Shown here: piece by piece, positions 1-64,000 of the stretch
Layout: the number at the start of each line of letters is the position of its first letter
Numbering within the stretch: the first letter of the stretch is position 1
Source: Cyanobacteria bacterium SIG29
GTDB taxonomy: Bacteria; Cyanobacteriota; Vampirovibrionia; Gastranaerophilales; Gastranaerophilaceae
Direction: 5' to 3'
Assembly (NCBI GenBank): GCA_015152515.1
Contig: SUTV01000003.1
Span: 62,001-126,000, forward strand
Length of the DNA stretch: 64,000 nt
Translations under genes and position numbers: made by a program
Notes under the pieces: generated by a model
The model's input: only the letters and a program-made list of their open reading frames with translations
What the model was told of the DNA's origin: nothing
The model's database searches: none

Positions 1-1
1 T

Positions 2-940
2 ATCTTAGATAAAGATGAAGCAAAAAATAGAAGAGTTTGTTTAAAGCTTGGGAAAGTTATATTAAATCAAGCGCAATTATTAAGCATAAAATCATTAATT
101 AATGGAATTGATTCAACACTTTCAAGCATAGATACAAAATCTACTGAAACAGAAAAAGTTGCCCTATCTTTAGGAATAATTGTTTCTAATATTTCTGCAG
201 ATAATACTTTAGAAGTTGCACCAGCTATGCCTTATAAATTAGCTGAAGAATTAAAAGAAGAACAAAACGAAGATTATAATATCATCGAAGAAGTTGAAGC
301 AGAATTACAAAAAGAAAATGTAGTTCAACAAGAACCTACAGAAGAACAAACTGAACAAGTAGAACAAGAAATTCAAACTGAATCAACTATTGAAGAAGTT
401 GAAGCAGAAATAGTTGTTGATGAACGAAATGATATGCAAGATGAACTTGATGTTATTTTTGGAACAAACCCAGCTCAATCAAGTATTTTTAATATAGAAA
501 CTCCACGAGATTTATATGAAGAAAAAGAAGCACTTGCAGATATAATCGTACCAGAACAAGAATACACAAAAGAAGATATTGAACTTGAAAGTTTTCCAAC
601 AAAATATATAAAACAAACCATACGTTCTGGACAAGTAATAAACTTTGAAGGAAATGTAGTAATAATTGGGGATTGTCACCCTGGTTGTGAAATCACAGCC
701 TTTGGTGATATTACAGTATGGGGTGTATTAAGTGGTATAGCTCACGCAGGCGCTAGCGGAAACCAAAAAGCTAGAGTTCGCGCATTAAAAATGAACGCTA
801 TTCAACTAAGAATTGCAAATTGTTATTCAAGAAGACCAGATTCTTTGAATACAGTTTATATTGAAAAAACAAATTCCTTCACTCCAGAAGAAGCAAGAAT
901 AATAAACAACGAGATAGTAGTATTTAAAATAAACGATTAG
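2..940 (+). CDS. minC: Septum-site inhibitor MinC (5' partial)
   Basis: MinC blocks FtsZ assembly away from mid-cell, working with MinD at the membrane. The frame is open from base 2 with no start inside the family's first domain, so the gene begins outside the window; the ATG at 227 is only an internal Met. The first ~75 visible residues match the end of the N-terminal FtsZ-contacting domain. They are followed by a long Glu/Gln-rich linker (about bases 230-590) and then the C-terminal beta-helix domain. That domain has the family signatures IRSGQVINFEGN, GDCHPGCE, VWGVLSGIAHAGASGN and QLRIANC. The acidic linker is much longer than usual. minD follows after 11 bp. Identification is firm; only the start is unseen. 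Confidence 0.95.
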   Translation: MLDKDEAKNRRVCLKLGKVILNQAQLLSIKSLINGIDSTLSSIDTKSTETEKVALSLGIIVSNISADNTLEVAPAMPYKLAEELKEEQNEDYNIIEEVEAELQKENVVQQEPTEEQTEQVEQEIQTESTIEEVEAEIVVDERNDMQDELDVIFGTNPAQSSIFNIETPRDLYEEKEALADIIVPEQEYTKEDIELESFPTKYIKQTIRSGQVINFEGNVVIIGDCHPGCEITAFGDITVWGVLSGIAHAGASGNQKARVRALKMNAIQLRIANCYSRRPDSLNTVYIEKTNSFTPEEARIINNEIVVFKIND

Positions 941-951
941 GAGCAGATTAA

Positions 952-1770
952 ATGGCAGGGAGAGTTATAGTAATTACCTCTGGTAAAGGCGGAGTAGGTA
1001 AAACTACAACAAGCGCTAATATCGGTACGGCACTTGCTAAAAATGGACACAGTGTTGTTCTTATTGATACAGATATCGGTCTTAGAAATTTAGACCTTTT
1101 ACTAGGATTAGAAAACAGAATTGTTTACACTTTAGTTGACGTTGTTGAAGAACGTTGTAAATTAAAGCAAGCACTTGTAAAAGACAAGAAAAATCCTAAC
1201 TTATGTTTATTAGCAGCAGCACAAACTCGTGATAAATCATCAGTAAGTGCTGAACAACTTAAAAAAATTACAGAAAAACTTAAAAAAGATTATGAATTTA
1301 TTTTAGTTGATTGTCCTGCTGGTATTGAGCAAGGATTCCAAACAGCTATAGCAGGCGCTTCTGAAGCTATTGTTGTAACTACTCCAGAAATGTCAGCTGT
1401 AAGAGACGCTGATAGAATTATCGGTTTATTAGAAGCAGCTGAAAATGTAGAAAGCTACAAATTATTGCTTAACAGAGTTAGACCAAATATGATTAAATCT
1501 AACGATATGATGAGCGTTGAAGATGTAGAAAACATTCTTTCTTGTCAAAAAATTGGTGTAATTCCAGAAGATACAGGAATTATTACTTCTACAAACAGAG
1601 GTGAACCAATTGTTAATAATGAAAAATCATTAGCAGGTAAGGCTTACTTAAATGTTGCTAGAAGAATAAATGGGGAAAATATTCCATTTTTAGATATTGA
1701 TGAACCAAAAGATATTGTAGGAAAAATCAAAAAATTCTTTTCCGGCTTATCTAAACAAGGAAAGGAGTAA
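952..1770 (+). CDS. minD: Septum-site ATPase MinD
   Basis: Membrane-cycling ATPase that recruits MinC and is released by MinE. The deviant Walker A motif SGKGGVGKTT spans residues 10-19, followed by the IDTDIGLRNLDLLLG switch region and a Walker B-type VDCPAGIEQGF. The C-terminal stretch VGKIKKFFSGLS has the amphipathic, Lys/Phe-rich character of the MinD membrane-targeting helix. Length (272 aa) is normal for the family. A Shine-Dalgarno aggag lies about 9 nt before ATG, overlapping the minC end. It is the middle gene of a tight minC-minD-minE operon. Confidence 0.97.
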   Translation: MAGRVIVITSGKGGVGKTTTSANIGTALAKNGHSVVLIDTDIGLRNLDLLLGLENRIVYTLVDVVEERCKLKQALVKDKKNPNLCLLAAAQTRDKSSVSAEQLKKITEKLKKDYEFILVDCPAGIEQGFQTAIAGASEAIVVTTPEMSAVRDADRIIGLLEAAENVESYKLLLNRVRPNMIKSNDMMSVEDVENILSCQKIGVIPEDTGIITSTNRGEPIVNNEKSLAGKAYLNVARRINGENIPFLDIDEPKDIVGKIKKFFSGLSKQGKE

Positions 1771-1773
1771 AAA

Positions 1774-2274
1774 ATGAAAACACTTTTTTCTGATATTTAC
1801 AATAAAATAATGGAATTATTCCAAATAGAAAGATCTGAAAACACAAGCGAATGCGCTACTAATAGATTACAAGTTATTCTTATGCATGATAGAACAAAAT
1901 TAGACCCTATCATTATGAATAAAATGAGAGAAGAGCTAATTGATGTTTTTTCTAAATATGTTGTAATAGACAAAGAAGAACTTGAAATTGGATTAAAAAA
2001 TGAAGGCGATGCAGTAGCTTTAATGTTAAACATCCCAATCATCAGATCAAAAACTGAAGAAGAACTTGAAGAAATCAGAAAGAAACTTCAAGAAGAAGAA
2101 ACTAAAGTTGAAGATGAAGAAGATGATGATGAAGAAGATGATGAAATTGTTGAAGGTGAAGCAACAGAAGTAATTATTGAAAAAATAGAAGATCCAACTG
2201 TAGAACCGGTTGAAGATGAAGCCTCTGATGACAAAGAAGACGAAATTGTTGAAGAAGAGGAAGACAAAGAATAA
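1774..2274 (+). CDS. minE: MinE topological specificity factor with acidic tail
   Basis: MinE stimulates MinD ATPase and drives Min oscillation. Residues 1-90 carry the family features: an N-terminal amphipathic membrane segment (LFSDIYNKIMELF), the MinD-contact region ATNRLQVILMHDR, and the dimer domain ending in ALMLNIPII. At 166 aa it is nearly twice the usual length. Residues ~92-166 form a Glu/Asp tail with almost no hydrophobic residues, resembling the acidic linker in the neighbouring MinC. It starts 3 bp after minD, using ggag at the minD end as ribosome-binding site. A strong hairpin follows immediately. Confidence 0.93.
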   Translation: MKTLFSDIYNKIMELFQIERSENTSECATNRLQVILMHDRTKLDPIIMNKMREELIDVFSKYVVIDKEELEIGLKNEGDAVALMLNIPIIRSKTEEELEEIRKKLQEEETKVEDEEDDDEEDDEIVEGEATEVIIEKIEDPTVEPVEDEASDDKEDEIVEEEEDKE

Positions 2275-2280
2275 TAAAAA

Positions 2281-2309
2281 AAGAGGGGTTTAAACCCCTC
2301 TTTTTTTTT
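2281..2309. terminator. Bidirectional intrinsic terminator between minE and a convergent gene
   Basis: A perfect 22-nt palindrome (2281-2302; GAGGGG/CCCCTC stem) is flanked by T9 on the right and A7 on the left. It can therefore end minCDE transcription and also that of the minus-strand gene that stops at 2308. Confidence 0.93.
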
Positions 2310-3054
2310 ATTTCAAATGAAATTTTTTACGCAATTTTTTCTTTAAACTTTTAATAAAAATCAAATTAACAAATAATCGTTGAATTTTTCTTTTTAACAA
2401 AAAACCAAATGGCAAATTCAAAGTATATTTATTAAATAACCAAGTCAATTTTTTTCTTTTTACAGCATAATCAAATTCTGATTTTTTATCTTTGTACGAA
2501 GAAACAACATAAGTCACATTATCACTAAGTTTTTCAATATTATTTGTTTGTTTTTCGTTATTTACGATATATAGCAAATCAAATTTTTTATTTGGATATT
2601 TTAATAAAACCTTATTAAAAATTTCTACTATTGAAGATTTATCAGCCTTTTTGCTGTCAGTTAAAGGAAGTTCAACCCACACCATCAAAATAGAATTTGA
2701 TTTATTTATATCAGAATATAAACGTTCTATTCTTCTATTATACTTTGATTTAACTTCATCATATGAAACATTAAAATCTAATTTTGCAGAAAAATCGTGA
2801 TTAAAAGTAAAGTCATTTTGTTTATTATAATATGCATTACAATCATTAATACCATTATAAAATGCATATTCTAAATCATCTTTATTTATATAATTTTTAA
2901 ATTGATTTAAAAATAAATTTATTCTTTCTTCAAAATTAGAACCAGCGACCCAATCCAAAGGATATGAAGCAAATTGAAGATCATTTTCACGCAATAATTG
3001 AGTACAAGAACAAGCTTCCCCAATACTAAAAATGAAATCATATTTCTTTAACAT
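2308..3054 (-). CDS. DUF1796-like protein (putative papain-like cysteine peptidase family)
   Basis: About 248 aa. The N-terminus SIGEACSCTQLLR and the following FASYPLDWV match the DUF1796 family, annotated as putative papain-like cysteine peptidase; its real reaction is unknown to me. Such proteins often occur beside surface-polysaccharide genes, as here. The middle is a Rossmann-like alternation (SILMVWVELPL, FDLLYIVNN). The C-terminal ~50 residues are Lys/Arg/Phe-rich and could bind the membrane. The reading frame extends to a TTG at 3102, but ATG 3054 fits the family N-terminus better. No strong ribosome-binding site is visible. Confidence 0.75.
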   Translation of the reverse strand: MLKKYDFIFSIGEACSCTQLLRENDLQFASYPLDWVAGSNFEERINLFLNQFKNYINKDDLEYAFYNGINDCNAYYNKQNDFTFNHDFSAKLDFNVSYDEVKSKYNRRIERLYSDINKSNSILMVWVELPLTDSKKADKSSIVEIFNKVLLKYPNKKFDLLYIVNNEKQTNNIEKLSDNVTYVVSSYKDKKSEFDYAVKRKKLTWLFNKYTLNLPFGFLLKRKIQRLFVNLIFIKSLKKKLRKKFHLK

Positions 3055-3067
3055 TTTAGAATTCCAA

Positions 3068-3154
3068 TTATAATCCAATTGCCATCTTAATATCACCAAC
3101 AATAGCGATAATTACCAATATAGTAACAAAAATATTCCAAATAATTTCTTTCAT
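3068..3154 (-). CDS. Possible 28-aa hydrophobic small protein
   Basis: A minus-strand ATG at 3154 opens a 28-codon frame ending at TAA 3068-3070. It encodes a Lys/Glu start, a run of Ile/Val/Leu long enough for one membrane span, and a short basic end. It lies directly upstream of, and partly overlaps the extended reading frame of, the DUF1796-like gene. No good ribosome-binding site is seen, so it may be chance. I do not recognise it. Confidence 0.25.
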   Translation of the reverse strand: MKEIIWNIFVTILVIIAIVGDIKMAIGL

Positions 3155-3258
3155 AAAACAATAATAACATTATTAAAAAAAATATAAAAGATTTATAAAT
3201 TTATAGAGGGGTTGATTTTTTCTTTTCAGCATTTAATAATTAATTAACGATATGATAT

Positions 3259-3335
<77 letters not shown>

Positions 3336-3338
3336 TTT

Positions 3339-3366
3339 ACCCGCCATAAACTTGGCGGGTTTTTTA
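3339..3366 (+). terminator. Intrinsic terminator after tRNA-fMet
   Basis: A 7-bp stem ACCCGCC (3339-3345) / GGCGGGT (3354-3360) with an 8-nt loop is followed by a run of T residues. Confidence 0.92.
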
Positions 3367-3383
3367 TTAAAAAAGGATAAAAA

Positions 3384-4085
3384 ATGAAACATCTTGTTGT
3401 AATTCCAACATACAATGAAATTGAAAACATAAAAGAAATTGTTGAAGAGATTTTTTCTCTTTACCCACAAGTAAATATTTTAGTTGTTGATGATTCTTCA
3501 CCAGATGGTACAGCTAATTTAGTAAAAGAACTACAAGAAAAGTTTTCACAACTTCATTTATTAATTCAAGAAAAAAAATCAGGTTTGGCAAAAGCTTATA
3601 TAAATGGTTTTAAATGGGGATTAAACAATAATTTTGAACTATTTACAACCATTGATGCAGATTTTTCACACCCTCCCAAAAGCATAGCAACAGCAATTGA
3701 ACTAATCAATACTGGATATGACTTTGCTTGTGGCTCAAGATATATGAAAAATGGTGGCACAACAGAAAAACATTGGTTTAGAAATTTAACTTCTGTTGGT
3801 GGCAATATATATGCAAACTTTATTTTAGGTAAAGAACTAAAAGATTGGACAGAAGGCTTTAATACATTTACAAAAGAAACTTTATCAAAAATAGATTTAG
3901 ACAAAATTAAATGCAAAGGCTACATTTTTCACGCAGAAATGAAATATAAAGCTATAAAAAAAGGTTGTAAGATATCTGAATTTCCTATATTTTTCAAAGT
4001 TAGAACAAAAGGGAAATCAAAAATGGATTATAAAATAATCATAGAAGCTCTTTTTAGTGTTATACAAATAAAACTAAGAAAATAA
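3384..4085 (+). CDS. Polyprenol (dolichol)-phosphate mannosyltransferase-like GT2 glycosyltransferase
   Basis: Transfers a sugar, typically mannose, from a nucleotide donor to a polyprenyl phosphate on the cytoplasmic face of the membrane. GT2 motifs are clear: VIPTYNE near the start, VVDDSSPDGT for nucleotide binding, the metal-binding TIDADFSHPP, and GSRYMKNGG. The spacing WTEGFNTF...GYIFHAEMKYKA is typical of DPM1 proteins. At 233 aa it is the catalytic domain only, without the C-terminal membrane spans found in many bacterial homologues. Its start has an aagga ribosome-binding site. Its end overlaps the convergent aminotransferase by 12 bp. Donor specificity cannot be read from sequence. 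Confidence 0.88.
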   Translation: MKHLVVIPTYNEIENIKEIVEEIFSLYPQVNILVVDDSSPDGTANLVKELQEKFSQLHLLIQEKKSGLAKAYINGFKWGLNNNFELFTTIDADFSHPPKSIATAIELINTGYDFACGSRYMKNGGTTEKHWFRNLTSVGGNIYANFILGKELKDWTEGFNTFTKETLSKIDLDKIKCKGYIFHAEMKYKAIKKGCKISEFPIFFKVRTKGKSKMDYKIIIEALFSVIQIKLRK

Positions 4086-5198
4086 TTTAATTATTTTATT
4101 TGAAATATATTCTAATTTTTCATCAGTCAAATTAAGACCTGTTGGAATATAAAAGCCTTTTTCATACAACATTTCAGATACTGGTCTTTTAATATCATCT
4201 AAAATCCCCAATTTTTCAAAAATTGGTTGTTTGTGCATTGGATAAAAAAATGGTCTAGTTTCAATATTTTCCTTTTTAAGAAATTCAATTGCATTTTTTG
4301 CTGTTAAATTATTCTTTTCATCAATAAGAACACCAAAAACCCAATAATGATTTTGTGCATAAGAAGTATTTTTTAAAGAAAGACTCGCAGGAATATCTTT
4401 CAATAATTTTTGATAAATATTTCCTATATATTGTTTTTTTTCAATTGTTTTATCTAATTTTTCAAACTGAGCATAAGCAACTGCTGCTTGAAGATTAGAC
4501 ATTCTTAAATTCCAACCGATTTCTTGATGAACAAATTTATCTGATGAAAAACACAAATTTTTATAATAATCTATTTTTTCCTTAATCTTTTCATTAGAAG
4601 TTAAAACAATACCACCCTCTCCGCACGCAATATGTTTATTTGTATAAAATGAGAATGTAGAAACATCACCAAATGAACCACATTTTTTGCCTTTATACTC
4701 TTGCCCATGAGCTTGCGCTGTATCTTCTATAATTTTTAAATCATATTTCTTTGCAATTCTAAGAATTTCATCAACATCAGAAGGAAGCCCATATATATGA
4801 ACAATCATAATAGCTTTTGTTCTTGAAGTTATAACTTCTTCTATTTTTGAAGTATCTATATTCCAAGTTTTATCTTCAGAATCTACAAAAACTGGTTTTA
4901 AATTATTATAAATACAACTTTGTGCACCAGAAATAATATTAAATGAAGGAATGATAACCTCATCATTATCTTCCCAATCGAAAACATCTTTCATTGCCTT
5001 TATAGCAACATCTAAAGCTGCACTACCATTAGTAACACAACTTCCATATTTTTGATTACAATATTGAGAAAACTCTGTTTCTAACTTTTGAACAAAAGGT
5101 CCATTTGAACCAATCCAACCAGAATCAATACATTGAGTCAAATATAATTTTTCATTTCCAGATAAATCCGGTTCAAATACACCAATGAAATCACTCAT
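4074..5198 (-). CDS. DegT/DnrJ/EryC1/StrS family sugar aminotransferase
   Basis: PLP-dependent aminotransferase of the nucleotide-sugar type, normally converting a keto-sugar nucleotide to an amino-sugar. The internal aldimine Lys is in SFYTNKHIACGEGG (around residue 188). Other family marks are TNGSAALDVA, the VHIYGLPSDVDEI loop, EDTAQAHG and GWNLRMSNLQAA. Length (374 aa) is standard. It overlaps the upstream cupin gene by 8 bp, so the two are an operon. Together with the nearby GT2 enzyme this suggests biosynthesis of an amino-sugar-containing glycan. Exact substrate unknown. Confidence 0.9.
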   Translation of the reverse strand: MSDFIGVFEPDLSGNEKLYLTQCIDSGWIGSNGPFVQKLETEFSQYCNQKYGSCVTNGSAALDVAIKAMKDVFDWEDNDEVIIPSFNIISGAQSCIYNNLKPVFVDSEDKTWNIDTSKIEEVITSRTKAIMIVHIYGLPSDVDEILRIAKKYDLKIIEDTAQAHGQEYKGKKCGSFGDVSTFSFYTNKHIACGEGGIVLTSNEKIKEKIDYYKNLCFSSDKFVHQEIGWNLRMSNLQAAVAYAQFEKLDKTIEKKQYIGNIYQKLLKDIPASLSLKNTSYAQNHYWVFGVLIDEKNNLTAKNAIEFLKKENIETRPFFYPMHKQPIFEKLGILDDIKRPVSEMLYEKGFYIPTGLNLTDEKLEYISNKIIKLFS

Positions 5199-5622
5199 TA
5201 ATTATCACCTTTTCATCTGAAATTTCTGCGAAACGTTCTTTATCATTAACGCCCAAATAAGGTCCTTGCTTTACTTCTATCATTGAAACATCTTCCAAAC
5301 ATTTCAAACCATGCCCACCATAAGCAAGAAAAACTATATCACCAGTTTCTAATATTGTACTTTCAATATATTCTTTTTCTTGAGAATATAAATCTAATCT
5401 CAATTTACCTTTTTTAATTATTAATGTTTCTTGTGTATGAGATACTTTTCTTTGTACTTTATTGTGAATATGTGCTTTAATCACAGCATTTTTCGGATGA
5501 CTCATATATGCAATTTGTTGAGCTGAATCATCTTGAGTGAAGAACTTAATACCCTCATTTGAATAACTATTTTTAATAACCAAAGCAATTTGTTTATTTT
5601 TATAATAAAAATTTTTAATCAT
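5191..5622 (-). CDS. Cupin-fold protein
   Basis: About 143 aa with a single cupin barrel: the first metal-box-like segment is IKAHIHNKVQRKVSHTQE, followed by KKGKLRLDLYS, LETGDIVFLAYGGHGL and VSMIEVKQGPYLG. Small cupins of this kind accompany nucleotide-sugar pathways as isomerases or regulators, but the reaction here is not evident. ATG 5622 is preferred because AAGG lies 6 nt upstream; a TTG at 5628 is the alternative. It is translationally coupled to the DegT aminotransferase (8-bp overlap). Confidence 0.75.
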   Translation of the reverse strand: MIKNFYYKNKQIALVIKNSYSNEGIKFFTQDDSAQQIAYMSHPKNAVIKAHIHNKVQRKVSHTQETLIIKKGKLRLDLYSQEKEYIESTILETGDIVFLAYGGHGLKCLEDVSMIEVKQGPYLGVNDKERFAEISDEKVIINE

Positions 5623-5703
5623 AATCAACCTTATAAACGAAAAATAATCAATAATTTTATTATATAATATTATTTGTAATTTTAAAAATATTTTAGAGGC
5701 AAA

Positions 5704-7086
5704 ATGAAAATATTATTTGTTATACCAAATTTTGATTCTTATGTATTAGCACCACCACTTGGCATTTTATGGTTATCTTCATATGCAAAAAAATATGCGA
5801 ATGCTGAGACAAAGATTGTTGACGCGTTAAGAGATAATCTTAGTACAAATGATATTATTAAAATTGCAAAAGAATATAATCCTGATTTAATAGGGATACA
5901 CTGTTTAACTGCGTTTTACAAACAAACAATTGAAACATCAAGAGCATTAAAAGAAGAAGGCTTTAAAATTTATATAGGCGGAGTTCACCCAACATTTATG
6001 CCTTATTCAACTTTAAAAGATAGCAATGCTGATTTTGTTGTATGTGGAGAAGGTGAAATTCCACTTTTAAAACTTTGCGAAAACAACTTTAACCATAAAA
6101 ATATTCAAGGGGTTTACGATTTAGAATCTTTAAAAGATGATGATACTCAAATTGATGGAGAACCAATTAAAAAAGCAGAAACCGTAATGGATTTAAATAC
6201 AATTCCAATGCCAGATTGGGAACAATTACCACCAATATCATACCCTCATTCTCCACACGCTGTAATTGCAAGAGGTAATCCAATTGGTATTGTTATGACT
6301 TCAAGAGGTTGCCCTAGCAGATGTACCTTCTGTTCATCTAACAATTTTTACAAAGGAATTAGACAACGTTCTGTTGAAAATGTAATTGAAGAAGTAAAAT
6401 ATCAAATTAAACATTTAGGCATAAGAGAATTACAATTTACTGATGATAATTTAACCCTAAAAAAAGAATATATCATTGAGCTATGTAATGCTTTATTAGA
6501 AAACGATATCAAGATTCCTTGGTCAACACCAAATGGAGTTAGAGCTGATAAAGTTGATAAAGAAGTATTAGATTTAATGAAAAAATCAGGTTGCTACCTA
6601 ATTGATTTCGGAATTGAATCAGCAAATAATCAAATTCTTAAAAACATTAGAAAAGGTGAAACAATTGAAGAAATTGATTTAGCAATTAATCTTGCAAGCG
6701 AAACAGGAATGATAACTCAAGGTAACTTTATCTTTGGTTTGCCTGGTGAAACAAAAGAAACAATGCAAGAAACTATAAACTATGCTGTAAATTCAAAATT
6801 AGATAGAGCTGGATTCTTTGCATTAAGACTTTTACCTGGTTCTGATTTATCAAGAACATTAAAAGAAAAATATGAATTTAATTATGACCATTCTTTCATT
6901 TCAAAACCGGATTGGTTACCTGAAAATTTAACAGAAGAAGAAATTTTAAGAACAATTCAAAAAGCATATTGGCAATTCTATTTTAGACCAAGAAGACTTT
7001 GGAATTTATTAAATGATATTCCAGTTTCACAAACAAAATACATTCTAAAAGCAATGATAAACTATCATTTATTTAAACTATGGTAA
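5704..7086 (+). CDS. B12-binding radical SAM protein
   Basis: 460 aa. Residues 1-140 form a cobalamin-binding-type Rossmann domain (PLGILWLSSYAKK, IGIHCLTAFY, IYIGGVHPTF, CGEGEIPLLKL). The radical SAM core has the cluster cysteines C203, C207 and C210 (CPSRCTFC), the LQFTDDNLTL strand, and the IDFGIESAN and GLPGETKETMQ motifs of the BchE/P-methylase-like group. Such enzymes methylate unactivated carbons or phosphorus, or form rings; the substrate here is unknown. It is distinct from the A/B-type array that follows. A ribosome-binding site agagg precedes the start. Confidence 0.88.
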   Translation: MKILFVIPNFDSYVLAPPLGILWLSSYAKKYANAETKIVDALRDNLSTNDIIKIAKEYNPDLIGIHCLTAFYKQTIETSRALKEEGFKIYIGGVHPTFMPYSTLKDSNADFVVCGEGEIPLLKLCENNFNHKNIQGVYDLESLKDDDTQIDGEPIKKAETVMDLNTIPMPDWEQLPPISYPHSPHAVIARGNPIGIVMTSRGCPSRCTFCSSNNFYKGIRQRSVENVIEEVKYQIKHLGIRELQFTDDNLTLKKEYIIELCNALLENDIKIPWSTPNGVRADKVDKEVLDLMKKSGCYLIDFGIESANNQILKNIRKGETIEEIDLAINLASETGMITQGNFIFGLPGETKETMQETINYAVNSKLDRAGFFALRLLPGSDLSRTLKEKYEFNYDHSFISKPDWLPENLTEEEILRTIQKAYWQFYFRPRRLWNLLNDIPVSQTKYILKAMINYHLFKLW

Positions 7087-7089
7087 GAA

Positions 7090-8085
7090 TTATTTTTTAG
7101 AATAACCTTGTTTTAAAACTTGAGTTGTATATGGAGGGATTCCCAAATCCATATTATGTTCTTTACATGCTTTTTTAGCATAATCAACAATTTCATAATA
7201 ATGTTTTGGAATTGTAAAATCGCCATCAATAATATCACGATAGTCTATATCTAAAACGATTATTTTAACATTCAAATCAATCATTTTATCCATAAACATT
7301 TTAAATTCATTCAAATTATCATTATAACCATTAACAATAATGTATTTAATAATTATTGAATCATTACCCGCGACGCTAATATATTTTCTTATATTATCAA
7401 TTGATTTATCAAACTTATCTACTTGTTTTATTTTCAAATAAGTTTCTCTGCATCCAGAATCAAGAGCAGTACATAGTTCACCTTTTTTATTAGCCAAAAG
7501 CTGTTCAATAATAGGCATATATACAATATTATTTGTTGGAATGTAAATTGTTCCAACACCTCTTTTTAAGAAAGTTTCAATAATTTCTTGATGATTTTTA
7601 AGACAAGATATATTTCCACCTTGAAAATCTATATACAACTTTTCTTTATCAATCAAATCATTATCATAAAGCTCATTTATAAACTTTAAAACATCAAACA
7701 AAACTGGTTTATTAGCATCTTCTGCTATCTTTTCAAATGTTCTATTTCCTTGAGTGCAATAAACACACGCACAATTGCATTGAGTATAATGATTTAAAGT
7801 CATTTTATTTATTCTTAAATCATCAACTTGTTTATATGGTTGAAGATGTACACAATTCTTACATTCAGAAGGAATTTGACCATTTTTAAGCATTTTAATA
7901 AACTTCTTCTTATTTTCTAAAAAGCTTAAAATAGAATTTTTATTTGATAATTCACTGACAAAAGCAGGACCAATATTTGCGCTACAGCATGGTTCAAGCG
8001 CATTTCTACAAGAAAAATGCAAATGATTGTGCATCAATTCACACATATAAGATTTTTTCTTTTTAAATATATTTAAAAAATTCAT
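7090..8085 (-). CDS. Radical SAM protein, A-type, GGN variant
   Basis: 331 aa, first member of the array. A-type means: an N-terminal Cys box (one Cys near residue 5-15, a CC about 17 residues later, then C-x2-C before the core), followed by the SAM-cluster motif at residues ~95-110. Here these are CELMHNHLHF, EPCCS, SECKNC and CNCACVYC (C103/C107/C110). The SAM-binding GGE is replaced by FQGGNIS. The segment SGCRETYLKIKQVDKFD is the array-wide core signature. The leader MNFLNIFKKKKSY is unusual for A-type and resembles the TPR proteins' starts. It is divergent from the next gene across 55 bp holding both promoters. Confidence 0.9.
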   Translation of the reverse strand: MNFLNIFKKKKSYMCELMHNHLHFSCRNALEPCCSANIGPAFVSELSNKNSILSFLENKKKFIKMLKNGQIPSECKNCVHLQPYKQVDDLRINKMTLNHYTQCNCACVYCTQGNRTFEKIAEDANKPVLFDVLKFINELYDNDLIDKEKLYIDFQGGNISCLKNHQEIIETFLKRGVGTIYIPTNNIVYMPIIEQLLANKKGELCTALDSGCRETYLKIKQVDKFDKSIDNIRKYISVAGNDSIIIKYIIVNGYNDNLNEFKMFMDKMIDLNVKIIVLDIDYRDIIDGDFTIPKHYYEIVDYAKKACKEHNMDLGIPPYTTQVLKQGYSKK

Positions 8086-8128
8086 AAAATACTTTCTTTA
8101 TCCTATTATTATAATATCAGAAATTTAG

Positions 8129-8134
8129 TATAAT
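8129..8134 (+). promoter_or_regulatory. -10 box of a leaderless promoter
   Basis: TATAAT ends 6 nt before the ATG at 8141 with no Shine-Dalgarno between. Transcription should begin at or within a base or two of the start codon. No convincing -35 is seen. Confidence 0.6.
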
Positions 8135-8140
8135 GAAATT

Positions 8141-9133
8141 ATGAAAAAAAGATATTTTTGTAAAAGATTAAATGAAACTCTAAACTTTGATGCACTAAAA
8201 GTTTTTTATTGCTGTGCAACAAGAACTGGTCCATCTATTGATGTTCCTCAACCCAAAAGAATAAAAGATATTATTAAAAAGAGAAATTCTTTAATTAAAA
8301 TGTTAGATAGAGGTATTATTCCAACTGAATGCGAAGGTTGTTTTGATTTAGAAGAACAAAAAAATCCAAAGCCACTTTTTATTAGCCAACTATCTAAGCC
8401 ACAAAAAGCTAATTTAATAATCGTAAAACACTTTAAACAATGCGATTGCGCTTGTACATACTGTTGCGAACAATATTTATCTGGTAGAAAAATCGTACTA
8501 AAATCTAGAAAAAGCGATTATTATGATTTATTACCTATAATCAAAGAACTTTATAAACAAGATATGATTGATAAAAAAGAGTTAGATGTTCATTTTCAGG
8601 GCGGTAATGTGTCTGTTTTAGATGAATTTGAAGACTTAGTTAATATCTTTATGAAAAACGGAGTTAAACGCGTAGAAATCGCTACAAATGGCATTAAATA
8701 TTTACCTGCGATTGAAAGGATTTGTAATGATACTTTTGTAGATGTAAATATTTCAATTGACGCAGGCTCAAGAGAAACATATAAAAAAATAAAAACTGTT
8801 GATAAATTTGACGATTTAATTGAAAACTTAAAAAAATACGCAAAATTACCAATTTTATTAAGACTAAAATATATCCTAGTTCGCAATGTAAATGATACAA
8901 AAGAAGAACTAGAAAAATATATCAACTTAATGAAAGAAATTGGGATTACAAATTCTGAATTAATGATTGACCAATGCGATAATGAATTTATACAAAATGG
9001 AGAATTTAAAATTCCTGATTATTATTACGAATTATTTGAATTTTATAAAAATAAATGCCAAGAAAATAATATTGAAGCAAATATTTGGGAATATATTAAA
9101 GAAATATTAGACAAAGGCTCATTTTTCAAATAA
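8141..9133 (+). CDS. Radical SAM protein, A-type, GGN variant
   Basis: 330 aa. N-terminal Cys box: CKRLNETLNF, FYCCAT, TECEGC; SAM cluster CDCACTYC; SAM-binding loop FQGGNVSVL with Asn in place of Glu, as in its divergent neighbour. The core signature SIDAGSRETYKKIKTVDKFD and the RLKYILVRNVND strand are intact, so it looks functional. It is predicted to be translated from a leaderless mRNA. Its 3' end overlaps the convergent B-type gene by 15 bp. Substrate unknown. Confidence 0.9.
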   Translation: MKKRYFCKRLNETLNFDALKVFYCCATRTGPSIDVPQPKRIKDIIKKRNSLIKMLDRGIIPTECEGCFDLEEQKNPKPLFISQLSKPQKANLIIVKHFKQCDCACTYCCEQYLSGRKIVLKSRKSDYYDLLPIIKELYKQDMIDKKELDVHFQGGNVSVLDEFEDLVNIFMKNGVKRVEIATNGIKYLPAIERICNDTFVDVNISIDAGSRETYKKIKTVDKFDDLIENLKKYAKLPILLRLKYILVRNVNDTKEELEKYINLMKEIGITNSELMIDQCDNEFIQNGEFKIPDYYYELFEFYKNKCQENNIEANIWEYIKEILDKGSFFK

Positions 9134-10132
9134 ATTCTTTATTCTTTGGAAAAGACTTATCGGTTTTAATTCTTTAAAATAATCTGACAATATACAACTT
9201 TCATCCTTAAAAATTGGATTTTTTAAAAGTCTAACTAACTCATTATATTTTTCATGCGTTGGCAAAGACACATCTAATTTATTCATTAAATCATCAGATT
9301 CAATTTGTCTGTGATAATTAATAAAGAAAGCTACTGCATTATTATTCTTTGCAAATTTTACAAAATCTTTCATTTCTCTATAGTTTACAGAATTAACCAT
9401 AAAATTTAACTGTAAATGTTTAATATAACCTTGTTCTTTTAATTCAGATAAATATTTAACATTATCAACCAATGCTTTAAAATCACCACGTTCAACCAAT
9501 TTATTATATGTCTTTAAAGTTGTTGCATGTATTGAAATAATTACTGTATTTAATTTTTCTTTTAGTCCTATTTTTTCAATATTTTCTTTATTAAATAAAA
9601 TACCATTAGAAATAATATTAAACTTAATATTAGGGTTTATTTTTATAATCTTTTTTACAACTTCCATAGAATGTTTACTAGCAAATAATTCACCAGCCGA
9701 ATTCATTTCTACATATTCAGCTTGTTCTATTACAGGGGTAAAAATTCTATCAAAATTTTCTTCAATTCTTTTTTCTTTTTGTCTATTGTATTCTTCTTCT
9801 TCTTTGTTTTTTTCATTCCTACAAAAAATACAACGTACATTACAATGCCTATCATAACTAAATTCTATTTTTTTAGGATAAGGCGCAATATAATCAGGCT
9901 CAAATTCTTGCAAATAAGGGTCACAAACATCTAAATTACAATATTTATAATTATTTTCAATAAACTGTTTTCTAAATTCTTTTGCTTTTTCACCATTCCA
10001 TATTTCATCAAAAGTCTGTTCAAATATATTGCCAAATGAATAAAAATCAGTCCAATAACAACAACAACAATAAACTTCGCCTGTGTTTTGAATTTGAACA
10101 GTATTAAATGGATGTTTACATAGTTTAGCCAT
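9119..10132 (-). CDS. Radical SAM protein, B-type with N-terminal SPASM-like domain
   Basis: 337 aa. B-type means: a SPASM-like domain in front of the core, here C5, the cysteine run C22-C25, then FGNIFEQTFDEIWNGEKA, and C65/C70. The SAM cluster is CNVRCIFC (C97/C101/C104). GGE is replaced by MNSAGELFAS. The core continues with ISNGILFNKENIEKIG and IISIHATTLKTYNKLV. The end, LKPISLFQRIKNLFEK, is a short amphipathic tail shared by most B-types. A TATAAT lies 11 nt before ATG with no ribosome-binding site, so the leader is very short. Role unknown. Confidence 0.9.
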   Translation of the reverse strand: MAKLCKHPFNTVQIQNTGEVYCCCCYWTDFYSFGNIFEQTFDEIWNGEKAKEFRKQFIENNYKYCNLDVCDPYLQEFEPDYIAPYPKKIEFSYDRHCNVRCIFCRNEKNKEEEEYNRQKEKRIEENFDRIFTPVIEQAEYVEMNSAGELFASKHSMEVVKKIIKINPNIKFNIISNGILFNKENIEKIGLKEKLNTVIISIHATTLKTYNKLVERGDFKALVDNVKYLSELKEQGYIKHLQLNFMVNSVNYREMKDFVKFAKNNNAVAFFINYHRQIESDDLMNKLDVSLPTHEKYNELVRLLKNPIFKDESCILSDYFKELKPISLFQRIKNLFEK

Positions 10133-10186
10133 AACAAGATTTTATTATAATATCTACTTTTATGCAAAATAAAAAAAATAATATGC

Positions 10187-10192
10187 TATAAT
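10187..10192 (+). promoter_or_regulatory. Extended -10 promoter
   Basis: TGC followed by TATAAT (an extended -10) lies 25 nt before the TTG start at 10218, with an aaaggag ribosome-binding site in between. Confidence 0.6.
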
Positions 10193-10217
10193 TTTAAGAG
10201 CACAAAGGAGATTTATT

Positions 10218-11207
10218 TTGAAGTACACAAGTTGTTCAAATATACAAAATGGAATTAGATTTGAATATAACAGCATAAAATTATGTTGTTTTATGGGGTC
10301 AAATACACCAGAACCTCTATATATTAAAAAAGATTACTATGGTGAAAAACTTAATTGGAAAGAAATAGTTGAAAATATAAAAACAATTAGAGAAAACCAA
10401 AGAAATGGAATTACTCCAAAAGAATGTATAGGATGTTTTGGACTTCAAAACCAAGAATGGGATGATAATCAAAAATTCAAATGGATTCAAATTGCTCACT
10501 GGTCTGAATGTAACTGTAATTGTACATATTGTTATAGACTTCAAGATACATTTGTAAAACCAAAAAAACGCTATAAAATTATGCCAATCATTAAAGAATT
10601 AGATAAAATGGGAATGATTGACTACAACGGAGAATTAGCATATTCAGGTGGAGAACCAGCAAGTCTAAGAGAATTTGATGATATAACAAATTTCTTCATC
10701 AAAAAAGGTGAAAAATTAATTATGGTTCACACAAACGCAATCAAACCTGTTAAATCTGTTTTAAATGGATTAAAAACAGATACAATGTCTGTTACAGCAA
10801 GCGTAGATTGCGGCGATAGAGAAAAATTTAAACAAATAAAACAAGTTGATGCGTATAATAAAGTTATGGATACCTTGAAAAAATATGTAAAAGCTCAAGG
10901 AAATGATAAAAAAATGGTGCGTTCTAAATTTATTTTGATTCCTAAAGTAAATGATACTGTTGAGGATGTCAATAAATGGTTGGATGAAAGTGAAAGAATT
11001 GGTATTCAACGTGTTATTTTAGATTTTGAAGCTGATTGGTTAGAACGTAATAAACATAATATTCCAGAACATATAAATGACTTATATTCATATATATGTG
11101 ATTCAACAAAACATAGAGGGCTGGACTTGCAATTTTATGGTGTTGCAACACAATATAGAGAACTAAAAGGTCTTAATGTTGATGGATATGGTTTACATCA
11201 AGAGTAG
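10218..11207 (+). CDS. Radical SAM protein, A-type, GGEP
   Basis: 329 aa, TTG start supported by aaaggag 7 nt upstream. It shows the A-type pattern clearly: C6, C23-C24, C70/C73 in the N-terminal box, and SAM cluster C98/C102/C105 (CNCNCTYC). GGE is canonical (SGGEPASL). Core signature: SVDCGDREKFKQIKQVDAYN and SKFILIPKVNDTVEDV. Four upstream cysteines could hold one auxiliary Fe-S cluster, as in twitch-domain enzymes such as BtrN, but here on the other side of the core. Followed after 38 bp by another A-type gene on the same strand. Confidence 0.9.
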   Translation: MKYTSCSNIQNGIRFEYNSIKLCCFMGSNTPEPLYIKKDYYGEKLNWKEIVENIKTIRENQRNGITPKECIGCFGLQNQEWDDNQKFKWIQIAHWSECNCNCTYCYRLQDTFVKPKKRYKIMPIIKELDKMGMIDYNGELAYSGGEPASLREFDDITNFFIKKGEKLIMVHTNAIKPVKSVLNGLKTDTMSVTASVDCGDREKFKQIKQVDAYNKVMDTLKKYVKAQGNDKKMVRSKFILIPKVNDTVEDVNKWLDESERIGIQRVILDFEADWLERNKHNIPEHINDLYSYICDSTKHRGLDLQFYGVATQYRELKGLNVDGYGLHQE

Positions 11208-11245
11208 ATTTAAAATTTAAAAATGAATAGGATTTTGAAAATATC

Positions 11246-12229
11246 ATGTCAGAAAAATTATATTTTTGTGAAGAATTGAATGAAACATTAACATGTTTTC
11301 ACGATAAAATAACTTCTTGTTGCAGCAGTCCTAATGGTCCAATATATGTTGAAAATTATAATGGAAAAAATTTAGATTTTAAAATATTGAATGAGAAGAA
11401 ACAAGAATTTTTTTCTCTATTTAATGAGGAAAATATTAAAAAATCTCCTTGTTTTGGATGTTTTTCATTGAGAGAAAGAAAAACAGAAGATGTTATTACA
11501 AATAAGTATAAGATGATTCATATTTCACATTGGACACATTGTAATTGTGGTTGTATATATTGTGCTCGAATGAAGGATTCAAAGGGGAAAATCACTACTA
11601 AAAAAGCAAAAAGTGAATATTATGATATGTTGCCTGTTGTTAAACAATTATATAAAAATGATCTTCTAGACAAAGAAAATCTTATTGCTTGTATACAAGG
11701 TGGTGATATATCTGTTTTAAAAGAATTTGATAAGCTAGTTAAGGAATTTTTAAAACAAGGTATAAAGCAGTTTTATTTTTTATCTAATAATATTAATTAT
11801 CAGCCAATTATAAAAAAATTACTTGATATAAACAAAGCAAGCTTTACTACATCTTTGGATTGTGCAAGTAGAGAACTTTATTATAAATTAAAAAGAGTGG
11901 ATAAATTTGAGGAAAGTGTAAAAAATCTAAGAAAATATGCAAAAGGAAATCAAAATCCACCAATAACTGTAAAATATATTGTTGTAGAACATTTAAATGA
12001 TAACATTCAAGAAATGAAGAATTTTATTGATTTAATTCAAAGCATTGGTATAAAAAACATTGAATTTATGATCGATAATAAATATGTTCTATGTGATCAC
12101 ACAAAAGTTCATATTCCAAAACATTACGGTGAGTTATACCTTTTCTTTAAAGAATATTGTAAAAAACAAAATTTAAACTTTATTATTTGGGATAAAGTTG
12201 AGTTTTTGATAAATAAATATTTATTATAA
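11246..12229 (+). CDS. Radical SAM protein, A-type, GGD variant
   Basis: 327 aa. Box: CEELNETLTCF, TSCCSS, SPCFGC; SAM cluster CNCGCIYC; SAM loop IQGGDISVL (Asp replacing Glu). It is the closest paralog of the protein at 20534-21520, sharing long identical stretches such as NISHWT/HISHWT...CNCGCIYCARM and KHYGELYL, which implies a recent duplication. Core signature SLDCASRELYYKLKRVDKFEE. The next strong features are convergent genes on the minus strand. Function unknown. Confidence 0.9.
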   Translation: MSEKLYFCEELNETLTCFHDKITSCCSSPNGPIYVENYNGKNLDFKILNEKKQEFFSLFNEENIKKSPCFGCFSLRERKTEDVITNKYKMIHISHWTHCNCGCIYCARMKDSKGKITTKKAKSEYYDMLPVVKQLYKNDLLDKENLIACIQGGDISVLKEFDKLVKEFLKQGIKQFYFLSNNINYQPIIKKLLDINKASFTTSLDCASRELYYKLKRVDKFEESVKNLRKYAKGNQNPPITVKYIVVEHLNDNIQEMKNFIDLIQSIGIKNIEFMIDNKYVLCDHTKVHIPKHYGELYLFFKEYCKKQNLNFIIWDKVEFLINKYLL

Positions 12230-12298
12230 TTTTAATCCACTCTTCTTTTTTAAAAATTAACGAGATTCAAATAAAAATAAGATATTTTGTTTTATCTG

Positions 12299-12589
12299 CT
12301 ATGTCATTAGAACAGAATTGTTTAAATTTATAGCATTATCTATGTATAATAGTGCTTCTTTATAGTTCTTTGTATCTTTATATATTAACGCTTTTGTAAC
12401 CCAATACATATCGTTATTTTGTTCTAAATCAATTGCTTTGTTAATATATTCTATTGATTGTTCGAAATTTTTAAGTTTTCTATTTGTTTCAGCTTTTAAT
12501 GCAAAACCAATTGGCATATCTAGTATTTCTACGGTATGCACTTTTATTTCTTTCTTTTTAAAAAGCATTTTACTAATAAAATTAAACAT
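12299..12589 (-). CDS. Small TPR-repeat protein
   Basis: 96 aa. The N-terminus MFNFISKMLFKKKE is a Lys/aromatic leader, followed by two TPR units (FALKAETNRKLKNFEQSIEYI, then ALIYKDTKNYKEALLYI) with the usual small/aromatic spacing. TPRs mediate protein-protein contacts. It is one of three similar small TPR genes scattered through the radical SAM array (others at 28407 and 35181), all with the same promoter layout, suggesting an adaptor or scaffold role. It ends abruptly after the second repeat (AINLNNSVLMT). Confidence 0.8.
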   Translation of the reverse strand: MFNFISKMLFKKKEIKVHTVEILDMPIGFALKAETNRKLKNFEQSIEYINKAIDLEQNNDMYWVTKALIYKDTKNYKEALLYIDNAINLNNSVLMT

Positions 12590-12595
12590 AGCTTG

Positions 12596-12601
12596 ATTAT
12601 A
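12596..12601 (-). promoter_or_regulatory. -10 box of a leaderless promoter for the TPR gene
   Basis: On the minus strand TATAAT is followed by 6 nt (caagct) and then the ATG at 12589. No ribosome-binding site fits. The layout is the same as at 28395 and 35169. Confidence 0.6.
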
Positions 12602-12687
12602 TACTATTGAATAGAAAAATAAAAGTTATTTTATAATGTAAGATTTTATGGAGTATTGTGATTTTTTGTTTTTGCAATATTACAGTA

Positions 12688-13731
12688 TTATTTTTGTTTT
12701 AGAAACTTTTTTAAATAGTACAAGATTGTTTTATTTTGATAATTTTGTAAAATCAGTTTTGGATTGATTCTTGGTTCAAAATTACAAATGTCTGATAGTA
12801 ATTCTTTTTTATTTAAATGCTTAAGAAAATCTTTATATAAAGGGTTATCTTTTTCAAATACAGCTAGTTCTTTATATTTTTTTGCAAGAGTTGTATGTTC
12901 CCAAGGTTGATAACAAGTATAATTTACATTTACATTAAATTTTTGTGCTATTTTCGCCATTTTTGCCATTTCTTTATAGTTATATTTTGCAATAACCATA
13001 TTTATAAAAATTGAAGAGATATATCCATTTTTCTTTTCTTCAGCAATAAACTTAAGATTTTCCATAACAGCTGAAAAATTTCCTTTGCAAACAATTTTAT
13101 TATATGTTTTCTGTGTTGCTCCTGGTATAGAAATTCTTATATCTTTAATTTTCCCTCTTAAATTTAATTCTTCATATAAATTTTTTGTTAACAAAATTCC
13201 ATTTGTATCTATTTCAAAAAGAATTTTAGGATAATTGTTCGTAACAAATTTTATAAAATCAATACCATTTTTACTAGCAAAAACATCACCAGCTACACTT
13301 AATTGAATTATTTCTACATTATCAAGTAATGGAATTATTTTTTTTGTAATTTCCTCTTGTTTGCCAGAAAATGTAACTTTGATTTCATCCCTACAAGTTT
13401 TACAAGCGACATTACAAACTGTATCATAAGCTAAGCGCAAAAACTTGCAATTTCGATTTTCATTCCATTGATGAAGAACCAATTCTTTTTCTTTAAAAAC
13501 AGAACTAATACACATATCTTTATTACACAAAGAATAGTCATTATTAAGAATTTTTTCTCTAAATAAATTTGCTTTTTCAGAAAGCCATACTTCTTGAAAA
13601 TCATTTTTTAATAAATTTCCAAATGAAAAAAAATCAACGAATCTTGGACAACAAGGATATACATTTCCATCCTCAGATATTTCGGCCATATAAAAGGGCA
13701 TATAACAAACTTTATTATTTTCTGAAAACAT
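12688..13731 (-). CDS. Radical SAM protein, B-type, divergent
   Basis: 347 aa from the preferred ATG at 13731, which has gagg 8 nt upstream; the frame itself opens at 13800. SPASM-like box: CYMPFYMAEISEDG, YPCCPR, FFSFGNLLKNDFQEVWLS, then CNKDMC. The SAM cluster is CNVACKTC, spaced normally but with Thr where an aromatic residue is usual. GGE reads VAGDVFAS. The core has IDTNGILL and ISIPGATQKTYNKIV. It lacks the LKPIS tail and ends instead in Lys/Tyr/Leu-rich TILYYLKKFLKQK. Most divergent of the B-types. Confidence 0.87.
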   Translation of the reverse strand: MFSENNKVCYMPFYMAEISEDGNVYPCCPRFVDFFSFGNLLKNDFQEVWLSEKANLFREKILNNDYSLCNKDMCISSVFKEKELVLHQWNENRNCKFLRLAYDTVCNVACKTCRDEIKVTFSGKQEEITKKIIPLLDNVEIIQLSVAGDVFASKNGIDFIKFVTNNYPKILFEIDTNGILLTKNLYEELNLRGKIKDIRISIPGATQKTYNKIVCKGNFSAVMENLKFIAEEKKNGYISSIFINMVIAKYNYKEMAKMAKIAQKFNVNVNYTCYQPWEHTTLAKKYKELAVFEKDNPLYKDFLKHLNKKELLSDICNFEPRINPKLILQNYQNKTILYYLKKFLKQK

Positions 13732-13892
13732 AAGCAACCTCAAATAAATCAAGATTTTTTCACTATTTGTTTTATCAATTGAAAAAATCCACATCAACAA
13801 ATCTTAACATATTTTTATTATATACCATTACAAAAACTTGTAAATAAATTCATTAAAATTGTCAGAAATACGGTTTAATGAATAAAGTATAT

Positions 13893-14930
13893 TTAAACAG
13901 ACAAAACCTTTTTAAAGTTATTTTTTAAACTTTCAATAAAAGAAATTGGTTCAAGTGCAACAAAATAATCATGCCCTTGAATAACTACATCTTTTGCATT
14001 TAAAAACTCAGGTGTATGTACTAATTTTACCAATTTATTATAATCAGGATGTTTTTTATCTTGAATATTGATTTCATTATAAAGTTTCTCTAAATCACGA
14101 GAACAATCAAGACCTAAAAAACGAACTTTTGCGTCAATTTTTCGGCACAATTTAATAATATCAATCATTTCCATATAATTTATACTAGTAACTGTAAAAT
14201 GGATTTCAAATCTATCCATTTCACCTTTTTTCTTTAATTCTGATAAATACTCAATGTTTTTAATTACTTGTTTATAATTTCCACCTTTAACAATCTTATT
14301 GTAAGTTTTTTCACTATATGAGTGAAGAGAAACTGTCATCATAGAAATTTTGCCACTAAGCCCAAGTTTTTCAATATTTTCTTGAGTACATTGAATTCCA
14401 TTTGTAATTAATTCAAACTTAATATTTGGGAAATTATTAGCAATATCACGAATCAAATCTCTTGAAATTTTGCTTGCGAAAACTTCTCCAACAGCATTAG
14501 TTTTAACATATTTCGCATTTTGAAGCCAAGGTGTCAAAATTTCAAGCAATTTATCTTCTTTATCTTTTGGTATCAAATTTGTATTAATTTTATAATTTTC
14601 ACCACGACAAAAAATACATTTTACATCGCAAAATTCATCAAGTCCAAGTAAAATACGCTCTGGTGGAGCACTAAGTAATTGTGGTTTTGAATCAGAAATT
14701 TTTTCTAAAATCTCTAAATTTTGACAACCAGGACATAGCGAAAAATCATTATCATATAATTTTTGTCTAAATTCTTTTGCTTTTTCACCATTCCATATTT
14801 CATCAAAAGATTGTTCAAATATATTGCCAAATGAATACCCTCTAATCCAGCCACAACTGCAAGGATAAACATTACCATAAGGCATAATTTCTGCCAAAAT
14901 ATATGGGTTTGGACAATATATATGCGTCAT
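13893..14930 (-). CDS. Radical SAM protein, B-type
   Basis: 345 aa. SPASM-like box: CPNPYILAEIMPYG, YPCSCGW, YSFGNIFEQSFDEIWNGEK, then C-x2-C (CPGC), shorter than in the other B-types. SAM cluster CDVKCIFC; GGE replaced by NAVGEVFAS. Core: ELITNGIQCTQENIEKLG, SLHSYSEKTYNKIV. The tail LEPISFIESLKNNFKKVL is the shared amphipathic end. It begins 2 bp after the A-type gene at 14933-15916, so an A-type and a B-type are co-transcribed here. No separate ribosome-binding site is evident, suggesting coupling. Confidence 0.9.
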   Translation of the reverse strand: MTHIYCPNPYILAEIMPYGNVYPCSCGWIRGYSFGNIFEQSFDEIWNGEKAKEFRQKLYDNDFSLCPGCQNLEILEKISDSKPQLLSAPPERILLGLDEFCDVKCIFCRGENYKINTNLIPKDKEDKLLEILTPWLQNAKYVKTNAVGEVFASKISRDLIRDIANNFPNIKFELITNGIQCTQENIEKLGLSGKISMMTVSLHSYSEKTYNKIVKGGNYKQVIKNIEYLSELKKKGEMDRFEIHFTVTSINYMEMIDIIKLCRKIDAKVRFLGLDCSRDLEKLYNEINIQDKKHPDYNKLVKLVHTPEFLNAKDVVIQGHDYFVALEPISFIESLKNNFKKVLSV

Positions 14931-14932
14931 TA

Positions 14933-15916
14933 TTATCTACCGTTATCTATGTATCTAATTACTTTTGTATAACCACATGCAGAAAGAATTTCTCTATATG
15001 ATAAATTACACTTATGAGAATGTGCATAATCTTCAACAAGTTTAATATATTCTTTTACATGTTCTGGACAATATTTGTTTTGTTCATACCAATGATGTTC
15101 AAGCTCTAATTGAATATTAGTAATTCCCAAATCTTCAACTAACTTTAACCAAGCAGTAATTTCTTCTAAAGTATCATTATAACCTGGCACAAATATAAAT
15201 TTAAGGCTTACCAAACTAGCCGTAATAGGGTCTAAACCTTTTTTATATTTTTTTACATTTTCAACAACACGCTTAAACCAATCAACTTTTTTGATTTTTT
15301 TATAAGTTTCCCTAGTACCAGCATCAAGTGAAATTGTAACCGCTGTTCTTCTTAATTCAATAGCTTTTCTAATCCATTTAGAATAATCAAAAGCAGCAGT
15401 ATTAATCATAATAAAAATATTAGTATTTTCTAAGAAGAACTTCATCAAATCTGGAAATTCTTTTAATACAGTTGGCTCACCACCTGTAATATTAACGTTA
15501 CCGTTATAACTTAACATATTTTGTTTTAAAGCATCTTTTAATACAGGAAGGATTTTCCAAGGTTTTAAGGAATTTAAAAATTTCTTTTGTTCATGAGTAT
15601 GGCAATAAATACAATCCAATGGACAATTTTCCCAATGGTTAATTAAAATATATTTTAATTGCATTGAGCCATCCCAATCTTTAACTTTTAAACTAGGACA
15701 TCCCTCACAAATTTTAGGAATATCACCTTTTGCAAATCTATCACGATATTCTTGTTTTATTTGTCTAATTTTATCCCAATCAAATAATTCACCTTTATAA
15801 TCTTCAATGATTTTAATAGCTTCAAATTTCATGCACATTGAATAACTACAAAGAACAGCTGCATCTCTTATAAAGCACATACCATTTTCAACAAACTCAC
15901 AAGATAAATATCCCAT
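14933..15916 (-). CDS. Radical SAM protein, A-type, GGEP
   Basis: 327 aa with a strong ribosome-binding site (aaggag). Box: CEFVENGMCF, CSYSMC, KICEGC; SAM cluster CPLDCIYC, which lacks the extra middle Cys common in A-types; canonical loop TGGEPTVL. Core signature SLDAGTRETYKKIKKVDWFK and LKFIFVPGYNDTLEEI. First gene of a pair with the downstream B-type gene. Confidence 0.9.
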   Translation of the reverse strand: MGYLSCEFVENGMCFIRDAAVLCSYSMCMKFEAIKIIEDYKGELFDWDKIRQIKQEYRDRFAKGDIPKICEGCPSLKVKDWDGSMQLKYILINHWENCPLDCIYCHTHEQKKFLNSLKPWKILPVLKDALKQNMLSYNGNVNITGGEPTVLKEFPDLMKFFLENTNIFIMINTAAFDYSKWIRKAIELRRTAVTISLDAGTRETYKKIKKVDWFKRVVENVKKYKKGLDPITASLVSLKFIFVPGYNDTLEEITAWLKLVEDLGITNIQLELEHHWYEQNKYCPEHVKEYIKLVEDYAHSHKCNLSYREILSACGYTKVIRYIDNGR

Positions 15917-15963
15917 GTTTTCTCCTTCAATATTCCTCTTATAAAAATATTATATATTAAACA

Positions 15964-16971
15964 TTATGTTTTAGAAAACCTATATTTTAAGCGTTTAAAT
16001 ATACTTATTGGTTTTAAATTAAGCATTGTATCATTGATTGTACATATATCTGAACGAAAAATCGGATTTTTCAATACACGAACAAAATCATTAAATTTAG
16101 GATGTTTTTCATCAAAAATATTGATTTCATCATAAACTTCTTCATTCGTTTCCATTTTTAAAAGTTCTAAAAAGCCAACAGTAGCACCGATTTTTTGAGC
16201 CAATTTCATATATGAAACCATTTGCTTATAATTGTGTGAATTAACAACAAAATTTAAAATAAATCTATTTAATATACCTTGTTTTTTCAATTCAGAAAGA
16301 AAATTTAAATTTTCCATAACCTTATCAAAATTTCCATTAACAACTAACTTATCATATGTTTCTTTTTTAGTTGCATGTAATGAAATTGTAATAGAAATTA
16401 ATTTATCTAAAATTCCCAATTCTTCAAGATTTTTTCTATCACACAAAATACCATTAGAAATCAACGAAAACCTTACTTTTGGGAATAATTCAGTAATTCT
16501 TTTAATTAATTTTCGAGAATGAGGGCTAAATAAAGCTTCGCCAACACCAGATAATACCACATTTTCAGCATTTTCTAGCATATTTAAAATTATTTCATCC
16601 ATATTTTCATTAAAATATGACAAATCTTGCTTTTGATGGCAACTTCTACAGAAAATACATTTCACATTACAAGTTGCATCATAACAAAAAATAAAAGTTT
16701 TTGGTTTTGGCACAACTTCAGTTGGAATAATATTTTGAGAACAATCTTTTACACACAAATCAAGATTACAAATATCATATTTTTTTTCAATAAATTGGCG
16801 TCTTAATTTTTTAGCCTTCTCCCCATTCCAAATCTCATCAAAAGACTGTTCATAAATATTTCCTAAAGAATATGAATTACACCAAGGAGGACAACAAACA
16901 AAAACTTCTCCCTGCATACTAATTTGTGCAGAATCAAATGGAAATGTACATATTGCATATTCTGTTGTCAT
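15964..16971 (-). CDS. Radical SAM protein, B-type
   Basis: 335 aa from ATG 16971, chosen because GGAGG lies 4 nt upstream; the longer frame to 16998 is not needed. SPASM-like box: CTFPFDSAQISMQG, FVCCPPW, YSLGNIYEQSFDEIWNGEK, CNLDLC. SAM cluster CNVKCIFC. The GGE position reads LSGVGEALFS. Core: SLISNGILCDRKNLEELG, ITISLHATKKETYDKLV. Tail LKPISIFKRLKYRF. Divergent from the A-type gene at 17054. Confidence 0.91.
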   Translation of the reverse strand: MTTEYAICTFPFDSAQISMQGEVFVCCPPWCNSYSLGNIYEQSFDEIWNGEKAKKLRRQFIEKKYDICNLDLCVKDCSQNIIPTEVVPKPKTFIFCYDATCNVKCIFCRSCHQKQDLSYFNENMDEIILNMLENAENVVLSGVGEALFSPHSRKLIKRITELFPKVRFSLISNGILCDRKNLEELGILDKLISITISLHATKKETYDKLVVNGNFDKVMENLNFLSELKKQGILNRFILNFVVNSHNYKQMVSYMKLAQKIGATVGFLELLKMETNEEVYDEINIFDEKHPKFNDFVRVLKNPIFRSDICTINDTMLNLKPISIFKRLKYRFSKT

Positions 16972-17022
16972 ATTACCTCCACTTATTAGAATATACAAAA
17001 TAGCAAAATATGTCTATTTTGA

Positions 17023-17028
17023 TATAAT
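17023..17028 (+). promoter_or_regulatory. -10 box upstream of A-type radical SAM gene
   Basis: TATAAT 25 nt before the ATG at 17054. An aaagga ribosome-binding site lies between, so this is an ordinary leadered promoter, in contrast to the leaderless ones. Confidence 0.5.
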
Positions 17029-17053
17029 ATATTTAACAATAAAGGATTTTAAA

Positions 17054-18079
17054 ATGAGATATAAATGTTGTAAACATATTTTAGGAAGCATAGATTTAAG
17101 TTTTGATGGGTTTAAATATTGTAATGAAGTATGGGAAGGACCAGAATACATACATTACTCAGAAGAAAACTCTTTTCAAAAAAACGAAGAAAGACGTTTA
17201 AAAATAATTGAAGAAATGAAAAATGGAATCATTCCAGAAAAATGCAAACTATGCCCTATTCTAGAAGAAAAAGATTGGAATGAATTTGATGGAAAAATTC
17301 ATAAAATCACCATATTTAATTGGAAACACTGCAATGCTGCTTGTTTTTATTGTAGCGTACATTCTGATTTTTATGAAGATGTAAAGAAAAGTGATAATTA
17401 TGATTCTCTTCCATATATTGAAAAATTGATTAAAGAAGGAAGATTAACCGCAAATACTTATATTGATTTTATGGGTGGAGAACCAACAATGCTTGAAGAA
17501 TTTCCACAAATTGTAAAACTTCTTTTATCTCAAAATTGCAGGCTTGAAGTTTTAACAAATGGAATCAAATATGAAAGCGTTATTGGTGAAATGCTAAAAG
17601 CAGGAAATCACAATTCAATTTGTATTTCATTAGACTGTGGTACAAAAGAAGCATACAAAAGAATTAAAAGAGTTGATAAATTTGAAGAAGTTTCAGCAAC
17701 AATTAAAAAATATATAAATGATGCAAAAGAAAATGCAAACAGAATAAAAGTAAAATACATCATATTCCCAAATGTTAATGATAACAAAAAAGAGATTGAT
17801 GCTTTCTTTGATTTCTGCAAATCCACAGGAGTTAAAACTGTATCTAGAGCTGTTAACCATATTGAAAGCAAAATGAACACAACAAAAAACCAAGCCATTG
17901 AAGCAAATGTTATTAAATCTTACAAATATTTTGAAGAACAAGCAAAAAAACGAGGATTTGACTTGCTAGCAGAACCTTGGGCTGATGCAATTGTAGAAAA
18001 CAAAATTTATAACTGCAGAAAAGTATCACCATTAATAAAATTGAAATCAAAACTTCATTTTTTATTTGGTGGCAAATAA
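17054..18079 (+). CDS. Radical SAM protein, A-type, GGEP
   Basis: 341 aa. The N-terminal box is reduced: CCKHILGSIDLSF, then a single Cys (KYCNEV) and EKCKLC. SAM cluster CNAACFYC; loop MGGEPTML. Core signature SLDCGTKEAYKRIKRVDKFEE and VKYIIFPNVNDNKKEI. The basic end (LIKLKSKLHFLFGGK) resembles the amphipathic tails of the B-types. It abuts the convergent gene at 18080 with no gap; a possible terminator hairpin lies inside that gene. Confidence 0.9.
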   Translation: MRYKCCKHILGSIDLSFDGFKYCNEVWEGPEYIHYSEENSFQKNEERRLKIIEEMKNGIIPEKCKLCPILEEKDWNEFDGKIHKITIFNWKHCNAACFYCSVHSDFYEDVKKSDNYDSLPYIEKLIKEGRLTANTYIDFMGGEPTMLEEFPQIVKLLLSQNCRLEVLTNGIKYESVIGEMLKAGNHNSICISLDCGTKEAYKRIKRVDKFEEVSATIKKYINDAKENANRIKVKYIIFPNVNDNKKEIDAFFDFCKSTGVKTVSRAVNHIESKMNTTKNQAIEANVIKSYKYFEEQAKKRGFDLLAEPWADAIVENKIYNCRKVSPLIKLKSKLHFLFGGK

Positions 18080-19438
18080 TTAAAACTCAATTTTTGAAAG
18101 TTTAATCATTTTTTTATACTTATTTTTTAACCTATTAATTTTAAATAAATTTAATAGGTTATTTTTCCCTTTTAAATACACAATATTTGAATAACTTGTT
18201 TTAACAATTTCATCTAAAATAGGGGAAGAAATATAATTTTTGATTTCGATATCGAAATCAAATCCCAAACGCAAAATTGTTTTTAATTTATCTGCTTCAT
18301 TATCTAAAACCGGCTTAGAAATAGTCATTTTTACTCTGCGTTTTGGTGAAAACTCTTCATTTCTAACTAATTCATCAATTTTATTTTCAACAAAATCTTC
18401 AAAGTTTATATTTGAATACTTAAATTTATCTATACAAGCAACTTGTTGTTCATATATTTTTTTAGCCCTATTCATAAACGCCAAATATGATGTCACTTTA
18501 ATATTATATTTTTCAGCAAATCTTTCTGTATAATCTAACATTCTAAGTGTTCTATTAACATATTTTTTATTTTCACAATGTTCTGAAGATGATACACTAT
18601 GTTCTGAATCAAATTGAACTTCAACATATCCTTGTTTATGACAATTCTCAAGCCAAGCTTCAATTTCAAAAGCACTATCATTATAATTAGCAAACAAAAT
18701 GAATTTAGAAATTACAAAATTCTTTTCTTTTGCATGTTTCAAATATGTCGCCATATTTTTTTGAACTATATCAAAAAATTTCGTTCCTTTTACTTTTTCA
18801 AAAGTTTCTTTAGTACCAGAATCTACACTTGCAACAATAGCGGCAGCAGGAACTTTCTCTAACGCTTTGCACAAACTTTTTGACAAACGAATGCCTGATG
18901 TTGGCACATAAATTTCAGGCACATTATTTTTAGAGAATAAATCAACAAGCCAATCAAATTCTTTCATTAATGTTGGTTCACCACCAACAAAACGCAAAGA
19001 ACCATCATATCTTAATAAATTTTTCTCTAATAATTCTTCAACAATTGGTTTCATATCAACATCTTGTTCACGATTATGGCAATCTGGAATCCTACCAATA
19101 GGACAATAAACACATCTAGAATTACATTTCATAATATGACCAGCTGTTAAATGATTTATATAATCATCATCATCCCAATCACGTTCTACTAGTTCAAAAC
19201 AGCCATCACATTGCGAAGGATATATGCCTTTTTTAGCATTTTCTCTTAATTTTCTTTTTTCCTCAAAAATATAATCCCAACTTAAAGTTTGGTTTTTTAA
19301 ATCAGAATATAAATATAATCTATCAGGAAGTTCTAAATTATCAGTATTACAGCAATGTCCAACACAAAGTTGTTTAGAGCCAGGGTCTAAATAAAAATAA
19401 ATTCCATGTTCTAATAATCTACAACTCTTATATCTCAT
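18080..19438 (-). CDS. Radical SAM protein, A-type, long form with C-terminal extension
   Basis: 452 aa, about 120 longer than its paralogs. Box: CRLLEHGIYF, C-VGHCC (three cysteines), SQCDGC; SAM cluster CNSRCVYC; loop VGGEPTLM. Core: SVDSGTKETFEKVKGTKFFD. After residue ~330 comes a unique region (NFEDFVENKIDELVRNEEF, KPVLDNEADKLKTILRLGF) with a basic end, FKINRLKNKYKKMIKLSK, which I do not recognise. No clear ribosome-binding site; a TATAAT lies 18 nt upstream. Convergent with, and abutting, the gene at 17054. Confidence 0.88.
   Translation of the reverse strand: MRYKSCRLLEHGIYFYLDPGSKQLCVGHCCNTDNLELPDRLYLYSDLKNQTLSWDYIFEEKRKLRENAKKGIYPSQCDGCFELVERDWDDDDYINHLTAGHIMKCNSRCVYCPIGRIPDCHNREQDVDMKPIVEELLEKNLLRYDGSLRFVGGEPTLMKEFDWLVDLFSKNNVPEIYVPTSGIRLSKSLCKALEKVPAAAIVASVDSGTKETFEKVKGTKFFDIVQKNMATYLKHAKEKNFVISKFILFANYNDSAFEIEAWLENCHKQGYVEVQFDSEHSVSSSEHCENKKYVNRTLRMLDYTERFAEKYNIKVTSYLAFMNRAKKIYEQQVACIDKFKYSNINFEDFVENKIDELVRNEEFSPKRRVKMTISKPVLDNEADKLKTILRLGFDFDIEIKNYISSPILDEIVKTSYSNIVYLKGKNNLLNLFKINRLKNKYKKMIKLSKIEF
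18129..18160 (+). terminator. Hairpin inside the convergent gene, possible terminator for 17054-18079
   Basis: A perfect 10-bp stem AACCTATTAA / TTAATAGGTT with a 12-nt loop is followed on the plus strand by ATTTTT. It lies 50 bp past the plus-strand stop, within the C-terminal codons of the minus-strand gene. Confidence 0.45.
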
Positions 19439-19521
19439 AAAAAAATGGTATCATATTATATTGTTTTCTACAAATTGCTTAATCGTGATATAATATTTTC
19501 ATACAAATAAAGAGGTTTGAT

Positions 19522-20526
19522 ATGGGAAAGATGTATAGATGTAGATATTTGGCACACGGTCTTTATATTCATTATGACTGTTTTAGACATTGCCACCTTT
19601 CTATACATTCACCAAACGAAAGAAACAATAACTATATCGTCCCATACACTGGACCAAAAGATAAAGCTGATTGGGATACAGTTTTTGCAACAAAAAATAA
19701 ATTGGTTAAAGAAATGAGAGAAGGCGAAATTCCTCCATTTTGTAAAGGCTGCCATTGGATAGAAGAATTTGACGAAAATTCAAGCGAACAATTTTTATCA
19801 GACTTTGATAATTACCTTGATATGCTTTGGATTGGACATACAAACGAATGTAATGCAAATTGCATATATTGTTTTTCTTTCCAAGAAATTTTAGAAAATA
19901 GAACAGTAAAAGGATATGATATTTTTCCTTTATTCAAAGAATTATTAGATAAAAAAATCTATAATTTAGAAAAAGCCCCAAATGCACATATTTCATTTGC
20001 AATGGGCGAACCGACAATCATGAAAAATTTTGATGATATCATTAAAATTTTTGCTCAATACGGAAACAAACACTTTGCACTTTATACAAATGGTATAAAA
20101 ACAAGTAAAATGGTGTTAAACGTACTTAAAAGAGAAGATGTTGATATTAGAATTGTTATTTCTCTTGATGCAGGAAGTAGAGAAGTTTTCAAAAAAGTAA
20201 AAAAAGTTGATAAATTCAAAGAAACTTGCAATACGATAAAAGACTATGCAAAAGCAGCGAAAAATCCTCTTGGTTTAGGAGTCAAATATATCATCATTCC
20301 TAACGTTAATGATACAAAAGAAGAAATAGATAGATGGTATGACCTTTGTACAAAGCAACTTGGAGTAAAATATATCATTGCAGATGTCGAAGAGAAATGG
20401 TTTGTAAGACAAAATGGCGAAGTACCAGAATATGTAAAAGACCTTTTAAAATACATTAGACAAAAAAGTTTAGATGATAATATTGCTTTTGAATTTTATG
20501 ATAGAGCTTTAGTATTAAACTTATAG
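19522..20526 (+). CDS. Radical SAM protein, A-type, AMGEP variant
   Basis: 334 aa. Promoter TGA-TATAAT (box at 19489-19494) and ribosome-binding site agagg. Box: CRYLAHGLYIHYDCFRHCHLS, with single rather than paired Cys, then PFCKGC. SAM cluster CNANCIYC. The first Gly of the SAM loop is changed (FAMGEPTIM). Core: SLDAGSREVFKKVKKVDKFKE and VKYIIIPNVNDTKEEI. Followed after 7 bp by the A-type gene at 20534, so they form an operon. Confidence 0.9.
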   Translation: MGKMYRCRYLAHGLYIHYDCFRHCHLSIHSPNERNNNYIVPYTGPKDKADWDTVFATKNKLVKEMREGEIPPFCKGCHWIEEFDENSSEQFLSDFDNYLDMLWIGHTNECNANCIYCFSFQEILENRTVKGYDIFPLFKELLDKKIYNLEKAPNAHISFAMGEPTIMKNFDDIIKIFAQYGNKHFALYTNGIKTSKMVLNVLKREDVDIRIVISLDAGSREVFKKVKKVDKFKETCNTIKDYAKAAKNPLGLGVKYIIIPNVNDTKEEIDRWYDLCTKQLGVKYIIADVEEKWFVRQNGEVPEYVKDLLKYIRQKSLDDNIAFEFYDRALVLNL

Positions 20527-20533
20527 GATTGAT

Positions 20534-21520
20534 ATGGGGAAAAAATATTTTTGTGATGAATTAAATAATGTTTTATCTTGTTTTCACGATAGAATAATGT
20601 CTTGTTGTTCTGGACAAATTGGACCAGTATATTATGAGGCATACAAAGGAGAAAAAATAGACTGGAAAGCCTTTAAACAATTCAAAAAAGATTCTTTTGA
20701 TTTATTAACTGAAGAAAATATTGAAAACTCCCCTTGTAAAGGTTGTTTCTTCTTAAGAGAAAGAAAAGAGACTGATGAAGTATCTGAAACCTTTAAAACA
20801 ATAAATATTAGCCATTGGACGCAATGTAATTGTGGTTGTATATATTGTGCTAGAATGTACGATTCAAAAGGAGAAATAACATATAAATCCGGCAAGAGCA
20901 AATATTATGATATGATTCCTCTTTTAAAACAGCTTTACAAAGAAAATTTGTTAAATAAAAACGACTTAACCGCTTGCATTCAAGGTGGTGATATATCTGT
21001 TTTAAAAGAATTTGAACCAATGGTAAAAGAATTCTTAAAAAATGGAATAACTAGATTCAACATACTTTCTAACAATATTGTTTACCAACCAATTATTAAA
21101 AAACTTTTAGACAAAAATCTAGTTGATTACACAACATCACTTGATTGTGCAACACCTGAACTCTATAAAAAACTAAAAAGAGTAGATAAATTTAAAGATT
21201 CTGTTAATAATTTAAAAAAATATGCAAAAAGCAAAAATAAAAGATACATTACTGTTAAATACATAATCGTAGAACACATTAATGACAATAAAGAAGAAAT
21301 TACAAAATTTGTTAATTTAATGTCTGACATTGGAATAGAAAATATTGAATTTATGATAGATAACAAGTATGTTCTATTCACAGATTTAAACACAACTCCA
21401 TTACCAAAACACTATGGCGAACTTTATCTTCACTTTAAAAAATCTTGTGAAGAAAAAGGTATCCGAATGACAATGTGGCAAAAAACAGAACATATAATAA
21501 AAGAATATGCGCTTAAATAA
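20534..21520 (+). CDS. Radical SAM protein, A-type, GGD variant
   Basis: 328 aa. Near twin of the protein at 11246-12229: CDELNNVLSCFHDR, MSCCSG, SPCKGC, cluster CNCGCIYC and loop IQGGDISVL all match. Ribosome-binding site aggat overlaps the end of the preceding gene. The two stop codons of this gene and the convergent gmd gene lie in one small hairpin (21511-21528). Asp at the SAM-amino-binding position is conserved between the twins, so it is not a random defect. Confidence 0.9.
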   Translation: MGKKYFCDELNNVLSCFHDRIMSCCSGQIGPVYYEAYKGEKIDWKAFKQFKKDSFDLLTEENIENSPCKGCFFLRERKETDEVSETFKTINISHWTQCNCGCIYCARMYDSKGEITYKSGKSKYYDMIPLLKQLYKENLLNKNDLTACIQGGDISVLKEFEPMVKEFLKNGITRFNILSNNIVYQPIIKKLLDKNLVDYTTSLDCATPELYKKLKRVDKFKDSVNNLKKYAKSKNKRYITVKYIIVEHINDNKEEITKFVNLMSDIGIENIEFMIDNKYVLFTDLNTTPLPKHYGELYLHFKKSCEEKGIRMTMWQKTEHIIKEYALK

Positions 21521-21528
21521 ATTTAAGC
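21511..21528. terminator. Small hairpin spanning both stop codons of a convergent pair
   Basis: GCTTAAA (21511-21517) pairs with TTTAAGC (21522-21528) across a 4-nt loop. It includes the end of the radical SAM gene and the gmd stop. The T-tract is poor, so it may only be a weak bidirectional stop. Confidence 0.4.
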
Positions 21529-22539
21529 TTCTTCTATTAAATCTTGCTCAACCATTTCATCAATAATTTCATCAATAGTAATAGTTGGTTTCCAACCTAA
21601 TACTTTTTGAGCTTTTGATGAATCGCCAATAGGGTTCAATTTTTCATGTTTTCTAGAAAATCTAGAATCAATATCTATAATTAATTTACCAGTTTTTTTA
21701 TCAAAAGCTTTTGTGTCATCAGCTTCGCCTTTAAATTCAAGCTCAATATCCAACTTAGCAAAAACCTTTGTGCATAATTCTTTAAGACTTGTTGTTATAC
21801 CAGTAGCAAGGACATAATCATCAGACACATTATGTTGCATAGCAAGCCACATTGCATAAACATAATCCTTTGCATGTCCCCAATCTCTTCTAACAGATAA
21901 GTTTCCTAAAGAAAGTTTTTCTTGTTTTCCATATTTAATACGAACAGCTGCTTTAGAAATTTTACGAGTAACAAATTTATCTGGCCTACGCTTTGATTCA
22001 TGAGGAAACGCAATACCATTTACAATAAACATACCTTGTTCACGATATGTTCTAGTTAACATCAACGCATACGCTTTAGCGCAAGAATATGGATTAATTG
22101 GTTTAACTTGTGAAGTTTCACTCAATACATCTTCATCAACATTCCCAAAAATTTCAGCAGTTGATGCTTGATAAATTTTTACTTTATTTTGAATTCCCAA
22201 ATTACAAAGAACATTTATCAAACGCAAAATTCCAAGAGCATTTACATTTGTTGTATATTCTGAAAAATTATTAGACAAACCAACATGAGACTGAGCCGCC
22301 AAATTATATATTTCATCAGGTGATGAAGTTTTAACAACATTATATAAACTAGCCTCATCAGTCATATCACCATATAAAATATGAAATTTATCATTAGATA
22401 AAATTGGTTTTAATCTATCTAAATTATTAGCAGAAGACATACGAACCATTCCAAATACTTCATAGCCTTTTTCTAAAAGCAATTCTGCCAAATAACTTCC
22501 ATCTTGTCCTGTAACACCTGTAATTAACGCCCTTTTCAT
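21523..22539 (-). CDS. gmd: GDP-mannose 4,6-dehydratase
   Basis: Short-chain dehydratase converting GDP-mannose to GDP-4-keto-6-deoxymannose, the entry to fucose, rhamnose and perosamine donors. NAD-binding GVTGQDGSYLAELLL at the N-terminus, the YxxxK pair in PYSCAKAYALM, and Gmd-typical NLAAQSHV, HESKRRPDKFVTRKI and DWGHAKDYVYAMWLAMQ. Length (338 aa) is normal. A strong ribosome-binding site (ggagg) precedes the start. Last gene of a minus-strand run containing two membrane proteins and two A-type radical SAM genes, tying the array to sugar-nucleotide chemistry. Confidence 0.92.
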   Translation of the reverse strand: MKRALITGVTGQDGSYLAELLLEKGYEVFGMVRMSSANNLDRLKPILSNDKFHILYGDMTDEASLYNVVKTSSPDEIYNLAAQSHVGLSNNFSEYTTNVNALGILRLINVLCNLGIQNKVKIYQASTAEIFGNVDEDVLSETSQVKPINPYSCAKAYALMLTRTYREQGMFIVNGIAFPHESKRRPDKFVTRKISKAAVRIKYGKQEKLSLGNLSVRRDWGHAKDYVYAMWLAMQHNVSDDYVLATGITTSLKELCTKVFAKLDIELEFKGEADDTKAFDKKTGKLIIDIDSRFSRKHEKLNPIGDSSKAQKVLGWKPTITIDEIIDEMVEQDLIEEA

Positions 22540-22569
22540 GTTTCCTCCAAAACAGATTTGATTTTAATT

Positions 22570-22806
22570 CTATTTCTTTAACATACGTTTCTTCATTATT
22601 TTTTTTCTAATCTGTTCAATATTTGAATAATAATGAACTTGTAAAACTTCATATGTCTTTGTTTCTCGCATAATTTCTTTTACTAAAACTAAATCAAGCT
22701 CATTATTTGATTTTAATTTTAAACCTAACAATTGATTTTTAAAATAATAATCATTAGAAAGACCTAATTCTATAATTTTTTTAGCAATATTAATTTGTGC
22801 ATTCAA
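22570..22806 (-). CDS. Small protein of unknown function
   Basis: 78 aa, TTG start overlapping the TGA stop of the membrane-protein gene upstream, which suggests translational coupling. Predicted helical and very basic at the end (IEQIRKKIMKKRMLKK). The first part, with INIAKKIIELGL and YYFKNQLLGLKL, has a helix-turn-helix-repeat spacing that could be one degenerate TPR-like unit. I do not recognise it. Confidence 0.55.
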   Translation of the reverse strand: MNAQINIAKKIIELGLSNDYYFKNQLLGLKLKSNNELDLVLVKEIMRETKTYEVLQVHYYSNIEQIRKKIMKKRMLKK

Positions 22807-24563
22807 ATCATTTTTTTCTCAGCAATAAAATAATCATTTAACAATTCAATATCACTACCTCTAACACGAGAAATTATTTCTTTAATGTTTTTATCACTTA
22901 TTTGTTGTAACAAATAATTTTCTATTTTTCTAATTTTAGAAAAATTTAAATTTTTATCGAAAAATTGATTTTCATCAATTTGCAATATATTTAAAACACT
23001 TTTCCAATCTTCTAAAGCAGTTATATCATCTTCAATTAAACAAATAGGATAAATTTTATTTTTATACCAATAATTAAAATATGTAGAATATTTTGTTATT
23101 AAAAAATCAAAAATAATCGGAAAATCCTTAATTTCCCTTTCTTTTCTTAATTCATGAATCAATTCATTAACACCTTGCAAATATATATCATCATCTATCA
23201 CACAAGAAGCAGGAATAATTGGAATTTCATAAATTGAGTCATATAAAAAAATGCGCCTTTCAAATTCATATAAAGCTTTTTTAGATTCATACCTTATTTT
23301 CTGCAACAACAAAAATTCAGGTGCCAAAGAAACTACACTATACATTGTCATCAAAATTGTAAATATCAAAAACAAAACTTTCTTTTTATCAAAAAAGAAA
23401 AATATTGTTCCAAACATAAAAATCAAAATTAATTCCAATATATTTTCATTTAAAATACGATTATATCCTCTAGTAAAAATACAACCCAAATCTGGAAATA
23501 AAAGATACATAAAATTCAGAGAAAAATATGAAAACAAAATAATACTACTTATAATCAAAACAGCAGAAACTTTTTCATTCTTTTTGTATTTTAAAATAAA
23601 ACTTAGAAAAACCCCAAATAATCCAATAAGAAGGATATATAAAAAATTATTCTTTATTATATGTTTGTAGTACAACGGCAAATAATTTGATATAACAGAG
23701 ATCCTATCAAATAAATCTATTTGAACATGTGCTCTACCTGTTATATTTTCAGTATACATATATCCAGAGAAGAACAAAAAGTATACACTTCCTAATGCAA
23801 ACATATTTAATAAAGTAAAAATTTCTTTACCACATAAAATTTCTTTCTTTTTTTGTATTAACAATATAAAAAATAGTAGAAATAACGAAAATGCTATTAA
23901 AACAATATATGTTTCTGACCAAAAACAAAGAATAAAAGTATTTATTAACATTAAAGCAAAATGTTTTTTTGACTTCTTAAAGAAGTCAACATCAGTCAAT
24001 ATTTTAAATAAATAAATATAAAAAATTACAAAAAATACAAAAGGAAATAAATATTCAAAATATGTTGCATATTCAGATATTCCAAACATAGGATACAAAG
24101 TAATTTTATTTTTTAAGGTTATAGCAAACATTAAGGATATACTTAAAAAAACAACCGAAAATTCTTTTCTTTTTATAATTGGAACAGAATCATTATCCAA
24201 AATAAAAAAGGCTTTAGTAAGGATATAACAAGTAAACAAAACAAAAAATGACAATAAGATACCACCTATTGAAAAGCCAGACACAAAATCATTAGGATTT
24301 ATTTTGAAAAATTCTGGCATCCAATTTAAAAATGAAAAAGAAAGAAATCGAGCCGGAATTCTTCCTAAAGAAAAGAAAATATTTCGAATACTTTCCTTAG
24401 AAGAAAAATCATCTAAATAAGGCATTACAAAATCATGAAAATGCAAATGCGCATACTTTTGAGATTCCATTATAAAAATCAAGAAAAATATAACAACAAA
24501 AATATTTAGAAATAATATAAAATTATTTTTTGTAAAATTTTTTTTTATTTTTTCTTTAATCAC
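22803..24563 (-). CDS. Polytopic membrane protein, GT-C-like
   Basis: 586 aa, GTG start overlapping the end of the upstream radical SAM gene by 8 bp. It has an N-terminal membrane span and a first external loop with PYLDDFSSKE (an acidic pair as in GT-C glycosyltransferases). About ten more hydrophobic spans follow to residue ~400, and then a ~190-residue soluble domain rich in Asp/Glu/Ile. It resembles the protein at 25718. Likely a lipid-linked-sugar-dependent glycosyltransferase or related surface-glycan membrane protein. The activity is an inference from layout, not from a diagnostic motif. Confidence 0.7.
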   Translation of the reverse strand: MIKEKIKKNFTKNNFILFLNIFVVIFFLIFIMESQKYAHLHFHDFVMPYLDDFSSKESIRNIFFSLGRIPARFLSFSFLNWMPEFFKINPNDFVSGFSIGGILLSFFVLFTCYILTKAFFILDNDSVPIIKRKEFSVVFLSISLMFAITLKNKITLYPMFGISEYATYFEYLFPFVFFVIFYIYLFKILTDVDFFKKSKKHFALMLINTFILCFWSETYIVLIAFSLFLLFFILLIQKKKEILCGKEIFTLLNMFALGSVYFLFFSGYMYTENITGRAHVQIDLFDRISVISNYLPLYYKHIIKNNFLYILLIGLFGVFLSFILKYKKNEKVSAVLIISSIILFSYFSLNFMYLLFPDLGCIFTRGYNRILNENILELILIFMFGTIFFFFDKKKVLFLIFTILMTMYSVVSLAPEFLLLQKIRYESKKALYEFERRIFLYDSIYEIPIIPASCVIDDDIYLQGVNELIHELRKEREIKDFPIIFDFLITKYSTYFNYWYKNKIYPICLIEDDITALEDWKSVLNILQIDENQFFDKNLNFSKIRKIENYLLQQISDKNIKEIISRVRGSDIELLNDYFIAEKKMI

Positions 24564-25572
24564 GTTTTAAACCCAATTTTTTATATACATAACCAATATT
24601 TGGGAAAAACATATAAGAAAGTTTCTTTTCTTTTGCTTTTTCAACCCAAAAATCAGAAATTTCTACCAAATGATTCAACAAATTTTCTTCATAATTCATT
24701 TCATTAAGCAATTGATTATATACATTAAGTGCAACCTGAGTTGCCCCATTTTTATGTGCTTGTTTGATAAATTCTTCAAACTCTTTTTTTGTATCATTTA
24801 CATTTGGAACAATAACATACTTCGCACATAATCTTTTTGAAAAATCTTTTTTTCTAACTTTTGAATACTTTTTAAAATTATGCCAAACTTTATCAAAAGA
24901 TTTAACACCTTTTACTTTTTCATGGCATTTTTTTGTACCTGCATCAATAGAAATCATTAAACTAATAGCATTTTCTTTTATTCCGCGTTCTATTGCTTTA
25001 GAATATTGAATATTATTTGTATGAATAATAATATTTTTAAACCCATTATCCAAAAAGAAATTGATTAACTCATCAAATTTAGGATATAAAGTTGGTTCAC
25101 CACCAGCAAAATCAATCTCGGCATCTTTTGCCAAAACATCTTTTTCAATCATATCCTTTAGAATAGCCAACATATCATATGGTTCTTCATATTCTTTATA
25201 ATATTGATTATAATTTGGCGCTTTTTCTGAAATTGGTTGAGCATGTCCCAAACAATAAATACAATCAGAATTACAAATTTGCCAAGGTGATAAAAGAATA
25301 TAATGAAGCTTTTTATCATCAATAAAATTCATATCAGAAATTTGCTGACAATTTTTACATTCTTCTCGTTCACAAGAATTCTTTATAGCCTCAATATGTT
25401 TAGCACGTTCTTCAAAAAACTTATCCCAATCAATTGTTTGACCATCAAAAACTTCATCAGAAATTTTAGGCCATCCTTTACCATTATTAGCATTAGTCAA
25501 AGTACAATAAGTAATACCAATATTTTTATAATTAAAACAAATTGAATTATTAAGATTATCGCAAACTCTCAT
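24556..25572 (-). CDS. Radical SAM protein, A-type, GGEP
   Basis: About 338 aa from ATG 25572; the frame also has a TTG at 25587. Box: CDNLNNSICF, a single TYCTLT, then EECKNC. SAM cluster CNSDCIYC; loop AGGEPTLY. Core: SIDAGTKKCHEKVKGVKSFDKVW. It pairs with the protein at 33004 as a subfamily (AGGEPTLY; HEKVKGV/HKKIKGV). It lies between two GT-C-like membrane protein genes and overlaps the downstream one by 8 bp, so enzyme and membrane protein are probably co-expressed. Confidence 0.9.
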   Translation of the reverse strand: MRVCDNLNNSICFNYKNIGITYCTLTNANNGKGWPKISDEVFDGQTIDWDKFFEERAKHIEAIKNSCEREECKNCQQISDMNFIDDKKLHYILLSPWQICNSDCIYCLGHAQPISEKAPNYNQYYKEYEEPYDMLAILKDMIEKDVLAKDAEIDFAGGEPTLYPKFDELINFFLDNGFKNIIIHTNNIQYSKAIERGIKENAISLMISIDAGTKKCHEKVKGVKSFDKVWHNFKKYSKVRKKDFSKRLCAKYVIVPNVNDTKKEFEEFIKQAHKNGATQVALNVYNQLLNEMNYEENLLNHLVEISDFWVEKAKEKKLSYMFFPNIGYVYKKLGLKRD

Positions 25573-25717
25573 TTTAAATACTACCAATTTGACTAATCAA
25601 TTAAATTGTAAACAAGTATATAACATACCATTACAAAACTTCTAAAACTATCATTTTTTATTTATTATAACAAAAAATTATAAATCCAACAATTTTCTTT
25701 TTTCATAACAAAAACCT

Positions 25718-27283
25718 TTACTTTAATAATTCTTTTATTTTTGAAAATTTAAGTTCTTCCAATTCATTTTCGTCTATACTTCCACCAGCACTTACAAAAT
25801 CTTTCATCGCTTCATCATATGTTTTAAACATCATACCTTTTGACGTATCAACCTTGTATAAGTAAGAAATATACTTAAGATATGTACAATCATAATAAAT
25901 TTTCCCAAAATTTTTATTTTTAATATCTTCAGTAATTGTTTCTTCTTCGAAAAACCAAACTAACTGCATATTTTCATAAGGATATATTACTGGCAATTTT
26001 TTATTAGCATAAAATACCGTTAACTTATCCATTAAATAAAGTGTTTTTCTACCCTCAGGAGAAAAAAATATATTAGAATATTTATAATTTTTATAAATAT
26101 AAATACTTAGTGACATAATTACTATAAATAAAAGTATATTTTTACAAATAATATCTATACCTTTGCGAGAGAAAATATAACTCAATAAATATAAAATAGA
26201 TGACAATAAAAACATTTTTAGAAACATTTTAAAAGCTGGATATAAAAGCCAATACTTGGGATAAATCATATCCTCAACCTCAACAGGATGATGGTATGTC
26301 TGCCCCCAAAAATATAAACCAATATAGAATAAAAAACAACTCAAATAACTATATAAAACTATTTTTAATGAACCATTATTGGGCTCCCAAATTGTTTTTT
26401 TTTCTTTTATACAAATTATAACAACCAAAGAAACTATAAATAACCATAAATGAATATTTTCTTCAATAAATATATGTTTAAAAAGGTTCAAATATTCTGC
26501 AACACTGCCATAAGTTGCAATAAAACCGGAAAAAGAAAGTCGAACTACAGAAGTTATAGAATAAGTAAAGGCATAAAGTAAATAAAATGTCATTGCTATT
26601 GGAATCAATTTGCATAACTTTTTTAATACAAATTTACTATGACTTTCTTTATTGAAAAAAGATTCAATAAGAACTAAAAACATCAGAAAAACCATTATTG
26701 TACAAACTTGTTCATTTGCAAAAGCAGTAAACAAAGTTAAATAAACTAACTGCTTATCATCTTTTTCTGTATATAAATCTTTATTTGTATACAAATCAAG
26801 GAATTTTTTCCACCACAACAAGAAAAATAAAATCGAAACAGTATACCCAAAAAAGAACTGAAGTGTATCCCACCAATATAAAAACTTTATTTCCTCAATT
26901 AAACATAAATATGTAAAAAAAACTAATACAAAAATTATTCCCAAAAAACAATTTTTTCTTTGTTTAAAATAGAAAAAAAAGCTTGAAATAATATATATAA
27001 GAGGTACAAAAAATGCAATCTTAAGTATTCCTTCAGAAACAACTGCAAAATCTTGAATATGTATATTCAACATTTCTGGTATTTGTTTAAGAAAAAACAA
27101 CTCTATACACTCTGAAAAAATTCTACAATGAGAAAACTTAAAATATCTCAATATCAAATCATTAATATCATCTGTTCTTATATAAGCATTTTGATTATGA
27201 ACAAAAAGAAAAATCATTATTGAAAGAATACAAATAGCATTAAACACGAATATTAAAGATTGCTTTTTAAAGATTTTTTGCAT
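25718..27283 (-). CDS. Polytopic membrane protein, GT-C-like
   Basis: 521 aa from ATG 27283 with ggag 8 nt upstream; the longer frame to 27319 is unlikely. N-terminal span, then an external loop with IRTDDINDLILRYF (acidic pair). About eleven spans follow, then a ~110-residue soluble end. Same architecture as 22803-24563, including a charged residue within a span after the middle (AFANEQVCTI compared with FWSETYIVLI). Probably a membrane glycosyltransferase of the GT-C superfamily or a relative. No closer assignment is possible. Confidence 0.7.
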   Translation of the reverse strand: MQKIFKKQSLIFVFNAICILSIMIFLFVHNQNAYIRTDDINDLILRYFKFSHCRIFSECIELFFLKQIPEMLNIHIQDFAVVSEGILKIAFFVPLIYIISSFFFYFKQRKNCFLGIIFVLVFFTYLCLIEEIKFLYWWDTLQFFFGYTVSILFFLLWWKKFLDLYTNKDLYTEKDDKQLVYLTLFTAFANEQVCTIMVFLMFLVLIESFFNKESHSKFVLKKLCKLIPIAMTFYLLYAFTYSITSVVRLSFSGFIATYGSVAEYLNLFKHIFIEENIHLWLFIVSLVVIICIKEKKTIWEPNNGSLKIVLYSYLSCFLFYIGLYFWGQTYHHPVEVEDMIYPKYWLLYPAFKMFLKMFLLSSILYLLSYIFSRKGIDIICKNILLFIVIMSLSIYIYKNYKYSNIFFSPEGRKTLYLMDKLTVFYANKKLPVIYPYENMQLVWFFEEETITEDIKNKNFGKIYYDCTYLKYISYLYKVDTSKGMMFKTYDEAMKDFVSAGGSIDENELEELKFSKIKELLK

Positions 27284-27342
27284 AAATATCTCCTTCAACC
27301 AACACAATAATAATAACACAATTTATTATTATATTTTTTCAT

Positions 27343-28332
27343 TCACTCATCATAAATTTGCTTTATACACCAAAATTCACAATCTGGGGTGAATGACAAA
27401 TAAATATTAGGGCTTAATTCCTTAGACCTCTTTGCAAAATAATTAATAACCTCTTTCAAAGAACCTTCTGCTTCTTTATGTTGATTTTCTGATAAAAAAG
27501 AAAACTCCATATCTATTAATATTTTTTTAACTTTTATTGCTTGACATTTTTCAATAAATGCCCTAGCTTCTTCAACATTATCATTTACTCCAGGTATAAT
27601 AATATATTTTACAAAAATATTTGCATTAGGATTTTTTTTAGAAACCTCAATATATTTTTTTAAATTTTTCCAAACAACATCATATGCTTTCACACGCTTT
27701 ATTTTTTCATACATTTCTTTTGTTCCAGAATCAACCGAAACAATAATTTTAGAAGGAATTGTTGCCAAAGCTGAAGCAATACACTCAGAATATTTAATAG
27801 CAGATGTTAAATATTCGATAACACAATCATTTACTTGTGCAAAATGAGTCATATATTCCAACTCGCCTTCTGGATATTCACAACATTCACCACCAGAAAC
27901 ACTTATAGCACAACCAGGTAAAATCATGTTTTCATTGCGTAAATTTTCTAAAATAGGACGAATATCATATGTTTTTGTATTATTAACTTCTTTTTTTCTC
28001 TGAGCATCCCCTTTTGACAAAGTACAATAAAAACAATCGCAAATACTACATTTTGTTTTATAAGCTAGAGAAAGAATATTAAACCCAACACTCTCATCCC
28101 ACTCTTTTTCTTCTAAATTATGACATTTTTTACAAACATCAGGAATAATGCCTTTTTTAAAATTATCAACATATTTATTTCTAGCAATTAAATATTGTTC
28201 TTTTGTTATAACAGAACCATCATAATCTTTAAAACACAAAAGTTCATCCACAACCTTTGCACAACAAAAAGCAACAACATCTGGATGAAATATTAAGTCA
28301 TTAAATAATGTCTTACAACAAAGAAATTTCAT
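27343..28332 (-). CDS. Radical SAM protein, A-type, GGEC subfamily, abnormal CX4CX2C motif
   Basis: 329 aa, strong ribosome-binding site region (gaggagaaaaggg). Box: CCKTLFNDLIF, AFCCAK, DVCKKC. The SAM-cluster region reads CSICDCFYC (C95, C98, C100, C103). Relative to its paralogs one residue is inserted, so the spacing is CX4CX2C instead of CX3CX2C. Loop SGGECCEYPEGELEY. Core: SVDSGTKEMYEKIKRVKAYDVVW. Otherwise intact with no stop or shift, so the insertion looks tolerated. Upstream is a TPR gene on the opposite strand; downstream is a membrane protein gene. Confidence 0.88.
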   Translation of the reverse strand: MKFLCCKTLFNDLIFHPDVVAFCCAKVVDELLCFKDYDGSVITKEQYLIARNKYVDNFKKGIIPDVCKKCHNLEEKEWDESVGFNILSLAYKTKCSICDCFYCTLSKGDAQRKKEVNNTKTYDIRPILENLRNENMILPGCAISVSGGECCEYPEGELEYMTHFAQVNDCVIEYLTSAIKYSECIASALATIPSKIIVSVDSGTKEMYEKIKRVKAYDVVWKNLKKYIEVSKKNPNANIFVKYIIIPGVNDNVEEARAFIEKCQAIKVKKILIDMEFSFLSENQHKEAEGSLKEVINYFAKRSKELSPNIYLSFTPDCEFWCIKQIYDE

Positions 28333-28371
28333 TTATACCCTTTTCTCCTCAAAAATATCATAACATATAAT

Positions 28372-28400
28372 TTCACATATAAAAAAATTACATGTATAAT
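28372..28400 (+). promoter_or_regulatory. Leaderless promoter of the TPR gene
   Basis: A -35-like TTCACA (28372-28377), a 17-bp spacer and TATAAT (28395-28400), then 6 nt to the ATG at 28407. This is the best-formed promoter of the leaderless group. Confidence 0.7.
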
Positions 28401-28406
28401 AAAATT

Positions 28407-28892
28407 ATGAATGTTATAGAACTATTTAAGAAAAAAAAGAATAAAAAAATAGAAGCTATAAAGCTTGCACTCAACGCTGAAGTTTTTAATAAAAATGGTG
28501 AAATAAAAAAATCAATCAATTTATTAAATAAAGCAATTAATTTTGATAAAGAAAATGATTCACTTTTTTACGAAAGAGCCCTATGCTTTTTGAAACAAAA
28601 ACAATATAAAAAAGCCTTGTCAGACATAAATAATGCTTTAAAAATAAACAAAAATATTTATTACTATCACTTAGTAAAATCTGATGTCTGCCATTTCTTA
28701 AATAAAAACGAAGAAGAAAATGAATCTATTCAAAAAGCAATAAAATTATTTAATAAACCACATTTATATTATGAAAAAAGAATAGAACAATCCATTCAAA
28801 ATGAAAACGACAAATTTACAAATTTATATAAATTACGATTAAAGAAATTAATAGAATTTGAAAATACACTAATTCAAGAAATAACTATGTAA
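28407..28892 (+). CDS. Small TPR-repeat protein
   Basis: 161 aa from ATG 28407. An in-frame ATG at 28392 falls inside the -10 region and is rejected. The leader MNVIELFKKKKNKK is Lys-rich, as in the other two TPR genes. At least three TPR-like units follow (ALNAEVFNKNGEIKKSINLL, ALCFLKQKQYKKALSDI, and a third with SDVCHFLNKNEEENESI), then a helical tail. It stands alone on the plus strand between minus-strand radical SAM genes. Probable adaptor; no enzymatic motif. Confidence 0.8.
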   Translation: MNVIELFKKKKNKKIEAIKLALNAEVFNKNGEIKKSINLLNKAINFDKENDSLFYERALCFLKQKQYKKALSDINNALKINKNIYYYHLVKSDVCHFLNKNEEENESIQKAIKLFNKPHLYYEKRIEQSIQNENDKFTNLYKLRLKKLIEFENTLIQEITM

Positions 28893-28912
28893 CAATTTTT
28901 TATAAATAAAAA

Positions 28913-29896
28913 TTATATTTTACTACTGTATTTTTGTAAAAATTCAATATACTGAATCACTTGTTCTTCAAATGTAATATTAAAAGGATAAGTTTTTAAT
29001 TCTTTTATCGTGTCTATTAATTTCTGATCAGGAAATTTATTTTTATTTTTTTCAAACCACACATATTCTATGGCTATTTCTATATTTCTACAAGAAACAG
29101 AATTACACTTTTCTATAAATTTTTTAACTTCTTTTTTATTATCATTGATTCCAGGTAAAATTATATATTTTATTACAACTTTTGCATTTTTATTATTTTC
29201 AGTAGCTTTTACATATCTAGATAAATTTTCCCATACTTTATCATATGTTTTAACTCTTTTAATTTTTTCATAAGTTGATTTAAATCCAGAATCTACAGAA
29301 ATTTTCAAAACACATTTTTCAGTTTTTAATACAGATTCAATTGCTTTTGAAAAAATAATACCAGAGCTTAATATTTCTAAATTACATCCTAAAACAGAAG
29401 ATAAATAAAGGATATATTCTAACTCTCCTTTTGGATATTCACAACATTCACCACCAGCAATCGTTATATTGCAATCTTTATCAATCAAATTTTGATTACA
29501 CAAATCATTCAACACCGGAATAACATCATAACAAACTCTTGTATTTAATTCTTCTTTTGTTTGCGTACTAGTAGTAACTAAAGAACAATATATACAATTA
29601 CAAGAACACTTCGTTCTGTTTGATATAATTATTCTCTTTATTTTAGGTAAATCATCCCACTCTTTTTCTTCTATACAAGGACATCCCTTACAATACAAGG
29701 GAATTTCACCTTTTTTAAACATATCAATATACAATGTTCTTTGCTTATTATATTCTTCAAAATCAAAATGATTACCTTTAAAATTTTCTATAAATACGGT
29801 TCTTTCTCTATTTTTTGGCCCACAACAACATGGAATTATCTCAGATTGTGCCAAAACCATACAATTTAAAATATATTCACAACACTTATAGTTCAT
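28913..29896 (-). CDS. Radical SAM protein, A-type, GGEC subfamily
   Basis: 327 aa. Box: CCEYILNCMVL, IPCCCG, LYCKGC; SAM cluster CSCNCIYC; loop AGGECCEYPKGELEY. Core: SVDSGFKSTYEKIKRVKTYDKVW and IKYIILPGINDNKKEV. An extra Cys pair follows GGE, typical of this five-member subfamily. It follows 29906-30913 after 9 bp with agggt as ribosome-binding site, and is the last gene of a minus-strand run of six A-type genes. Confidence 0.91.
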   Translation of the reverse strand: MNYKCCEYILNCMVLAQSEIIPCCCGPKNRERTVFIENFKGNHFDFEEYNKQRTLYIDMFKKGEIPLYCKGCPCIEEKEWDDLPKIKRIIISNRTKCSCNCIYCSLVTTSTQTKEELNTRVCYDVIPVLNDLCNQNLIDKDCNITIAGGECCEYPKGELEYILYLSSVLGCNLEILSSGIIFSKAIESVLKTEKCVLKISVDSGFKSTYEKIKRVKTYDKVWENLSRYVKATENNKNAKVVIKYIILPGINDNKKEVKKFIEKCNSVSCRNIEIAIEYVWFEKNKNKFPDQKLIDTIKELKTYPFNITFEEQVIQYIEFLQKYSSKI

Positions 29897-29905
29897 TTTT
29901 AAACC

Positions 29906-30913
29906 CTACTTATAATTAAATTCTTTATCTACAAACGACCATAAAAAAGGTTCTTCAACACCTTCAATACTAACAAAAATTTGTTTCTTTTGAGAATTTC
30001 TGAAAAAATAATTCAAACAATGTTTAATATTTACAAAATTTTCTAAGTTTGACTTGTTTTGAGATAGCCACCTATGTTCCACATCTAACACAATAGACTT
30101 ACAATTAACTTGTGTACACTTTTCTAAAAAGGCATCAATTTCTTCTTCATTATCATTTACACCTGGTATCAAAATATATTTCAAATCTACACGACCCTTG
30201 TCATACTCTTCTATAGCAGAAACATATCGTTTTATATTATTCCAAACTCTATCATATGCTTTTATTCTTTTAATTTTTTCATAAGTTTCTTTCGTCCCTG
30301 AGTCAACTGAAATTTTCAAAACAGAATCAGATGTTTTTAGAGCACATTCTATTTCTTTAGAATAATTCAAACCAGAACTTAAAAACATAATGTGCCCTTT
30401 ATGAAATAATATAAAATAAACAAGCCATTTCAATTCTTCCTCTGGATACTCACTGCACTCTCCACCACAAATTAGAAAACGGCAATTTGGCGCAATATAA
30501 TTATTATTTTTCAAATATTCTAAAATTGGTTTTATATCATAAGGTTTCCTCTGGTTCATTTGTTTTTTAAATTCTTCATTCTCACCAAATGCAGCTTGCT
30601 CACAATATATACAATTACAAGAACACTTCGTTCTATTTGATATAATAATATTTGTAAGTGCTGTAGAATAATCACTATTTCTAGGAGATTCAAAAATAGT
30701 ACAATTATTAAAACAAGGTAATGCTATGTTCTGTTTTGTTTTTTCAATAAATGCATCTCTTTTTGAAAAATACTCTTGTATTTTATCAATTTCACCATTG
30801 TAATTGTTTACAAAAGGAGTAATATCACCTTCTATAGAAAACGAGCAACAAGGTCTAATCGTATTTTTATAAAAAGCTATTTCATGCAATAAAAACTCAC
30901 AACAATAATTCAT
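29906..30913 (-). CDS. Radical SAM protein, A-type, GGEC subfamily
   Basis: 335 aa. Box: CCEFLLHEIAF, RPCCSF, then PCFNNC with an extra residue between the cysteines (CX3C, where most have CX2C). SAM cluster CSCNCIYC; loop CGGECSEYPEEELKW, with a Cys directly before GGE. Core: SVDSGTKETYEKIKRIKAYDRVW. It starts 10 bp after the upstream gene and has a modest aaaga ribosome-binding site. Confidence 0.91.
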   Translation of the reverse strand: MNYCCEFLLHEIAFYKNTIRPCCSFSIEGDITPFVNNYNGEIDKIQEYFSKRDAFIEKTKQNIALPCFNNCTIFESPRNSDYSTALTNIIISNRTKCSCNCIYCEQAAFGENEEFKKQMNQRKPYDIKPILEYLKNNNYIAPNCRFLICGGECSEYPEEELKWLVYFILFHKGHIMFLSSGLNYSKEIECALKTSDSVLKISVDSGTKETYEKIKRIKAYDRVWNNIKRYVSAIEEYDKGRVDLKYILIPGVNDNEEEIDAFLEKCTQVNCKSIVLDVEHRWLSQNKSNLENFVNIKHCLNYFFRNSQKKQIFVSIEGVEEPFLWSFVDKEFNYK

Positions 30914-30923
30914 ATTATTCTTT

Positions 30924-31922
30924 CTATGATTTTTTTGTTATATCATAGCTTCTATTTTTTACAATGCTTTCGATAAAATCACAAGTTACTATGTTAAAAC
31001 CATTTGCAACAATTTGTTCTTTCATATAATAATATAGCTCTGATTGAGAATCTTTATATTCTCCAGGTTTTACTACTTGAGAACAAAATTCAATAGACGG
31101 CTGCAAAGTTTTTAAACCAATTTTCTTTGAAGTTTCTATCCACTTATCAATTTCTTCTTTTGAATCATTAATATTTGGAAGAATTATATATTTAGAAATA
31201 ATTCTATCTTTATTATATTTTGTATCTTTTAAATAACGCTTAAAATTATTGATAACATCATTATATTTATCAACTCTTTTAATCAATTTAAACATTTCTC
31301 TACTTCCAGCATCAATAGAAATAACAATAGATGTTCTTCTATCACTATTTATTGCTTTAGAAAATAGTTTTTCATATTTAATACCATTGGATTGAAGACA
31401 AAAACCATATTTTGCATTTTTATTTCCAAGTAATAATTTCATCATAGCTGGAAATTCTTTTAAAACAGTACATTCTCCGCCAGTGATTGAGAAAAATGCA
31501 TCTGGATGAATTCTATCTTCCTTTAACATTCTTTTTATATAAGGTAATAAAACAATATCTGGGTTATTTTGTGAAAATCTAGTAATTTTACCGTGCGTTA
31601 CAGGCAACATAGCACAATAAACACAGCCACAATTACAATGAGTCCAGTGTGTAATTTCAATTTCCTTAAAACGAGTGTCATCATCCCAATCTTTTTCTTC
31701 AACATAAGGACAAGATTGACATCCTTCGTGAGGAAGAATACCTTTTTTACAATTTTCTATGGCTTTATCACGAACTTCAATAAATCTTTCATAGAAACCT
31801 TTTTCATAAGGGAGGTTAAAATCTTCATATCTTTTTGTTCCTGATAATTTATTACAAATAGTAACTGCATCGTGTCTAAACGCAATACCATTTTGAATAT
31901 ACTTACAACTTTTATATATCAT
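30924..31922 (-). CDS. Radical SAM protein, A-type, GGEC variant
   Basis: 332 aa, strong ribosome-binding site aaggagaagg. Box: CKYIQNGIAF, a single Cys (TICNKL), EGCQSC; SAM cluster CNCGCVYC; loop TGGECTVLKEF. It thus has Cys after GGE like its neighbours but the 'VLKEF' continuation of the GGEP group, an intermediate form. Core: SIDAGSREMFKLIKRVDKYNDV and SKYIILPNINDSKEEI. Confidence 0.91.
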   Translation of the reverse strand: MIYKSCKYIQNGIAFRHDAVTICNKLSGTKRYEDFNLPYEKGFYERFIEVRDKAIENCKKGILPHEGCQSCPYVEEKDWDDDTRFKEIEITHWTHCNCGCVYCAMLPVTHGKITRFSQNNPDIVLLPYIKRMLKEDRIHPDAFFSITGGECTVLKEFPAMMKLLLGNKNAKYGFCLQSNGIKYEKLFSKAINSDRRTSIVISIDAGSREMFKLIKRVDKYNDVINNFKRYLKDTKYNKDRIISKYIILPNINDSKEEIDKWIETSKKIGLKTLQPSIEFCSQVVKPGEYKDSQSELYYYMKEQIVANGFNIVTCDFIESIVKNRSYDITKKS

Positions 31923-31957
31923 TACCTTCTCCTTATTTACTAGTATGTTACTTTAGT

Positions 31958-32941
31958 TTAAGACATTTGTCCATATTGCTGATTAAACCAATATTCAGTT
32001 TCGCAAGAATATGTAAAATTCATATTCTGTGTTTTATTTATTAATTTTTTAATTTCCATAATAGACTTGGGCATAGATTCAGATTTATGTTCGGAAAACC
32101 AATAATGTTCAATATCAATATGTATATTTTTACAGCCAATGTCTTGGCACTTGCGGATAAATGCTTTAAATTCATCTATACTATCATTTATATTCGGAAT
32201 AATAATATATTTTATTTCTACAATAGAATTTGGATTATCTTTTGCCGATTGAACGTATTTCTCCAAGTTTTTCCATACTCTATTAAAAGCATTAACTTGT
32301 TTAATTTTCTTATATGTTTTTTCGGTTCCAGAATCTGGAGAAATAGATAATTCAGCACTACCAGAACGTAAAATTTTTGCCGTAGCCTCAGAATAAAAAA
32401 TCCCAGAACTTAATAAACTTATTTTACACCCCATAAATGAAGCAAAATATATTATCCAATCAACTTCCTCCTGTGGAAATTCGGTGTATTCTCCACCACC
32501 TATTATAATCATTGAATTTTCTTTAATTAAATTTTTTGTACGAAATTGTTCTAATATTGGAATTACATCATAAGATTTTCTTGTATTATAGAAATGCTTT
32601 GCTTCAGGATTATCATGAGTATAAACACAATAAATACAATTACAAGAACACTTTGCCTTATTTGCTATAATTATCCTGTCAAAATAAATTTCATCAACAT
32701 CCCACTCTTGATTTTTGATAATAGGACAACCTTCACAACAAGACGGAATTATTCCTTGTTTAAACTGTTCTATATATTCTTTTCTTTTCTCTATATAACG
32801 ATTAATATCAAAATCATCACCTTCTTTAAAATCAAAGAATTTTACAGTTTCATTATTCATTGAACTTGAACAACAAGGTTTTATATCAAACTGATCAAAT
32901 ACAATTTGGTGCAACAAATATTCACAACAATTATATTTCAT
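31958..32941 (-). CDS. Radical SAM protein, A-type, GGEY variant of the GGEC subfamily
   Basis: 327 aa from ATG 32941, with GGAAGG 4 nt upstream; the longer frame to 33001 starts in the intergenic region. Box: CCEYLLHQIVF, KPCCSS, SCCEGC; SAM cluster CSCNCIYC; loop GGGEYTEFPQEEVDW, where Tyr replaces the subfamily Cys. Core: SPDSGTEKTYKKIKQVNAFNRVW, with Pro in place of the usual Val/Ile/Leu in S-x-D. Member of the minus-strand run 28913-35063. Confidence 0.91.
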   Translation of the reverse strand: MKYNCCEYLLHQIVFDQFDIKPCCSSSMNNETVKFFDFKEGDDFDINRYIEKRKEYIEQFKQGIIPSCCEGCPIIKNQEWDVDEIYFDRIIIANKAKCSCNCIYCVYTHDNPEAKHFYNTRKSYDVIPILEQFRTKNLIKENSMIIIGGGEYTEFPQEEVDWIIYFASFMGCKISLLSSGIFYSEATAKILRSGSAELSISPDSGTEKTYKKIKQVNAFNRVWKNLEKYVQSAKDNPNSIVEIKYIIIPNINDSIDEFKAFIRKCQDIGCKNIHIDIEHYWFSEHKSESMPKSIMEIKKLINKTQNMNFTYSCETEYWFNQQYGQMS

Positions 32942-33003
32942 TATACCTTCCATACCGTTAACTAAAACCATATCACAAATTAATAATTTAACTTCTTTCA
33001 TTT

Positions 33004-34053
33004 TTAAATATATGAACTTGCATAAATCATATTAGAATACAATTCACACAACATATTTTCCTGTTTTCCCAACAAAAGAAATTCTTCACCTAATTTTTTT
33101 AATTTTAACATTAAATCTTTATCAACTTCCTTTTCAAATATCCTATTATCAGCATTTAAAATCAAATTTGTTATTCCAATTTCTTTGCTTTTGCGAACCC
33201 ATTCAGTAATTTCACATATATCATCATTTATATCAGGAACTATTACAAACTTAGATACAATTTGATTTTTAAATTTAACACAGGAAGCATATTTTTGAAG
33301 ATTTTGCCAGACCTTTTCATAAGAATCAACCCCCTTTATTTTCTTATGAATTTGTTGGGAACCTGCATCTACAGATACAGTCAAAGTGATAATTCCTTGT
33401 TTTAAACCTTTTTCTATTATTTGTGAGAATTTAATAACATTTGAAAAGACCATCATTTTTTTAGTTCCAAAATTTAAAAAATAATCCAAACTTTGTTCAA
33501 ATTCTCTATATAAAGTAGGTTCACCACCAGCAAAATCAATCACCGTATCTTCTGTAATCATATTTTTTCTTATTAAATCTTTAATAATAGGCATTATTTC
33601 ATAGGAATCTATTTGACCATTTTTTGTAACAAAACTATTTCCTTCCTGTTTTGTATTAGTCCATGAATTACAATAAACACACTTACTATTACATAACGAA
33701 TATCCCGAAAATTGAATATACTTGAATTTAGGAAATTTAGAAGCATCTATAAACCATTTTTGTTTTTTTAAATTTGAACACCCCTCACAAGAAGAATTAT
33801 ATTTACCTTTCAATATATTTAATCTATTTTTTTGTACAATTTTTGAAAATTTATTAATTTCAAAATCACCATTGTAATTATCATAAATTAAAGGATAACT
33901 CATTTTGTTTGACGGATTACCATTTGAACAATATGCAACTTTATCACCAAAAAAAACCAATCTTTCATTCAAGCAATCGCAAGAAACACAATCTATTTTT
34001 TCTATCTTTGATTGAAAAGGATTATTAAAATATTTTTTTAATCTATCTAGCAT
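33004..34053 (-). CDS. Radical SAM protein, A-type, GGEP, with N-terminal leader
   Basis: 349 aa. A ~20-residue Lys/aromatic leader (MLDRLKKYFNNPF) precedes the box CVSCDCLNERLVF, a single AYCSNG, and SSCEGC. SAM cluster CNSKCVYC; loop AGGEPTLYREF. Core: SVDAGSQQIHKKIKGVDSYEKVW. Closest to 24556-25572 in the window. It begins 17 bp after the upstream A-type gene with a weak ribosome-binding site. Confidence 0.9.
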   Translation of the reverse strand: MLDRLKKYFNNPFQSKIEKIDCVSCDCLNERLVFFGDKVAYCSNGNPSNKMSYPLIYDNYNGDFEINKFSKIVQKNRLNILKGKYNSSCEGCSNLKKQKWFIDASKFPKFKYIQFSGYSLCNSKCVYCNSWTNTKQEGNSFVTKNGQIDSYEIMPIIKDLIRKNMITEDTVIDFAGGEPTLYREFEQSLDYFLNFGTKKMMVFSNVIKFSQIIEKGLKQGIITLTVSVDAGSQQIHKKIKGVDSYEKVWQNLQKYASCVKFKNQIVSKFVIVPDINDDICEITEWVRKSKEIGITNLILNADNRIFEKEVDKDLMLKLKKLGEEFLLLGKQENMLCELYSNMIYASSYI

Positions 34054-34070
34054 CTTTTATTACTCATTTT

Positions 34071-35063
34071 CTATATTCGATTATGTTCAAAATAAATATT
34101 TGAATATACACCATCGTCATATCTATATTTTTCCCAAAACTCATTTGCATACTTTCCTTTAGTCAGCATTGTTGTTGCTCTATTAGCAATATAAAAAGAC
34201 AATCCCATTTTTTCTGCCTTTATTCTAGTTGATTCAAAAAGATTTACATCTATACCCAATACGACATTTTTAACACCAGCATCATTACAACATTGCAAAA
34301 ACACATCAATTTCTTCTTCTGTATCATTATAACCTGGAACAATAATGTATTTAATATTTACGAGATGGTCTTGAACTTGAAGTTTAACATACTTTCTTAT
34401 ATTCTTCCATATTCTATTGTAAGTTTTTACACCCTTTATTTTTTCGTGTACTGACTTCGTTCCAGCAACAAGAGAAATTATCAAACAACCATTTCCTTTT
34501 TTTAAATATTTTCCAATTGTTGAGCTATAATCAACACCAGAAGAATTGACAATTATATAATAATTTAGCTTATCTAATAATTTAACAGTCGGAGCAAATT
34601 CTTTTAATAAAGTAACCTCCCCTCCCGAAAAATTAACCAATCCATTTTTATCTAGCAAATCAAGTTTAAGCATTCTCTTTAATAAAGGTAAAATTTTATA
34701 TGTTTTACACGAATTATAATATTTTTTATTTTCTGCAGTATAACAATAAATACATTTACTATTACACTTTGTCCAATGTTGAAAAAAAAGTATTTTAATT
34801 TTAGGCTCTTCTTTTGGACACTCCATTTCTTTCAAATCCATACACCCAAGACAATTAGGGAAAACTAGTCCATTCCTGACAGCATCCAAAATTTGTTTTC
34901 TATTTTGCAATAATTTATCTATATCAAATGTTTTTTCGGTAAAATTTTCTAATAACATAAGCTTACCACCACCGACATGGCTAACTTGAGGACAAACAAC
35001 AACTTGATTTGTATATCTAAATTCTAACCCGTGGTGTATAAATCCACAACTTTTATACTCCAT
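34071..35063 (-). CDS. Radical SAM protein, A-type, GGEV variant
   Basis: 330 aa, ribosome-binding site ggag. First gene of the minus-strand run. Box: CGFIHHGLEF, a single VVCPQV, PNCLGC; SAM cluster CNSKCIYC; loop SGGEVTLLKEF (Val after GGE). The S-x-D position reads SLVAGTKSVHEKIKGVKTYN, so the usual Asp of this strand is Ala, an uncommon change. VKYIIVPGYNDTEEEI-type strand present (NIKYIIVPGYND). Divergent from the TPR gene at 35181. Confidence 0.9.
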   Translation of the reverse strand: MEYKSCGFIHHGLEFRYTNQVVVCPQVSHVGGGKLMLLENFTEKTFDIDKLLQNRKQILDAVRNGLVFPNCLGCMDLKEMECPKEEPKIKILFFQHWTKCNSKCIYCYTAENKKYYNSCKTYKILPLLKRMLKLDLLDKNGLVNFSGGEVTLLKEFAPTVKLLDKLNYYIIVNSSGVDYSSTIGKYLKKGNGCLIISLVAGTKSVHEKIKGVKTYNRIWKNIRKYVKLQVQDHLVNIKYIIVPGYNDTEEEIDVFLQCCNDAGVKNVVLGIDVNLFESTRIKAEKMGLSFYIANRATTMLTKGKYANEFWEKYRYDDGVYSNIYFEHNRI

Positions 35064-35168
35064 TTTTTCTCCAATGAATTTTTAAACCCGATTAAAGATA
35101 TAATAATACACATTCTATTTTTTATAAAGTTTATCATATTTTTGATTGATTATTTTTATTATAAATTA

Positions 35169-35174
35169 TATAAT
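35169..35174 (+). promoter_or_regulatory. -10 box of a leaderless promoter for the TPR gene
   Basis: TATAAT, then 6 nt (caaact), then ATG 35181; no ribosome-binding site. The spacer nearly matches that of the TPR gene at 12589 (caagct). Confidence 0.6.
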
Positions 35175-35180
35175 CAAACT

Positions 35181-35495
35181 ATGCTGAAGTTTTTTTCAAA
35201 ATTAATAAATAAAAAAGAAAATAAAAAAGAAACAGATAAAAAGGTACTACCAATTAGTGATGCTTTAGAAGCCGAAACTCTTCGCAGATTAGGTGATTAT
35301 AAGAATGCACTTGTTCATATCGAAAAGGCGATAAATGGCGAACCAAATAATGATATGTTTTATGCAACTAAAGCACAAATCCTAATCAAAATGAACGATT
35401 CACATAATGCAACTAAAGCAATAAACAAAGCAATCGAATTAAATCCTAATATTATAATGTATAAAAAAATTCATGAAGAAATCATGAAATTATAA
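35181..35495 (+). CDS. Small TPR-repeat protein
   Basis: 104 aa from ATG 35181; the same frame is open to 35031, but the promoter lies inside that extension. Lys-rich leader MLKFFSKLINKKENKK, then two TPR units (ALEAETLRRLGDYKNALVHI, and AQILIKMNDSHNATKAI) ending ELNPN. Most similar to the TPR protein at 12299. The following radical SAM gene starts 5 bp later, so these two may be co-expressed. Confidence 0.8.
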   Translation: MLKFFSKLINKKENKKETDKKVLPISDALEAETLRRLGDYKNALVHIEKAINGEPNNDMFYATKAQILIKMNDSHNATKAINKAIELNPNIIMYKKIHEEIMKL

Positions 35496-35500
35496 TTCTT

Positions 35501-36493
35501 ATGACAAACAATAATCACTGCAAATTTCTAGTTAATTCTCTTAGTTTTCACCAATTAAATGTTCGTTTTTGCACGACTCTTCAACTTGGTGAAATAATTT
35601 CGACATATCAAGAAAAAAATGCAAAAGAACTTGCTCAAAAAATTACTGATTTAAGATGCACAATCAACGAAAATTTAAATCAAGGTATTATTCCTGAAGG
35701 TTGCAAAAATTGCATATACAAAAATAATGAAGAAATATACAATGATAAAATCCAACGAATAGACTTATATTATTGGTATCATTGTAATTGCGGATGTTTT
35801 TACTGTTCTTATAGAGATGAAACAAAAGGCGAATTTTCTGATAGAGAAAAAGAAGGAAATCCATTAATCTATAATACTTTAAAAGAGTTATACAATCTAA
35901 ATCAAATTGATAAAGACCACCTGATTGTTTGTTTTGGTGGTGGAGAATTAGGAGTTTTAAAAGAATTTCCAAAACTTATTGATTTATTTATGAAAAACAA
36001 TGTAGAACACGTTATTTGCGAAAGTTCTGGGATAAAATATTCAAAAGCAGTTGAAAAACTTTTAAAAAATAAAAAAGGAACAATAACAGTTGCTGTTTGT
36101 GCTGGTTCTAGAGAAACATACAAAAAAATAAAAAATCGTGACAAATATAATCAAGTTATGAAAAATCTAAAAAACTATGTTAAAGCAGCTTCTTCTAATA
36201 AAACTGACCCTTATAATGCACTAAATGTAGTTTCAAAATACATTATTTTAAAAGGATTCAATGACAATATTCCAGAAGTTGAAAATTGGTTATTAGAAAG
36301 CAAAAAATACGGATTAAAACACGTTGAAATAAGTATGGAATTTTGTTGGGGAATTCACACAAAATCTGGTCAAAAAATAGAAGATTATAATTACGAAATT
36401 TTTGAATATGTAGAGAAAAGATGTAAAGAACTACAATTAGAATTGCGCAAAAATACAACTTCTATGGCATTAATGGAACAAGGCGTTTATTAA
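35501..36493 (+). CDS. Radical SAM protein, A-type, GGEL variant
   Basis: 330 aa. No ribosome-binding site; a TATAAT (35491-35496) overlaps the TPR stop and ends 4 nt before ATG, so it is either read from a leaderless start or coupled to the TPR gene. Box: CKFLVNSLSF, a single RFCTTL, EGCKNC; SAM cluster CNCGCFYC; loop GGGELGVLKEF. S-x-D reads AVCAGSRETYKKIKNRDKYN (Cys instead of Asp). Its 3' end overlaps the convergent B-type gene by 24 bp. Confidence 0.88.
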   Translation: MTNNNHCKFLVNSLSFHQLNVRFCTTLQLGEIISTYQEKNAKELAQKITDLRCTINENLNQGIIPEGCKNCIYKNNEEIYNDKIQRIDLYYWYHCNCGCFYCSYRDETKGEFSDREKEGNPLIYNTLKELYNLNQIDKDHLIVCFGGGELGVLKEFPKLIDLFMKNNVEHVICESSGIKYSKAVEKLLKNKKGTITVAVCAGSRETYKKIKNRDKYNQVMKNLKNYVKAASSNKTDPYNALNVVSKYIILKGFNDNIPEVENWLLESKKYGLKHVEISMEFCWGIHTKSGQKIEDYNYEIFEYVEKRCKELQLELRKNTTSMALMEQGVY

Positions 36494-37483
36494 TTTCTTT
36501 TTTAAACAGGTAAATATGTTGACCTGTTTTAGTGATAATAATGCGCCATTTATAACGACATAATTTTCTTTAAAAATTGGATTTTTCAAAATTTTAACAA
36601 ATTTATTATATTCTTTATGTTCAGAATTGATAATATTTATTTTGTTATAAAAATTATCGCTCATATTATATTGAATACAATCCATAAAAATTGCAGTTGC
36701 ATTATTTTGTTGAGCAAATTTTGCAAAAGCGACCATCTCTTTATAATTATATGTTGTAATAACAAATCTAAATTCCAAATTTTTTATTATATTTTGTTTT
36801 CTTAAATAAATAGCATATTTAACATTTTTCATAACTTCATCAAAATCACTATTTTTAACAAGTTTATTATATGTTTCTTTATTTAAAGAATGAAAAGAAA
36901 TCCCTACATTTGAAAGTTTATTTAATATTCCCAATTCATTTAAATTTATTTCATTAAACAATAATCCATTTGTTAAAATATCAAATTTGATATTAGGATA
37001 AACCTCAACAATCTTCTTAATTAAATTCCTAGAATGTTCACTTGCCAATGCTTCTCCATTACAAGAAACATTAACTTGAGAAACATCCTTTAATAAATCA
37101 ATATACCATTCTTCATTTTCAATAAACTTTTTAGAATAATTATTATGTTCTGGATTACAGAAAATACATTTTACATTACAAGTTCTATCATAACCCAATA
37201 AAACTGAAGAAGGTCTTTTTTCAGATGTTTCAGTAAGAGCAATAGTATTATCTTCAGAACGATGGGGAATACAAACATTTAAATTACAATAATTATATTT
37301 TTGTTCTACAAACTGTTTTCTAAATTCTTTAGCTCTGTCACCATTCCAAATATTTTCGAATTCTTTTTCATAAAAAATATTTCCAAAAGAAAAACCATTA
37401 CAATATCCGCTACAACAAGGATAAACATTACCTTTTTCATCTATATTTGCACATCGATATGGTAATTCACACAATAAAGTCAT
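36470..37483 (-). CDS. Radical SAM protein, B-type
   Basis: 337 aa. SPASM-like box: CELPYRCANIDEKG, YPCCSGYC, FSFGNIFYEKEFENIWNGDRA, CNLNVC. SAM cluster CNVKCIFC. GGE position: VSCNGEALASEHS. Core: ILTNGLLFNEINLNELG, GISFHSLNKETYNKLV. The tail LKQVNIFTCLKKKLINALF is a divergent form of the shared amphipathic end. Divergent from the ketopantoate-reductase-like gene at 37574. Confidence 0.91.
   Translation of the reverse strand: MTLLCELPYRCANIDEKGNVYPCCSGYCNGFSFGNIFYEKEFENIWNGDRAKEFRKQFVEQKYNYCNLNVCIPHRSEDNTIALTETSEKRPSSVLLGYDRTCNVKCIFCNPEHNNYSKKFIENEEWYIDLLKDVSQVNVSCNGEALASEHSRNLIKKIVEVYPNIKFDILTNGLLFNEINLNELGILNKLSNVGISFHSLNKETYNKLVKNSDFDEVMKNVKYAIYLRKQNIIKNLEFRFVITTYNYKEMVAFAKFAQQNNATAIFMDCIQYNMSDNFYNKINIINSEHKEYNKFVKILKNPIFKENYVVINGALLSLKQVNIFTCLKKKLINALFH
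36504..36529 (+). terminator. Hairpin inside the convergent B-type gene, possible terminator for 35501-36493
   Basis: An 8-bp stem AAACAGGT / ACCTGTTT with a 10-nt loop, 11 bp past the plus-strand stop and within the last codons of the minus-strand gene. Only four T residues at its end. Confidence 0.45.
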
Positions 37484-37573
37484 TATATTTTTCTACATAA
37501 ACTACAGAGTTAATTATAATAAATTTGTTGTTAATAGGCAATTTAAAAGCTATAATTTAACTACGAGGAAAAA

Positions 37574-38554
37574 ATGTTCGACTTTTTTAAAAAGAAATTA
37601 AAATACCTTATTATCGGTGCTGGTTCAACAGGTGCGACTTTTGCTTGTTTTTTAAAATCAGCGAATAAAGATGTTACATTAATTTCAAAATACGAAGACA
37701 TCATAACAACAGCAAAAAAAAATGGTGGAATTAAATTAATTTCAAAAGTTAAAGGCGAAAAAAAATATAACATCAAAATTAAAACAGCCGAACAATATAA
37801 AGAAAAAGCAGATGTTATTATCTTATGCATTAGGACACCTGATATTTTATCAAGCATTCCATTAATAGAAAAAGCATCTAAAAAAAATACCGTTGTTTTT
37901 TCTATATCAAATGGTTTTGGAATAGGATGGGCACTTAGTCAAAAATTTAAAAACTTAAATATTCTTGATGCTAACTTTGTTGGCAAATGTCGTTGGTTTA
38001 ATAGACAAGATGTTGAATATTTACAACAAAGAGAATACTGCGAGCTTAATTTCGCTGATATCAACAATAAAACAGATAAAATCATTTTAGAAACTATAAA
38101 AGAAGATTTTACTCAAAGTGGAATGAATACTTCTATAATGAGCAATAAAATTTTTACACAAATATCATTCGAACGATTAATTACACGTTCTGCTTTTGAA
38201 GCTTGTTGTATCTATTATGATATTTGCGCTCATGATTTTATTGACGAGAAACTAGATACATTCAAAGCTCTTTGCAATGAATTAATACAACTTGCAAAAG
38301 CAATGAATATTTATATTAAAGAAGATTTTTTAGACGAGTATTATGCTAATTTTGAATTATACAAAGAAAGAGATGATGCAAATGTATATTCTTCTATTTT
38401 AAATGATATAAAAATTGGACAAAATTCAGAAATAGATTTTCTATTTTTTATAGTTATAGAATTAGCAAAAAAATACAACCTAAACTTACCGACTTACTTT
38501 AAAATAGCAGATAAATTTAAGTTGCATAACACATTAAATAATTACTTAAATTAA
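37574..38554 (+). CDS. Ketopantoate reductase-like (ApbA/PanE family) NAD(P)-binding protein
   Basis: 326 aa. N-terminal Rossmann motif YLIIGAGSTGATFACFLKSA, then VIILCIRTPDI and SISNGFGIG (the family's substrate-loop region), and a helical C-terminal domain. A basic leader MFDFFKKKLK precedes the Rossmann fold. The classic PanE active-site Lys/Glu pattern is not obvious, so it may act on another 2-keto or sugar substrate. Own promoter TATAAT (37551-37556) and ribosome-binding site gagga. It sits alone among radical SAM genes. Confidence 0.75.
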   Translation: MFDFFKKKLKYLIIGAGSTGATFACFLKSANKDVTLISKYEDIITTAKKNGGIKLISKVKGEKKYNIKIKTAEQYKEKADVIILCIRTPDILSSIPLIEKASKKNTVVFSISNGFGIGWALSQKFKNLNILDANFVGKCRWFNRQDVEYLQQREYCELNFADINNKTDKIILETIKEDFTQSGMNTSIMSNKIFTQISFERLITRSAFEACCIYYDICAHDFIDEKLDTFKALCNELIQLAKAMNIYIKEDFLDEYYANFELYKERDDANVYSSILNDIKIGQNSEIDFLFFIVIELAKKYNLNLPTYFKIADKFKLHNTLNNYLN

Positions 38555-38564
38555 TATTTTATAT

Positions 38565-39605
38565 TTAATCCCAACCATACTTTTTGTAGAAATTCATTTT
38601 ATTTTTAATAACATCTACAAAAGAATTTGGTCTTAAATGTTTAAATCCATCATTTATTAAGAAATCATCATTTTCTTTAATAATTGGATTATTCATAATT
38701 TTAACAAACTCATTATATTCAGGGTGAGTCGGATTTGTTATTATATATTTTTCCAACTGATTTAAAAATTTTGTACCTTGTCCCATATCTTTAGCAATCA
38801 TTACATGAACACAAGCACCAACTTCTTTTGCGAATTTTGTCATTGGAATCAAATCTTTATAATTCCATGAAGTTAAAACACAATTCAAATGGAAAACTTT
38901 TATTAAACCTTGTTTTTTTAATTCAGAAACATATTTAATATTTTTCATTACACTTTCAAAATTGCCATTTCTTACGATTTTATTATATGTTTCTTCGATA
39001 CAAGAAGGAATTGAAATTCTTATATCGACAATTTTATCTGCAATTCCTAATTTTTTAAGATTTTCCTCACTACATAAAATACCATTAGTAATGATTGCAA
39101 ATTTAATATTTGGATATACTTCTGCAATTCTTTTAATAAGTTTTTTAGAGTGTTCACTAATAAATACTTCACCAGCAACATTAACTGTTACCAATTTAGC
39201 ATTCTTAAGCATTGGAATAAATACAGGTTCAATTAAAGCATCCCATTTTGCTTGGTCTTCTTTAGACATAATATGAGGTTCATCCCTACAATACACACAT
39301 TGTTGAACACAAGTATTGTCGTAACACAAACTAACTTCTTCTGGATATGGAGCTACTGGCGATTCATAACCATTACAAGTCGGCATAATACACAAATGAG
39401 TATCACAATATTTATAAGTTTTATCTATTATTGTTTTACGGAACTCAGTTGCTTCCTTGCCATTCCAAACATCTTCAAAACTTCTTTCAAGTATATTGCC
39501 AATACAATAACTATCATTCCATAATCTAGAACAAAAATAACAAAAACCATCTGTACCAATTTCAAAAAATACATAAGGTTTTTCACAAAAGCGGTTTTCA
39601 GCCAT
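38565..39605 (-). CDS. Radical SAM protein, B-type
   Basis: 346 aa from ATG 39605, with gaggaag upstream; the frame extends to 39653. SPASM-like box: CEKPYVFFEIGTDG, YFCSRLW, YCIGNILERSFEDVWNGKEA, CDTHLC. SAM cluster CVQQCVYC; GGE position VNVAGEVFISEHS. Core: IITNGILCSEENLKKLG, ISIPSCIEETYNKIV. Tail LRPNSFVDVIKNKMNFYKK. Pairs with the divergent protein at 39730 in lacking the usual CNV start of the cluster motif. Confidence 0.91.
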   Translation of the reverse strand: MAENRFCEKPYVFFEIGTDGFCYFCSRLWNDSYCIGNILERSFEDVWNGKEATEFRKTIIDKTYKYCDTHLCIMPTCNGYESPVAPYPEEVSLCYDNTCVQQCVYCRDEPHIMSKEDQAKWDALIEPVFIPMLKNAKLVTVNVAGEVFISEHSKKLIKRIAEVYPNIKFAIITNGILCSEENLKKLGIADKIVDIRISIPSCIEETYNKIVRNGNFESVMKNIKYVSELKKQGLIKVFHLNCVLTSWNYKDLIPMTKFAKEVGACVHVMIAKDMGQGTKFLNQLEKYIITNPTHPEYNEFVKIMNNPIIKENDDFLINDGFKHLRPNSFVDVIKNKMNFYKKYGWD

Positions 39606-39729
39606 TTTTTCTTCCTCAAAAATTCTATACATAAATAATACAAAAACACGCACTAAATTGCAATTAATTAAGAAATAATAGACGAATTATGATATTATAT
39701 AATTAATTTTTATATTATATGAGGGAAAT

Positions 39730-40824
39730 ATGAGTAGAAATCTTTACTGCAAAAATCCGTGGAATTGTTTAGAACTTAATAATGATGGAAAATGTTTTTT
39801 CTGCAACCCTTGCTTTTCAAATTTTAATTTAATAGGAAATATTTTTGAAGATGATATTGATGAAATTTGGAATGGAGAAAGAGCCCAAAATTTCAGAAAA
39901 GACGTATTAGAAAAAAAATATTCCTTTTGTAATTATGAAAATTGTAATGGAAATAAAACAGAAGATCTCCCTTATACTGATTTAATTGCGCCTTATCCAG
40001 AATATATTAATGTTGGCTATGACTATACTTGCGCTCAACGTTGTATCATTTGCAGAGATGAATTTAAAGCTCTTCCACCTGAAGAAACAAAAAAATGGGA
40101 AGACGCTTTAGAAACACATATTCTACCAATTACATCAAAAGCAAAATATATGTTTGTTAATTGTCGTGGCGAATTTTTTGATAGTAAACACACTCAAAAA
40201 ATGGTTGGAGCAATTCTAAATAATAACCCAAATATCAAAGTTGATTTTATTTCTAATGGAATAAAATGTACAAAAGAAAACTTAATTAAACATAACTTAT
40301 TAGATAAAATATTTAAAATTCATATTTCTTTGCACGCTGCAACAAGAAATACTTATAAAAAGATTTTTAGAGCTGATAAATTCAATGATGTTATGAAAAA
40401 TATTGAATTCATTAGTGAACTAAAAAAATCAGGCAAAATTGATGAATTTGAAATTATGTTTGTTATTACAGGTAATAATTACAAAGACATGCCAGCTTTT
40501 GTAAAATTAGCTGAAAAACTTGACGCAAAAGCTGCTTTTTCTGCTTGTATTGGTGGTTATGCAGAATACATTATGGATAGAGAAGAATATGCTGTTTTCT
40601 ACCAAAATCATCATAATTATAATGATTTTGTAAAAATGCTAAAAAATCCAATATTCAATTCAAATCACTGTTTCTTGCCAAACTATTTAAGAGAATTAAA
40701 ACCTGTTTCTTTTAAACAAGCATTAATTAATAAAATAAGATATTTTGCTAAAACAAAATTAAAGATGAATATTGAACAAACAAAAGAAAATATTCAAATA
40801 TTTGACCACGATACATACAAATAA
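39730..40824 (+). CDS. Radical SAM protein, B-type, divergent cluster motif
   Basis: 364 aa, ribosome-binding site gaggga. SPASM-like box: CKNPWNCLELNNDG, FFCNPCF, NLIGNIFEDDIDEIWNGERA, CNYENC. SAM cluster CAQRCIIC, with Ile where an aromatic residue is usual. GGE position NCRGEFFDS. Core: FISNGIKCTKENLIKHN, ISLHAATRNTYKKIF. The tail LKPVSFKQALINKIRYFAK is followed by ~20 extra residues. Confidence 0.9.
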   Translation: MSRNLYCKNPWNCLELNNDGKCFFCNPCFSNFNLIGNIFEDDIDEIWNGERAQNFRKDVLEKKYSFCNYENCNGNKTEDLPYTDLIAPYPEYINVGYDYTCAQRCIICRDEFKALPPEETKKWEDALETHILPITSKAKYMFVNCRGEFFDSKHTQKMVGAILNNNPNIKVDFISNGIKCTKENLIKHNLLDKIFKIHISLHAATRNTYKKIFRADKFNDVMKNIEFISELKKSGKIDEFEIMFVITGNNYKDMPAFVKLAEKLDAKAAFSACIGGYAEYIMDREEYAVFYQNHHNYNDFVKMLKNPIFNSNHCFLPNYLRELKPVSFKQALINKIRYFAKTKLKMNIEQTKENIQIFDHDTYK

Positions 40825-40878
40825 ACCTAGACCAACTATAAGCTCTATGCTAAAATTCAATATAATAAAGGGTAAAAA

Positions 40879-41853
40879 ATGAAATTCAAATGTTGTGAAT
40901 GGGCACTTGCTCATCTTGTTATAAATGCTGATGATTTAACATATTGTTGTGCTTCCTTTGATAAAAAGCTAACCTTTTTAGAAAACTATCACGGTGAGAG
41001 CGTTGATATTGATAAATATATTGAAAATAGAAAGAATTATATAGAACAATGTAAACAAGGTAATTTCCCTGAAGTTTGCCGAGACTGTCCTACTTTAGAA
41101 GAAAGAGAATGGGATGAAACAGTTGGGTTTATTGATGTATCTGTTTCGAATAGAACAAAATGTTCTTGTAACTGCACATACTGTATAATTTCTGGCGGTG
41201 GACGAGAAGATAGAAAAAGAGAATTAAACACAAGAGAAACATATGATGTTCGTCCTGTTTTAACACAATTCAAAGAAAAAAATATGTTTAAAAAAGGATG
41301 TCATTTTATTATCGGTGGTGGAGAATGCGCAGAATATCCAAAAGGCGAATTAAAATGGCTTATTGATTTTGCTTTTTCTCAACAAGGTTCTATTGAGTTT
41401 TTAAGCGCTGGAATTACATATTCTCAAGATATAACAGATGCTCTTAAAGTTGGCGAAACGAAGTTAAAAGTATCAGTTGATGCTGGTACAAAAAAAGTTT
41501 ATGAAGCAGTAAAACGCGTAAAAGGATATGACCACGTTTGGAAAAACTTAAAAAAATATATTGAAGCCACAAAGAAAAATCCAAAAGCTGAAGTTACAAT
41601 CAAATATATTATTATTCCAGGTGTTAACGATAATATGAAGGAAGCAAAAGAATTCATTAATCGTTGCAATAAAATAAAATGCCAAAACATAGAAATCAAT
41701 GTTGAATTTTTCTGGATGAATGAAAACTTTGATAAACCAATTTCAGATAATTTAAGAGAAGTTTTGACATATTTTAATAAACAACCAAATCTATGTTTTT
41801 CTTCAAACATTTCAACACATGTAAAAAAATGGTTAGACAAAAATTTAGCTTAG
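40879..41853 (+). CDS. Radical SAM protein, A-type, GGEC subfamily
   Basis: 324 aa; TATAAT just upstream and ribosome-binding site aaggg. Box: CCEWALAHLVI, TYCCAS, EVCRDC; SAM cluster CSCNCTYC; loop GGGECAEYPKGELKW. Core: SVDAGTKKVYEAVKRVKGYDHVW and IKYIIIPGVNDNMKEA. It is the fifth member of the GGEC subfamily but lies ~8 kb from the others and on the opposite strand. Last radical SAM gene of the array; its end overlaps pnuC by 4 bp. Confidence 0.92.
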   Translation: MKFKCCEWALAHLVINADDLTYCCASFDKKLTFLENYHGESVDIDKYIENRKNYIEQCKQGNFPEVCRDCPTLEEREWDETVGFIDVSVSNRTKCSCNCTYCIISGGGREDRKRELNTRETYDVRPVLTQFKEKNMFKKGCHFIIGGGECAEYPKGELKWLIDFAFSQQGSIEFLSAGITYSQDITDALKVGETKLKVSVDAGTKKVYEAVKRVKGYDHVWKNLKKYIEATKKNPKAEVTIKYIIIPGVNDNMKEAKEFINRCNKIKCQNIEINVEFFWMNENFDKPISDNLREVLTYFNKQPNLCFSSNISTHVKKWLDKNLA

Positions 41854-42539
41854 TTTTGCTTTAATTCTTTTTGCCAAGTTTGAAGAAAATATATTGATAG
41901 AACAACATAAACAGCCCACATAATAATTGTAGCAAAACAATTAGAATCATTTATGTAAGCAAATATCCACATAATTAACGATAAAAGATTTACAATAAAC
42001 CATACATACCATTGTTCAACACATCTTTTAACCGTTAAAAGTTGACCAATAACCGATAAAGTTGTTACCGTTCCATCAATATATGGTGTTATACCATTAA
42101 ATAATTTTAAAATTATTGATAATGAAATAGAAATAATAATTGCAATCAAAGAATAAATTATTCTTTCTTTATTGCTTAAACGTGATTTTTTAACCTCTCT
42201 ATTTTCAGGTTTTAAATGCTTTCTCCACTTATATATACCTACAATTTCCATTGGGAAATAATAAAGCATATATAAACACAAATTGCCATAAAACCCATTA
42301 ATAAAAGCGATATACGAATAGCAAAATGTACCAATCATTCCTATAAAATAACAAGATATTTTGCCTTTCCCAGCTAAAATTGTATAGCTCATACCACACA
42401 ATGCCGAAACTAAAGCAATCTTATCATCTTTAATCAAAAAAGAAATAATAACAGTAGCGAATAAAATTAAAGGAAAGAAAATTTTTTCTAACTTTCCCCA
42501 ATTTTTTAATTCAAATTTTATTAATTCTTTTAATTCCAT
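41850..42539 (-). CDS. pnuC: Nicotinamide riboside transporter PnuC-like
   Basis: 229 aa, about seven membrane spans. PnuC family features: the early span LAGKGKISCYFIGMIGTFCYSYIAF, YYFPMEIVGIYKWRKHLK, and TVTTLSVIGQLLTVKRCVEQWYVWFIVN with the Trp/Asn cluster that lines the substrate pathway. Imports nicotinamide riboside for NAD synthesis; nadD lies later in the window but is not linked. No riboswitch is seen in its short upstream region. It borders the radical SAM array on the right. Confidence 0.88.
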   Translation of the reverse strand: MELKELIKFELKNWGKLEKIFFPLILFATVIISFLIKDDKIALVSALCGMSYTILAGKGKISCYFIGMIGTFCYSYIAFINGFYGNLCLYMLYYFPMEIVGIYKWRKHLKPENREVKKSRLSNKERIIYSLIAIIISISLSIILKLFNGITPYIDGTVTTLSVIGQLLTVKRCVEQWYVWFIVNLLSLIMWIFAYINDSNCFATIIMWAVYVVLSIYFLQTWQKELKQN

Positions 42540-42606
42540 AAATAAATTATAAAATAAAAATTAATAAAGCATTTAATTAACAGCATATTTGTTGTGAGAT
42601 ATTGTT

Positions 42607-43662
42607 ATGAAGATAAATAATGTAACGAACAAAATAAATCCAAGTCATAAAGGCTTATACAATAATAAAGCCTTACTAAAAGGACTAGAAACGATATCAG
42701 AACACAGCACAAGCTTTGTTGCATTAACGACTTTAGCAATGGCAACAGCAGTCAGACCACTTGCAATTAAATTAACACCTGATGTAAAAAAAGAAAACAA
42801 AGAATATGCCATTTCAAACTCCATTACATCCGGCATAATGAAATTTGCACTAGCTGAAGCTATTGCAATTCCAATTGAAAACGCAGTAAAACAAATTGAT
42901 AAATCACCAGAAAAATTCTTAAATGAAAAAACAATAAAAGCTCTACAAGGTAGTGCAAAAACCTTAGCTGAATCTAGAAATTATAAATTTGCAACTCAAG
43001 CAATGAAATTAAGTGCAGGTTTAATAAGCGCAATTCCAAAAGCAATTTTAACAGTATCTTTAATACCTATAGTAAAAAATGCATTATTTGGTAAAAAAGA
43101 AAAAGAAAACAAAAATATAAATGAACAACTATATTCAGAATATAATTCTGTTTTTTCACCAAGTTTTCAAAAGTACCAACCTTCTTTTAAAGGCAATATA
43201 TCCACAATAACAGCAAAAGGGTTGGGCAAGATTTTAAATAATAATACAGTGCAAAACTTGGCAAAAACTTTTAGTCCAAAAGATGCTGATATAGCAAGAA
43301 ATATATCAATGGCTACAGATATTTTATTAACCACAGCTTTTGTTCATCAAACAATGAAAAATAAAGAAATTGAAAAAGAAAGAAAAAAACCACTTATCTA
43401 CAACAATTTAATTTCAACAGGAATAAGTTTAGCTGGTGGTTTTACAATTGATAAAATGGTAAAAAAAGGAACTGAAAAGTTTATTAAGAAATTCTCACAA
43501 ATTAATAAAAACGACCCTAAATTAAATAAATATATTGAAGGAATAAACATTTTAAGACCAACCTTAATTTTTGCTGGCATATACTATGGAATACTACCAA
43601 TGGTTTCTACTTTTATGTCAGATAAATTTTCAGAAAAACAATATAAAAAAAGCGAGGCTTAA
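42607..43662 (+). CDS. FKG-tagged protein of unknown function with two similar halves
   Basis: 351 aa. It starts MKINNVTNKINPSHKG; a second tag, QPSFKGNIST, occurs near residue 195. After each tag comes a similar run: a hydrophobic helix region, a KENKEYAISNSITSGI / ERKKPLIYNNLISTGI segment, a basic amphipathic segment, and a final hydrophobic helix near a Pro. It therefore looks like an internal duplication. No enzyme motif. The tag is shared with two other unrelated proteins in the window. Its last codons lie in the hairpin at 43649. Confidence 0.7.
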   Translation: MKINNVTNKINPSHKGLYNNKALLKGLETISEHSTSFVALTTLAMATAVRPLAIKLTPDVKKENKEYAISNSITSGIMKFALAEAIAIPIENAVKQIDKSPEKFLNEKTIKALQGSAKTLAESRNYKFATQAMKLSAGLISAIPKAILTVSLIPIVKNALFGKKEKENKNINEQLYSEYNSVFSPSFQKYQPSFKGNISTITAKGLGKILNNNTVQNLAKTFSPKDADIARNISMATDILLTTAFVHQTMKNKEIEKERKKPLIYNNLISTGISLAGGFTIDKMVKKGTEKFIKKFSQINKNDPKLNKYIEGINILRPTLIFAGIYYGILPMVSTFMSDKFSEKQYKKSEA

Positions 43663-43672
43663 ACCTCGCTTT
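43649..43672 (-). terminator. Terminator of the type I secretion operon, inside the convergent coding end
   Basis: A 9-bp stem AAAGCGAGG / CCTCGCTTT with a 6-nt loop. On the minus strand it is followed by T7, so it mainly ends the secretion operon. It also contains the stop codon of the plus-strand FKG protein. Confidence 0.85.
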
Positions 43673-43676
43673 ATAC

Positions 43677-44726
43677 TTACCTTACCTTAATACTTTCATC
43701 TAAATATTTAATTAACGGATATATAAAGAATTCTATAATTCTTCTTTTGCCGATATTAATTTCATTAGTAGTTGTCATACCTGTTTTAATAGATTGCTCT
43801 TTGCCTTCAACCAATAATGTTGTATTTAATGGAGAAATATAAACATCATAAACTGGTCCTAATCTTTCATCTTCAACACTATTTGCCCCAACAACAGTTA
43901 CTTCACCTTTAATAATTCCATATTTTTGGAAATTAAAAGTATCTACTTTTACAGATACATCCATTCCTTCATCTATAAAACCAACATCTTGATTCATAAC
44001 TTTAGCTTTTATTGTTAATTTAGCATCCTTTGGAACAACAGACATTAGTTCTTCAGCAGGTGAAACAACACCACCAACTGTGTGGATTTTTACATTGTTT
44101 ATATAACCATCAATGGGTGATTTTACTGTTTGAATTTGTTTTTCTAACTGTTCTTTTTTATTATTTAATTCAGAATAACTAGCTTCTAATGCTTTTAATT
44201 CATGAGATAAACTACTAACCAACTCAACAACTTCATCATAAGTATTTTGAGGAATAATATCTAAAACCTTGCTTAATCTTTGTTTTCTATCTTTTGCAAT
44301 TGAAAGTTTTGTTTTTGTTGAAGATATTTGTTCAAAAACTTTTGCTTGTTCTTCTCTAACATTGTTTAATTCTAAGCCAGGTTCATGTTCAGCAGGAGAA
44401 ATAATTGCTAAAACTTGATTTTCTTCAACAAAATCACCCTCTTTAACGAGGATTGAAGAAACAACACCCTTATCTAATGCCTTAACTATTTTTTGTTCAC
44501 CATCTGGAATAATAATTCCTCTCGCAGTAACAACAACATCTACTTTTCCAAAATACATCCAAGCTGTAGCAGAAAAAATAAATACAATTACAATCCAAAA
44601 TATAACAGGTCCAAGTGGATTAATAGGATTATGTTCTATTTCTGCCAATATAGGTTCAAATTCATGTGCATCATTTTCTTTATACAAAAAGAAATTTTTT
44701 ATTTTATCTAGAATTTTTTTAATCAA
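43677..44726 (-). CDS. HlyD-family membrane fusion protein (type I secretion)
   Basis: 349 aa. Periplasmic adaptor linking the ABC exporter to TolC. An N-terminal cytoplasmic segment and one membrane span (GPVIFWIVIVFIFSATAWMYF) are followed by the biotinyl-lipoyl-like strands (VVTARGIIIPDGEQKIVKAL). Then comes a shortened coiled coil (about residues 125-200), and IKSPIDG-like VKSPIDGYINNVKIHTVGG with the family's C-terminal beta domain. It is the last gene of the operon TolC-like, ABC, HlyD; an ABC gene precedes it by 11 bp. Confidence 0.9.
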   Translation of the reverse strand: MIKKILDKIKNFFLYKENDAHEFEPILAEIEHNPINPLGPVIFWIVIVFIFSATAWMYFGKVDVVVTARGIIIPDGEQKIVKALDKGVVSSILVKEGDFVEENQVLAIISPAEHEPGLELNNVREEQAKVFEQISSTKTKLSIAKDRKQRLSKVLDIIPQNTYDEVVELVSSLSHELKALEASYSELNNKKEQLEKQIQTVKSPIDGYINNVKIHTVGGVVSPAEELMSVVPKDAKLTIKAKVMNQDVGFIDEGMDVSVKVDTFNFQKYGIIKGEVTVVGANSVEDERLGPVYDVYISPLNTTLLVEGKEQSIKTGMTTTNEINIGKRRIIEFFIYPLIKYLDESIKVR

Positions 44727-44737
44727 AATATTTTCTC

Positions 44738-46861
44738 CTAATTTGATTGAGCAAGATACAATTTTTTATAATATCCATCTTTATTTATAAGGTCATTATG
44801 TGTGCCTGCTTCAACAATACGACCATTATCAAAGCAAACAATATAATCACAACTTTGAATTGTAGATAATCTATGAGCAATAATCAAAGTTGTTCTATTT
44901 TTTGTAATCATTTCTAAATTATCTCTAATAACTTTTTCAGATTCATAATCAAGCGCTGAAGTTGCCTCATCAAAAATTAAAATTTTAGGGTCAGTAATTA
45001 ACGCCCTTGCAATTGCAATTCTTTGTTTTTGTCCACCAGATAAGCTAGAACCTCTTTCTCCAACTTGAGTATCATAACCTTTTGGAAGTTTAGAAATAAA
45101 TTCATGAGCACCAGAAATTCTAGCAATTTGAATAACTGCTTCCATAGGCATATTTGGTCTAGGAAGAACAATATTGTCTTTAATTGTACCAGAGAACAAA
45201 TAGTTTTCCTGAAGAACAATACCAATATTAGTTCTTAACCACATTGGATCAATATTTCTAATATCAATACCATCAATATAAATAGTACCTTCTGTAGGAT
45301 AATATAATCTTTGAATTAATTTAGTCAAAGTTGATTTACCGCTACCACTTCTACCAACAATACCAATTTTCAAACCAGGTCTTATATCTAGATTAACTTG
45401 ATTTAAAACATTTGGAAGTTCAACATTATATTTGAAGGATAAATTTTCTAAACGAATATGTCCTTGAACATTTCTTAAAGTAACTGCTGTTTTATTTTCA
45501 ACTTCAATCGGACTATTTAAAATATCACCAATTCTATCAACAGCCAACAAAGTTTGTTGGAATTCATTCCATAAATTAACAAGTCTAAGAACTGGCGCAC
45601 TAAATTGTCCTGCAAACATTTGGAAAGCAATTAATTGACCTATTGTTAATTTATTATCTATTACAAGAACAACACCAACATACAAAATCGCGATTGTCAT
45701 TAGTTTTTGTAAAAACTTTGTAAGAGAACTAGTAAAATTACCCATAACAGCAAGATTAAAACTAGATTTAATATATTTACCTAATTTTTCTTCCCATTTT
45801 TTGAACATTGAACCTTCAACGCCAAGCGATTTAACAGTTTGAATACCTGTAATAGATTCAACTAAATAAGAATTTGATTGAGCTCCCATTTGAAATTTAT
45901 CTTCTAATCTTACTCTTAATTCAGGAGTAATCATTAAGAAAATAATACCGATAATTGCAATAAAAGTAATTGCAATTAAAGTCAATTTTACGCTATACAT
46001 AAGCATTATTACAACAAACACAATAGAGAAAAATAAATCTAAAATAACAGATACTGATTTATCTGTGATAAATTCTCTTATTCTATCTAACTCACGAACT
46101 CTCGCCGCAATATTACCAACTTGCCTATTTTCAAAATAAACATAATACAATTTAAATAAATGTTGGAATAATTTAGAACCCAATTTTGCATCTATTTTAC
46201 TAGTCGTATGAATAAAAATATAATTTCTTGCAAGGTTTAAAAGCAATTCAAAAACAGAAACAAAAACAAAAGCAAAAGCTAAAACATTCAATGTTGAAAC
46301 TGTTCTATGAACCAAAACTTTATCTAAAATAACCTGCGTAAATAATGGAGTTACAAGTCCAAACAATTGAATTACAAAAGAACCCAATAAAACTTGTCCC
46401 ACAATTTTTTTATATTTTAAAATTTCAACAAAGAACCATTTAAAACCAAATTTAACTTCTTCATTTAGTAATTTATGTTTTAAAACTAATACAAAATCTT
46501 CAATTGTATTTTGAAATTCAGATAAACAAACAGCTTTTGGTGCTTTTTCTAAAGGTGATATAACCATAACTTTATCTTCTTCAGGTTTTATAGCTAAAAC
46601 AACAACATAATCACCGTCTTTCAGCCTAACAATTGCAGGAAGTGGATATTTTGGAAGAATATTTTCTATTCTAAAATTTTTCTTTTTTACTACAAATCCT
46701 GAATTTTGAGCAATTCTAATAATTTCTTCTGGCGAAATATCAGAAGATTCAATACCATAATTTCTAACTATTGAAGTCATATCAATATCTATTTGATTGA
46801 ATCTAGCTACTATTTCTAATGATATTAAACCAGTATTAATATTATTCTTTTTTTCTTCCAT
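44738..46861 (-). CDS. Type I secretion ABC exporter with C39-like domain
   Basis: 707 aa, HlyB/LapB type. Residues 1-130 are a C39-peptidase-like domain; no Cys is present at the catalytic position near the N-terminus, so it is probably a non-cleaving substrate-docking domain. A six-span ABC membrane domain follows. The nucleotide-binding domain has Walker A GRSGSGKST, signature LSGGQKQRIAIARAL, Walker B ILIFDEATSALD and the switch His in IIAHRLST. Exports unfolded, probably RTX- or adhesin-like proteins in one step. No substrate gene is in the window. Confidence 0.93.
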   Translation of the reverse strand: MEEKKNNINTGLISLEIVARFNQIDIDMTSIVRNYGIESSDISPEEIIRIAQNSGFVVKKKNFRIENILPKYPLPAIVRLKDGDYVVVLAIKPEEDKVMVISPLEKAPKAVCLSEFQNTIEDFVLVLKHKLLNEEVKFGFKWFFVEILKYKKIVGQVLLGSFVIQLFGLVTPLFTQVILDKVLVHRTVSTLNVLAFAFVFVSVFELLLNLARNYIFIHTTSKIDAKLGSKLFQHLFKLYYVYFENRQVGNIAARVRELDRIREFITDKSVSVILDLFFSIVFVVIMLMYSVKLTLIAITFIAIIGIIFLMITPELRVRLEDKFQMGAQSNSYLVESITGIQTVKSLGVEGSMFKKWEEKLGKYIKSSFNLAVMGNFTSSLTKFLQKLMTIAILYVGVVLVIDNKLTIGQLIAFQMFAGQFSAPVLRLVNLWNEFQQTLLAVDRIGDILNSPIEVENKTAVTLRNVQGHIRLENLSFKYNVELPNVLNQVNLDIRPGLKIGIVGRSGSGKSTLTKLIQRLYYPTEGTIYIDGIDIRNIDPMWLRTNIGIVLQENYLFSGTIKDNIVLPRPNMPMEAVIQIARISGAHEFISKLPKGYDTQVGERGSSLSGGQKQRIAIARALITDPKILIFDEATSALDYESEKVIRDNLEMITKNRTTLIIAHRLSTIQSCDYIVCFDNGRIVEAGTHNDLINKDGYYKKLYLAQSN

Positions 46862-46871
46862 AATATACCTT

Positions 46872-48251
46872 TTAATAAGATGTTATTGTTTGTATTGCTT
46901 TTTGAATAGCAACGGTTGTTATTGCATTTTTTTCATATTCAATTTTTTGTTTTAAAGTTTCAATTTTACTTTCATTTAACTCAATAGGAGAAATCACTTT
47001 TTTATCAAGCAATTTTTCCAATGATTTTTCTTTTTCAAATAATTCTTTATAAGCAAGATTACTATCTTGAGCTTGTTTTTCTAAATAAAATAAATTACCT
47101 CTCATAATAGAAATTTTATTCATTAATTCAGCGATAGCTTTATCTCGTTCAACTAATTGCTTTTTTAATTCAGCAGCAGCCTTTTGAACCATTGCACTCG
47201 TTTTCAAACCATCAAAAACTGGCAATACAACAGAACCACCAACAGTATAATTTGATGGACTAATATCTTTTAAAGCATCATTATAACTAGAATGATCTGA
47301 ACCATATATGTAATATCTACCATAAGCATTTACTCTTGGAAGATAATTTTTTTTCGCAATTCTATATGTTAATTCTTTTTTCTTTACTTCTTTTTCTTGA
47401 ATTTGCCAAACAATACTTTTTGTATAATCACTAAATTCTAATGGGTCAAAATCAGGTTTTTTAAATTCTTTAACTACAATATTATCTATATCATAATTTT
47501 CACCAGTATAAAAAGAAATCCAATTAATTGATTCTGAAACAATTGCTTTTAATTCTGAAATACTTTTTTGAGTATTCATAACTAACGCTCTTTGTTCATT
47601 TACTTCTGTTCTAGAAATTTCTTTTGCTTCTAATAAGCGTTCTTTCATTTCAAGATTTTCTTGCGCCAATTTTAAAATTTCGTTATTAATTTCTATTTGT
47701 TTTTGAGCAATTAAAAGTTTGCAATAAGTATCTATCAAAGTCATATCTAACTCTTGAAATTGCAATTTTAATGCAAGTTTTTTTATTTCAGTGTCTTCTT
47801 TTGCAATATCTAAATTATTACGCCTAATACCAAAATCGAACAAATTATAAGACAATGTAATTCCAAATAAAGATTGAAATCTTGTATATGGATTAATAAA
47901 AGCATCACCAACAGTAGTTACAGAAGAATTCCAAATATCATTAAAATTCTTTGTATATTCAGTTGTTGCAACAGCATTTATTTTAGGGAAATATTCACTT
48001 CTAGCTTCTCTAATTCCTTGCTTTGTTATAAAAATATCAAAATCCGCCAATTTTATATCATAAGAATGATTTTTAGCTTTTTTAGAAATATCATCAAAAT
48101 TAATACTTCCTGTTATTAATTTAACAGAATCTTGTTCCATTGTAACAGCATTTTCACTGTGTTCTTCAACAGCAAAAACAATTCCAATATTAAGACAAAA
48201 TAAAGAAAAACAAACTATAAATAATTTAAAAATATTCTTTCTTATTTGCAT
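46872..48251 (-). CDS. TolC-family outer membrane efflux protein
   Basis: About 459 aa from the preferred ATG 48251; the frame extends to ATG 48302. The chosen start places a signal peptide (MQIRKNIFKLFIVCFSLF to VFA) at the N-terminus. Two long coiled-coil repeats show TolC-type alternation, with a central YNLFDFGIRRNNLDIAKED and VVLPVFDGLKTSAMVQKAA, both positioned like the strand-turn sites of TolC. Outer-membrane channel of the downstream HlyB/HlyD pair (10 bp and 11 bp spacing). It implies a diderm cell. Confidence 0.88.
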   Translation of the reverse strand: MQIRKNIFKLFIVCFSLFCLNIGIVFAVEEHSENAVTMEQDSVKLITGSINFDDISKKAKNHSYDIKLADFDIFITKQGIREARSEYFPKINAVATTEYTKNFNDIWNSSVTTVGDAFINPYTRFQSLFGITLSYNLFDFGIRRNNLDIAKEDTEIKKLALKLQFQELDMTLIDTYCKLLIAQKQIEINNEILKLAQENLEMKERLLEAKEISRTEVNEQRALVMNTQKSISELKAIVSESINWISFYTGENYDIDNIVVKEFKKPDFDPLEFSDYTKSIVWQIQEKEVKKKELTYRIAKKNYLPRVNAYGRYYIYGSDHSSYNDALKDISPSNYTVGGSVVLPVFDGLKTSAMVQKAAAELKKQLVERDKAIAELMNKISIMRGNLFYLEKQAQDSNLAYKELFEKEKSLEKLLDKKVISPIELNESKIETLKQKIEYEKNAITTVAIQKAIQTITSY

Positions 48252-48339
48252 TATAAATTGATGTGCCACAACTTCCCTACCCATAAAAATAGTAGCATAC
48301 ATGGAGTTATTTTTCTTTTGTTGTTAATTTAATTTTACA

Positions 48340-49527
48340 TTATTTTCTAGCTAAAGAATTAATATAATCAATATGTTTAGGCAATAAATCAGCCAAATTA
48401 TAATTATCTATAATGGTTTGTCTTGCATTATTACGCATTTCATCAAGAGAGTGTTTATTTTCCAGAACATATTCTATTTTAGAAACTTGCTCTTCAATAT
48501 TATAAAAATCAAATAATAATCCCTGTTTCCCATCTTCAATAAATTCTTTAACGGGTTCAGTTGAAGAAGCAACAATAGGACAAGCACAACTCATAGCATC
48601 AAGTAAAGACCAAGAAGCTACAAACGGATATGTTAAATAAATATGGCAAGATGTAACTTGAAGCAATTTAACATATTCATTTAAAGGTAAAGCCCCAACA
48701 AAATGAACTCTGTTCAAATCCAAATCCAACTTTTCTAACATCATTTTTTTATAAGTTGTATCAACAAGTTGAGGACCATAACAAACCCTATCTTCACCAC
48801 CAATTAATACATGAAGATTTGGTCTTTTCTTCAATAATATTTCAACAGCCTGCATAAATTCAGGGAATCCCCTATAAGCTTCCATTCCCCTTGTTGCATA
48901 AGTTATAACTTCATCTTTTCTAGTAAAGCCCATAAATTCAACATCTTCATTAGGCTTACAAAATTCTGTATCAATACCATCATGCAAAACTTTTATTTTG
49001 TCATAAAATTCTTTAGGAAACTGTTTCTTTTGAAAATTAGTAGGACAAATTCCAGCATCACAACTATATAAATCTATTAATAAATGAGCATTTTTCGTAC
49101 GCAATTTTGCATAATCATCAATAGATAATTGTTTTCCATCAAAGCCCATTTCCCCATTATATTTATCATAAAACCATTCAAAATAGCATAACAATGGAAC
49201 ATCAGGGAAAACATCTTTCATAAACATTGTTTGTCCCCAAGTATGCCCATAAATAACATCTGGCTTAAAACCTTGTTCTTTTAAATATATAGCTGCTTCT
49301 GCCACAGCTTGACCGTGATTAACACACTCTTCATAAAACCTTAAATAACGATGACAATCTTTAGGCACTTCCCTTTTTAATCGATAATTTATTTTGGTAA
49401 TATTGTTTAACTGCAAAGTTTGATTATTTGTTATAAACACAACTTTATTATTAGGATTAGAAGCAAGCGCAGGTGCTATATGACGAAATTGCGCTGGGAA
49501 ATTCCTATGTAAAAATAATATGTTCAT
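48340..49527 (-). CDS. GT4-family glycosyltransferase
   Basis: 395 aa, GT-B fold. N-terminal FLHRNFPAQFRHIAPAL, DVIYGHTWGQTMFMKD, and C-terminal donor domain with RGMEAYRGFPEFMQAVEILL, LIGGEDRVCYG, VHFVGALPLNEYVKLL and the acidic pocket region ASWSLLDAMSCACPIVASS...EFIEDGKQGLLFDF. Retaining glycosyltransferase; donor and acceptor unknown. Separated from the glycogen synthase by a terminator, so it has its own promoter. Confidence 0.87.
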   Translation of the reverse strand: MNILFLHRNFPAQFRHIAPALASNPNNKVVFITNNQTLQLNNITKINYRLKREVPKDCHRYLRFYEECVNHGQAVAEAAIYLKEQGFKPDVIYGHTWGQTMFMKDVFPDVPLLCYFEWFYDKYNGEMGFDGKQLSIDDYAKLRTKNAHLLIDLYSCDAGICPTNFQKKQFPKEFYDKIKVLHDGIDTEFCKPNEDVEFMGFTRKDEVITYATRGMEAYRGFPEFMQAVEILLKKRPNLHVLIGGEDRVCYGPQLVDTTYKKMMLEKLDLDLNRVHFVGALPLNEYVKLLQVTSCHIYLTYPFVASWSLLDAMSCACPIVASSTEPVKEFIEDGKQGLLFDFYNIEEQVSKIEYVLENKHSLDEMRNNARQTIIDNYNLADLLPKHIDYINSLARK

Positions 49528-49568
49528 AACTAACTCCTCATGTTTATTTTTACCATATTTTTATGTAT

Positions 49569-49596
49569 AAAAAAAGAGCTTCATTTCTGAAGCTCT
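49569..49596 (-). terminator. Intrinsic terminator downstream of the glycogen synthase
   Basis: A 9-bp stem AGAGCTTCA (49575-49583) / TGAAGCTCT (49588-49596) with a 4-nt loop, and an A-run on the left that reads as T on the minus strand. Confidence 0.88.
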
Positions 49597-49615
49597 AAAT
49601 AATTGTTCATCTCTC

Positions 49616-52495
49616 TTATTGATACTTTGGAAATCCAGCGAATAAATTTTGACCTTCTATTGTCGCTTGTGTTTTCTTTTCAGCGATAGGAGTAGCTGGA
49701 TTTTGTGCAGGTGTTTTATCTGCAGGTGTTTTATCAGCAACTTCTTTTTGTCTTTTCTCTTTTACTTTGTTAATAACTACTTTTAAAACAGCTGACACAC
49801 CTAAAGCAGCTACAGCACCGATTGCTCCTGCTTTTAACATATTGTTTTTATTTGCTTTTACGCTATTTTTAATTTGAGTTTGCAATGCAGATATTTCACT
49901 TCTTAAAGAATCTTGCTCAACAAGTTTTGATTTCAATTCAGAAATTTCGCGTTTTAATGCTTCTTCAGGAAGTTCTTTACCAGCATTTTTTAGACGAGTA
50001 GCTAATAATGCACCAACACCTGTTAAAGCACCAATTACATATGTACCAATACGGTCTTGAATATCAATTTTTTGATTCAATTCCATTTTGTTTTTTATAA
50101 ATGCATCATCTTTTGCAATAACATCTGATTTTGTAGGTGTTGAATAATCACTCATCATATGCAAATTTTTATACATTTCATAACTTGATTCACCAGTCGG
50201 ATGTAATACTCCATTACCCTTCCAACCAGTATTTAAAGTTTTCAAGTTGTTATACATTAATTCTTTTGTTTCAGGTTTTCTATCAACAAAAGCCTTAATT
50301 GCTTCTGACATTTCAGCTTTAAGAATTCCATCTTTTAAGTCTCTAGCAAAACCAGTGTATTTAAATGTATAATTTTTAGATAATTCATCCCAATCATTCC
50401 AGTTTTCAGGATAATCACCTTCTGGATATTCTAATTTTAATTCTTTTTCTCTTGCTGCAATAAATTCAGAATATTCACTAGCAAAAGTTCTAAATAATGA
50501 ATCATCATACTCACCATTTTCTTTTTGGAAAACTGGGAATTCAGCTTTAACTTTTTCTAATGCTTCTTCATTTGAATTAACATACGCATCAATAATTAAA
50601 TTTACTTGTGATTTTAATAAATCAAATTCATGTTGAGTTTTATATGATGTCGCCTTTTGAGATTCACTAGAATTTCTTGGATCGTAATTTTTTTGTTTAA
50701 AGCCTTGAGTGTTAGTAACAATTGGCGTACAGAAATATTTCATTGCTTCAATATCAGTTAAACCACAAGGTTCAAATCTTGAAGTAAATACGGCAGCATC
50801 ACCAGCACTAGACATTGCATAAGCAGGTGCCCATCCAGCAATATGAACTATTCTTCCTTGAAGTTCTGGATCTTTAAGCATTTCTGCAACTTTAGATTCA
50901 ACTCGTTTAGATTCATCACTTTTATCAATGCCAGCACCTAAAATGAATATAGCATTTTTTCCTTCTGGTGTTTTTGCAAATTGTTCAAATGCACCTAATG
51001 CAATATCAAAACCTTTTTGAGTATCAATTCTGCCCCAACTTACAAACATTGGAACACTTTCACCATTCTTTAATTTTTCAATTAATTCAGGTTTAATAAC
51101 AGGTCCATCATACACACCTTTTGCTTCTGGATTGATTTCAGCTTTTCTTGCTTTATCACCTGTAACAATAGTATTATCTTGAGCTGATAATCTTTCTAAA
51201 AATTTAATTTTATTGCGTGTTTTAACACCTTGCATTTGCTCATAAGTAGCATTAGCTGGATACAATTCAAACGCAGGATATACTGTTCCATCAGTATCTA
51301 CGCAATCTTCGTTATATCTAGGATTTGGTAATTTTTTAGTAGGGTCAATAGAAGCATCTTCTAATGGGTTTAAAATACCATTAAATACGCCATCTTTGTA
51401 TAATCCTTTTGCTGTTTCATGAATGTTATATGCTGTTTGTGGATTTGTCGCAATACTTTGAGCATAATCTTCTGCAACTACACTAAAAGATTTAACAAAA
51501 CCATTACCATTTGCTCTATCTTTACTAGCGTGGTGAAGTGCAATTTGTGTAGCACTAGCAGTACCAGTTTCATCTAAAGTTTCTCTAACAAATGGTTCAA
51601 AATATCTATCACCTAACAAACCATTTTTGTATATAGGATCATTTTCAATCAGTTTAATTTGTTCAGGAGTTGCTCCTAAATTAACAAACATATTTTGCAT
51701 TGAAGTTTCACCACAATAACCAGGTCCAAGGTTGTGACCTACGTGAGTGGTTTTAATTTCATCATAACCTTTTTCTTTTTTAACTTCTTTTTGCACCATG
51801 TATTCGTGTGTATAAGCTGTTTGAGAATCAGAACAAATTACAGTAGCAGGATTAAAACCTTCTTTACTAGCAATTAATTCAGGCAATAATTCTACAAATG
51901 CTTTAGAATTTTTTGCGTAAGGGTCGCCATTCCAAGCGTTTGTTTCACTTTTTGAACCAGTTGCATATACAGTTCCACCCTCATAAGGTTTTTTATAATG
52001 AGCAGTTGCATCATCAAAAACGAAATAATGAACTTTATCTTTTTCATCTCTTAAATTAAACAACATAATTTTGTTGTCTGATTTATTTCCCCATTGCATA
52101 TTTTTTTCTGCAACAAGGTCTAATTTTAAATCGCCACCATTAGTGCGTAAAATATAATCACCATCTTCATCTTTCGCTGGTGTAACAACACCTGTTTTAG
52201 TATCTACATCAGCACGATAATATGGTGAAACAACAACTTCATCAGAAGGATTCAAAAGGAAACCATAATCCTTCATAACTACACCAACACCACCAGCTTT
52301 AGAATATGGAGCTACTTCTGCACCATAAAAAATAGCTTGTTCCTTATTTCTTCCCCTAAAGCTAACAGGTGAAGCCAAATATTGTGATAACGAAACAACC
52401 TTTAAACCATTTACTCTTTCAAAATTTTGTGATTCTACTCTTCTTACTCTATTTCCTGATGAAATATATCCTGAACTAATTGAATTAATTTTCAT
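49616..52495 (-). CDS. glgA: Glycogen (starch) synthase-like GT5 enzyme with insertions and a membrane/coiled-coil tail
   Basis: About 959 aa, roughly twice a normal GlgA. ATG 52495 has aggtg upstream and gives the MKIN start. It carries the tag VSFRGRNKE, then the GT5 N-terminal loop APYSKAGGVGVVMKD and a long inserted N-terminal domain with HNLGPGYCGETSMQ. The donor domain has FVSWGRIDTQKGFDIAL and the ExxxxxxxE signature FEPCGLTDIE. After residue ~790 comes a tail: a hydrophobic segment (IGTYVIGALTGVGALLATRL), a Glu/Lys coiled coil, a second hydrophobic segment (AGAIGAVAALGVSAVLKVV) and a Pro/Thr-rich end. ADP-glucose use and membrane anchoring are inferred. Confidence 0.83.
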   Translation of the reverse strand: MKINSISSGYISSGNRVRRVESQNFERVNGLKVVSLSQYLASPVSFRGRNKEQAIFYGAEVAPYSKAGGVGVVMKDYGFLLNPSDEVVVSPYYRADVDTKTGVVTPAKDEDGDYILRTNGGDLKLDLVAEKNMQWGNKSDNKIMLFNLRDEKDKVHYFVFDDATAHYKKPYEGGTVYATGSKSETNAWNGDPYAKNSKAFVELLPELIASKEGFNPATVICSDSQTAYTHEYMVQKEVKKEKGYDEIKTTHVGHNLGPGYCGETSMQNMFVNLGATPEQIKLIENDPIYKNGLLGDRYFEPFVRETLDETGTASATQIALHHASKDRANGNGFVKSFSVVAEDYAQSIATNPQTAYNIHETAKGLYKDGVFNGILNPLEDASIDPTKKLPNPRYNEDCVDTDGTVYPAFELYPANATYEQMQGVKTRNKIKFLERLSAQDNTIVTGDKARKAEINPEAKGVYDGPVIKPELIEKLKNGESVPMFVSWGRIDTQKGFDIALGAFEQFAKTPEGKNAIFILGAGIDKSDESKRVESKVAEMLKDPELQGRIVHIAGWAPAYAMSSAGDAAVFTSRFEPCGLTDIEAMKYFCTPIVTNTQGFKQKNYDPRNSSESQKATSYKTQHEFDLLKSQVNLIIDAYVNSNEEALEKVKAEFPVFQKENGEYDDSLFRTFASEYSEFIAAREKELKLEYPEGDYPENWNDWDELSKNYTFKYTGFARDLKDGILKAEMSEAIKAFVDRKPETKELMYNNLKTLNTGWKGNGVLHPTGESSYEMYKNLHMMSDYSTPTKSDVIAKDDAFIKNKMELNQKIDIQDRIGTYVIGALTGVGALLATRLKNAGKELPEEALKREISELKSKLVEQDSLRSEISALQTQIKNSVKANKNNMLKAGAIGAVAALGVSAVLKVVINKVKEKRQKEVADKTPADKTPAQNPATPIAEKKTQATIEGQNLFAGFPKYQ

Positions 52496-52629
52496 AATAC
52501 ACCTATACACATATAAACACTCACGACCTATAAAACATGTAAAACAAAATTTTTGCTAGGGCAACTAAAATAAAATTAATATTAATTTTTATTTCAACAA
52601 ATCCTAGCATTCGTTTATTTTCGCAGATT

Positions 52630-53310
52630 TCAAACTTCCATCTCTTTTAAATTATCACTAATAGTAAAACTTGCATCAGTACAATTTTTAATATCTTCAA
52701 TAGAGAACATAGGATTAATTTCAATTAAAACAAGTTTTGCATTTTCAATGTTAAAAACACATCTTTCTGTAATTATCATATCAACTTCTCTATATGCAGT
52801 TAATGGAAGTGTACATTTTTCAACAATTTTTGATTCATCTTTAGATGTATGAGTCATGGCAACAATTACTCGTTTAGAACCAATAATTAAATCCATAGAA
52901 CCACCAATACCTGGTACAAATTTATTTGGAATTTGCCAAGAAGCAATACTTCCTTCACTATCTACTTGAAGCGCACCTAAAACAGTTGCATCAATATGAC
53001 CACCACGCATAATGGTAAAAGCCATTTGTGAATCATAAAAACTTGCACCTTTATTTGATTCAACACAAACTCCCCCCGCATTAATTATTTTATAATCAAA
53101 ATCAGGTCCTTTTTGATCTTTCGCTAAACCGAGAATTCCATTTTCTGATTGAAATATAACATTAACATCATCAGGGACATAATTTGCAGCTTCAGTTGGT
53201 AAACCAATGCCCAAAGTCACTATATCATTATTTTTAAATTCTTTTGCAACACGTTTAGCAATTATTTCTTTAATTTTATCTTTTGTTAAATCTTGAACTA
53301 CTGAACTCAT
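52630..53310 (-). CDS. 3-oxoacid/acyl CoA-transferase, subunit B
   Basis: About 226 aa. Catalytic subunit: the Glu that carries the covalent CoA is in QSENGILG, preceded by LGIGLPTEAANYV. Also GGVCVESNKGASFYDS and RGGHIDATVLGALQVD, typical of AtoA/ScoB proteins. ATG 53310 has gagg 7 nt upstream and overlaps the subunit A stop by one base (TAATG); an upstream ATG at 53316 is less likely. Transfers CoA between acetyl-, acetoacetyl- or similar acyl groups; exact acids not determinable. Confidence 0.92.
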   Translation of the reverse strand: MSSVVQDLTKDKIKEIIAKRVAKEFKNNDIVTLGIGLPTEAANYVPDDVNVIFQSENGILGLAKDQKGPDFDYKIINAGGVCVESNKGASFYDSQMAFTIMRGGHIDATVLGALQVDSEGSIASWQIPNKFVPGIGGSMDLIIGSKRVIVAMTHTSKDESKIVEKCTLPLTAYREVDMIITERCVFNIENAKLVLIEINPMFSIEDIKNCTDASFTISDNLKEMEV

Positions 53311-53963
53311 TAACATTCCTCACGTTTAACAATATAATCAATAAATATACTAGGAATTACAACTTCATCAGGATGAATTTCATCTACAAAATTTTCTGCT
53401 TCTACAATAACTGTTTCAGCAGCTGTTGCCATTGAAGTATTAAAGTTTCTAGATGTTCCATGATATTTAACATTACCATACTTATCAACTGTTGTTCCGT
53501 AAATAACAGCGACATCAGCCCCTAATGGTTCTTCAAAAATATATTTTTTGCCTTTGATTTCTACTATTTTTTTGCCTTCTTCAAGAATAGTTCCAACTCC
53601 TGTTGGTGTTAACACACCACCAAGCCCAGAACCTTTTGCGTGGATTTTTTCAACCAAAGTACCCATTGGATAAAACTCAACTTCCAGTTCTCCACTCTGC
53701 ATTTTTTGACCAGATATAGGATTTGTTCCAATATGAGTTGTAATTACTTTTTTAACAAGCTTGTCTTTTTGAATTAATAACCCTTTATCCTTATTCGGCG
53801 TAGAAGTATCATTACAAATTAAAGTAATCCCTTTTATATCTTCTTCAGCTATAGCTTTTAAAACTTTTTCTGGAGCACCACAACTTAAAAAACCTCCCAC
53901 CATTAAAGTAGAATCATCTTTTATTAATTGTGCGGCTTCTTTTGCTGTTATAACTTTTTTCAA
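53310..53963 (-). CDS. 3-oxoacid/acyl CoA-transferase, subunit A
   Basis: 217 aa, TTG start with gagga ~9 nt upstream. Family features: LMVGGFLSCGAPEKVLKAI, the GLLIQKDKLVKKVITTHIGTNP stretch, VEFYPMGTLVEKIHAKGSGLGG, and TPTGVGTILEEGKKI. Forms the heteromer with the overlapping downstream subunit B. It lies divergent from pflB across 216 bp, consistent with shared fermentative metabolism. Confidence 0.92.
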   Translation of the reverse strand: MKKVITAKEAAQLIKDDSTLMVGGFLSCGAPEKVLKAIAEEDIKGITLICNDTSTPNKDKGLLIQKDKLVKKVITTHIGTNPISGQKMQSGELEVEFYPMGTLVEKIHAKGSGLGGVLTPTGVGTILEEGKKIVEIKGKKYIFEEPLGADVAVIYGTTVDKYGNVKYHGTSRNFNTSMATAAETVIVEAENFVDEIHPDEVVIPSIFIDYIVKREEC

Positions 53964-54098
53964 ACTATAAAATCCTCTATAATTTCTTTTTCGTTAATCA
54001 ATAATATCACAAAAAAATTTTTTCAAAATTGAGAGAAGTAAAATGTAAAAGTTATATAATTTTTTATCAAGTTTGCGTGCAATATTTTTTATTTGTGT

Positions 54099-54104
54099 TA
54101 TACT
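54099..54104 (+). promoter_or_regulatory. Extended -10 promoter for pflB
   Basis: TGT-TATACT, an extended -10 form. A TTGCGT 20 bp upstream is a poor -35. The predicted start near 54111 gives a leader of about 70 nt. The remaining gene-free DNA (53964-54098) shows A/T runs only. Confidence 0.5.
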
Positions 54105-54119
54105 GTTTCTAGATAAATA

Positions 54120-54134
54120 TGATATTAATTATCA
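54120..54134. promoter_or_regulatory. Perfect dyad, possible operator in the pflB leader
   Basis: TGATA-TTAAT-TATCA is a perfect 5-bp inverted repeat with a 5-bp spacer, just downstream of the predicted pflB transcription start. It is similar in layout to FNR-type half sites (TTGAT/ATCAA) but does not match that consensus. A regulator is inferred only. Confidence 0.35.
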
Positions 54135-54179
54135 AATTACACAAAACTGAAACGAAAAAAAGGAAACAGGGAGATTATA

Positions 54180-56261
54180 ATGGCTATGGCTACAGTAGAT
54201 AGAATCTCAAATAAAATGGAATTCAAATCTGGCAAATGGCAACAAGAAATAAATGTAAGAGATTTCATACAAAAAAATTATACATTATACGAAGGCAATG
54301 CAGACTTTTTAGCAAATCCAACACAAGCAACTATTAAATTATGGGAAGAATGTTGCGAACTTTTCAAAAAAGAACGTGAAAAGGGTGGTGTTTTAGACAT
54401 GGATACAAATATTGTATCTACAATAACATCACATGGCGCTGGTTATATTAATAAAAATCTAGAAAAAGTTGTTGGTTTACAAACAGATGCGCCTTTAAAA
54501 CGTTCAATGCAACCTTTCGGCGGTATAAGAATGGCAGAAAGTTCTTGTAAAGCTTACGGTTATCAAATAGAACCTGAAGTTTCTGAAATTTTTGCTAAAT
54601 ATAGAAAAACACACAATCAAGGTGTATTTGACTGTTACACACCAGAAATGAAAGCAGCAAGACACGCAGCAATTTTAACTGGATTACCAGATGCTTATGG
54701 TAGAGGCAGAATTATTGGTGACTACAGAAGAATTGCACTATATGGTATCGATAGATTAATTGAAGATAAAAAAGAGCAACATGCCTCTATAGATGGCGAA
54801 ATGACTGCTGAAAAACTTCAATTAAAAGAAGAATTAGCTGAACAAATAAGAGCTCTTTACGAAATAGCAGAACTTGGTAGAATTTATGGTTTTGATATAA
54901 CTAAACCCGCACAAAATGCAAAAGAAGCTATTCAATGGTTGTATTTCGGTTATTTAGCAGCTGTTAAAGAACAAAATGGTGCTGCAATGAGTATCGGTAG
55001 AACATCAACCTTCTTAGATATTTATATAGAAAGAGATTTAAAAAATGGTGTAATTACCGAAGAAGAAGCTCAAGAAATGGTTGACCATTTCATTATGAAG
55101 TTAAGACTGATAAAATTTGCAAGAACCCCAGAATATAATTCATTATTTTCAGGTGATCCAACTTGGGTAACAGAAACAATTGGTGGTGTTGGTGTTGATG
55201 GACGCCCACTTGTAACAAAGAACTCTTTCAGATACTTACACACACTAGAAAACTTAGGTACATCACCAGAACCAAACTTAACAGTTTTATGGTCAACAAG
55301 ATTGCCACAAAATTTTAAAGAATATTGTGCAAGAATTTCAATTGCAACATCTTCTGTTCAATATGAAAATGATGATTTAATGAGAGTTACACACGGTGAT
55401 GATTATGCTATTGCTTGCTGTGTATCATCTATGGTAGTTGGCAAAGAAATGCAATTCTTTGGTGCAAGAGCAAACTTAGCGAAATGTTTACTATATGCTA
55501 TCAATGGTGGTGTTGACGAAAGATTAAAAGAACAAATAGGACCTAAATACGCACCTATTACATCAGAATATTTAGATTTTGATGAAGTCATGGAAAAATA
55601 TGACACAATGATGGAATGGCTTGCTGGTTTATATGTTAACACATTGAATGTAATTCACTATATGCATGACAAATACTGCTATGAAAGAGCACAAATGGCG
55701 CTTCACGATAAGGAAGTTAAACGTTATTTTGCTACAGGTATTGCAGGTTTATCTGTTGTTGCAGACTCACTTTCTGCAATTAAACATGCAAAAGTTAAAA
55801 CAATAAGAGATGAAAACGGAATTGTTGTAGATTATGAAGTTGAAGGCGATTTCCCTAAATATGGTAATGATGATGATAGAGTTGATAATTTAGCTGTAGA
55901 TTTAGTAAAAAGATTTATGAATAAAATCAGGAAACATCACACATATAGAAACTCAATTCCAACAATGTCTATTTTAACAATCACATCAAATGTTGTTTAT
56001 GGTAAAAAGACAGGAAACACTCCAGATGGAAGAAAAGCAGGTGTTCCAATGGCACCAGGAGCAAATCCAATGCACAAAAGAGATACACACGGTGCTGTTG
56101 CTTCATTAGCTTCAGTTGCTAAATTACCATTCTCTGATGCGCAAGATGGTATTTCAAACACATTCTCAATCATTCCAAATGCTTTAGGGAAAGACGAAAT
56201 TTTTATGGGCGACCTAGAATTTGATTTTGATTGTGGATGTTGTGAAGATACAATAGAATAA
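54180..56261 (+). CDS. pflB: Pyruvate formate-lyase core subunit, lacking the glycyl-radical domain
   Basis: 693 aa. Converts pyruvate and CoA to formate and acetyl-CoA. The PFL core is complete: [45 protein letters not shown], and the adjacent catalytic cysteines C413-C414 in AIACCVSSM, followed by [21 protein letters not shown]. It stops after [18 protein letters not shown], before the glycyl-radical loop, with a short Cys-rich end (DCGCCED). The missing domain is the next gene, 18 bp on. E. coli PFL is one chain of 760 aa; here 693 + 79 makes the same total. Ribosome-binding site ggga. Confidence 0.95.
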
Positions 56262-56279
56262 TAGAAAGAGGAATATAAA

Positions 56280-56519
56280 ATGGCTTCAATGCAAGAAGAA
56301 AACTTAATCAGCCTTTTAGATGGTTATGTTGAAAAAGGCGGACACCATTTAAATGTTAATGTATTTAATAAAGAAACTTTATTAGACGCTCAAGCACACC
56401 CTGAAAAATATCCTCAATTAACAGTAAGAGTTTCAGGTTATGCAGTTAATTTTATAAACCTAACAAAAGAACAACAAGATGATGTTATATCTAGAACTTT
56501 CCACTCTAATTTGGGTTAA
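56280..56519 (+). CDS. Separate glycyl-radical subunit of pyruvate formate-lyase
   Basis: 79 aa, with its own ribosome-binding site (aaagagg). It corresponds to the C-terminal end of [41 protein letters not shown], and [19 protein letters not shown]. The radical Gly is G53 in RVSGYAV. It resembles E. coli GrcA (YfiD), which replaces an oxygen-damaged PFL end, but here no intact PFL exists beside it, so this must be the normal radical carrier. A strong terminator follows. Confidence 0.93.
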
Positions 56520-56540
56520 AAAATCAAAATAAATAAATAA

Positions 56541-56570
56541 AAAAAGAGAAGAGTCATCTTCTCTTTTTTA
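56541..56570 (+). terminator. Intrinsic terminator of the split pfl operon
   Basis: A 12-bp stem AAAAAGAGAAGA / TCTTCTCTTTTT with a 4-nt GTCA loop, ending in a T-run. Confidence 0.9.
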
Positions 56571-56572
56571 GT

Positions 56573-56578
56573 TATAAT
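56573..56578 (+). promoter_or_regulatory. -10 box of a leaderless promoter for pflA
   Basis: TATAAT begins a few bases after the pfl terminator and is followed by 6 nt (taaatt) and the ATG at 56585. There is no room for a ribosome-binding site. The -35 region would fall inside the terminator hairpin. Confidence 0.55.
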
Positions 56579-56584
56579 TAAATT

Positions 56585-57337
56585 ATGCAAAAAGAAATTT
56601 TAGGTAATATACATTCATTAGAATCAATGGGAACCGTTGATGGACCAGGGATAAGACTTGTTGTTTTCTTGCAAGGTTGTCCTATGCGTTGCCAATATTG
56701 CCACAACCCTGATACTTGGGAATATAAAGATAATAAAAAAATCAGTGTAAAAAACGTTATAGAAAAATATTATAATGTAAAAGAATTCCTTAAAAATGGC
56801 GGTATAACTGTAACAGGTGGCGAACCATTATCGCAAATAGGATTTGTAACTGAATTATTCAAACAAGCAAAAAAAGAAAATATTCACACTGCACTTGATA
56901 CATCTGGAATTTTATTTAATCCTGAAAACACAACAAAAATTGATGGATTACTAAAATATACTGATTTAGTATTGCTAGATATAAAACATATTAATAATGA
57001 AGAACATATAAAATTAACAGGTTTCCCTAATACTAATATTTTAGAATTTGCAAAATACCTTTCTGCTATAAATAAACCAGTTTGGATAAGACATGTTGTT
57101 ATTCCAACTATTACATACAATACAGTTTATTTAAAAGAACTTGGCAGATTTTTAGCTCAATTAAATAATATTAAAGCATTAGATTTGTTACCATACCATA
57201 CTATGGCAATTTCAAAATATGAAAATTTAAAAATTGAATATCCATTAAAAGATGTTCCAGCACCCAAAAAAGAAGAAATTATGGATGCAAGATTCAAAAT
57301 TTTTAGAGCATATAAAGAAGCAAAAAAACTTGGTTAA
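56585..57337 (+). CDS. pflA: Pyruvate formate-lyase activating enzyme (radical SAM)
   Basis: 250 aa. Installs the glycyl radical using S-adenosylmethionine. ESMGTVDGPGIRLVVFLQGC is the PflA signature; cluster motif CPMRCQYCHNPDTW; GGE motif TVTGGEPLSQ; then DTSGI and LLDIKHI. Length is normal. It should act on G53 of the 79-aa subunit just upstream. It is separated from that gene by a terminator and appears to have its own leaderless promoter. Unrelated in detail to the A/B-type array. Confidence 0.95.
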   Translation: MQKEILGNIHSLESMGTVDGPGIRLVVFLQGCPMRCQYCHNPDTWEYKDNKKISVKNVIEKYYNVKEFLKNGGITVTGGEPLSQIGFVTELFKQAKKENIHTALDTSGILFNPENTTKIDGLLKYTDLVLLDIKHINNEEHIKLTGFPNTNILEFAKYLSAINKPVWIRHVVIPTITYNTVYLKELGRFLAQLNNIKALDLLPYHTMAISKYENLKIEYPLKDVPAPKKEEIMDARFKIFRAYKEAKKLG

Positions 57338-57406
57338 AAAATACTTTTAAATTTATTACCCAGTTAAATTAATCATATATACAATGTTAAAAAATAAATT
57401 ACACCT

Positions 57407-57412
57407 CATAAT
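57407..57412 (+). promoter_or_regulatory. Possible -10 box of a leaderless promoter
   Basis: CATAAT followed by 6 nt (aaaact) and ATG 57419; no ribosome-binding site. Same spacing as the other leaderless candidates, but the box is imperfect. Confidence 0.4.
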
Positions 57413-57418
57413 AAAACT

Positions 57419-57808
57419 ATGTATAATTCACTTTGGTATGACAGTTTAAATAAACCCTTTTTAAATCCACCAGATTGGATTTTCCCTCCAGTTTGGGGCA
57501 TTTTATACATAATGATTACACTATCTTTTCTTCTTTTTTTAAAAGGAGGAATGACTAAAGAAAAGAAAATTCCATTTGTATTTTTTATAATCCAACTTAT
57601 TCTTAACTTTGCATGGTCACCAATATTTTTTGTAATGCAAAATATTCCTTTAGCATTAGCGACCGTAATTTTAATGTATTTTTTCATACTACTTACAATA
57701 ATCACTTTTTTCAAACACTCAAAATTAGCTTCATTGCTACTTGTTCCCTATTTGATTTGGGTAAGTTTCGCTACATATTTAAATTTCGGATTTTTGGTGC
57801 TAAATTAA
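57419..57808 (+). CDS. TspO/MBR-family membrane protein lacking the first helix
   Basis: 129 aa. Family core: WYDSLNKPFLNPPDWIFPPVWGILYI, then spans ending IQLILNFAWSPIFF and VPYLIWVSFATYLNFG. TspO proteins bind porphyrins or cholesterol-like ligands and have five helices; this one starts right at the WY..L..P motif, so helix 1 is absent and four remain. No upstream in-frame start rescues it within the 81-bp gap. Either a naturally short form or an N-terminally decayed gene. Confidence 0.8.
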   Translation: MYNSLWYDSLNKPFLNPPDWIFPPVWGILYIMITLSFLLFLKGGMTKEKKIPFVFFIIQLILNFAWSPIFFVMQNIPLALATVILMYFFILLTIITFFKHSKLASLLLVPYLIWVSFATYLNFGFLVLN

Positions 57809-57832
57809 TGTATAAGAAAGGGATATTTACAC

Positions 57833-58075
57833 ATGAGCATTCAAAACATTATAGCAACACCAACATTGGCAAAATTAAAAACAACTGATGGAAAAAATCC
57901 ATATATTAATACCCAAATGATAGTTTCTATAGAAAAAGGTGAAAATAATAACGAAACTGATTTATTAATGTTAAACGGGCAAAAATTCACACTAACAAAT
58001 ACTCCTGAACATTTTGTATCAAACTATCAAAATGATTGTAAAAAAACAGCCAGTGTCCTAAATTTAGCATGTTAA
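57833..58075 (+). CDS. Small protein of unknown function
   Basis: 80 aa, ribosome-binding site aaaggga. Its middle (PYINTQMIVSIEKG, then TDLLMLNGQKFTLTNTPEHFVSNY) looks like a small beta-barrel with the layout of FlbD-like proteins, but no firm match is claimed. Ends in Cys. Abuts the convergent HAD gene with no gap. Confidence 0.6.
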   Translation: MSIQNIIATPTLAKLKTTDGKNPYINTQMIVSIEKGENNNETDLLMLNGQKFTLTNTPEHFVSNYQNDCKKTASVLNLAC

Positions 58076-58750
58076 TTATAAAATATTTTTAATTTCTTTA
58101 AGGCTGGTTATTTCATAATCGGCCTTAAATTCTGTATTATTTTCTATTTTTTTAGGATTAAACCAACAAGTTTTTATACCAACTCTACAACCACCTTTTA
58201 TATCAGATGACAAAGAATCGCCAATAATAATTGTTTTTTCTCTATCAAAATCAGGTATTTTAGAGAAACACTCTTCAAAAAATTCTCTAGTAGGTTTTTG
58301 GTATCCAATATCATCAGATACGAATAACTTTTTAAATTTATTAATTAAACCAGCACTTGTTAATCTTGAAACTTGAGTTTGCATTAATGAATTTGAAGCC
58401 ACATACAAATCATATTTTTTACTTAAATATTCAACCAATTCAACTGCACCATCAACAAATTTATATTGAGTTTTAAAATAAACTTGAAACGCTTTTTCAA
58501 ACTCTAAACCATCAACATCAAATCCATATTCTTTAAATAATAATGGAAACCTTGTTTGAAAAATATCTTCTCTTGTAATAATACCTTTTTCGTATTGTCC
58601 CCAAAGAAAAGCATTTTGTTCCATATAATAATTAATCATTTCCTGAGTAAATTCAATGCCAAAATCTTCACCAGCACGCAAAATAGTCGCTTTTGCACAC
58701 TCATGAAAATCTAAAATTGTATCATCTATATCTAATAAAACTGTTTTCAT
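58076..58750 (-). CDS. HAD-family hydrolase (YjjG-like nucleotidase)
   Basis: 224 aa. Motif I LLDIDDTILDFHE with the nucleophile Asp and a helical cap after it, motif II YVASNSLMQTQ, motif III Lys in DIGYQKPTREFF, motif IV IIIGDSLSSDIKGG. The pattern fits YjjG/YfnB-type phosphatases of nucleotides or sugar phosphates. Its start overlaps the yqeK end by 4 bp; last gene of a four-gene operon. A long hairpin lies inside its 3' coding end. Confidence 0.88.
   Translation of the reverse strand: MKTVLLDIDDTILDFHECAKATILRAGEDFGIEFTQEMINYYMEQNAFLWGQYEKGIITREDIFQTRFPLLFKEYGFDVDGLEFEKAFQVYFKTQYKFVDGAVELVEYLSKKYDLYVASNSLMQTQVSRLTSAGLINKFKKLFVSDDIGYQKPTREFFEECFSKIPDFDREKTIIIGDSLSSDIKGGCRVGIKTCWFNPKKIENNTEFKADYEITSLKEIKNIL
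58097..58129 (+). terminator. Long hairpin within the convergent HAD gene
   Basis: A 15-bp stem (two G:T pairs) with a 3-nt TTC loop begins 22 bp past the stop of the plus-strand 80-aa gene. No good T-tract follows, so it may be an RNA 3' end stabiliser or regulator rather than an intrinsic terminator. Confidence 0.4.
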
Positions 58751-59322
58751 AATACTGATTTTAATAAATCATTATACACATCAATTGTTTGAAAGCAGAT
58801 TGGCAATTTTCGTTTCAAAAGACTTTTTATCGTCATTTTAAAACTTTTTAACATAGCCTCATCTAGACTATTTGTTTCATTTAAAACTTTTTCTATCTTT
58901 TCTCTAAATTCAGCTTCGCGTGTGCGAGTTTCAATTTTATCAGCCAAAAAGATAATTTTTTCAAAATTGCTCATTTGTTTTTTGCCAATGGTATGCCAAC
59001 GAATCGCTGATAAAATTTCTTCATCAACAACTCCAAAATCACGTTTAGCAACAACTTCACCAGCAGGAGCGTGCCAAGTTTTACAACTTAATTTTTCACT
59101 CTCATCAAAACAAAATTCAAAAGCCTTTAATTCATCATTACTCATACATTTAGCACAATCGTGCAACAATCCTGCCACTTGCGCCTTTTCAACATCCAAA
59201 TTAAAACGTTTAGCCAATTCCATAGCTTTTTCCATTGTGCCCAAAGAATGAATATATCTTTCATAAGAAAGACAATTCTTTAATTTTTCTTTTATTTCTT
59301 CAATACTAAATTTTGTATACAT
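58747..59322 (-). CDS. yqeK: YqeK-like HD-domain phosphohydrolase (Ap4A hydrolase)
   Basis: 191 aa. The HD motif is in GLLHDCAKCMSNDEL with the upstream His in YIHSLGTMEKAMELAKRF. The third metal site is WHAPAGEVVAKRDFGV and the fourth AIRWHTIGKKQMSNFEKIIFLADKIE. Family members split diadenosine tetraphosphate. It follows nadD with a 17-bp overlap, the usual neighbour in many bacteria. Confidence 0.92.
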   Translation of the reverse strand: MYTKFSIEEIKEKLKNCLSYERYIHSLGTMEKAMELAKRFNLDVEKAQVAGLLHDCAKCMSNDELKAFEFCFDESEKLSCKTWHAPAGEVVAKRDFGVVDEEILSAIRWHTIGKKQMSNFEKIIFLADKIETRTREAEFREKIEKVLNETNSLDEAMLKSFKMTIKSLLKRKLPICFQTIDVYNDLLKSVL

Positions 59323-59905
59323 TGTTATGATAAATATAATCTGCTACCTTCTTCGGAAGTATATCATAAATATCTTGATTATGCTTAACTCTTTCACGAA
59401 TTTGAGTTGAAGAAATATCAATAAATGGCATTTTCATTAACTCATAATCAAAGCCTCTAGCTTTTAAATTCAAGAAAGGAGTCTCATCAAAATTATCTTC
59501 ACGAACAAATAAAATAAATTTAACAAGATGTTTCAATTCATCAGCTCTATGCCAAGTGTCTATTTTAATAAACGCATCTGTACCAATAATAAAATTAATT
59601 TTTTCTGTAGGTTTAACAATATCATAAATTTGAATAATAGTATCATAAGTATATGATGGTTCATTTCTCATATATTCAATTGCACTAACATCAAAATATG
59701 GATAATCCTCAACAGCTAATTGCACCATATTTAATCGATGCATAGCATTTTCAGCATCTAATTCTCTCATTTTTTTATGAGGAGGAATAAAAGCAGGAAT
59801 AAAAACTATTTTTTCAAAACCGAAAGTATCATGCACATTTTGAGCTACTGCCAAGTGGGCATTATGAATTGGATTAAAACTTCCCTGATAAACACACTCT
59901 GCCAT
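59306..59905 (-). CDS. nadD: Nicotinate-nucleotide adenylyltransferase
   Basis: About 199 aa. Adenylylates nicotinate mononucleotide in NAD synthesis. Nucleotidyltransferase motif YQGSFNPIHNAHLAVA, the FIPAFIPPHKKMRE loop, NFIIGTDAFIKIDTWHRADEL, and the ISSTQIRERV signature near the end. ATG 59905 has aggtg 5 nt upstream; a TTG precedes it. In operon with a P-loop kinase upstream and yqeK downstream. Confidence 0.95.
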   Translation of the reverse strand: MAECVYQGSFNPIHNAHLAVAQNVHDTFGFEKIVFIPAFIPPHKKMRELDAENAMHRLNMVQLAVEDYPYFDVSAIEYMRNEPSYTYDTIIQIYDIVKPTEKINFIIGTDAFIKIDTWHRADELKHLVKFILFVREDNFDETPFLNLKARGFDYELMKMPFIDISSTQIRERVKHNQDIYDILPKKVADYIYHNNVYKI

Positions 59906-59913
59906 CAATACAC

Positions 59914-60780
59914 CTATTTGGCTAAATGCAACTGCTCAACTATAGACAAAATTTTATTTAAAAAGATTTTATAACCAGCTCTTTGTGCTTCACCAGATAA
60001 AACAATATCTGCCTCTTTTCTACAAGGACGAATATAAATTTGAGCTTTATTAGAAGCATTATCATATATTTTTTGAGCTGATGCGCCTAAACCTCTTTCA
60101 TTTGCGCGAACAAAAAATCTCTCTTTTTGAATTTCATTATCGATATCAACATAAATTTTGAAATCAAAAGCACCTTTAATTTTTTCTGTAAGCGTAAATA
60201 AACCTTCAGAAATAATAATTTTTGAAGGTTTAGCTAAAGTATGATTATCCCAACGGATAGCTGTTCCTGACATGTCATATTTTGGAAGCATTACACTATT
60301 ACCAGACAATAATTCACGAATATGACGACACATTAAATCAAGTTCTAAAGCTTCAGGTACATCTAAATCATAACTTTTAACAAATTCAGACATTCCACCA
60401 GCTTTTTTAACTTCAACAGAACGATCATAATAATAATCATCTGTATTAACACGAGTAATAACTCTTCCTATATTATAAACATTTGCAAACAATTCAATAG
60501 TTTCAATAATATCAAGTGTTATTGTAGATTTGCCACTAGCTGTTTCACCTGCAACACCAACCGAAGCACTTCTTGAAAGTTCTCCAGTTATAAACATTGC
60601 CATCTTTTTAACTGCTGATGGTTTATAATCTAATATTACAGAATTGTCTGAATTAACTTCTTCTTCAAAAATTTTCATTAATTGCATTTCTACATTATGC
60701 AATTTACTTATTGGGGAAGATATATACTTATTTTCAAAATCAATTGTAGATTCAATACTTCGACTAAGTGTTCCTGTCAC
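59914..60780 (-). CDS. Uridine kinase/phosphoribulokinase-like P-loop kinase
   Basis: 288 aa, GTG start with aagga 6 nt upstream. P-loop GETASGKST near residue 80, the NTDDYYYDRSVEVKKAGG acceptor region, SYDLDVPEALELDLM, and IISEGLFTLTEKI strand with FKIYVDIDNEIQKERFF. These match the uridine kinase/PRK superfamily. The ~75-residue N-terminal segment is extra. Likely phosphorylates a nucleoside or pantothenate-like compound; substrate not fixed by sequence. First gene of the operon. Confidence 0.82.
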   Translation of the reverse strand: MTGTLSRSIESTIDFENKYISSPISKLHNVEMQLMKIFEEEVNSDNSVILDYKPSAVKKMAMFITGELSRSASVGVAGETASGKSTITLDIIETIELFANVYNIGRVITRVNTDDYYYDRSVEVKKAGGMSEFVKSYDLDVPEALELDLMCRHIRELLSGNSVMLPKYDMSGTAIRWDNHTLAKPSKIIISEGLFTLTEKIKGAFDFKIYVDIDNEIQKERFFVRANERGLGASAQKIYDNASNKAQIYIRPCRKEADIVLSGEAQRAGYKIFLNKILSIVEQLHLAK

Positions 60781-60953
60781 GATTTATCCTTTTCATTACT
60801 TAGTTTTACATGACTATACTAGAAACAAACTTCTAACAAAATATATTTATTTATTTTGTAACGATAATAATAACAAAATTTACAATATTAAAATTGACTT
60901 AAATAAATAAAATAATTATCATTATATAAAGGACGCACGGAGAAAACATTAAT

Positions 60954-61220
60954 ATGAGATTGGTAGATAAACTCAAATTATATGAAAGACAGCTTGTTTT
61001 TATGAAATGGGGAACAAGCGAAGGTTATGGCAGACTAAATTATGTCGGTCATGATTTTGTGGAATTTGAAATATTTGAAACAGAAGATTTAGAATACTCT
61101 GACAAAATTCTTATCAATTCTCAATTAATTTTAGAAGTTGTTATAAAAGGTTCAGACATATCAAGAATTTTAGCAGAATATTCTGCCTCATTACCTGAAC
61201 ACAATAACGACGGAGTTTAA
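60954..61220 (+). CDS. Small conserved-looking protein of unknown function
   Basis: 88 aa, ribosome-binding site ggag. An N-terminal helix (RLVDKLKLYERQLVFMKWG) is followed by short strands (GYGRLNYVGHDFVEFEIF, KILINSQLILEVVI), which suggests a small Sm-like or SH3-like barrel. No motif is diagnostic. It lies divergent from the kinase/nadD operon; the 173-bp gap between them (60781-60953) holds only A/T-rich promoter-like DNA. Confidence 0.65.
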   Translation: MRLVDKLKLYERQLVFMKWGTSEGYGRLNYVGHDFVEFEIFETEDLEYSDKILINSQLILEVVIKGSDISRILAEYSASLPEHNNDGV

Positions 61221-62248
61221 TTAGCCAAACCCATTTGTTTCAATTTATCCCATTTTTCACTATCGCCAAAAGTACGGCAATAGAAAGTGAATGGTGCGCT
61301 AGTAAATAATTTTATAAATTCGTATGAAGATTCATCTCTATTTAACTTTAAGCCCATATTTTTCATAGCTTCCATAAATTTAGAGATTATTTGAATTGAA
61401 TCTACAAATGCTTTGTCTATTTCTTCTTTTCCCATTGGACTATTATCATATTCAGATGTAAAAGTAGAAAAATAACTAATATTAGTTAATGCATATAATA
61501 AATTACCCAAATTTGCTTTTCTAGATGATTTTTCCATATCAATTAAATTAATTGCATTATTTTCAACATCCACTAACAAATTATTAGAATTTAGATGATC
61601 TAAAGAATAACCAGCTTCACTTGCTTTAATTACATCAGAAATCAATTTTTCATAGCTACTTACAGGCATTTGTGCCACATCACTAATTGACTTAGCATAA
61701 TGGACTTTTCTACTATAATCTTCATATGCTATCTCACCAGTTCTTAAACTACCACTTTCAGTATAAATAGCTTCAGATGGTGGATTACCTAAAGATTTAC
61801 CTTTTTGTTTTTGTAAAACTTCAATTGTATAAGGGAAATTAGAATCTGTTGGAAGTTGAATTTCTGCAACTTTCTGTCCAATTTTTACATTTAATTTTTT
61901 ATCTTCAGTATCTTTTAATGTTGCCTTAGAAAAATCAAACTGAGCATTTTGAACATAATTACCCATTCTCAAGACATAATCATCATTATTTGGAATAGAA
62001 TAAACACTGTGAGAAAATCCTGAACCCAATTTATTTTCAGGATTAGATAACACTTCTTGCAAAGTACTATCTAAAAATTTATTTTCTTGAGCCCAACTAA
62101 TAAAATCATTAGTTTGCTCAACTTCATTACCTTTGAAACTAGTCGATTTAACAAAAGTATCCGCAGTTAAACCCTTTGATAAATGCAATTTCGCAGGTGT
62201 AAACTTATTTATATTACTAACAAATCCAACAGGATTTACATTTAACAT
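61217..62248 (-). CDS. FKG-tagged protein-kinase-like protein, possible pseudokinase
   Basis: About 343 aa from ATG 62248, with aagg just upstream. N-terminal tag STSFKGNEVEQTND. Kinase-fold features follow: the glycine loop LGSGFSHSVYSIPN, YVLRMGN at the ATP-Lys position (Arg instead of Lys), and a catalytic loop LDHLNSNNLLV where the usual HRD Asp aligns with His. Then LIDME stands in place of DFG. The C-terminal half is helical. Either an atypical bacterial kinase or an inactive scaffold. Role unknown. Confidence 0.72.
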   Translation of the reverse strand: MLNVNPVGFVSNINKFTPAKLHLSKGLTADTFVKSTSFKGNEVEQTNDFISWAQENKFLDSTLQEVLSNPENKLGSGFSHSVYSIPNNDDYVLRMGNYVQNAQFDFSKATLKDTEDKKLNVKIGQKVAEIQLPTDSNFPYTIEVLQKQKGKSLGNPPSEAIYTESGSLRTGEIAYEDYSRKVHYAKSISDVAQMPVSSYEKLISDVIKASEAGYSLDHLNSNNLLVDVENNAINLIDMEKSSRKANLGNLLYALTNISYFSTFTSEYDNSPMGKEEIDKAFVDSIQIISKFMEAMKNMGLKLNRDESSYEFIKLFTSAPFTFYCRTFGDSEKWDKLKQMGLAN

Positions 62249-62339
62249 TACCTTAAGCCCCAATTACTACCATATAATAAGAAAAACAAATTAAGAGCTT
62301 AAATTTACCATTAAAAAAATTTTTTATAAATTTGTTACA

Positions 62340-63014
62340 TTATTTTGTTGGTTGTTCTTTAAAATTAGGGAACATATTTAAAGTTCCATCAACATTACGC
62401 CAATTAAACCAACCAACTTTTGCTTGTTTTGCTCTATCATTAACAGTAGCTAAAAGCCAATTTCCTCTAATAACAGTAAATGAAACAAATAATGGATAAT
62501 TAACATTATCTATAACATTTGAATCTAAATCTTCTTTAGAATATAAAACTTTTTCTTCTTTTGATAAATCATTAAAAAATCTTATGCCATACTTTTTACC
62601 ATACTTATAAAATAATTTTTTATAGGTATAAAAAGCACGCTTATCTTCATTATATACCCAGCCAGTTTCACCTGTTTCTTGATTTAGAAACACACAATAC
62701 CAATCATTACCCGGATTTAAATCAACAGTTAATAAAGCAATATTATTTTCTGGAACATAAGCCACATAAGAAACTTTTCTTAAATCTACAGAATTTACAA
62801 TGGCAGAACGCGAAATATTATCATAATTAACTTCACGCACAATTTTTGAATCAGTATATGGATATTGATAAACTGTATAATTTTTTGGCATATTTAAAAC
62901 ACCAATGCCATAATATTTGATACTTTTAGAACTCATAGGAATAATATCAGCACTCACAGGCATTGATAAAAATGTAAAAATTATAAATAATACAGATACT
63001 ATAAACTTTTTCAT
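62340..63014 (-). CDS. Secreted SH3-like protein
   Basis: 224 aa. Clear signal peptide MKKFIVSVLFIIFTFL ending near PVSA-D. The mature part has strands typical of bacterial SH3 domains (YTVYQYPYTDSKIVREV, WYCVFLNQETGETGWVYNED) and a second similar section (LYSKEDLDSNVIDNVNYPLFV, NWLLATVNDRAKQAKVGWFNW). Likely a periplasmic or cell-wall-binding protein. It follows the P-loop kinase gene by 2 bp. Confidence 0.75.
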   Translation of the reverse strand: MKKFIVSVLFIIFTFLSMPVSADIIPMSSKSIKYYGIGVLNMPKNYTVYQYPYTDSKIVREVNYDNISRSAIVNSVDLRKVSYVAYVPENNIALLTVDLNPGNDWYCVFLNQETGETGWVYNEDKRAFYTYKKLFYKYGKKYGIRFFNDLSKEEKVLYSKEDLDSNVIDNVNYPLFVSFTVIRGNWLLATVNDRAKQAKVGWFNWRNVDGTLNMFPNFKEQPTK

Positions 63015-63016
63015 AA

Positions 63017-63550
63017 TTACATTATACCAAACTTTTGAACAAGAGCCTCAACCAATTTGTCGGTATTTTCTAATAATTCTTCGTATGTTCCTTCATTATG
63101 AATAACATAATCCCAATTTTTAATATTATCCAACCCAGTTTCCGTAGCATCATTTTTAGAAGATAAAACACCACGCTTACCTCTAGCTTCTTCAGATGCT
63201 TCCACTCGAACAGCAAATGCTCCCTTTGAACGGAATAAATTTAATTCATGTTCTACACGAATATCGGTAACAATAGTATCACCCTCATAAGCAATTATTG
63301 AATTTAACCAATAATCTGGACTTTGTGCCCTACCCCAATCGCCTAAATTTATAAGATCCTGACGATATATTGATTTATTTTTTTCAATTTCTTCTATTGT
63401 TAAACCTTTTTGCTGACCATATAACATTTTAATAGCATCAGCGATTCCTATCCTTTTAAAGGAAGGGAATCGCTCAAGTAAAATTTTTGCAACTGTATCT
63501 TTTCCAGAAAATTGTTTTCCTGAAAAAACTATTATTTTTTTAGCCATCAT
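63017..63550 (-). CDS. P-loop nucleotide/deoxynucleotide kinase-like protein
   Basis: 177 aa. Walker A SGKQFSGKDTVAKILL, then a lid-like helical section, TIVTDIRVEHELNLF, and VRVEASEEARGKRG. The arrangement resembles the deoxynucleoside-monophosphate kinase/dephospho-CoA kinase group (and phage-type dNMP kinases), but the substrate is open. Two adjacent ATGs (63550 and 63547) are possible starts. It overlaps the S1 gene by 11 bp. Confidence 0.75.
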   Translation of the reverse strand: MMAKKIIVFSGKQFSGKDTVAKILLERFPSFKRIGIADAIKMLYGQQKGLTIEEIEKNKSIYRQDLINLGDWGRAQSPDYWLNSIIAYEGDTIVTDIRVEHELNLFRSKGAFAVRVEASEEARGKRGVLSSKNDATETGLDNIKNWDYVIHNEGTYEELLENTDKLVEALVQKFGIM

Positions 63551-64000
63551 TTTTAATGCTTAAACTAATACGTCTATCATCTGGATTGAATTTTAAAATA
63601 GTTGTTTGTACTTTATCGCCAACTTTTAAAATAACATTTTTTTGATTTTGATACTCTGTTAATTCATTATTTGGAAGTAAAGCTTCAACTCCAGAAAATA
63701 CTTCAACAAAAGCACCAAAATGTTTAATTCTAGTGATAGTACCTTCAATGTTATCGCCGTCTTTAATTTTATCTTTAGCTTCTACCCAAGGGTCTTTTTC
63801 AAGATTTTTCAAGCTTAAGCTAACTCTTTGTTTATCTTTATCGATAACAATAACTTCAACATTGATAATATCACCAACTTTTAAAATATCTGATGGATGA
63901 TCTACCCATCTCCAAGAAATTTGAGACAATGGTAATAAAGCATCTACACCACCGATATCAACGAACGCACCGAAATCAGTAATTCGAACAACTTCACCTT
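63540..64000 (-). CDS. rpsA: Ribosomal protein S1-like protein with S1 repeats (5' partial)
   Basis: The frame is open to the window edge. Two S1 RNA-binding repeats are visible: the end of one (VVRITDFGAFVDIGGVDALLPLSQISW ... KVGDIINVEVIVIDKDKQRVSLSL, positions 63800-63998) and a complete one (GTITRIKHFGAFVEVFSGVEALLPNNEL ... DDRRISLSIKNDG). The TTG at 63929 is internal and not a start. S1 domains of this kind belong to 30S protein S1, which helps bind mRNA, including leadered ones; other S1 proteins are not excluded without the N-terminus. Confidence 0.85.
   Translation of the reverse strand, partial: GEVVRITDFGAFVDIGGVDALLPLSQISWRWVDHPSDILKVGDIINVEVIVIDKDKQRVSLSLKNLEKDPWVEAKDKIKDGDNIEGTITRIKHFGAFVEVFSGVEALLPNNELTEYQNQKNVILKVGDKVQTTILKFNPDDRRISLSIKNDG

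Follow-up and report, generated by a model that had tools for sequence, protein, structure and literature searches.

Auxiliary-cluster domains of the SPASM and twitch kinds are described as lying C-terminal to the radical SAM core (PMC9012708), and reviews treat them as C-terminal extensions; the annotation models at NCBI already hold the reversed order. A SPASM domain with two clusters carries seven cysteines in the pattern CX9-15GX4C-gap-CX2CX5CX3C-gap-C, and in a twitch one cysteine stands before a β-hairpin, one after it and two past the helix (PMC6231123). BtrN (PDB 4m7s/4m7t), a radical SAM dehydrogenase from the butirosin pathway, has a single four-cysteine twitch; its auxiliary [4Fe-4S] cluster, ligated by four Cys, is of very low potential and probably serves as electron acceptor (PMC9012708). 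The reversed order is found in NCBIfam NF033640 (N_Twi_rSAM), where the profile places the twitch at about 4-71 and the core at 107-310, and in a member above the family cut-off from another genome of the phylum, which has four cysteines, a SPASM match at 297-366 and the core at 422-579. The profile and its accepted member have it, and viral proteins match the two types over their full length (see below), so that the reversed order is known to annotators; neither “N-terminal SPASM” nor “N-terminal twitch” occurs as a term in the open-licence papers searched. The auxiliary cluster of LipA is likewise bound N-terminal to the core. Unlike the proteins described below, LipA has a CX4CX5C motif, no twitch hairpin and helix, and sulfur-donor chemistry.

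The window analysed here is a stretch of 64,000 nucleotides on contig 1 of a genome of 1.54 Mb, 82.5% complete. The relatives of its focal gene that bear names all belong to Candidatus Gastranaerophilales, including Candidatus Avigastranaerophilus faecigallinarum; the Gastranaerophilales are gut-dwelling, non-photosynthetic kin of the Cyanobacteria. The region from 7090 to 41853 contains 26 short radical SAM genes, 19 of a kind called A-type and 7 of a kind called B-type; a further radical SAM gene, of the B12 type, is found at 5704. The focal gene at 10218-11207 (+) is an A-type of 329 aa (PF04055, E 9.6e-13) with a TTG start codon and AGGAG upstream. The first-pass annotation had described a cysteine box of both types at 10218-10535, which corresponds to residues 1-106 of the focal ORF. 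An A-type box is indeed found there, formed by C6 (codon 10233-10235), C23 (10284-10286, followed by C24), C70 (10425-10427) and C73 (10434-10436), within a twitch-like N-terminal domain of residues 1-88 (10218-10481) that was delimited from sequence, alignments and AlphaFold secondary structure. The radical SAM core motif C98-x3-C102-x2-C105 (CNCNCTYC) follows at 10509-10532, and with the box at residues 5-75 and the core at about 98 the order is not the C-terminal placement of the literature. The B-types lie outside that span, at 9119-10132 (-), 12688-13800 (-), 13893-14930 (-), 15964-16998 (-), 36470-37483 (-), 38565-39653 (-) and 39730-40824 (+). An extra Cys within the core motif (CxCxCxxC), as in the focal protein, occurs in 48 of 102 A-types, and B-types are without it.

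It is clear from the alignment that the N-terminal box precedes the core in all 26 short radical SAM ORFs, as had been claimed, its four columns being Cys in 26, 26, 25 and 26 proteins. The one exception is 29906-30913 (-), where the third box Cys is shifted one residue earlier (CX3C). The other A-types beyond the focal gene lie at 7090-8085 (-), 8141-9133 (+), 11246-12229 (+), 14933-15916 (-), 17054-18079 (+), 18080-19438 (-, with a C-terminus longer by about 120 residues), 19522-20526 (+), 20534-21520 (+), 24556-25587 (-), 27343-28332 (-), 28913-29896 (-), 30924-31922 (-), 31958-33001 (-), 33004-34053 (-), 34071-35063 (-), 35501-36493 (+) and 40879-41853 (+). Three small TPR proteins are scattered among these genes, at 12230-12687 (-), 28392-28892 (+) and 35031-35495 (+). 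Orthologs of the focal protein are 74-86% identical to it in 14 of 15 loci, the remaining locus being a partial match. Because the cysteines are kept in A-type paralogs that share only 22-34% identity with the focal protein, chance can be ruled out as the origin of the box.

The same pattern holds in a wider set of 148 non-redundant proteins from congeners and outgroups. The four box positions are Cys in 100, 100, 100 and 101 of the 102 A-types, outgroups included, and the first three in 45, 45 and 45 of the 46 B-types, where the fourth stands in a CX2C (12 proteins) or a CX4C (33 proteins). The pair C65/C70 that had been assigned to the B-types thus fits those with CX4C, but 13893-14930 has C66/C69. 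Residues other than the box cysteines are mostly variable. The spacing between the cysteines is 16/46/2 in the focal A-type, 17/41/2 in the B-type, 17/44/2 in BtrN and 17/46/2 in the accepted N_Twi_rSAM member, and outgroup relatives of the A-type mostly show 16/39-48/2; overall the box spacing is 16-17/39-51/2, which is not the CX4CX5C of LipA. Both types carry the CX3CX2C core motif and the Radical_SAM domain or fold of the superfamily, the deviants being 27343-28332, with the core motif CSICDCFYC (C95-x4-C100-x2-C103, extra C98), and L020:5023-6024.

One mostly concerted loss of the box was seen among the 148 proteins. In L007:6747-7625, a relative of the A-type, none of the four box cysteines is left and the core is retained; conversely, L020:5023-6024 retains the four box cysteines and has lost core cysteines, and the B-type L029:600-1643 retains the box and has lost two core cysteines. 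The box therefore acts as one unit apart from the core. Judged from their sequences, L020:5023-6024 and L029:600-1643 may be auxiliary-cluster-only proteins.

The claim of an auxiliary-cluster domain (a twitch, or half of a SPASM domain) ahead of the core held for the B-types by sequence and for the A-types by spacing and predicted topology. Residues 5-73 of the three B-types scanned match the Pfam SPASM profile PF13186, with E 2.8e-13 for 9119-10132 (residues 5-66), 1.6e-15 for 13893-14930 (residues 6-70) and 6.7e-10 for 39730-40824. The SPASM-like motif that had been noticed in the B-types, FGNIFEQSFDEIWNGEKA, was found at 13893-14930 (-), and residues 4-75 of this protein align to the C-terminal twitch of BtrN (167-241), four Cys included, at E 1.5e-5; hhalign gave 96% for the B-type box against BtrN. 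By sequence, then, the B-type box is a SPASM/twitch half-domain. The scanned A-types gave no match to the PF13186 profile at E<=1, and four well-spaced cysteines including a CX2C could hold another metal, as in a structural zinc site or a rubredoxin-like knuckle; with the B-type box matching SPASM by sequence and the spacing agreeing with that of the ligands in BtrN and the N_Twi_rSAM member, we regard a box without an Fe-S cluster as very improbable.

For the A-types the assignment is suggested by spacing and predicted topology, their sequence similarity to known twitches being weak. The AlphaFold models have high confidence (pLDDT 90.7 and pTM 0.88 for A, 91.1 and 0.87 for B), and the A model runs strand, C6, hairpin (12-16/19-21), C23, helix (47-62), C70 and C73, similar to the succession of Cys, hairpin, Cys, helix and Cys pair in the B model. 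In both models the predicted order is the published order of the twitch, and this order, together with the concerted loss described above, agrees with a clustering of the box cysteines. Searches of the PDB by fold covered mostly the core, the aligners being sequential and blind to a permuted domain, and for the same reason it is uninformative that BtrN is not among the PDB fold matches listed.

Common ancestry of the two boxes, which had been proposed from the equal spacing, is plausible but falls short of proof. The best hhalign probability of the A box against the B box was 33% (1 of 200 column shuffles equally good), against BtrN 11% (5 of 200) and against the N_Twi_rSAM member 2% (4 of 200). 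Such weak A-B and A-BtrN similarity could mean that the A box is convergent, an A-type with a PFL-AE/MoaA-like core and a B-type with a SPASM-like core having gained four-Cys N-terminal domains separately, and the best family matches of the A-type and B-type cores do differ in profile searches. We consider this somewhat unlikely, as the order of the cysteines is the same, the spacing nearly equal, both boxes N-terminal and the genes interleaved, only one shuffle in 200 equalled the A-B score, and the two models have viral matches in common along their length. The further proposal that A derives from B by reduction does not agree with the data: the A box equals or exceeds the B box in length (C1-C2/C2-C3 medians 16/45 for A and 17/41 for B), which rules out A as a shortened B, and what the N-terminal profiles share is a weak signal.

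Of the one or two extra Fe-S clusters that had been predicted, one fits the four ligands. A full SPASM domain with two clusters is ruled out by the four conserved Cys outside the core in the 148 proteins; because four and not seven SPASM cysteines are present, there is room for one auxiliary cluster. That cluster could have an open iron site at rest and bind substrate as in MoaA, instead of accepting electrons, since A-type cores score against MoaA models and a conserved fourth Cys may not ligate, as in SkfB (PMC6231123). We find this quite improbable, the four Cys being near-invariant like those of the fully ligated BtrN.

Compared with the described systems, the A- and B-types share with N_Twi_rSAM the four-Cys twitch first and the core second. 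Their scores against NF033640 range from 17 to 59 bits (best B 59.2, best A 26.6) and lie far below the cut-off of 170, and they are families distinct from it; furthermore, the N_Twi_rSAM member carries a fused sulfotransferase domain and has an aminotransferase domain after it, whereas the A- and B-types are stand-alone proteins in dozens of copies. BtrN has one four-Cys twitch, as here, but at the C-terminus, and its sequence is otherwise unlike theirs overall. The SPASM enzymes anSME, PqqE, SuiB and CteB share the barrel fold, and the B-type N-terminus matches their PF13186, but they have the opposite domain order and the A- and B-types hold 4 of the 7 SPASM cysteines. Full-length matches to both models were given by the viral radical SAM proteins A0A6J5LJC9 and A0A6J5L3D5 (BFVD) and Q6WHP4 of Vibrio phage KVP40, the B model superposing on A0A6J5LJC9 with TM 0.73 over 338 columns; these predicted likenesses are to single, uncharacterised phage genes 11-24% identical to the A- and B-types. 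An origin from phage was considered and rejected, as tblastn gave no match, though the viral fold matches exist. In the open papers searched no description was found of the A- and B-families or of their genus-specific expansion. Being compact (about 330 aa) and confidently folded, they are suitable cases for asking if domain order affects the place or potential of an auxiliary cluster.

Greater interest attaches to the expansion and to its glycan context. Model searches gave about 36 credible A-types and 8 B-types in this genome, together about 44, a count that omits weak cross-hits, and the 1.5-Mb genome has 77 Radical_SAM matches, some 44 of them of the A/B kind. Congeners mostly have 17-47 A matches, two having one. 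Across the phylum sample an A match at E 1e-20 was found in 16 of 292 genomes, with at most 2 copies outside the genus, and B-types in 6 of 292, all within this genus. Many A and B copies stand alone among housekeeping genes.

Others belong to a cassette whose order is kept in congeners. It starts with a glycosyltransferase family 2 gene (GT2) at its left edge (3384-4085, +; dolichol-phosphate-mannose-synthase-like by eye), a DegT/DnrJ/EryC1 aminotransferase (4074-5198, -; E 7.5e-105), a small protein that is cupin/FdtA-like by eye only and without Pfam match (5191-5628, -) and a B12-binding radical SAM protein without the N-terminal box (5704-7086, +). It continues as A, A, B, A, B, A, B, A, A, A, A, a GDP-mannose 4,6-dehydratase family gene (21523-22539, -; E 3.9e-114) and A; the A-types at 7090, 8141, 14933, 17054, 18080, 19522, 20534 and 24556 are among its members. 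Cassette genes are about 61-88% identical among congeners, and insertions and rearrangements occur. Single-pass membrane proteins, not seen in the window, lie inside congener cassettes (L056:1425-2342, L060:11913-12782, L062:17255-18295 and L062:18288-19208). For the focal orthologs dN was 0.09-0.16 and dS 1.2-1.7 in 6 of 8 comparisons, dS being saturated (4.6) or undefined in the other two; where dS is measurable, dN/dS is thus about 0.1, which indicates purifying selection. The paralogs are old ones maintained by selection and not recent noise.

The best explanation of these observations, to which we assign a probability of about 0.5, is that the proteins are twitch oxidoreductases akin to BtrN, acting on surface-glycan sugars by oxidation or epimerisation; its architectural part is strong, and substrate and chemistry are put forward with more reserve. 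The box would be an N-terminal twitch-type domain holding one [4Fe-4S] cluster, with Cys ligands placed one before and one after the β-hairpin and two past the next helix. The core cluster (C98/C102/C105) would cleave SAM, and the 5'-deoxyadenosyl radical would abstract H from a substrate C-H bond. The auxiliary cluster may then accept an electron from the substrate radical, or tune that radical, the overall result being a dehydrogenation or epimerisation as put forward for BtrN; this chemistry is projected from the domain by analogy. A different position would be modified by each paralog, and the substrates would most likely be surface-glycan sugars, or their activated or lipid-linked precursors, comparable to the sugar-like substrate of BtrN.

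Outside the genus, neighbours of A-type relatives include NeuB, a polysaccharide pyruvyl transferase (PS_pyruv_trans) and GT2, other relatives lying among unrelated genes. A GT2 and a radical SAM domain are joined in a single protein (L045:7265-9382), and a fusion of radical SAM and hexapeptide transferase (L041) adjoins PGA_cap. Sugars are favoured as substrates because of these outgroup loci and fusions and of the sugar-nucleotide genes in the cassette; it counts against them that the cassette has few glycosyltransferases relative to the number of radical SAM genes, and that so many copies stand by themselves among housekeeping genes. An N-terminal twitch with one cluster could also serve RiPP-like maturases or modifiers of cell-envelope proteins, given that most characterised SPASM/twitch enzymes act on peptides, that several small TPR proteins lie within the array, and that SuiB, SkfB and PFL-activating enzyme are among the top PDB entries matching the A model by fold, a likeness that comes from the shared barrel. 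We consider peptide or protein substrates unlikely: the array gaps held no candidate precursor-peptide ORF, only one TPR ORF, no RRE-like domain was noticed, and the gene context and fusions are glycan-related.

The expansion suggests that gut bacteria have a large body of radical chemistry, as yet uncharacterised, whose targets are probably sugars. It may even be, though we think it rather doubtful, that a single genus has built up an assembly line in which about 44 N-terminal-twitch radical SAM enzymes per genome, their twitch shifted from behind the barrel to in front of it, each carry out an oxidation or epimerisation of their own on one surface glycan with unusual modifications.

Two further arrangements were observed. 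In another genome of the phylum (L053 / L070) one large protein combines a sulfotransferase with an N-terminal-twitch radical SAM and the first part of a class III aminotransferase, and a second N_Twi_rSAM copy is close by. The genome analysed here also carries, at L019 (G000:C5:99000-115999), a tandem row of seven similar radical SAM genes (568-581 aa) whose N-termini look B12-type.

Follow-up and report, generated by a model that had tools for sequence, protein, structure and literature searches.

The spacing of the radical-SAM signature is known to vary: a 2011 paper gives it as CX3CX2C or CX4CX2C (PMC3087415), and CX5CX2C and CX14CX2C are named as spacing variants in another (PMC4389238). 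Chemistry has been assigned to two proteins with a widened first spacing: GenD1 (Cx4Cx2C) methylates gentamicin A to X2 in vitro (PMC4340712), and HcgA (CX5CX2C) produces 5'-deoxyadenosine (PMC10100467). The CX4CX2C spacing is thus not new in itself; it is a known type of variant.

The analyses presented here concern one such spacing within an array of close relatives. The window (the whole stretch of DNA that was analysed, 64,000 nucleotides) contains 19 A-type radical-SAM genes between positions 7090 and 41853, mixed with B-type genes, in surroundings that look like a surface-glycan locus. Within this array the gene at 27343–28332 carries an extra residue in its cluster motif (Table 1), and judged from sequence comparison this insertion looks like a working variant, neither an error nor a dead gene. 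The publications found on radical SAM in Gastranaerophilales, Melainabacteria and Gastranaerophilaceae/Vampirovibrionia include none whose title or abstract opening describes the A-type array or family.

Table 1. Features of the array that bear on the stretched motif (positions within the window)
Feature	Position	Strand	Remarks
A-type radical-SAM gene (target)	27343..28332	(-)	329 aa; N-terminal C6, C23, C67, C70; core CX4CX2C
Stretched cluster motif CSICDCFYC	28024..28050	(-)	C95-x4-C100-x2-C103, plus C98
Small TPR protein gene	28392..28892	(+)	Divergent, 60 bp from target
Paralog, normal CX3CX2C (CSCNCIYC)	28913..29896	(-)	Sequence, alignment
Paralog, normal CX3CX2C (CSCNCIYC)	29906..30913	(-)	Sequence, alignment
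Paralog, normal CX3CX2C (CSCNCIYC)	31958..33001	(-)	Sequence, alignment
Closest paralog in genome, CX3CX2C (CSCNCTYC)	40879..41853	(+)	46% identity; control model m27e76dc96e01

The target, its motif and its family

The target reading frame is open and intact, and when set against the aligned family it has one additional residue after the first ligand cysteine, ahead of the cysteine that precedes the aspartate. Both the translation and the alignment bear out the original prediction as to the insertion and the numbering of the four cysteines, and the CX4CX2C spacing that it reported stands out against all 130 aligned canonical relatives, which have exactly CX3CX2C. C95, C100, Y102 and C103 fall in columns that are fully conserved among these 130 proteins, and the GGE-type SAM-contact motif is present (G147, G148, E149). 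With three motif cysteines and an aromatic residue before the last of them, the protein belongs with the radical-SAM enzymes as a described spacing variant, while a strict CX3CX2C definition places it outside the canonical subset. The PF04055 score of the target (27.1) lies below the gathering cut-off (29.5), as does that of the canonical paralog at 28913–29896 (26.2); of the other insertion proteins introduced below, L141:2982-3965 scores 45.4 bits and L142:1463-2422 gave no PF04055 match at E 0.01. Pfam searches of the target returned neither a B12-binding nor a SPASM domain, and its four N-terminal cysteines are conserved.

The family is heavily expanded in Gastranaerophilales, with 36 A-type members in the 1.5 Mb of the target's own genome. 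All 36 motifs were read: 34 are CX3CX2C, one (the target) is CX4CX2C and in one the motif has gone. Among the 135 family ORFs taken from the fetched loci of 41 genomes of the genus, to which the set is confined, 130 have CX3CX2C, four have CX4CX2C and one is without the motif.

An AlphaFold2 model of the target, built with 35 sequences, has a mean pLDDT of 92.3, with values of 85 and 84 in the blocks of residues 91–110 that hold the motif; the control model of the paralog at 40879–41853 (pLDDT 90.1) has nearly the same order of elements to about residue 300. The predicted structure has the radical-SAM core fold. Its best structural match is SkfB (Z 15.9, 3.1 Å over 210), and the other top matches (SuiB, PFL-activating enzyme, DesII and BlsE) are likewise all radical-SAM enzymes. 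This likeness of fold leaves the substrate unnamed; a sugar or peptide from the surface-glycan locus would be our guess.

Two further features of the array were observed. The B-type gene at 9119–10132 has its SPASM domain (PF13186) at residues 5–66, at the N-terminus rather than the C-terminus. At the edge of the array, positions 43677–48302 encode a type I secretion set comprising an HlyD-like protein, an ABC transporter whose N-terminal domain is C39-like, and a TolC-like protein (the last identified by eye).

Recurrence and history of the extra residue

The nearest relative of the target (78% identity) is found in a metagenome-assembled genome, Lapin-002 (Gastranaerophilales; genome G023, locus L037, record CANPYW010000016.1). 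Its motif is again CSICDCFYC, with all nine residues as in the target, and four of the nine motif codons differ between the two genes, all synonymously, including the serine codon (AGT versus TCA). Residues 87–106 form one of five runs of identity of at least 12 residues between the two proteins, and over the genes as a whole dN is 0.17 and dS 1.56 (NG86), giving a dN/dS of about 0.11. The question of whether orthologs elsewhere keep the insertion can therefore be answered in the affirmative for the only ortholog found, and the normally spaced orthologs that would have spoken against the original prediction did not appear.

A first scan covered 383 genomes of the order, and a looser one covered 41 genomes of the genus, with carriers among the matches listed. 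A third scan, of 383 family-level genomes, used the pattern C-x-x-C-[DN]-C-x-[YF]-C, with the second residue loosely restricted and the middle cysteine required. It returned 62 places, for all of which the surrounding DNA was taken; four lie in radical-SAM ORFs, in three genomes of one genus, and the other 58 lie in no radical-SAM ORF (ORFs of at least 60 or at least 80 aa). The pattern match G011:C2:14760 was set aside as chance, being antisense within a gene read as IF2. Genome G021 contributes two radical-SAM genes with the insertion, C68:2994-3962 (CSSCDCFYC) and C90:1463-2422 (CSVCDCMYC), which rule out the target as a lone oddity. For the C68 gene there are seven orthologs at 62–67% identity, all with normal spacing.

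Trees were built from 54, 38 and 35 of the 135 ORFs (nearest and outgroup rows), the latter two without the motif columns. On the 38-protein tree the four carriers need two changes, and constraining them to one clade carries a penalty of 60.6 log units (AU p 5.8e-10); with L047 and two other long rows excluded, constraining three carriers to one clade still costs 44.2 log units (AU p 5.9e-5). The AU test thus rejects a single origin without reversals, and on these trees two or more separate gains of the extra residue are probable. Since the target and its ortholog are sister, in the midpoint-rooted tree free of L047, to a group of 25 within which the G021:C68 gene is nested, two gains are a simpler account than one gain followed by two losses, although a single gain with subsequent losses is still conceivable in formal terms. 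The branches of the insertion genes are long. L047 itself is placed with the target pair (support 87/89 and 91/89), and as the program warns of long branches there, the number of gains may, on the sequence data, be two or three.

Probable activity of the stretched form and alternative readings

We consider it probable, at roughly three chances in four, that the target is an active radical-SAM enzyme with a one-residue bulge in its first ligand loop. C95, C100 and C103 would then hold the [4Fe-4S] cluster with CX4CX2C spacing, and SAM would be bound at the fourth iron and, we infer, cleaved there as usual; Cys98 would be the counterpart of the additional cysteine, probably not a ligand, that the usual CSC[DN]C motif contains, and the same extra residue would have arisen more than once in the family. 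The precedents of GenD1 and HcgA indicate that CX4CX2C spacing is compatible with SAM chemistry. All four insertion proteins, including the target, have intact ligand cysteines, aromatic residue and GG motif, and all four keep every one of the 22 positions whose conservation among the 130 canonical members reaches 85%, as do 61 of those 130 members.

The original prediction had allowed that the enzyme might have lost its SAM chemistry, and a pseudoenzyme, with its site broken by the extra residue and the protein persisting in a binding or regulatory role, is indeed conceivable given that such loss is known in the family. A full-length paralog in the same genome (L140:229-1221; G000:C5:135028-136020) has lost the three motif cysteines and the GG while retaining the N-terminal cysteines, and from its sequence is likely to be a radical-SAM pseudoenzyme. 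The long branches of the insertion genes also fit with loss, as does a dN/dS that is somewhat higher in the pairs containing an insertion protein (0.110 and 0.129) than in two canonical pairs (0.068 and 0.063), a comparison that comprises these four pairs, with dS near saturation (dS was not computable for a fifth). Against this, the motif-less paralog keeps 15 of the 22 family positions where the insertion proteins keep all 22, and the nine motif residues have been maintained through synonymous changes. Since that paralog is degenerate, true loss in this family looks unlike the target, and with the 22 positions kept and a dN/dS of about 0.11 the suggestion of lost chemistry finds no support. 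The 22 positions may be kept for folding alone, and we regard a pseudoenzyme as unlikely.

At E 1e-40, relatives of the motif-less paralog occur in three other genomes of the genus. Among them the motif of L206 is normal, L207 is a fragment without the motif region, and L208 (G012:C1:17702-18694) is, according to the search, broken by one TAA codon.

There is a slim chance that the stretch, having recurred, serves to tune the chemistry, with SAM or the cluster shifted such that a different hydrogen is abstracted or another SAM bond is cleaved, or with Cys98 recruited as a ligand. If this were true, the array would amount to a natural spacing-swap experiment in radical-SAM chemistry.

A changed ligand set, in which CX2CXCX2C lets another cysteine triple hold the cluster and so alters the geometry or cleavage of SAM, would fit with the presence of Cys98 in all four insertion proteins; C95, C98 and C103 would give CX2CX4C, the spacing of ThiC. 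Yet the cysteine at +2 (the CSC[DN]C type) is also present in 81 of the 130 canonical members, and in all 25 canonical members of the clade of the 38-protein tree in which the insertions arose, so that the presence of Cys98 needs no special reason. Considering that C95, C100 and C103 are the residues that align with fully conserved columns, we find a change of ligands improbable. The original proposal that a cluster still forms using another cysteine set accordingly divides: formation of the cluster is favoured, whereas the alignment points to the same three cysteines as in the canonical members.

Finally, a sequencing, binning or assembly artefact, including the 3-nt error that could have undone the original prediction, would accord with the named records being metagenome-assembled genomes and the remaining genomes fragmented assemblies, but is excluded in practice because independent assemblies hold identical motif residues across synonymous differences and another genome supplies two more insertion genes.

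Neighbouring genes and comparison with known systems

A TPR gene is located beside the L037 ortholog (L037:5471-5938) at the same place as beside the target. By script, all three insertion genes have a TPR neighbour, as does the L037 ortholog by reading (the script accepted ATG starts only, and the L037/L154 copy was therefore not counted as an insertion gene), compared with 19 of the 114 canonical genes for which context was available. Since TPR genes do adjoin those 19, the neighbour is a trait of the array and not of the insertion; a link between the two was dropped, because normally spaced orthologs of the G021:C68 gene have a TPR neighbour too. Small TPR proteins of about 90–170 aa with a shared pattern (12299–12589, 28392–28892 and 35181–35495) adjoin A-type genes in several genomes, and it is possible that they serve as a scaffold or partner of the A-type enzymes. 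In addition, short Cys-rich peptides with a related acidic leader (L142:2487-2840, L200:1252-1587 and L201:685-984) are encoded directly after TupA-like ATP-grasp genes, which were recognized by a Pfam match in the case of L142 and by eye in the others; one of the peptide genes immediately precedes a CX4CX2C radical-SAM gene. These peptides look like precursors of modified peptides.

In its predicted fold the target resembles SkfB, SuiB, anSME, PFL-activating enzyme and DesII, at 10–17% identity in the alignments; any SPASM/Twitch clusters of these enzymes are C-terminal, whereas the extra cysteines of the target are N-terminal. In its spacing it resembles the cobalamin-dependent gentamicin radical-SAM methyltransferases GenD1 and GenK, which have Cx4Cx2C (PMC4340712). 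These enzymes bind cobalamin, whereas the target has 329 residues and no Pfam match to a B12-binding domain, and the genomic contexts are unrelated. HcgA and HmdB also have a widened first spacing and form 5'-deoxyadenosine (PMC10100467). They differ in having two extra residues, in being BioB-like and in acting in the FeGP cofactor pathway.

The closest comparison is with the canonical A-type paralogs of the array itself, which share the conserved positions, the N-terminal cysteines and the GG, and have CX3CX2C where the target has CX4CX2C. To our knowledge, the known radical-SAM spacing variants sit in isolated, distant enzymes. Here stretched and normal forms occur among close relatives, as with CSSCDCFYC and its seven normally spaced orthologs, and a change of spacing alone calls for caution in inferring loss of function. 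Side by side, the two forms offer a test bed for the effect of one loop residue on cluster potential, SAM binding and cleavage.
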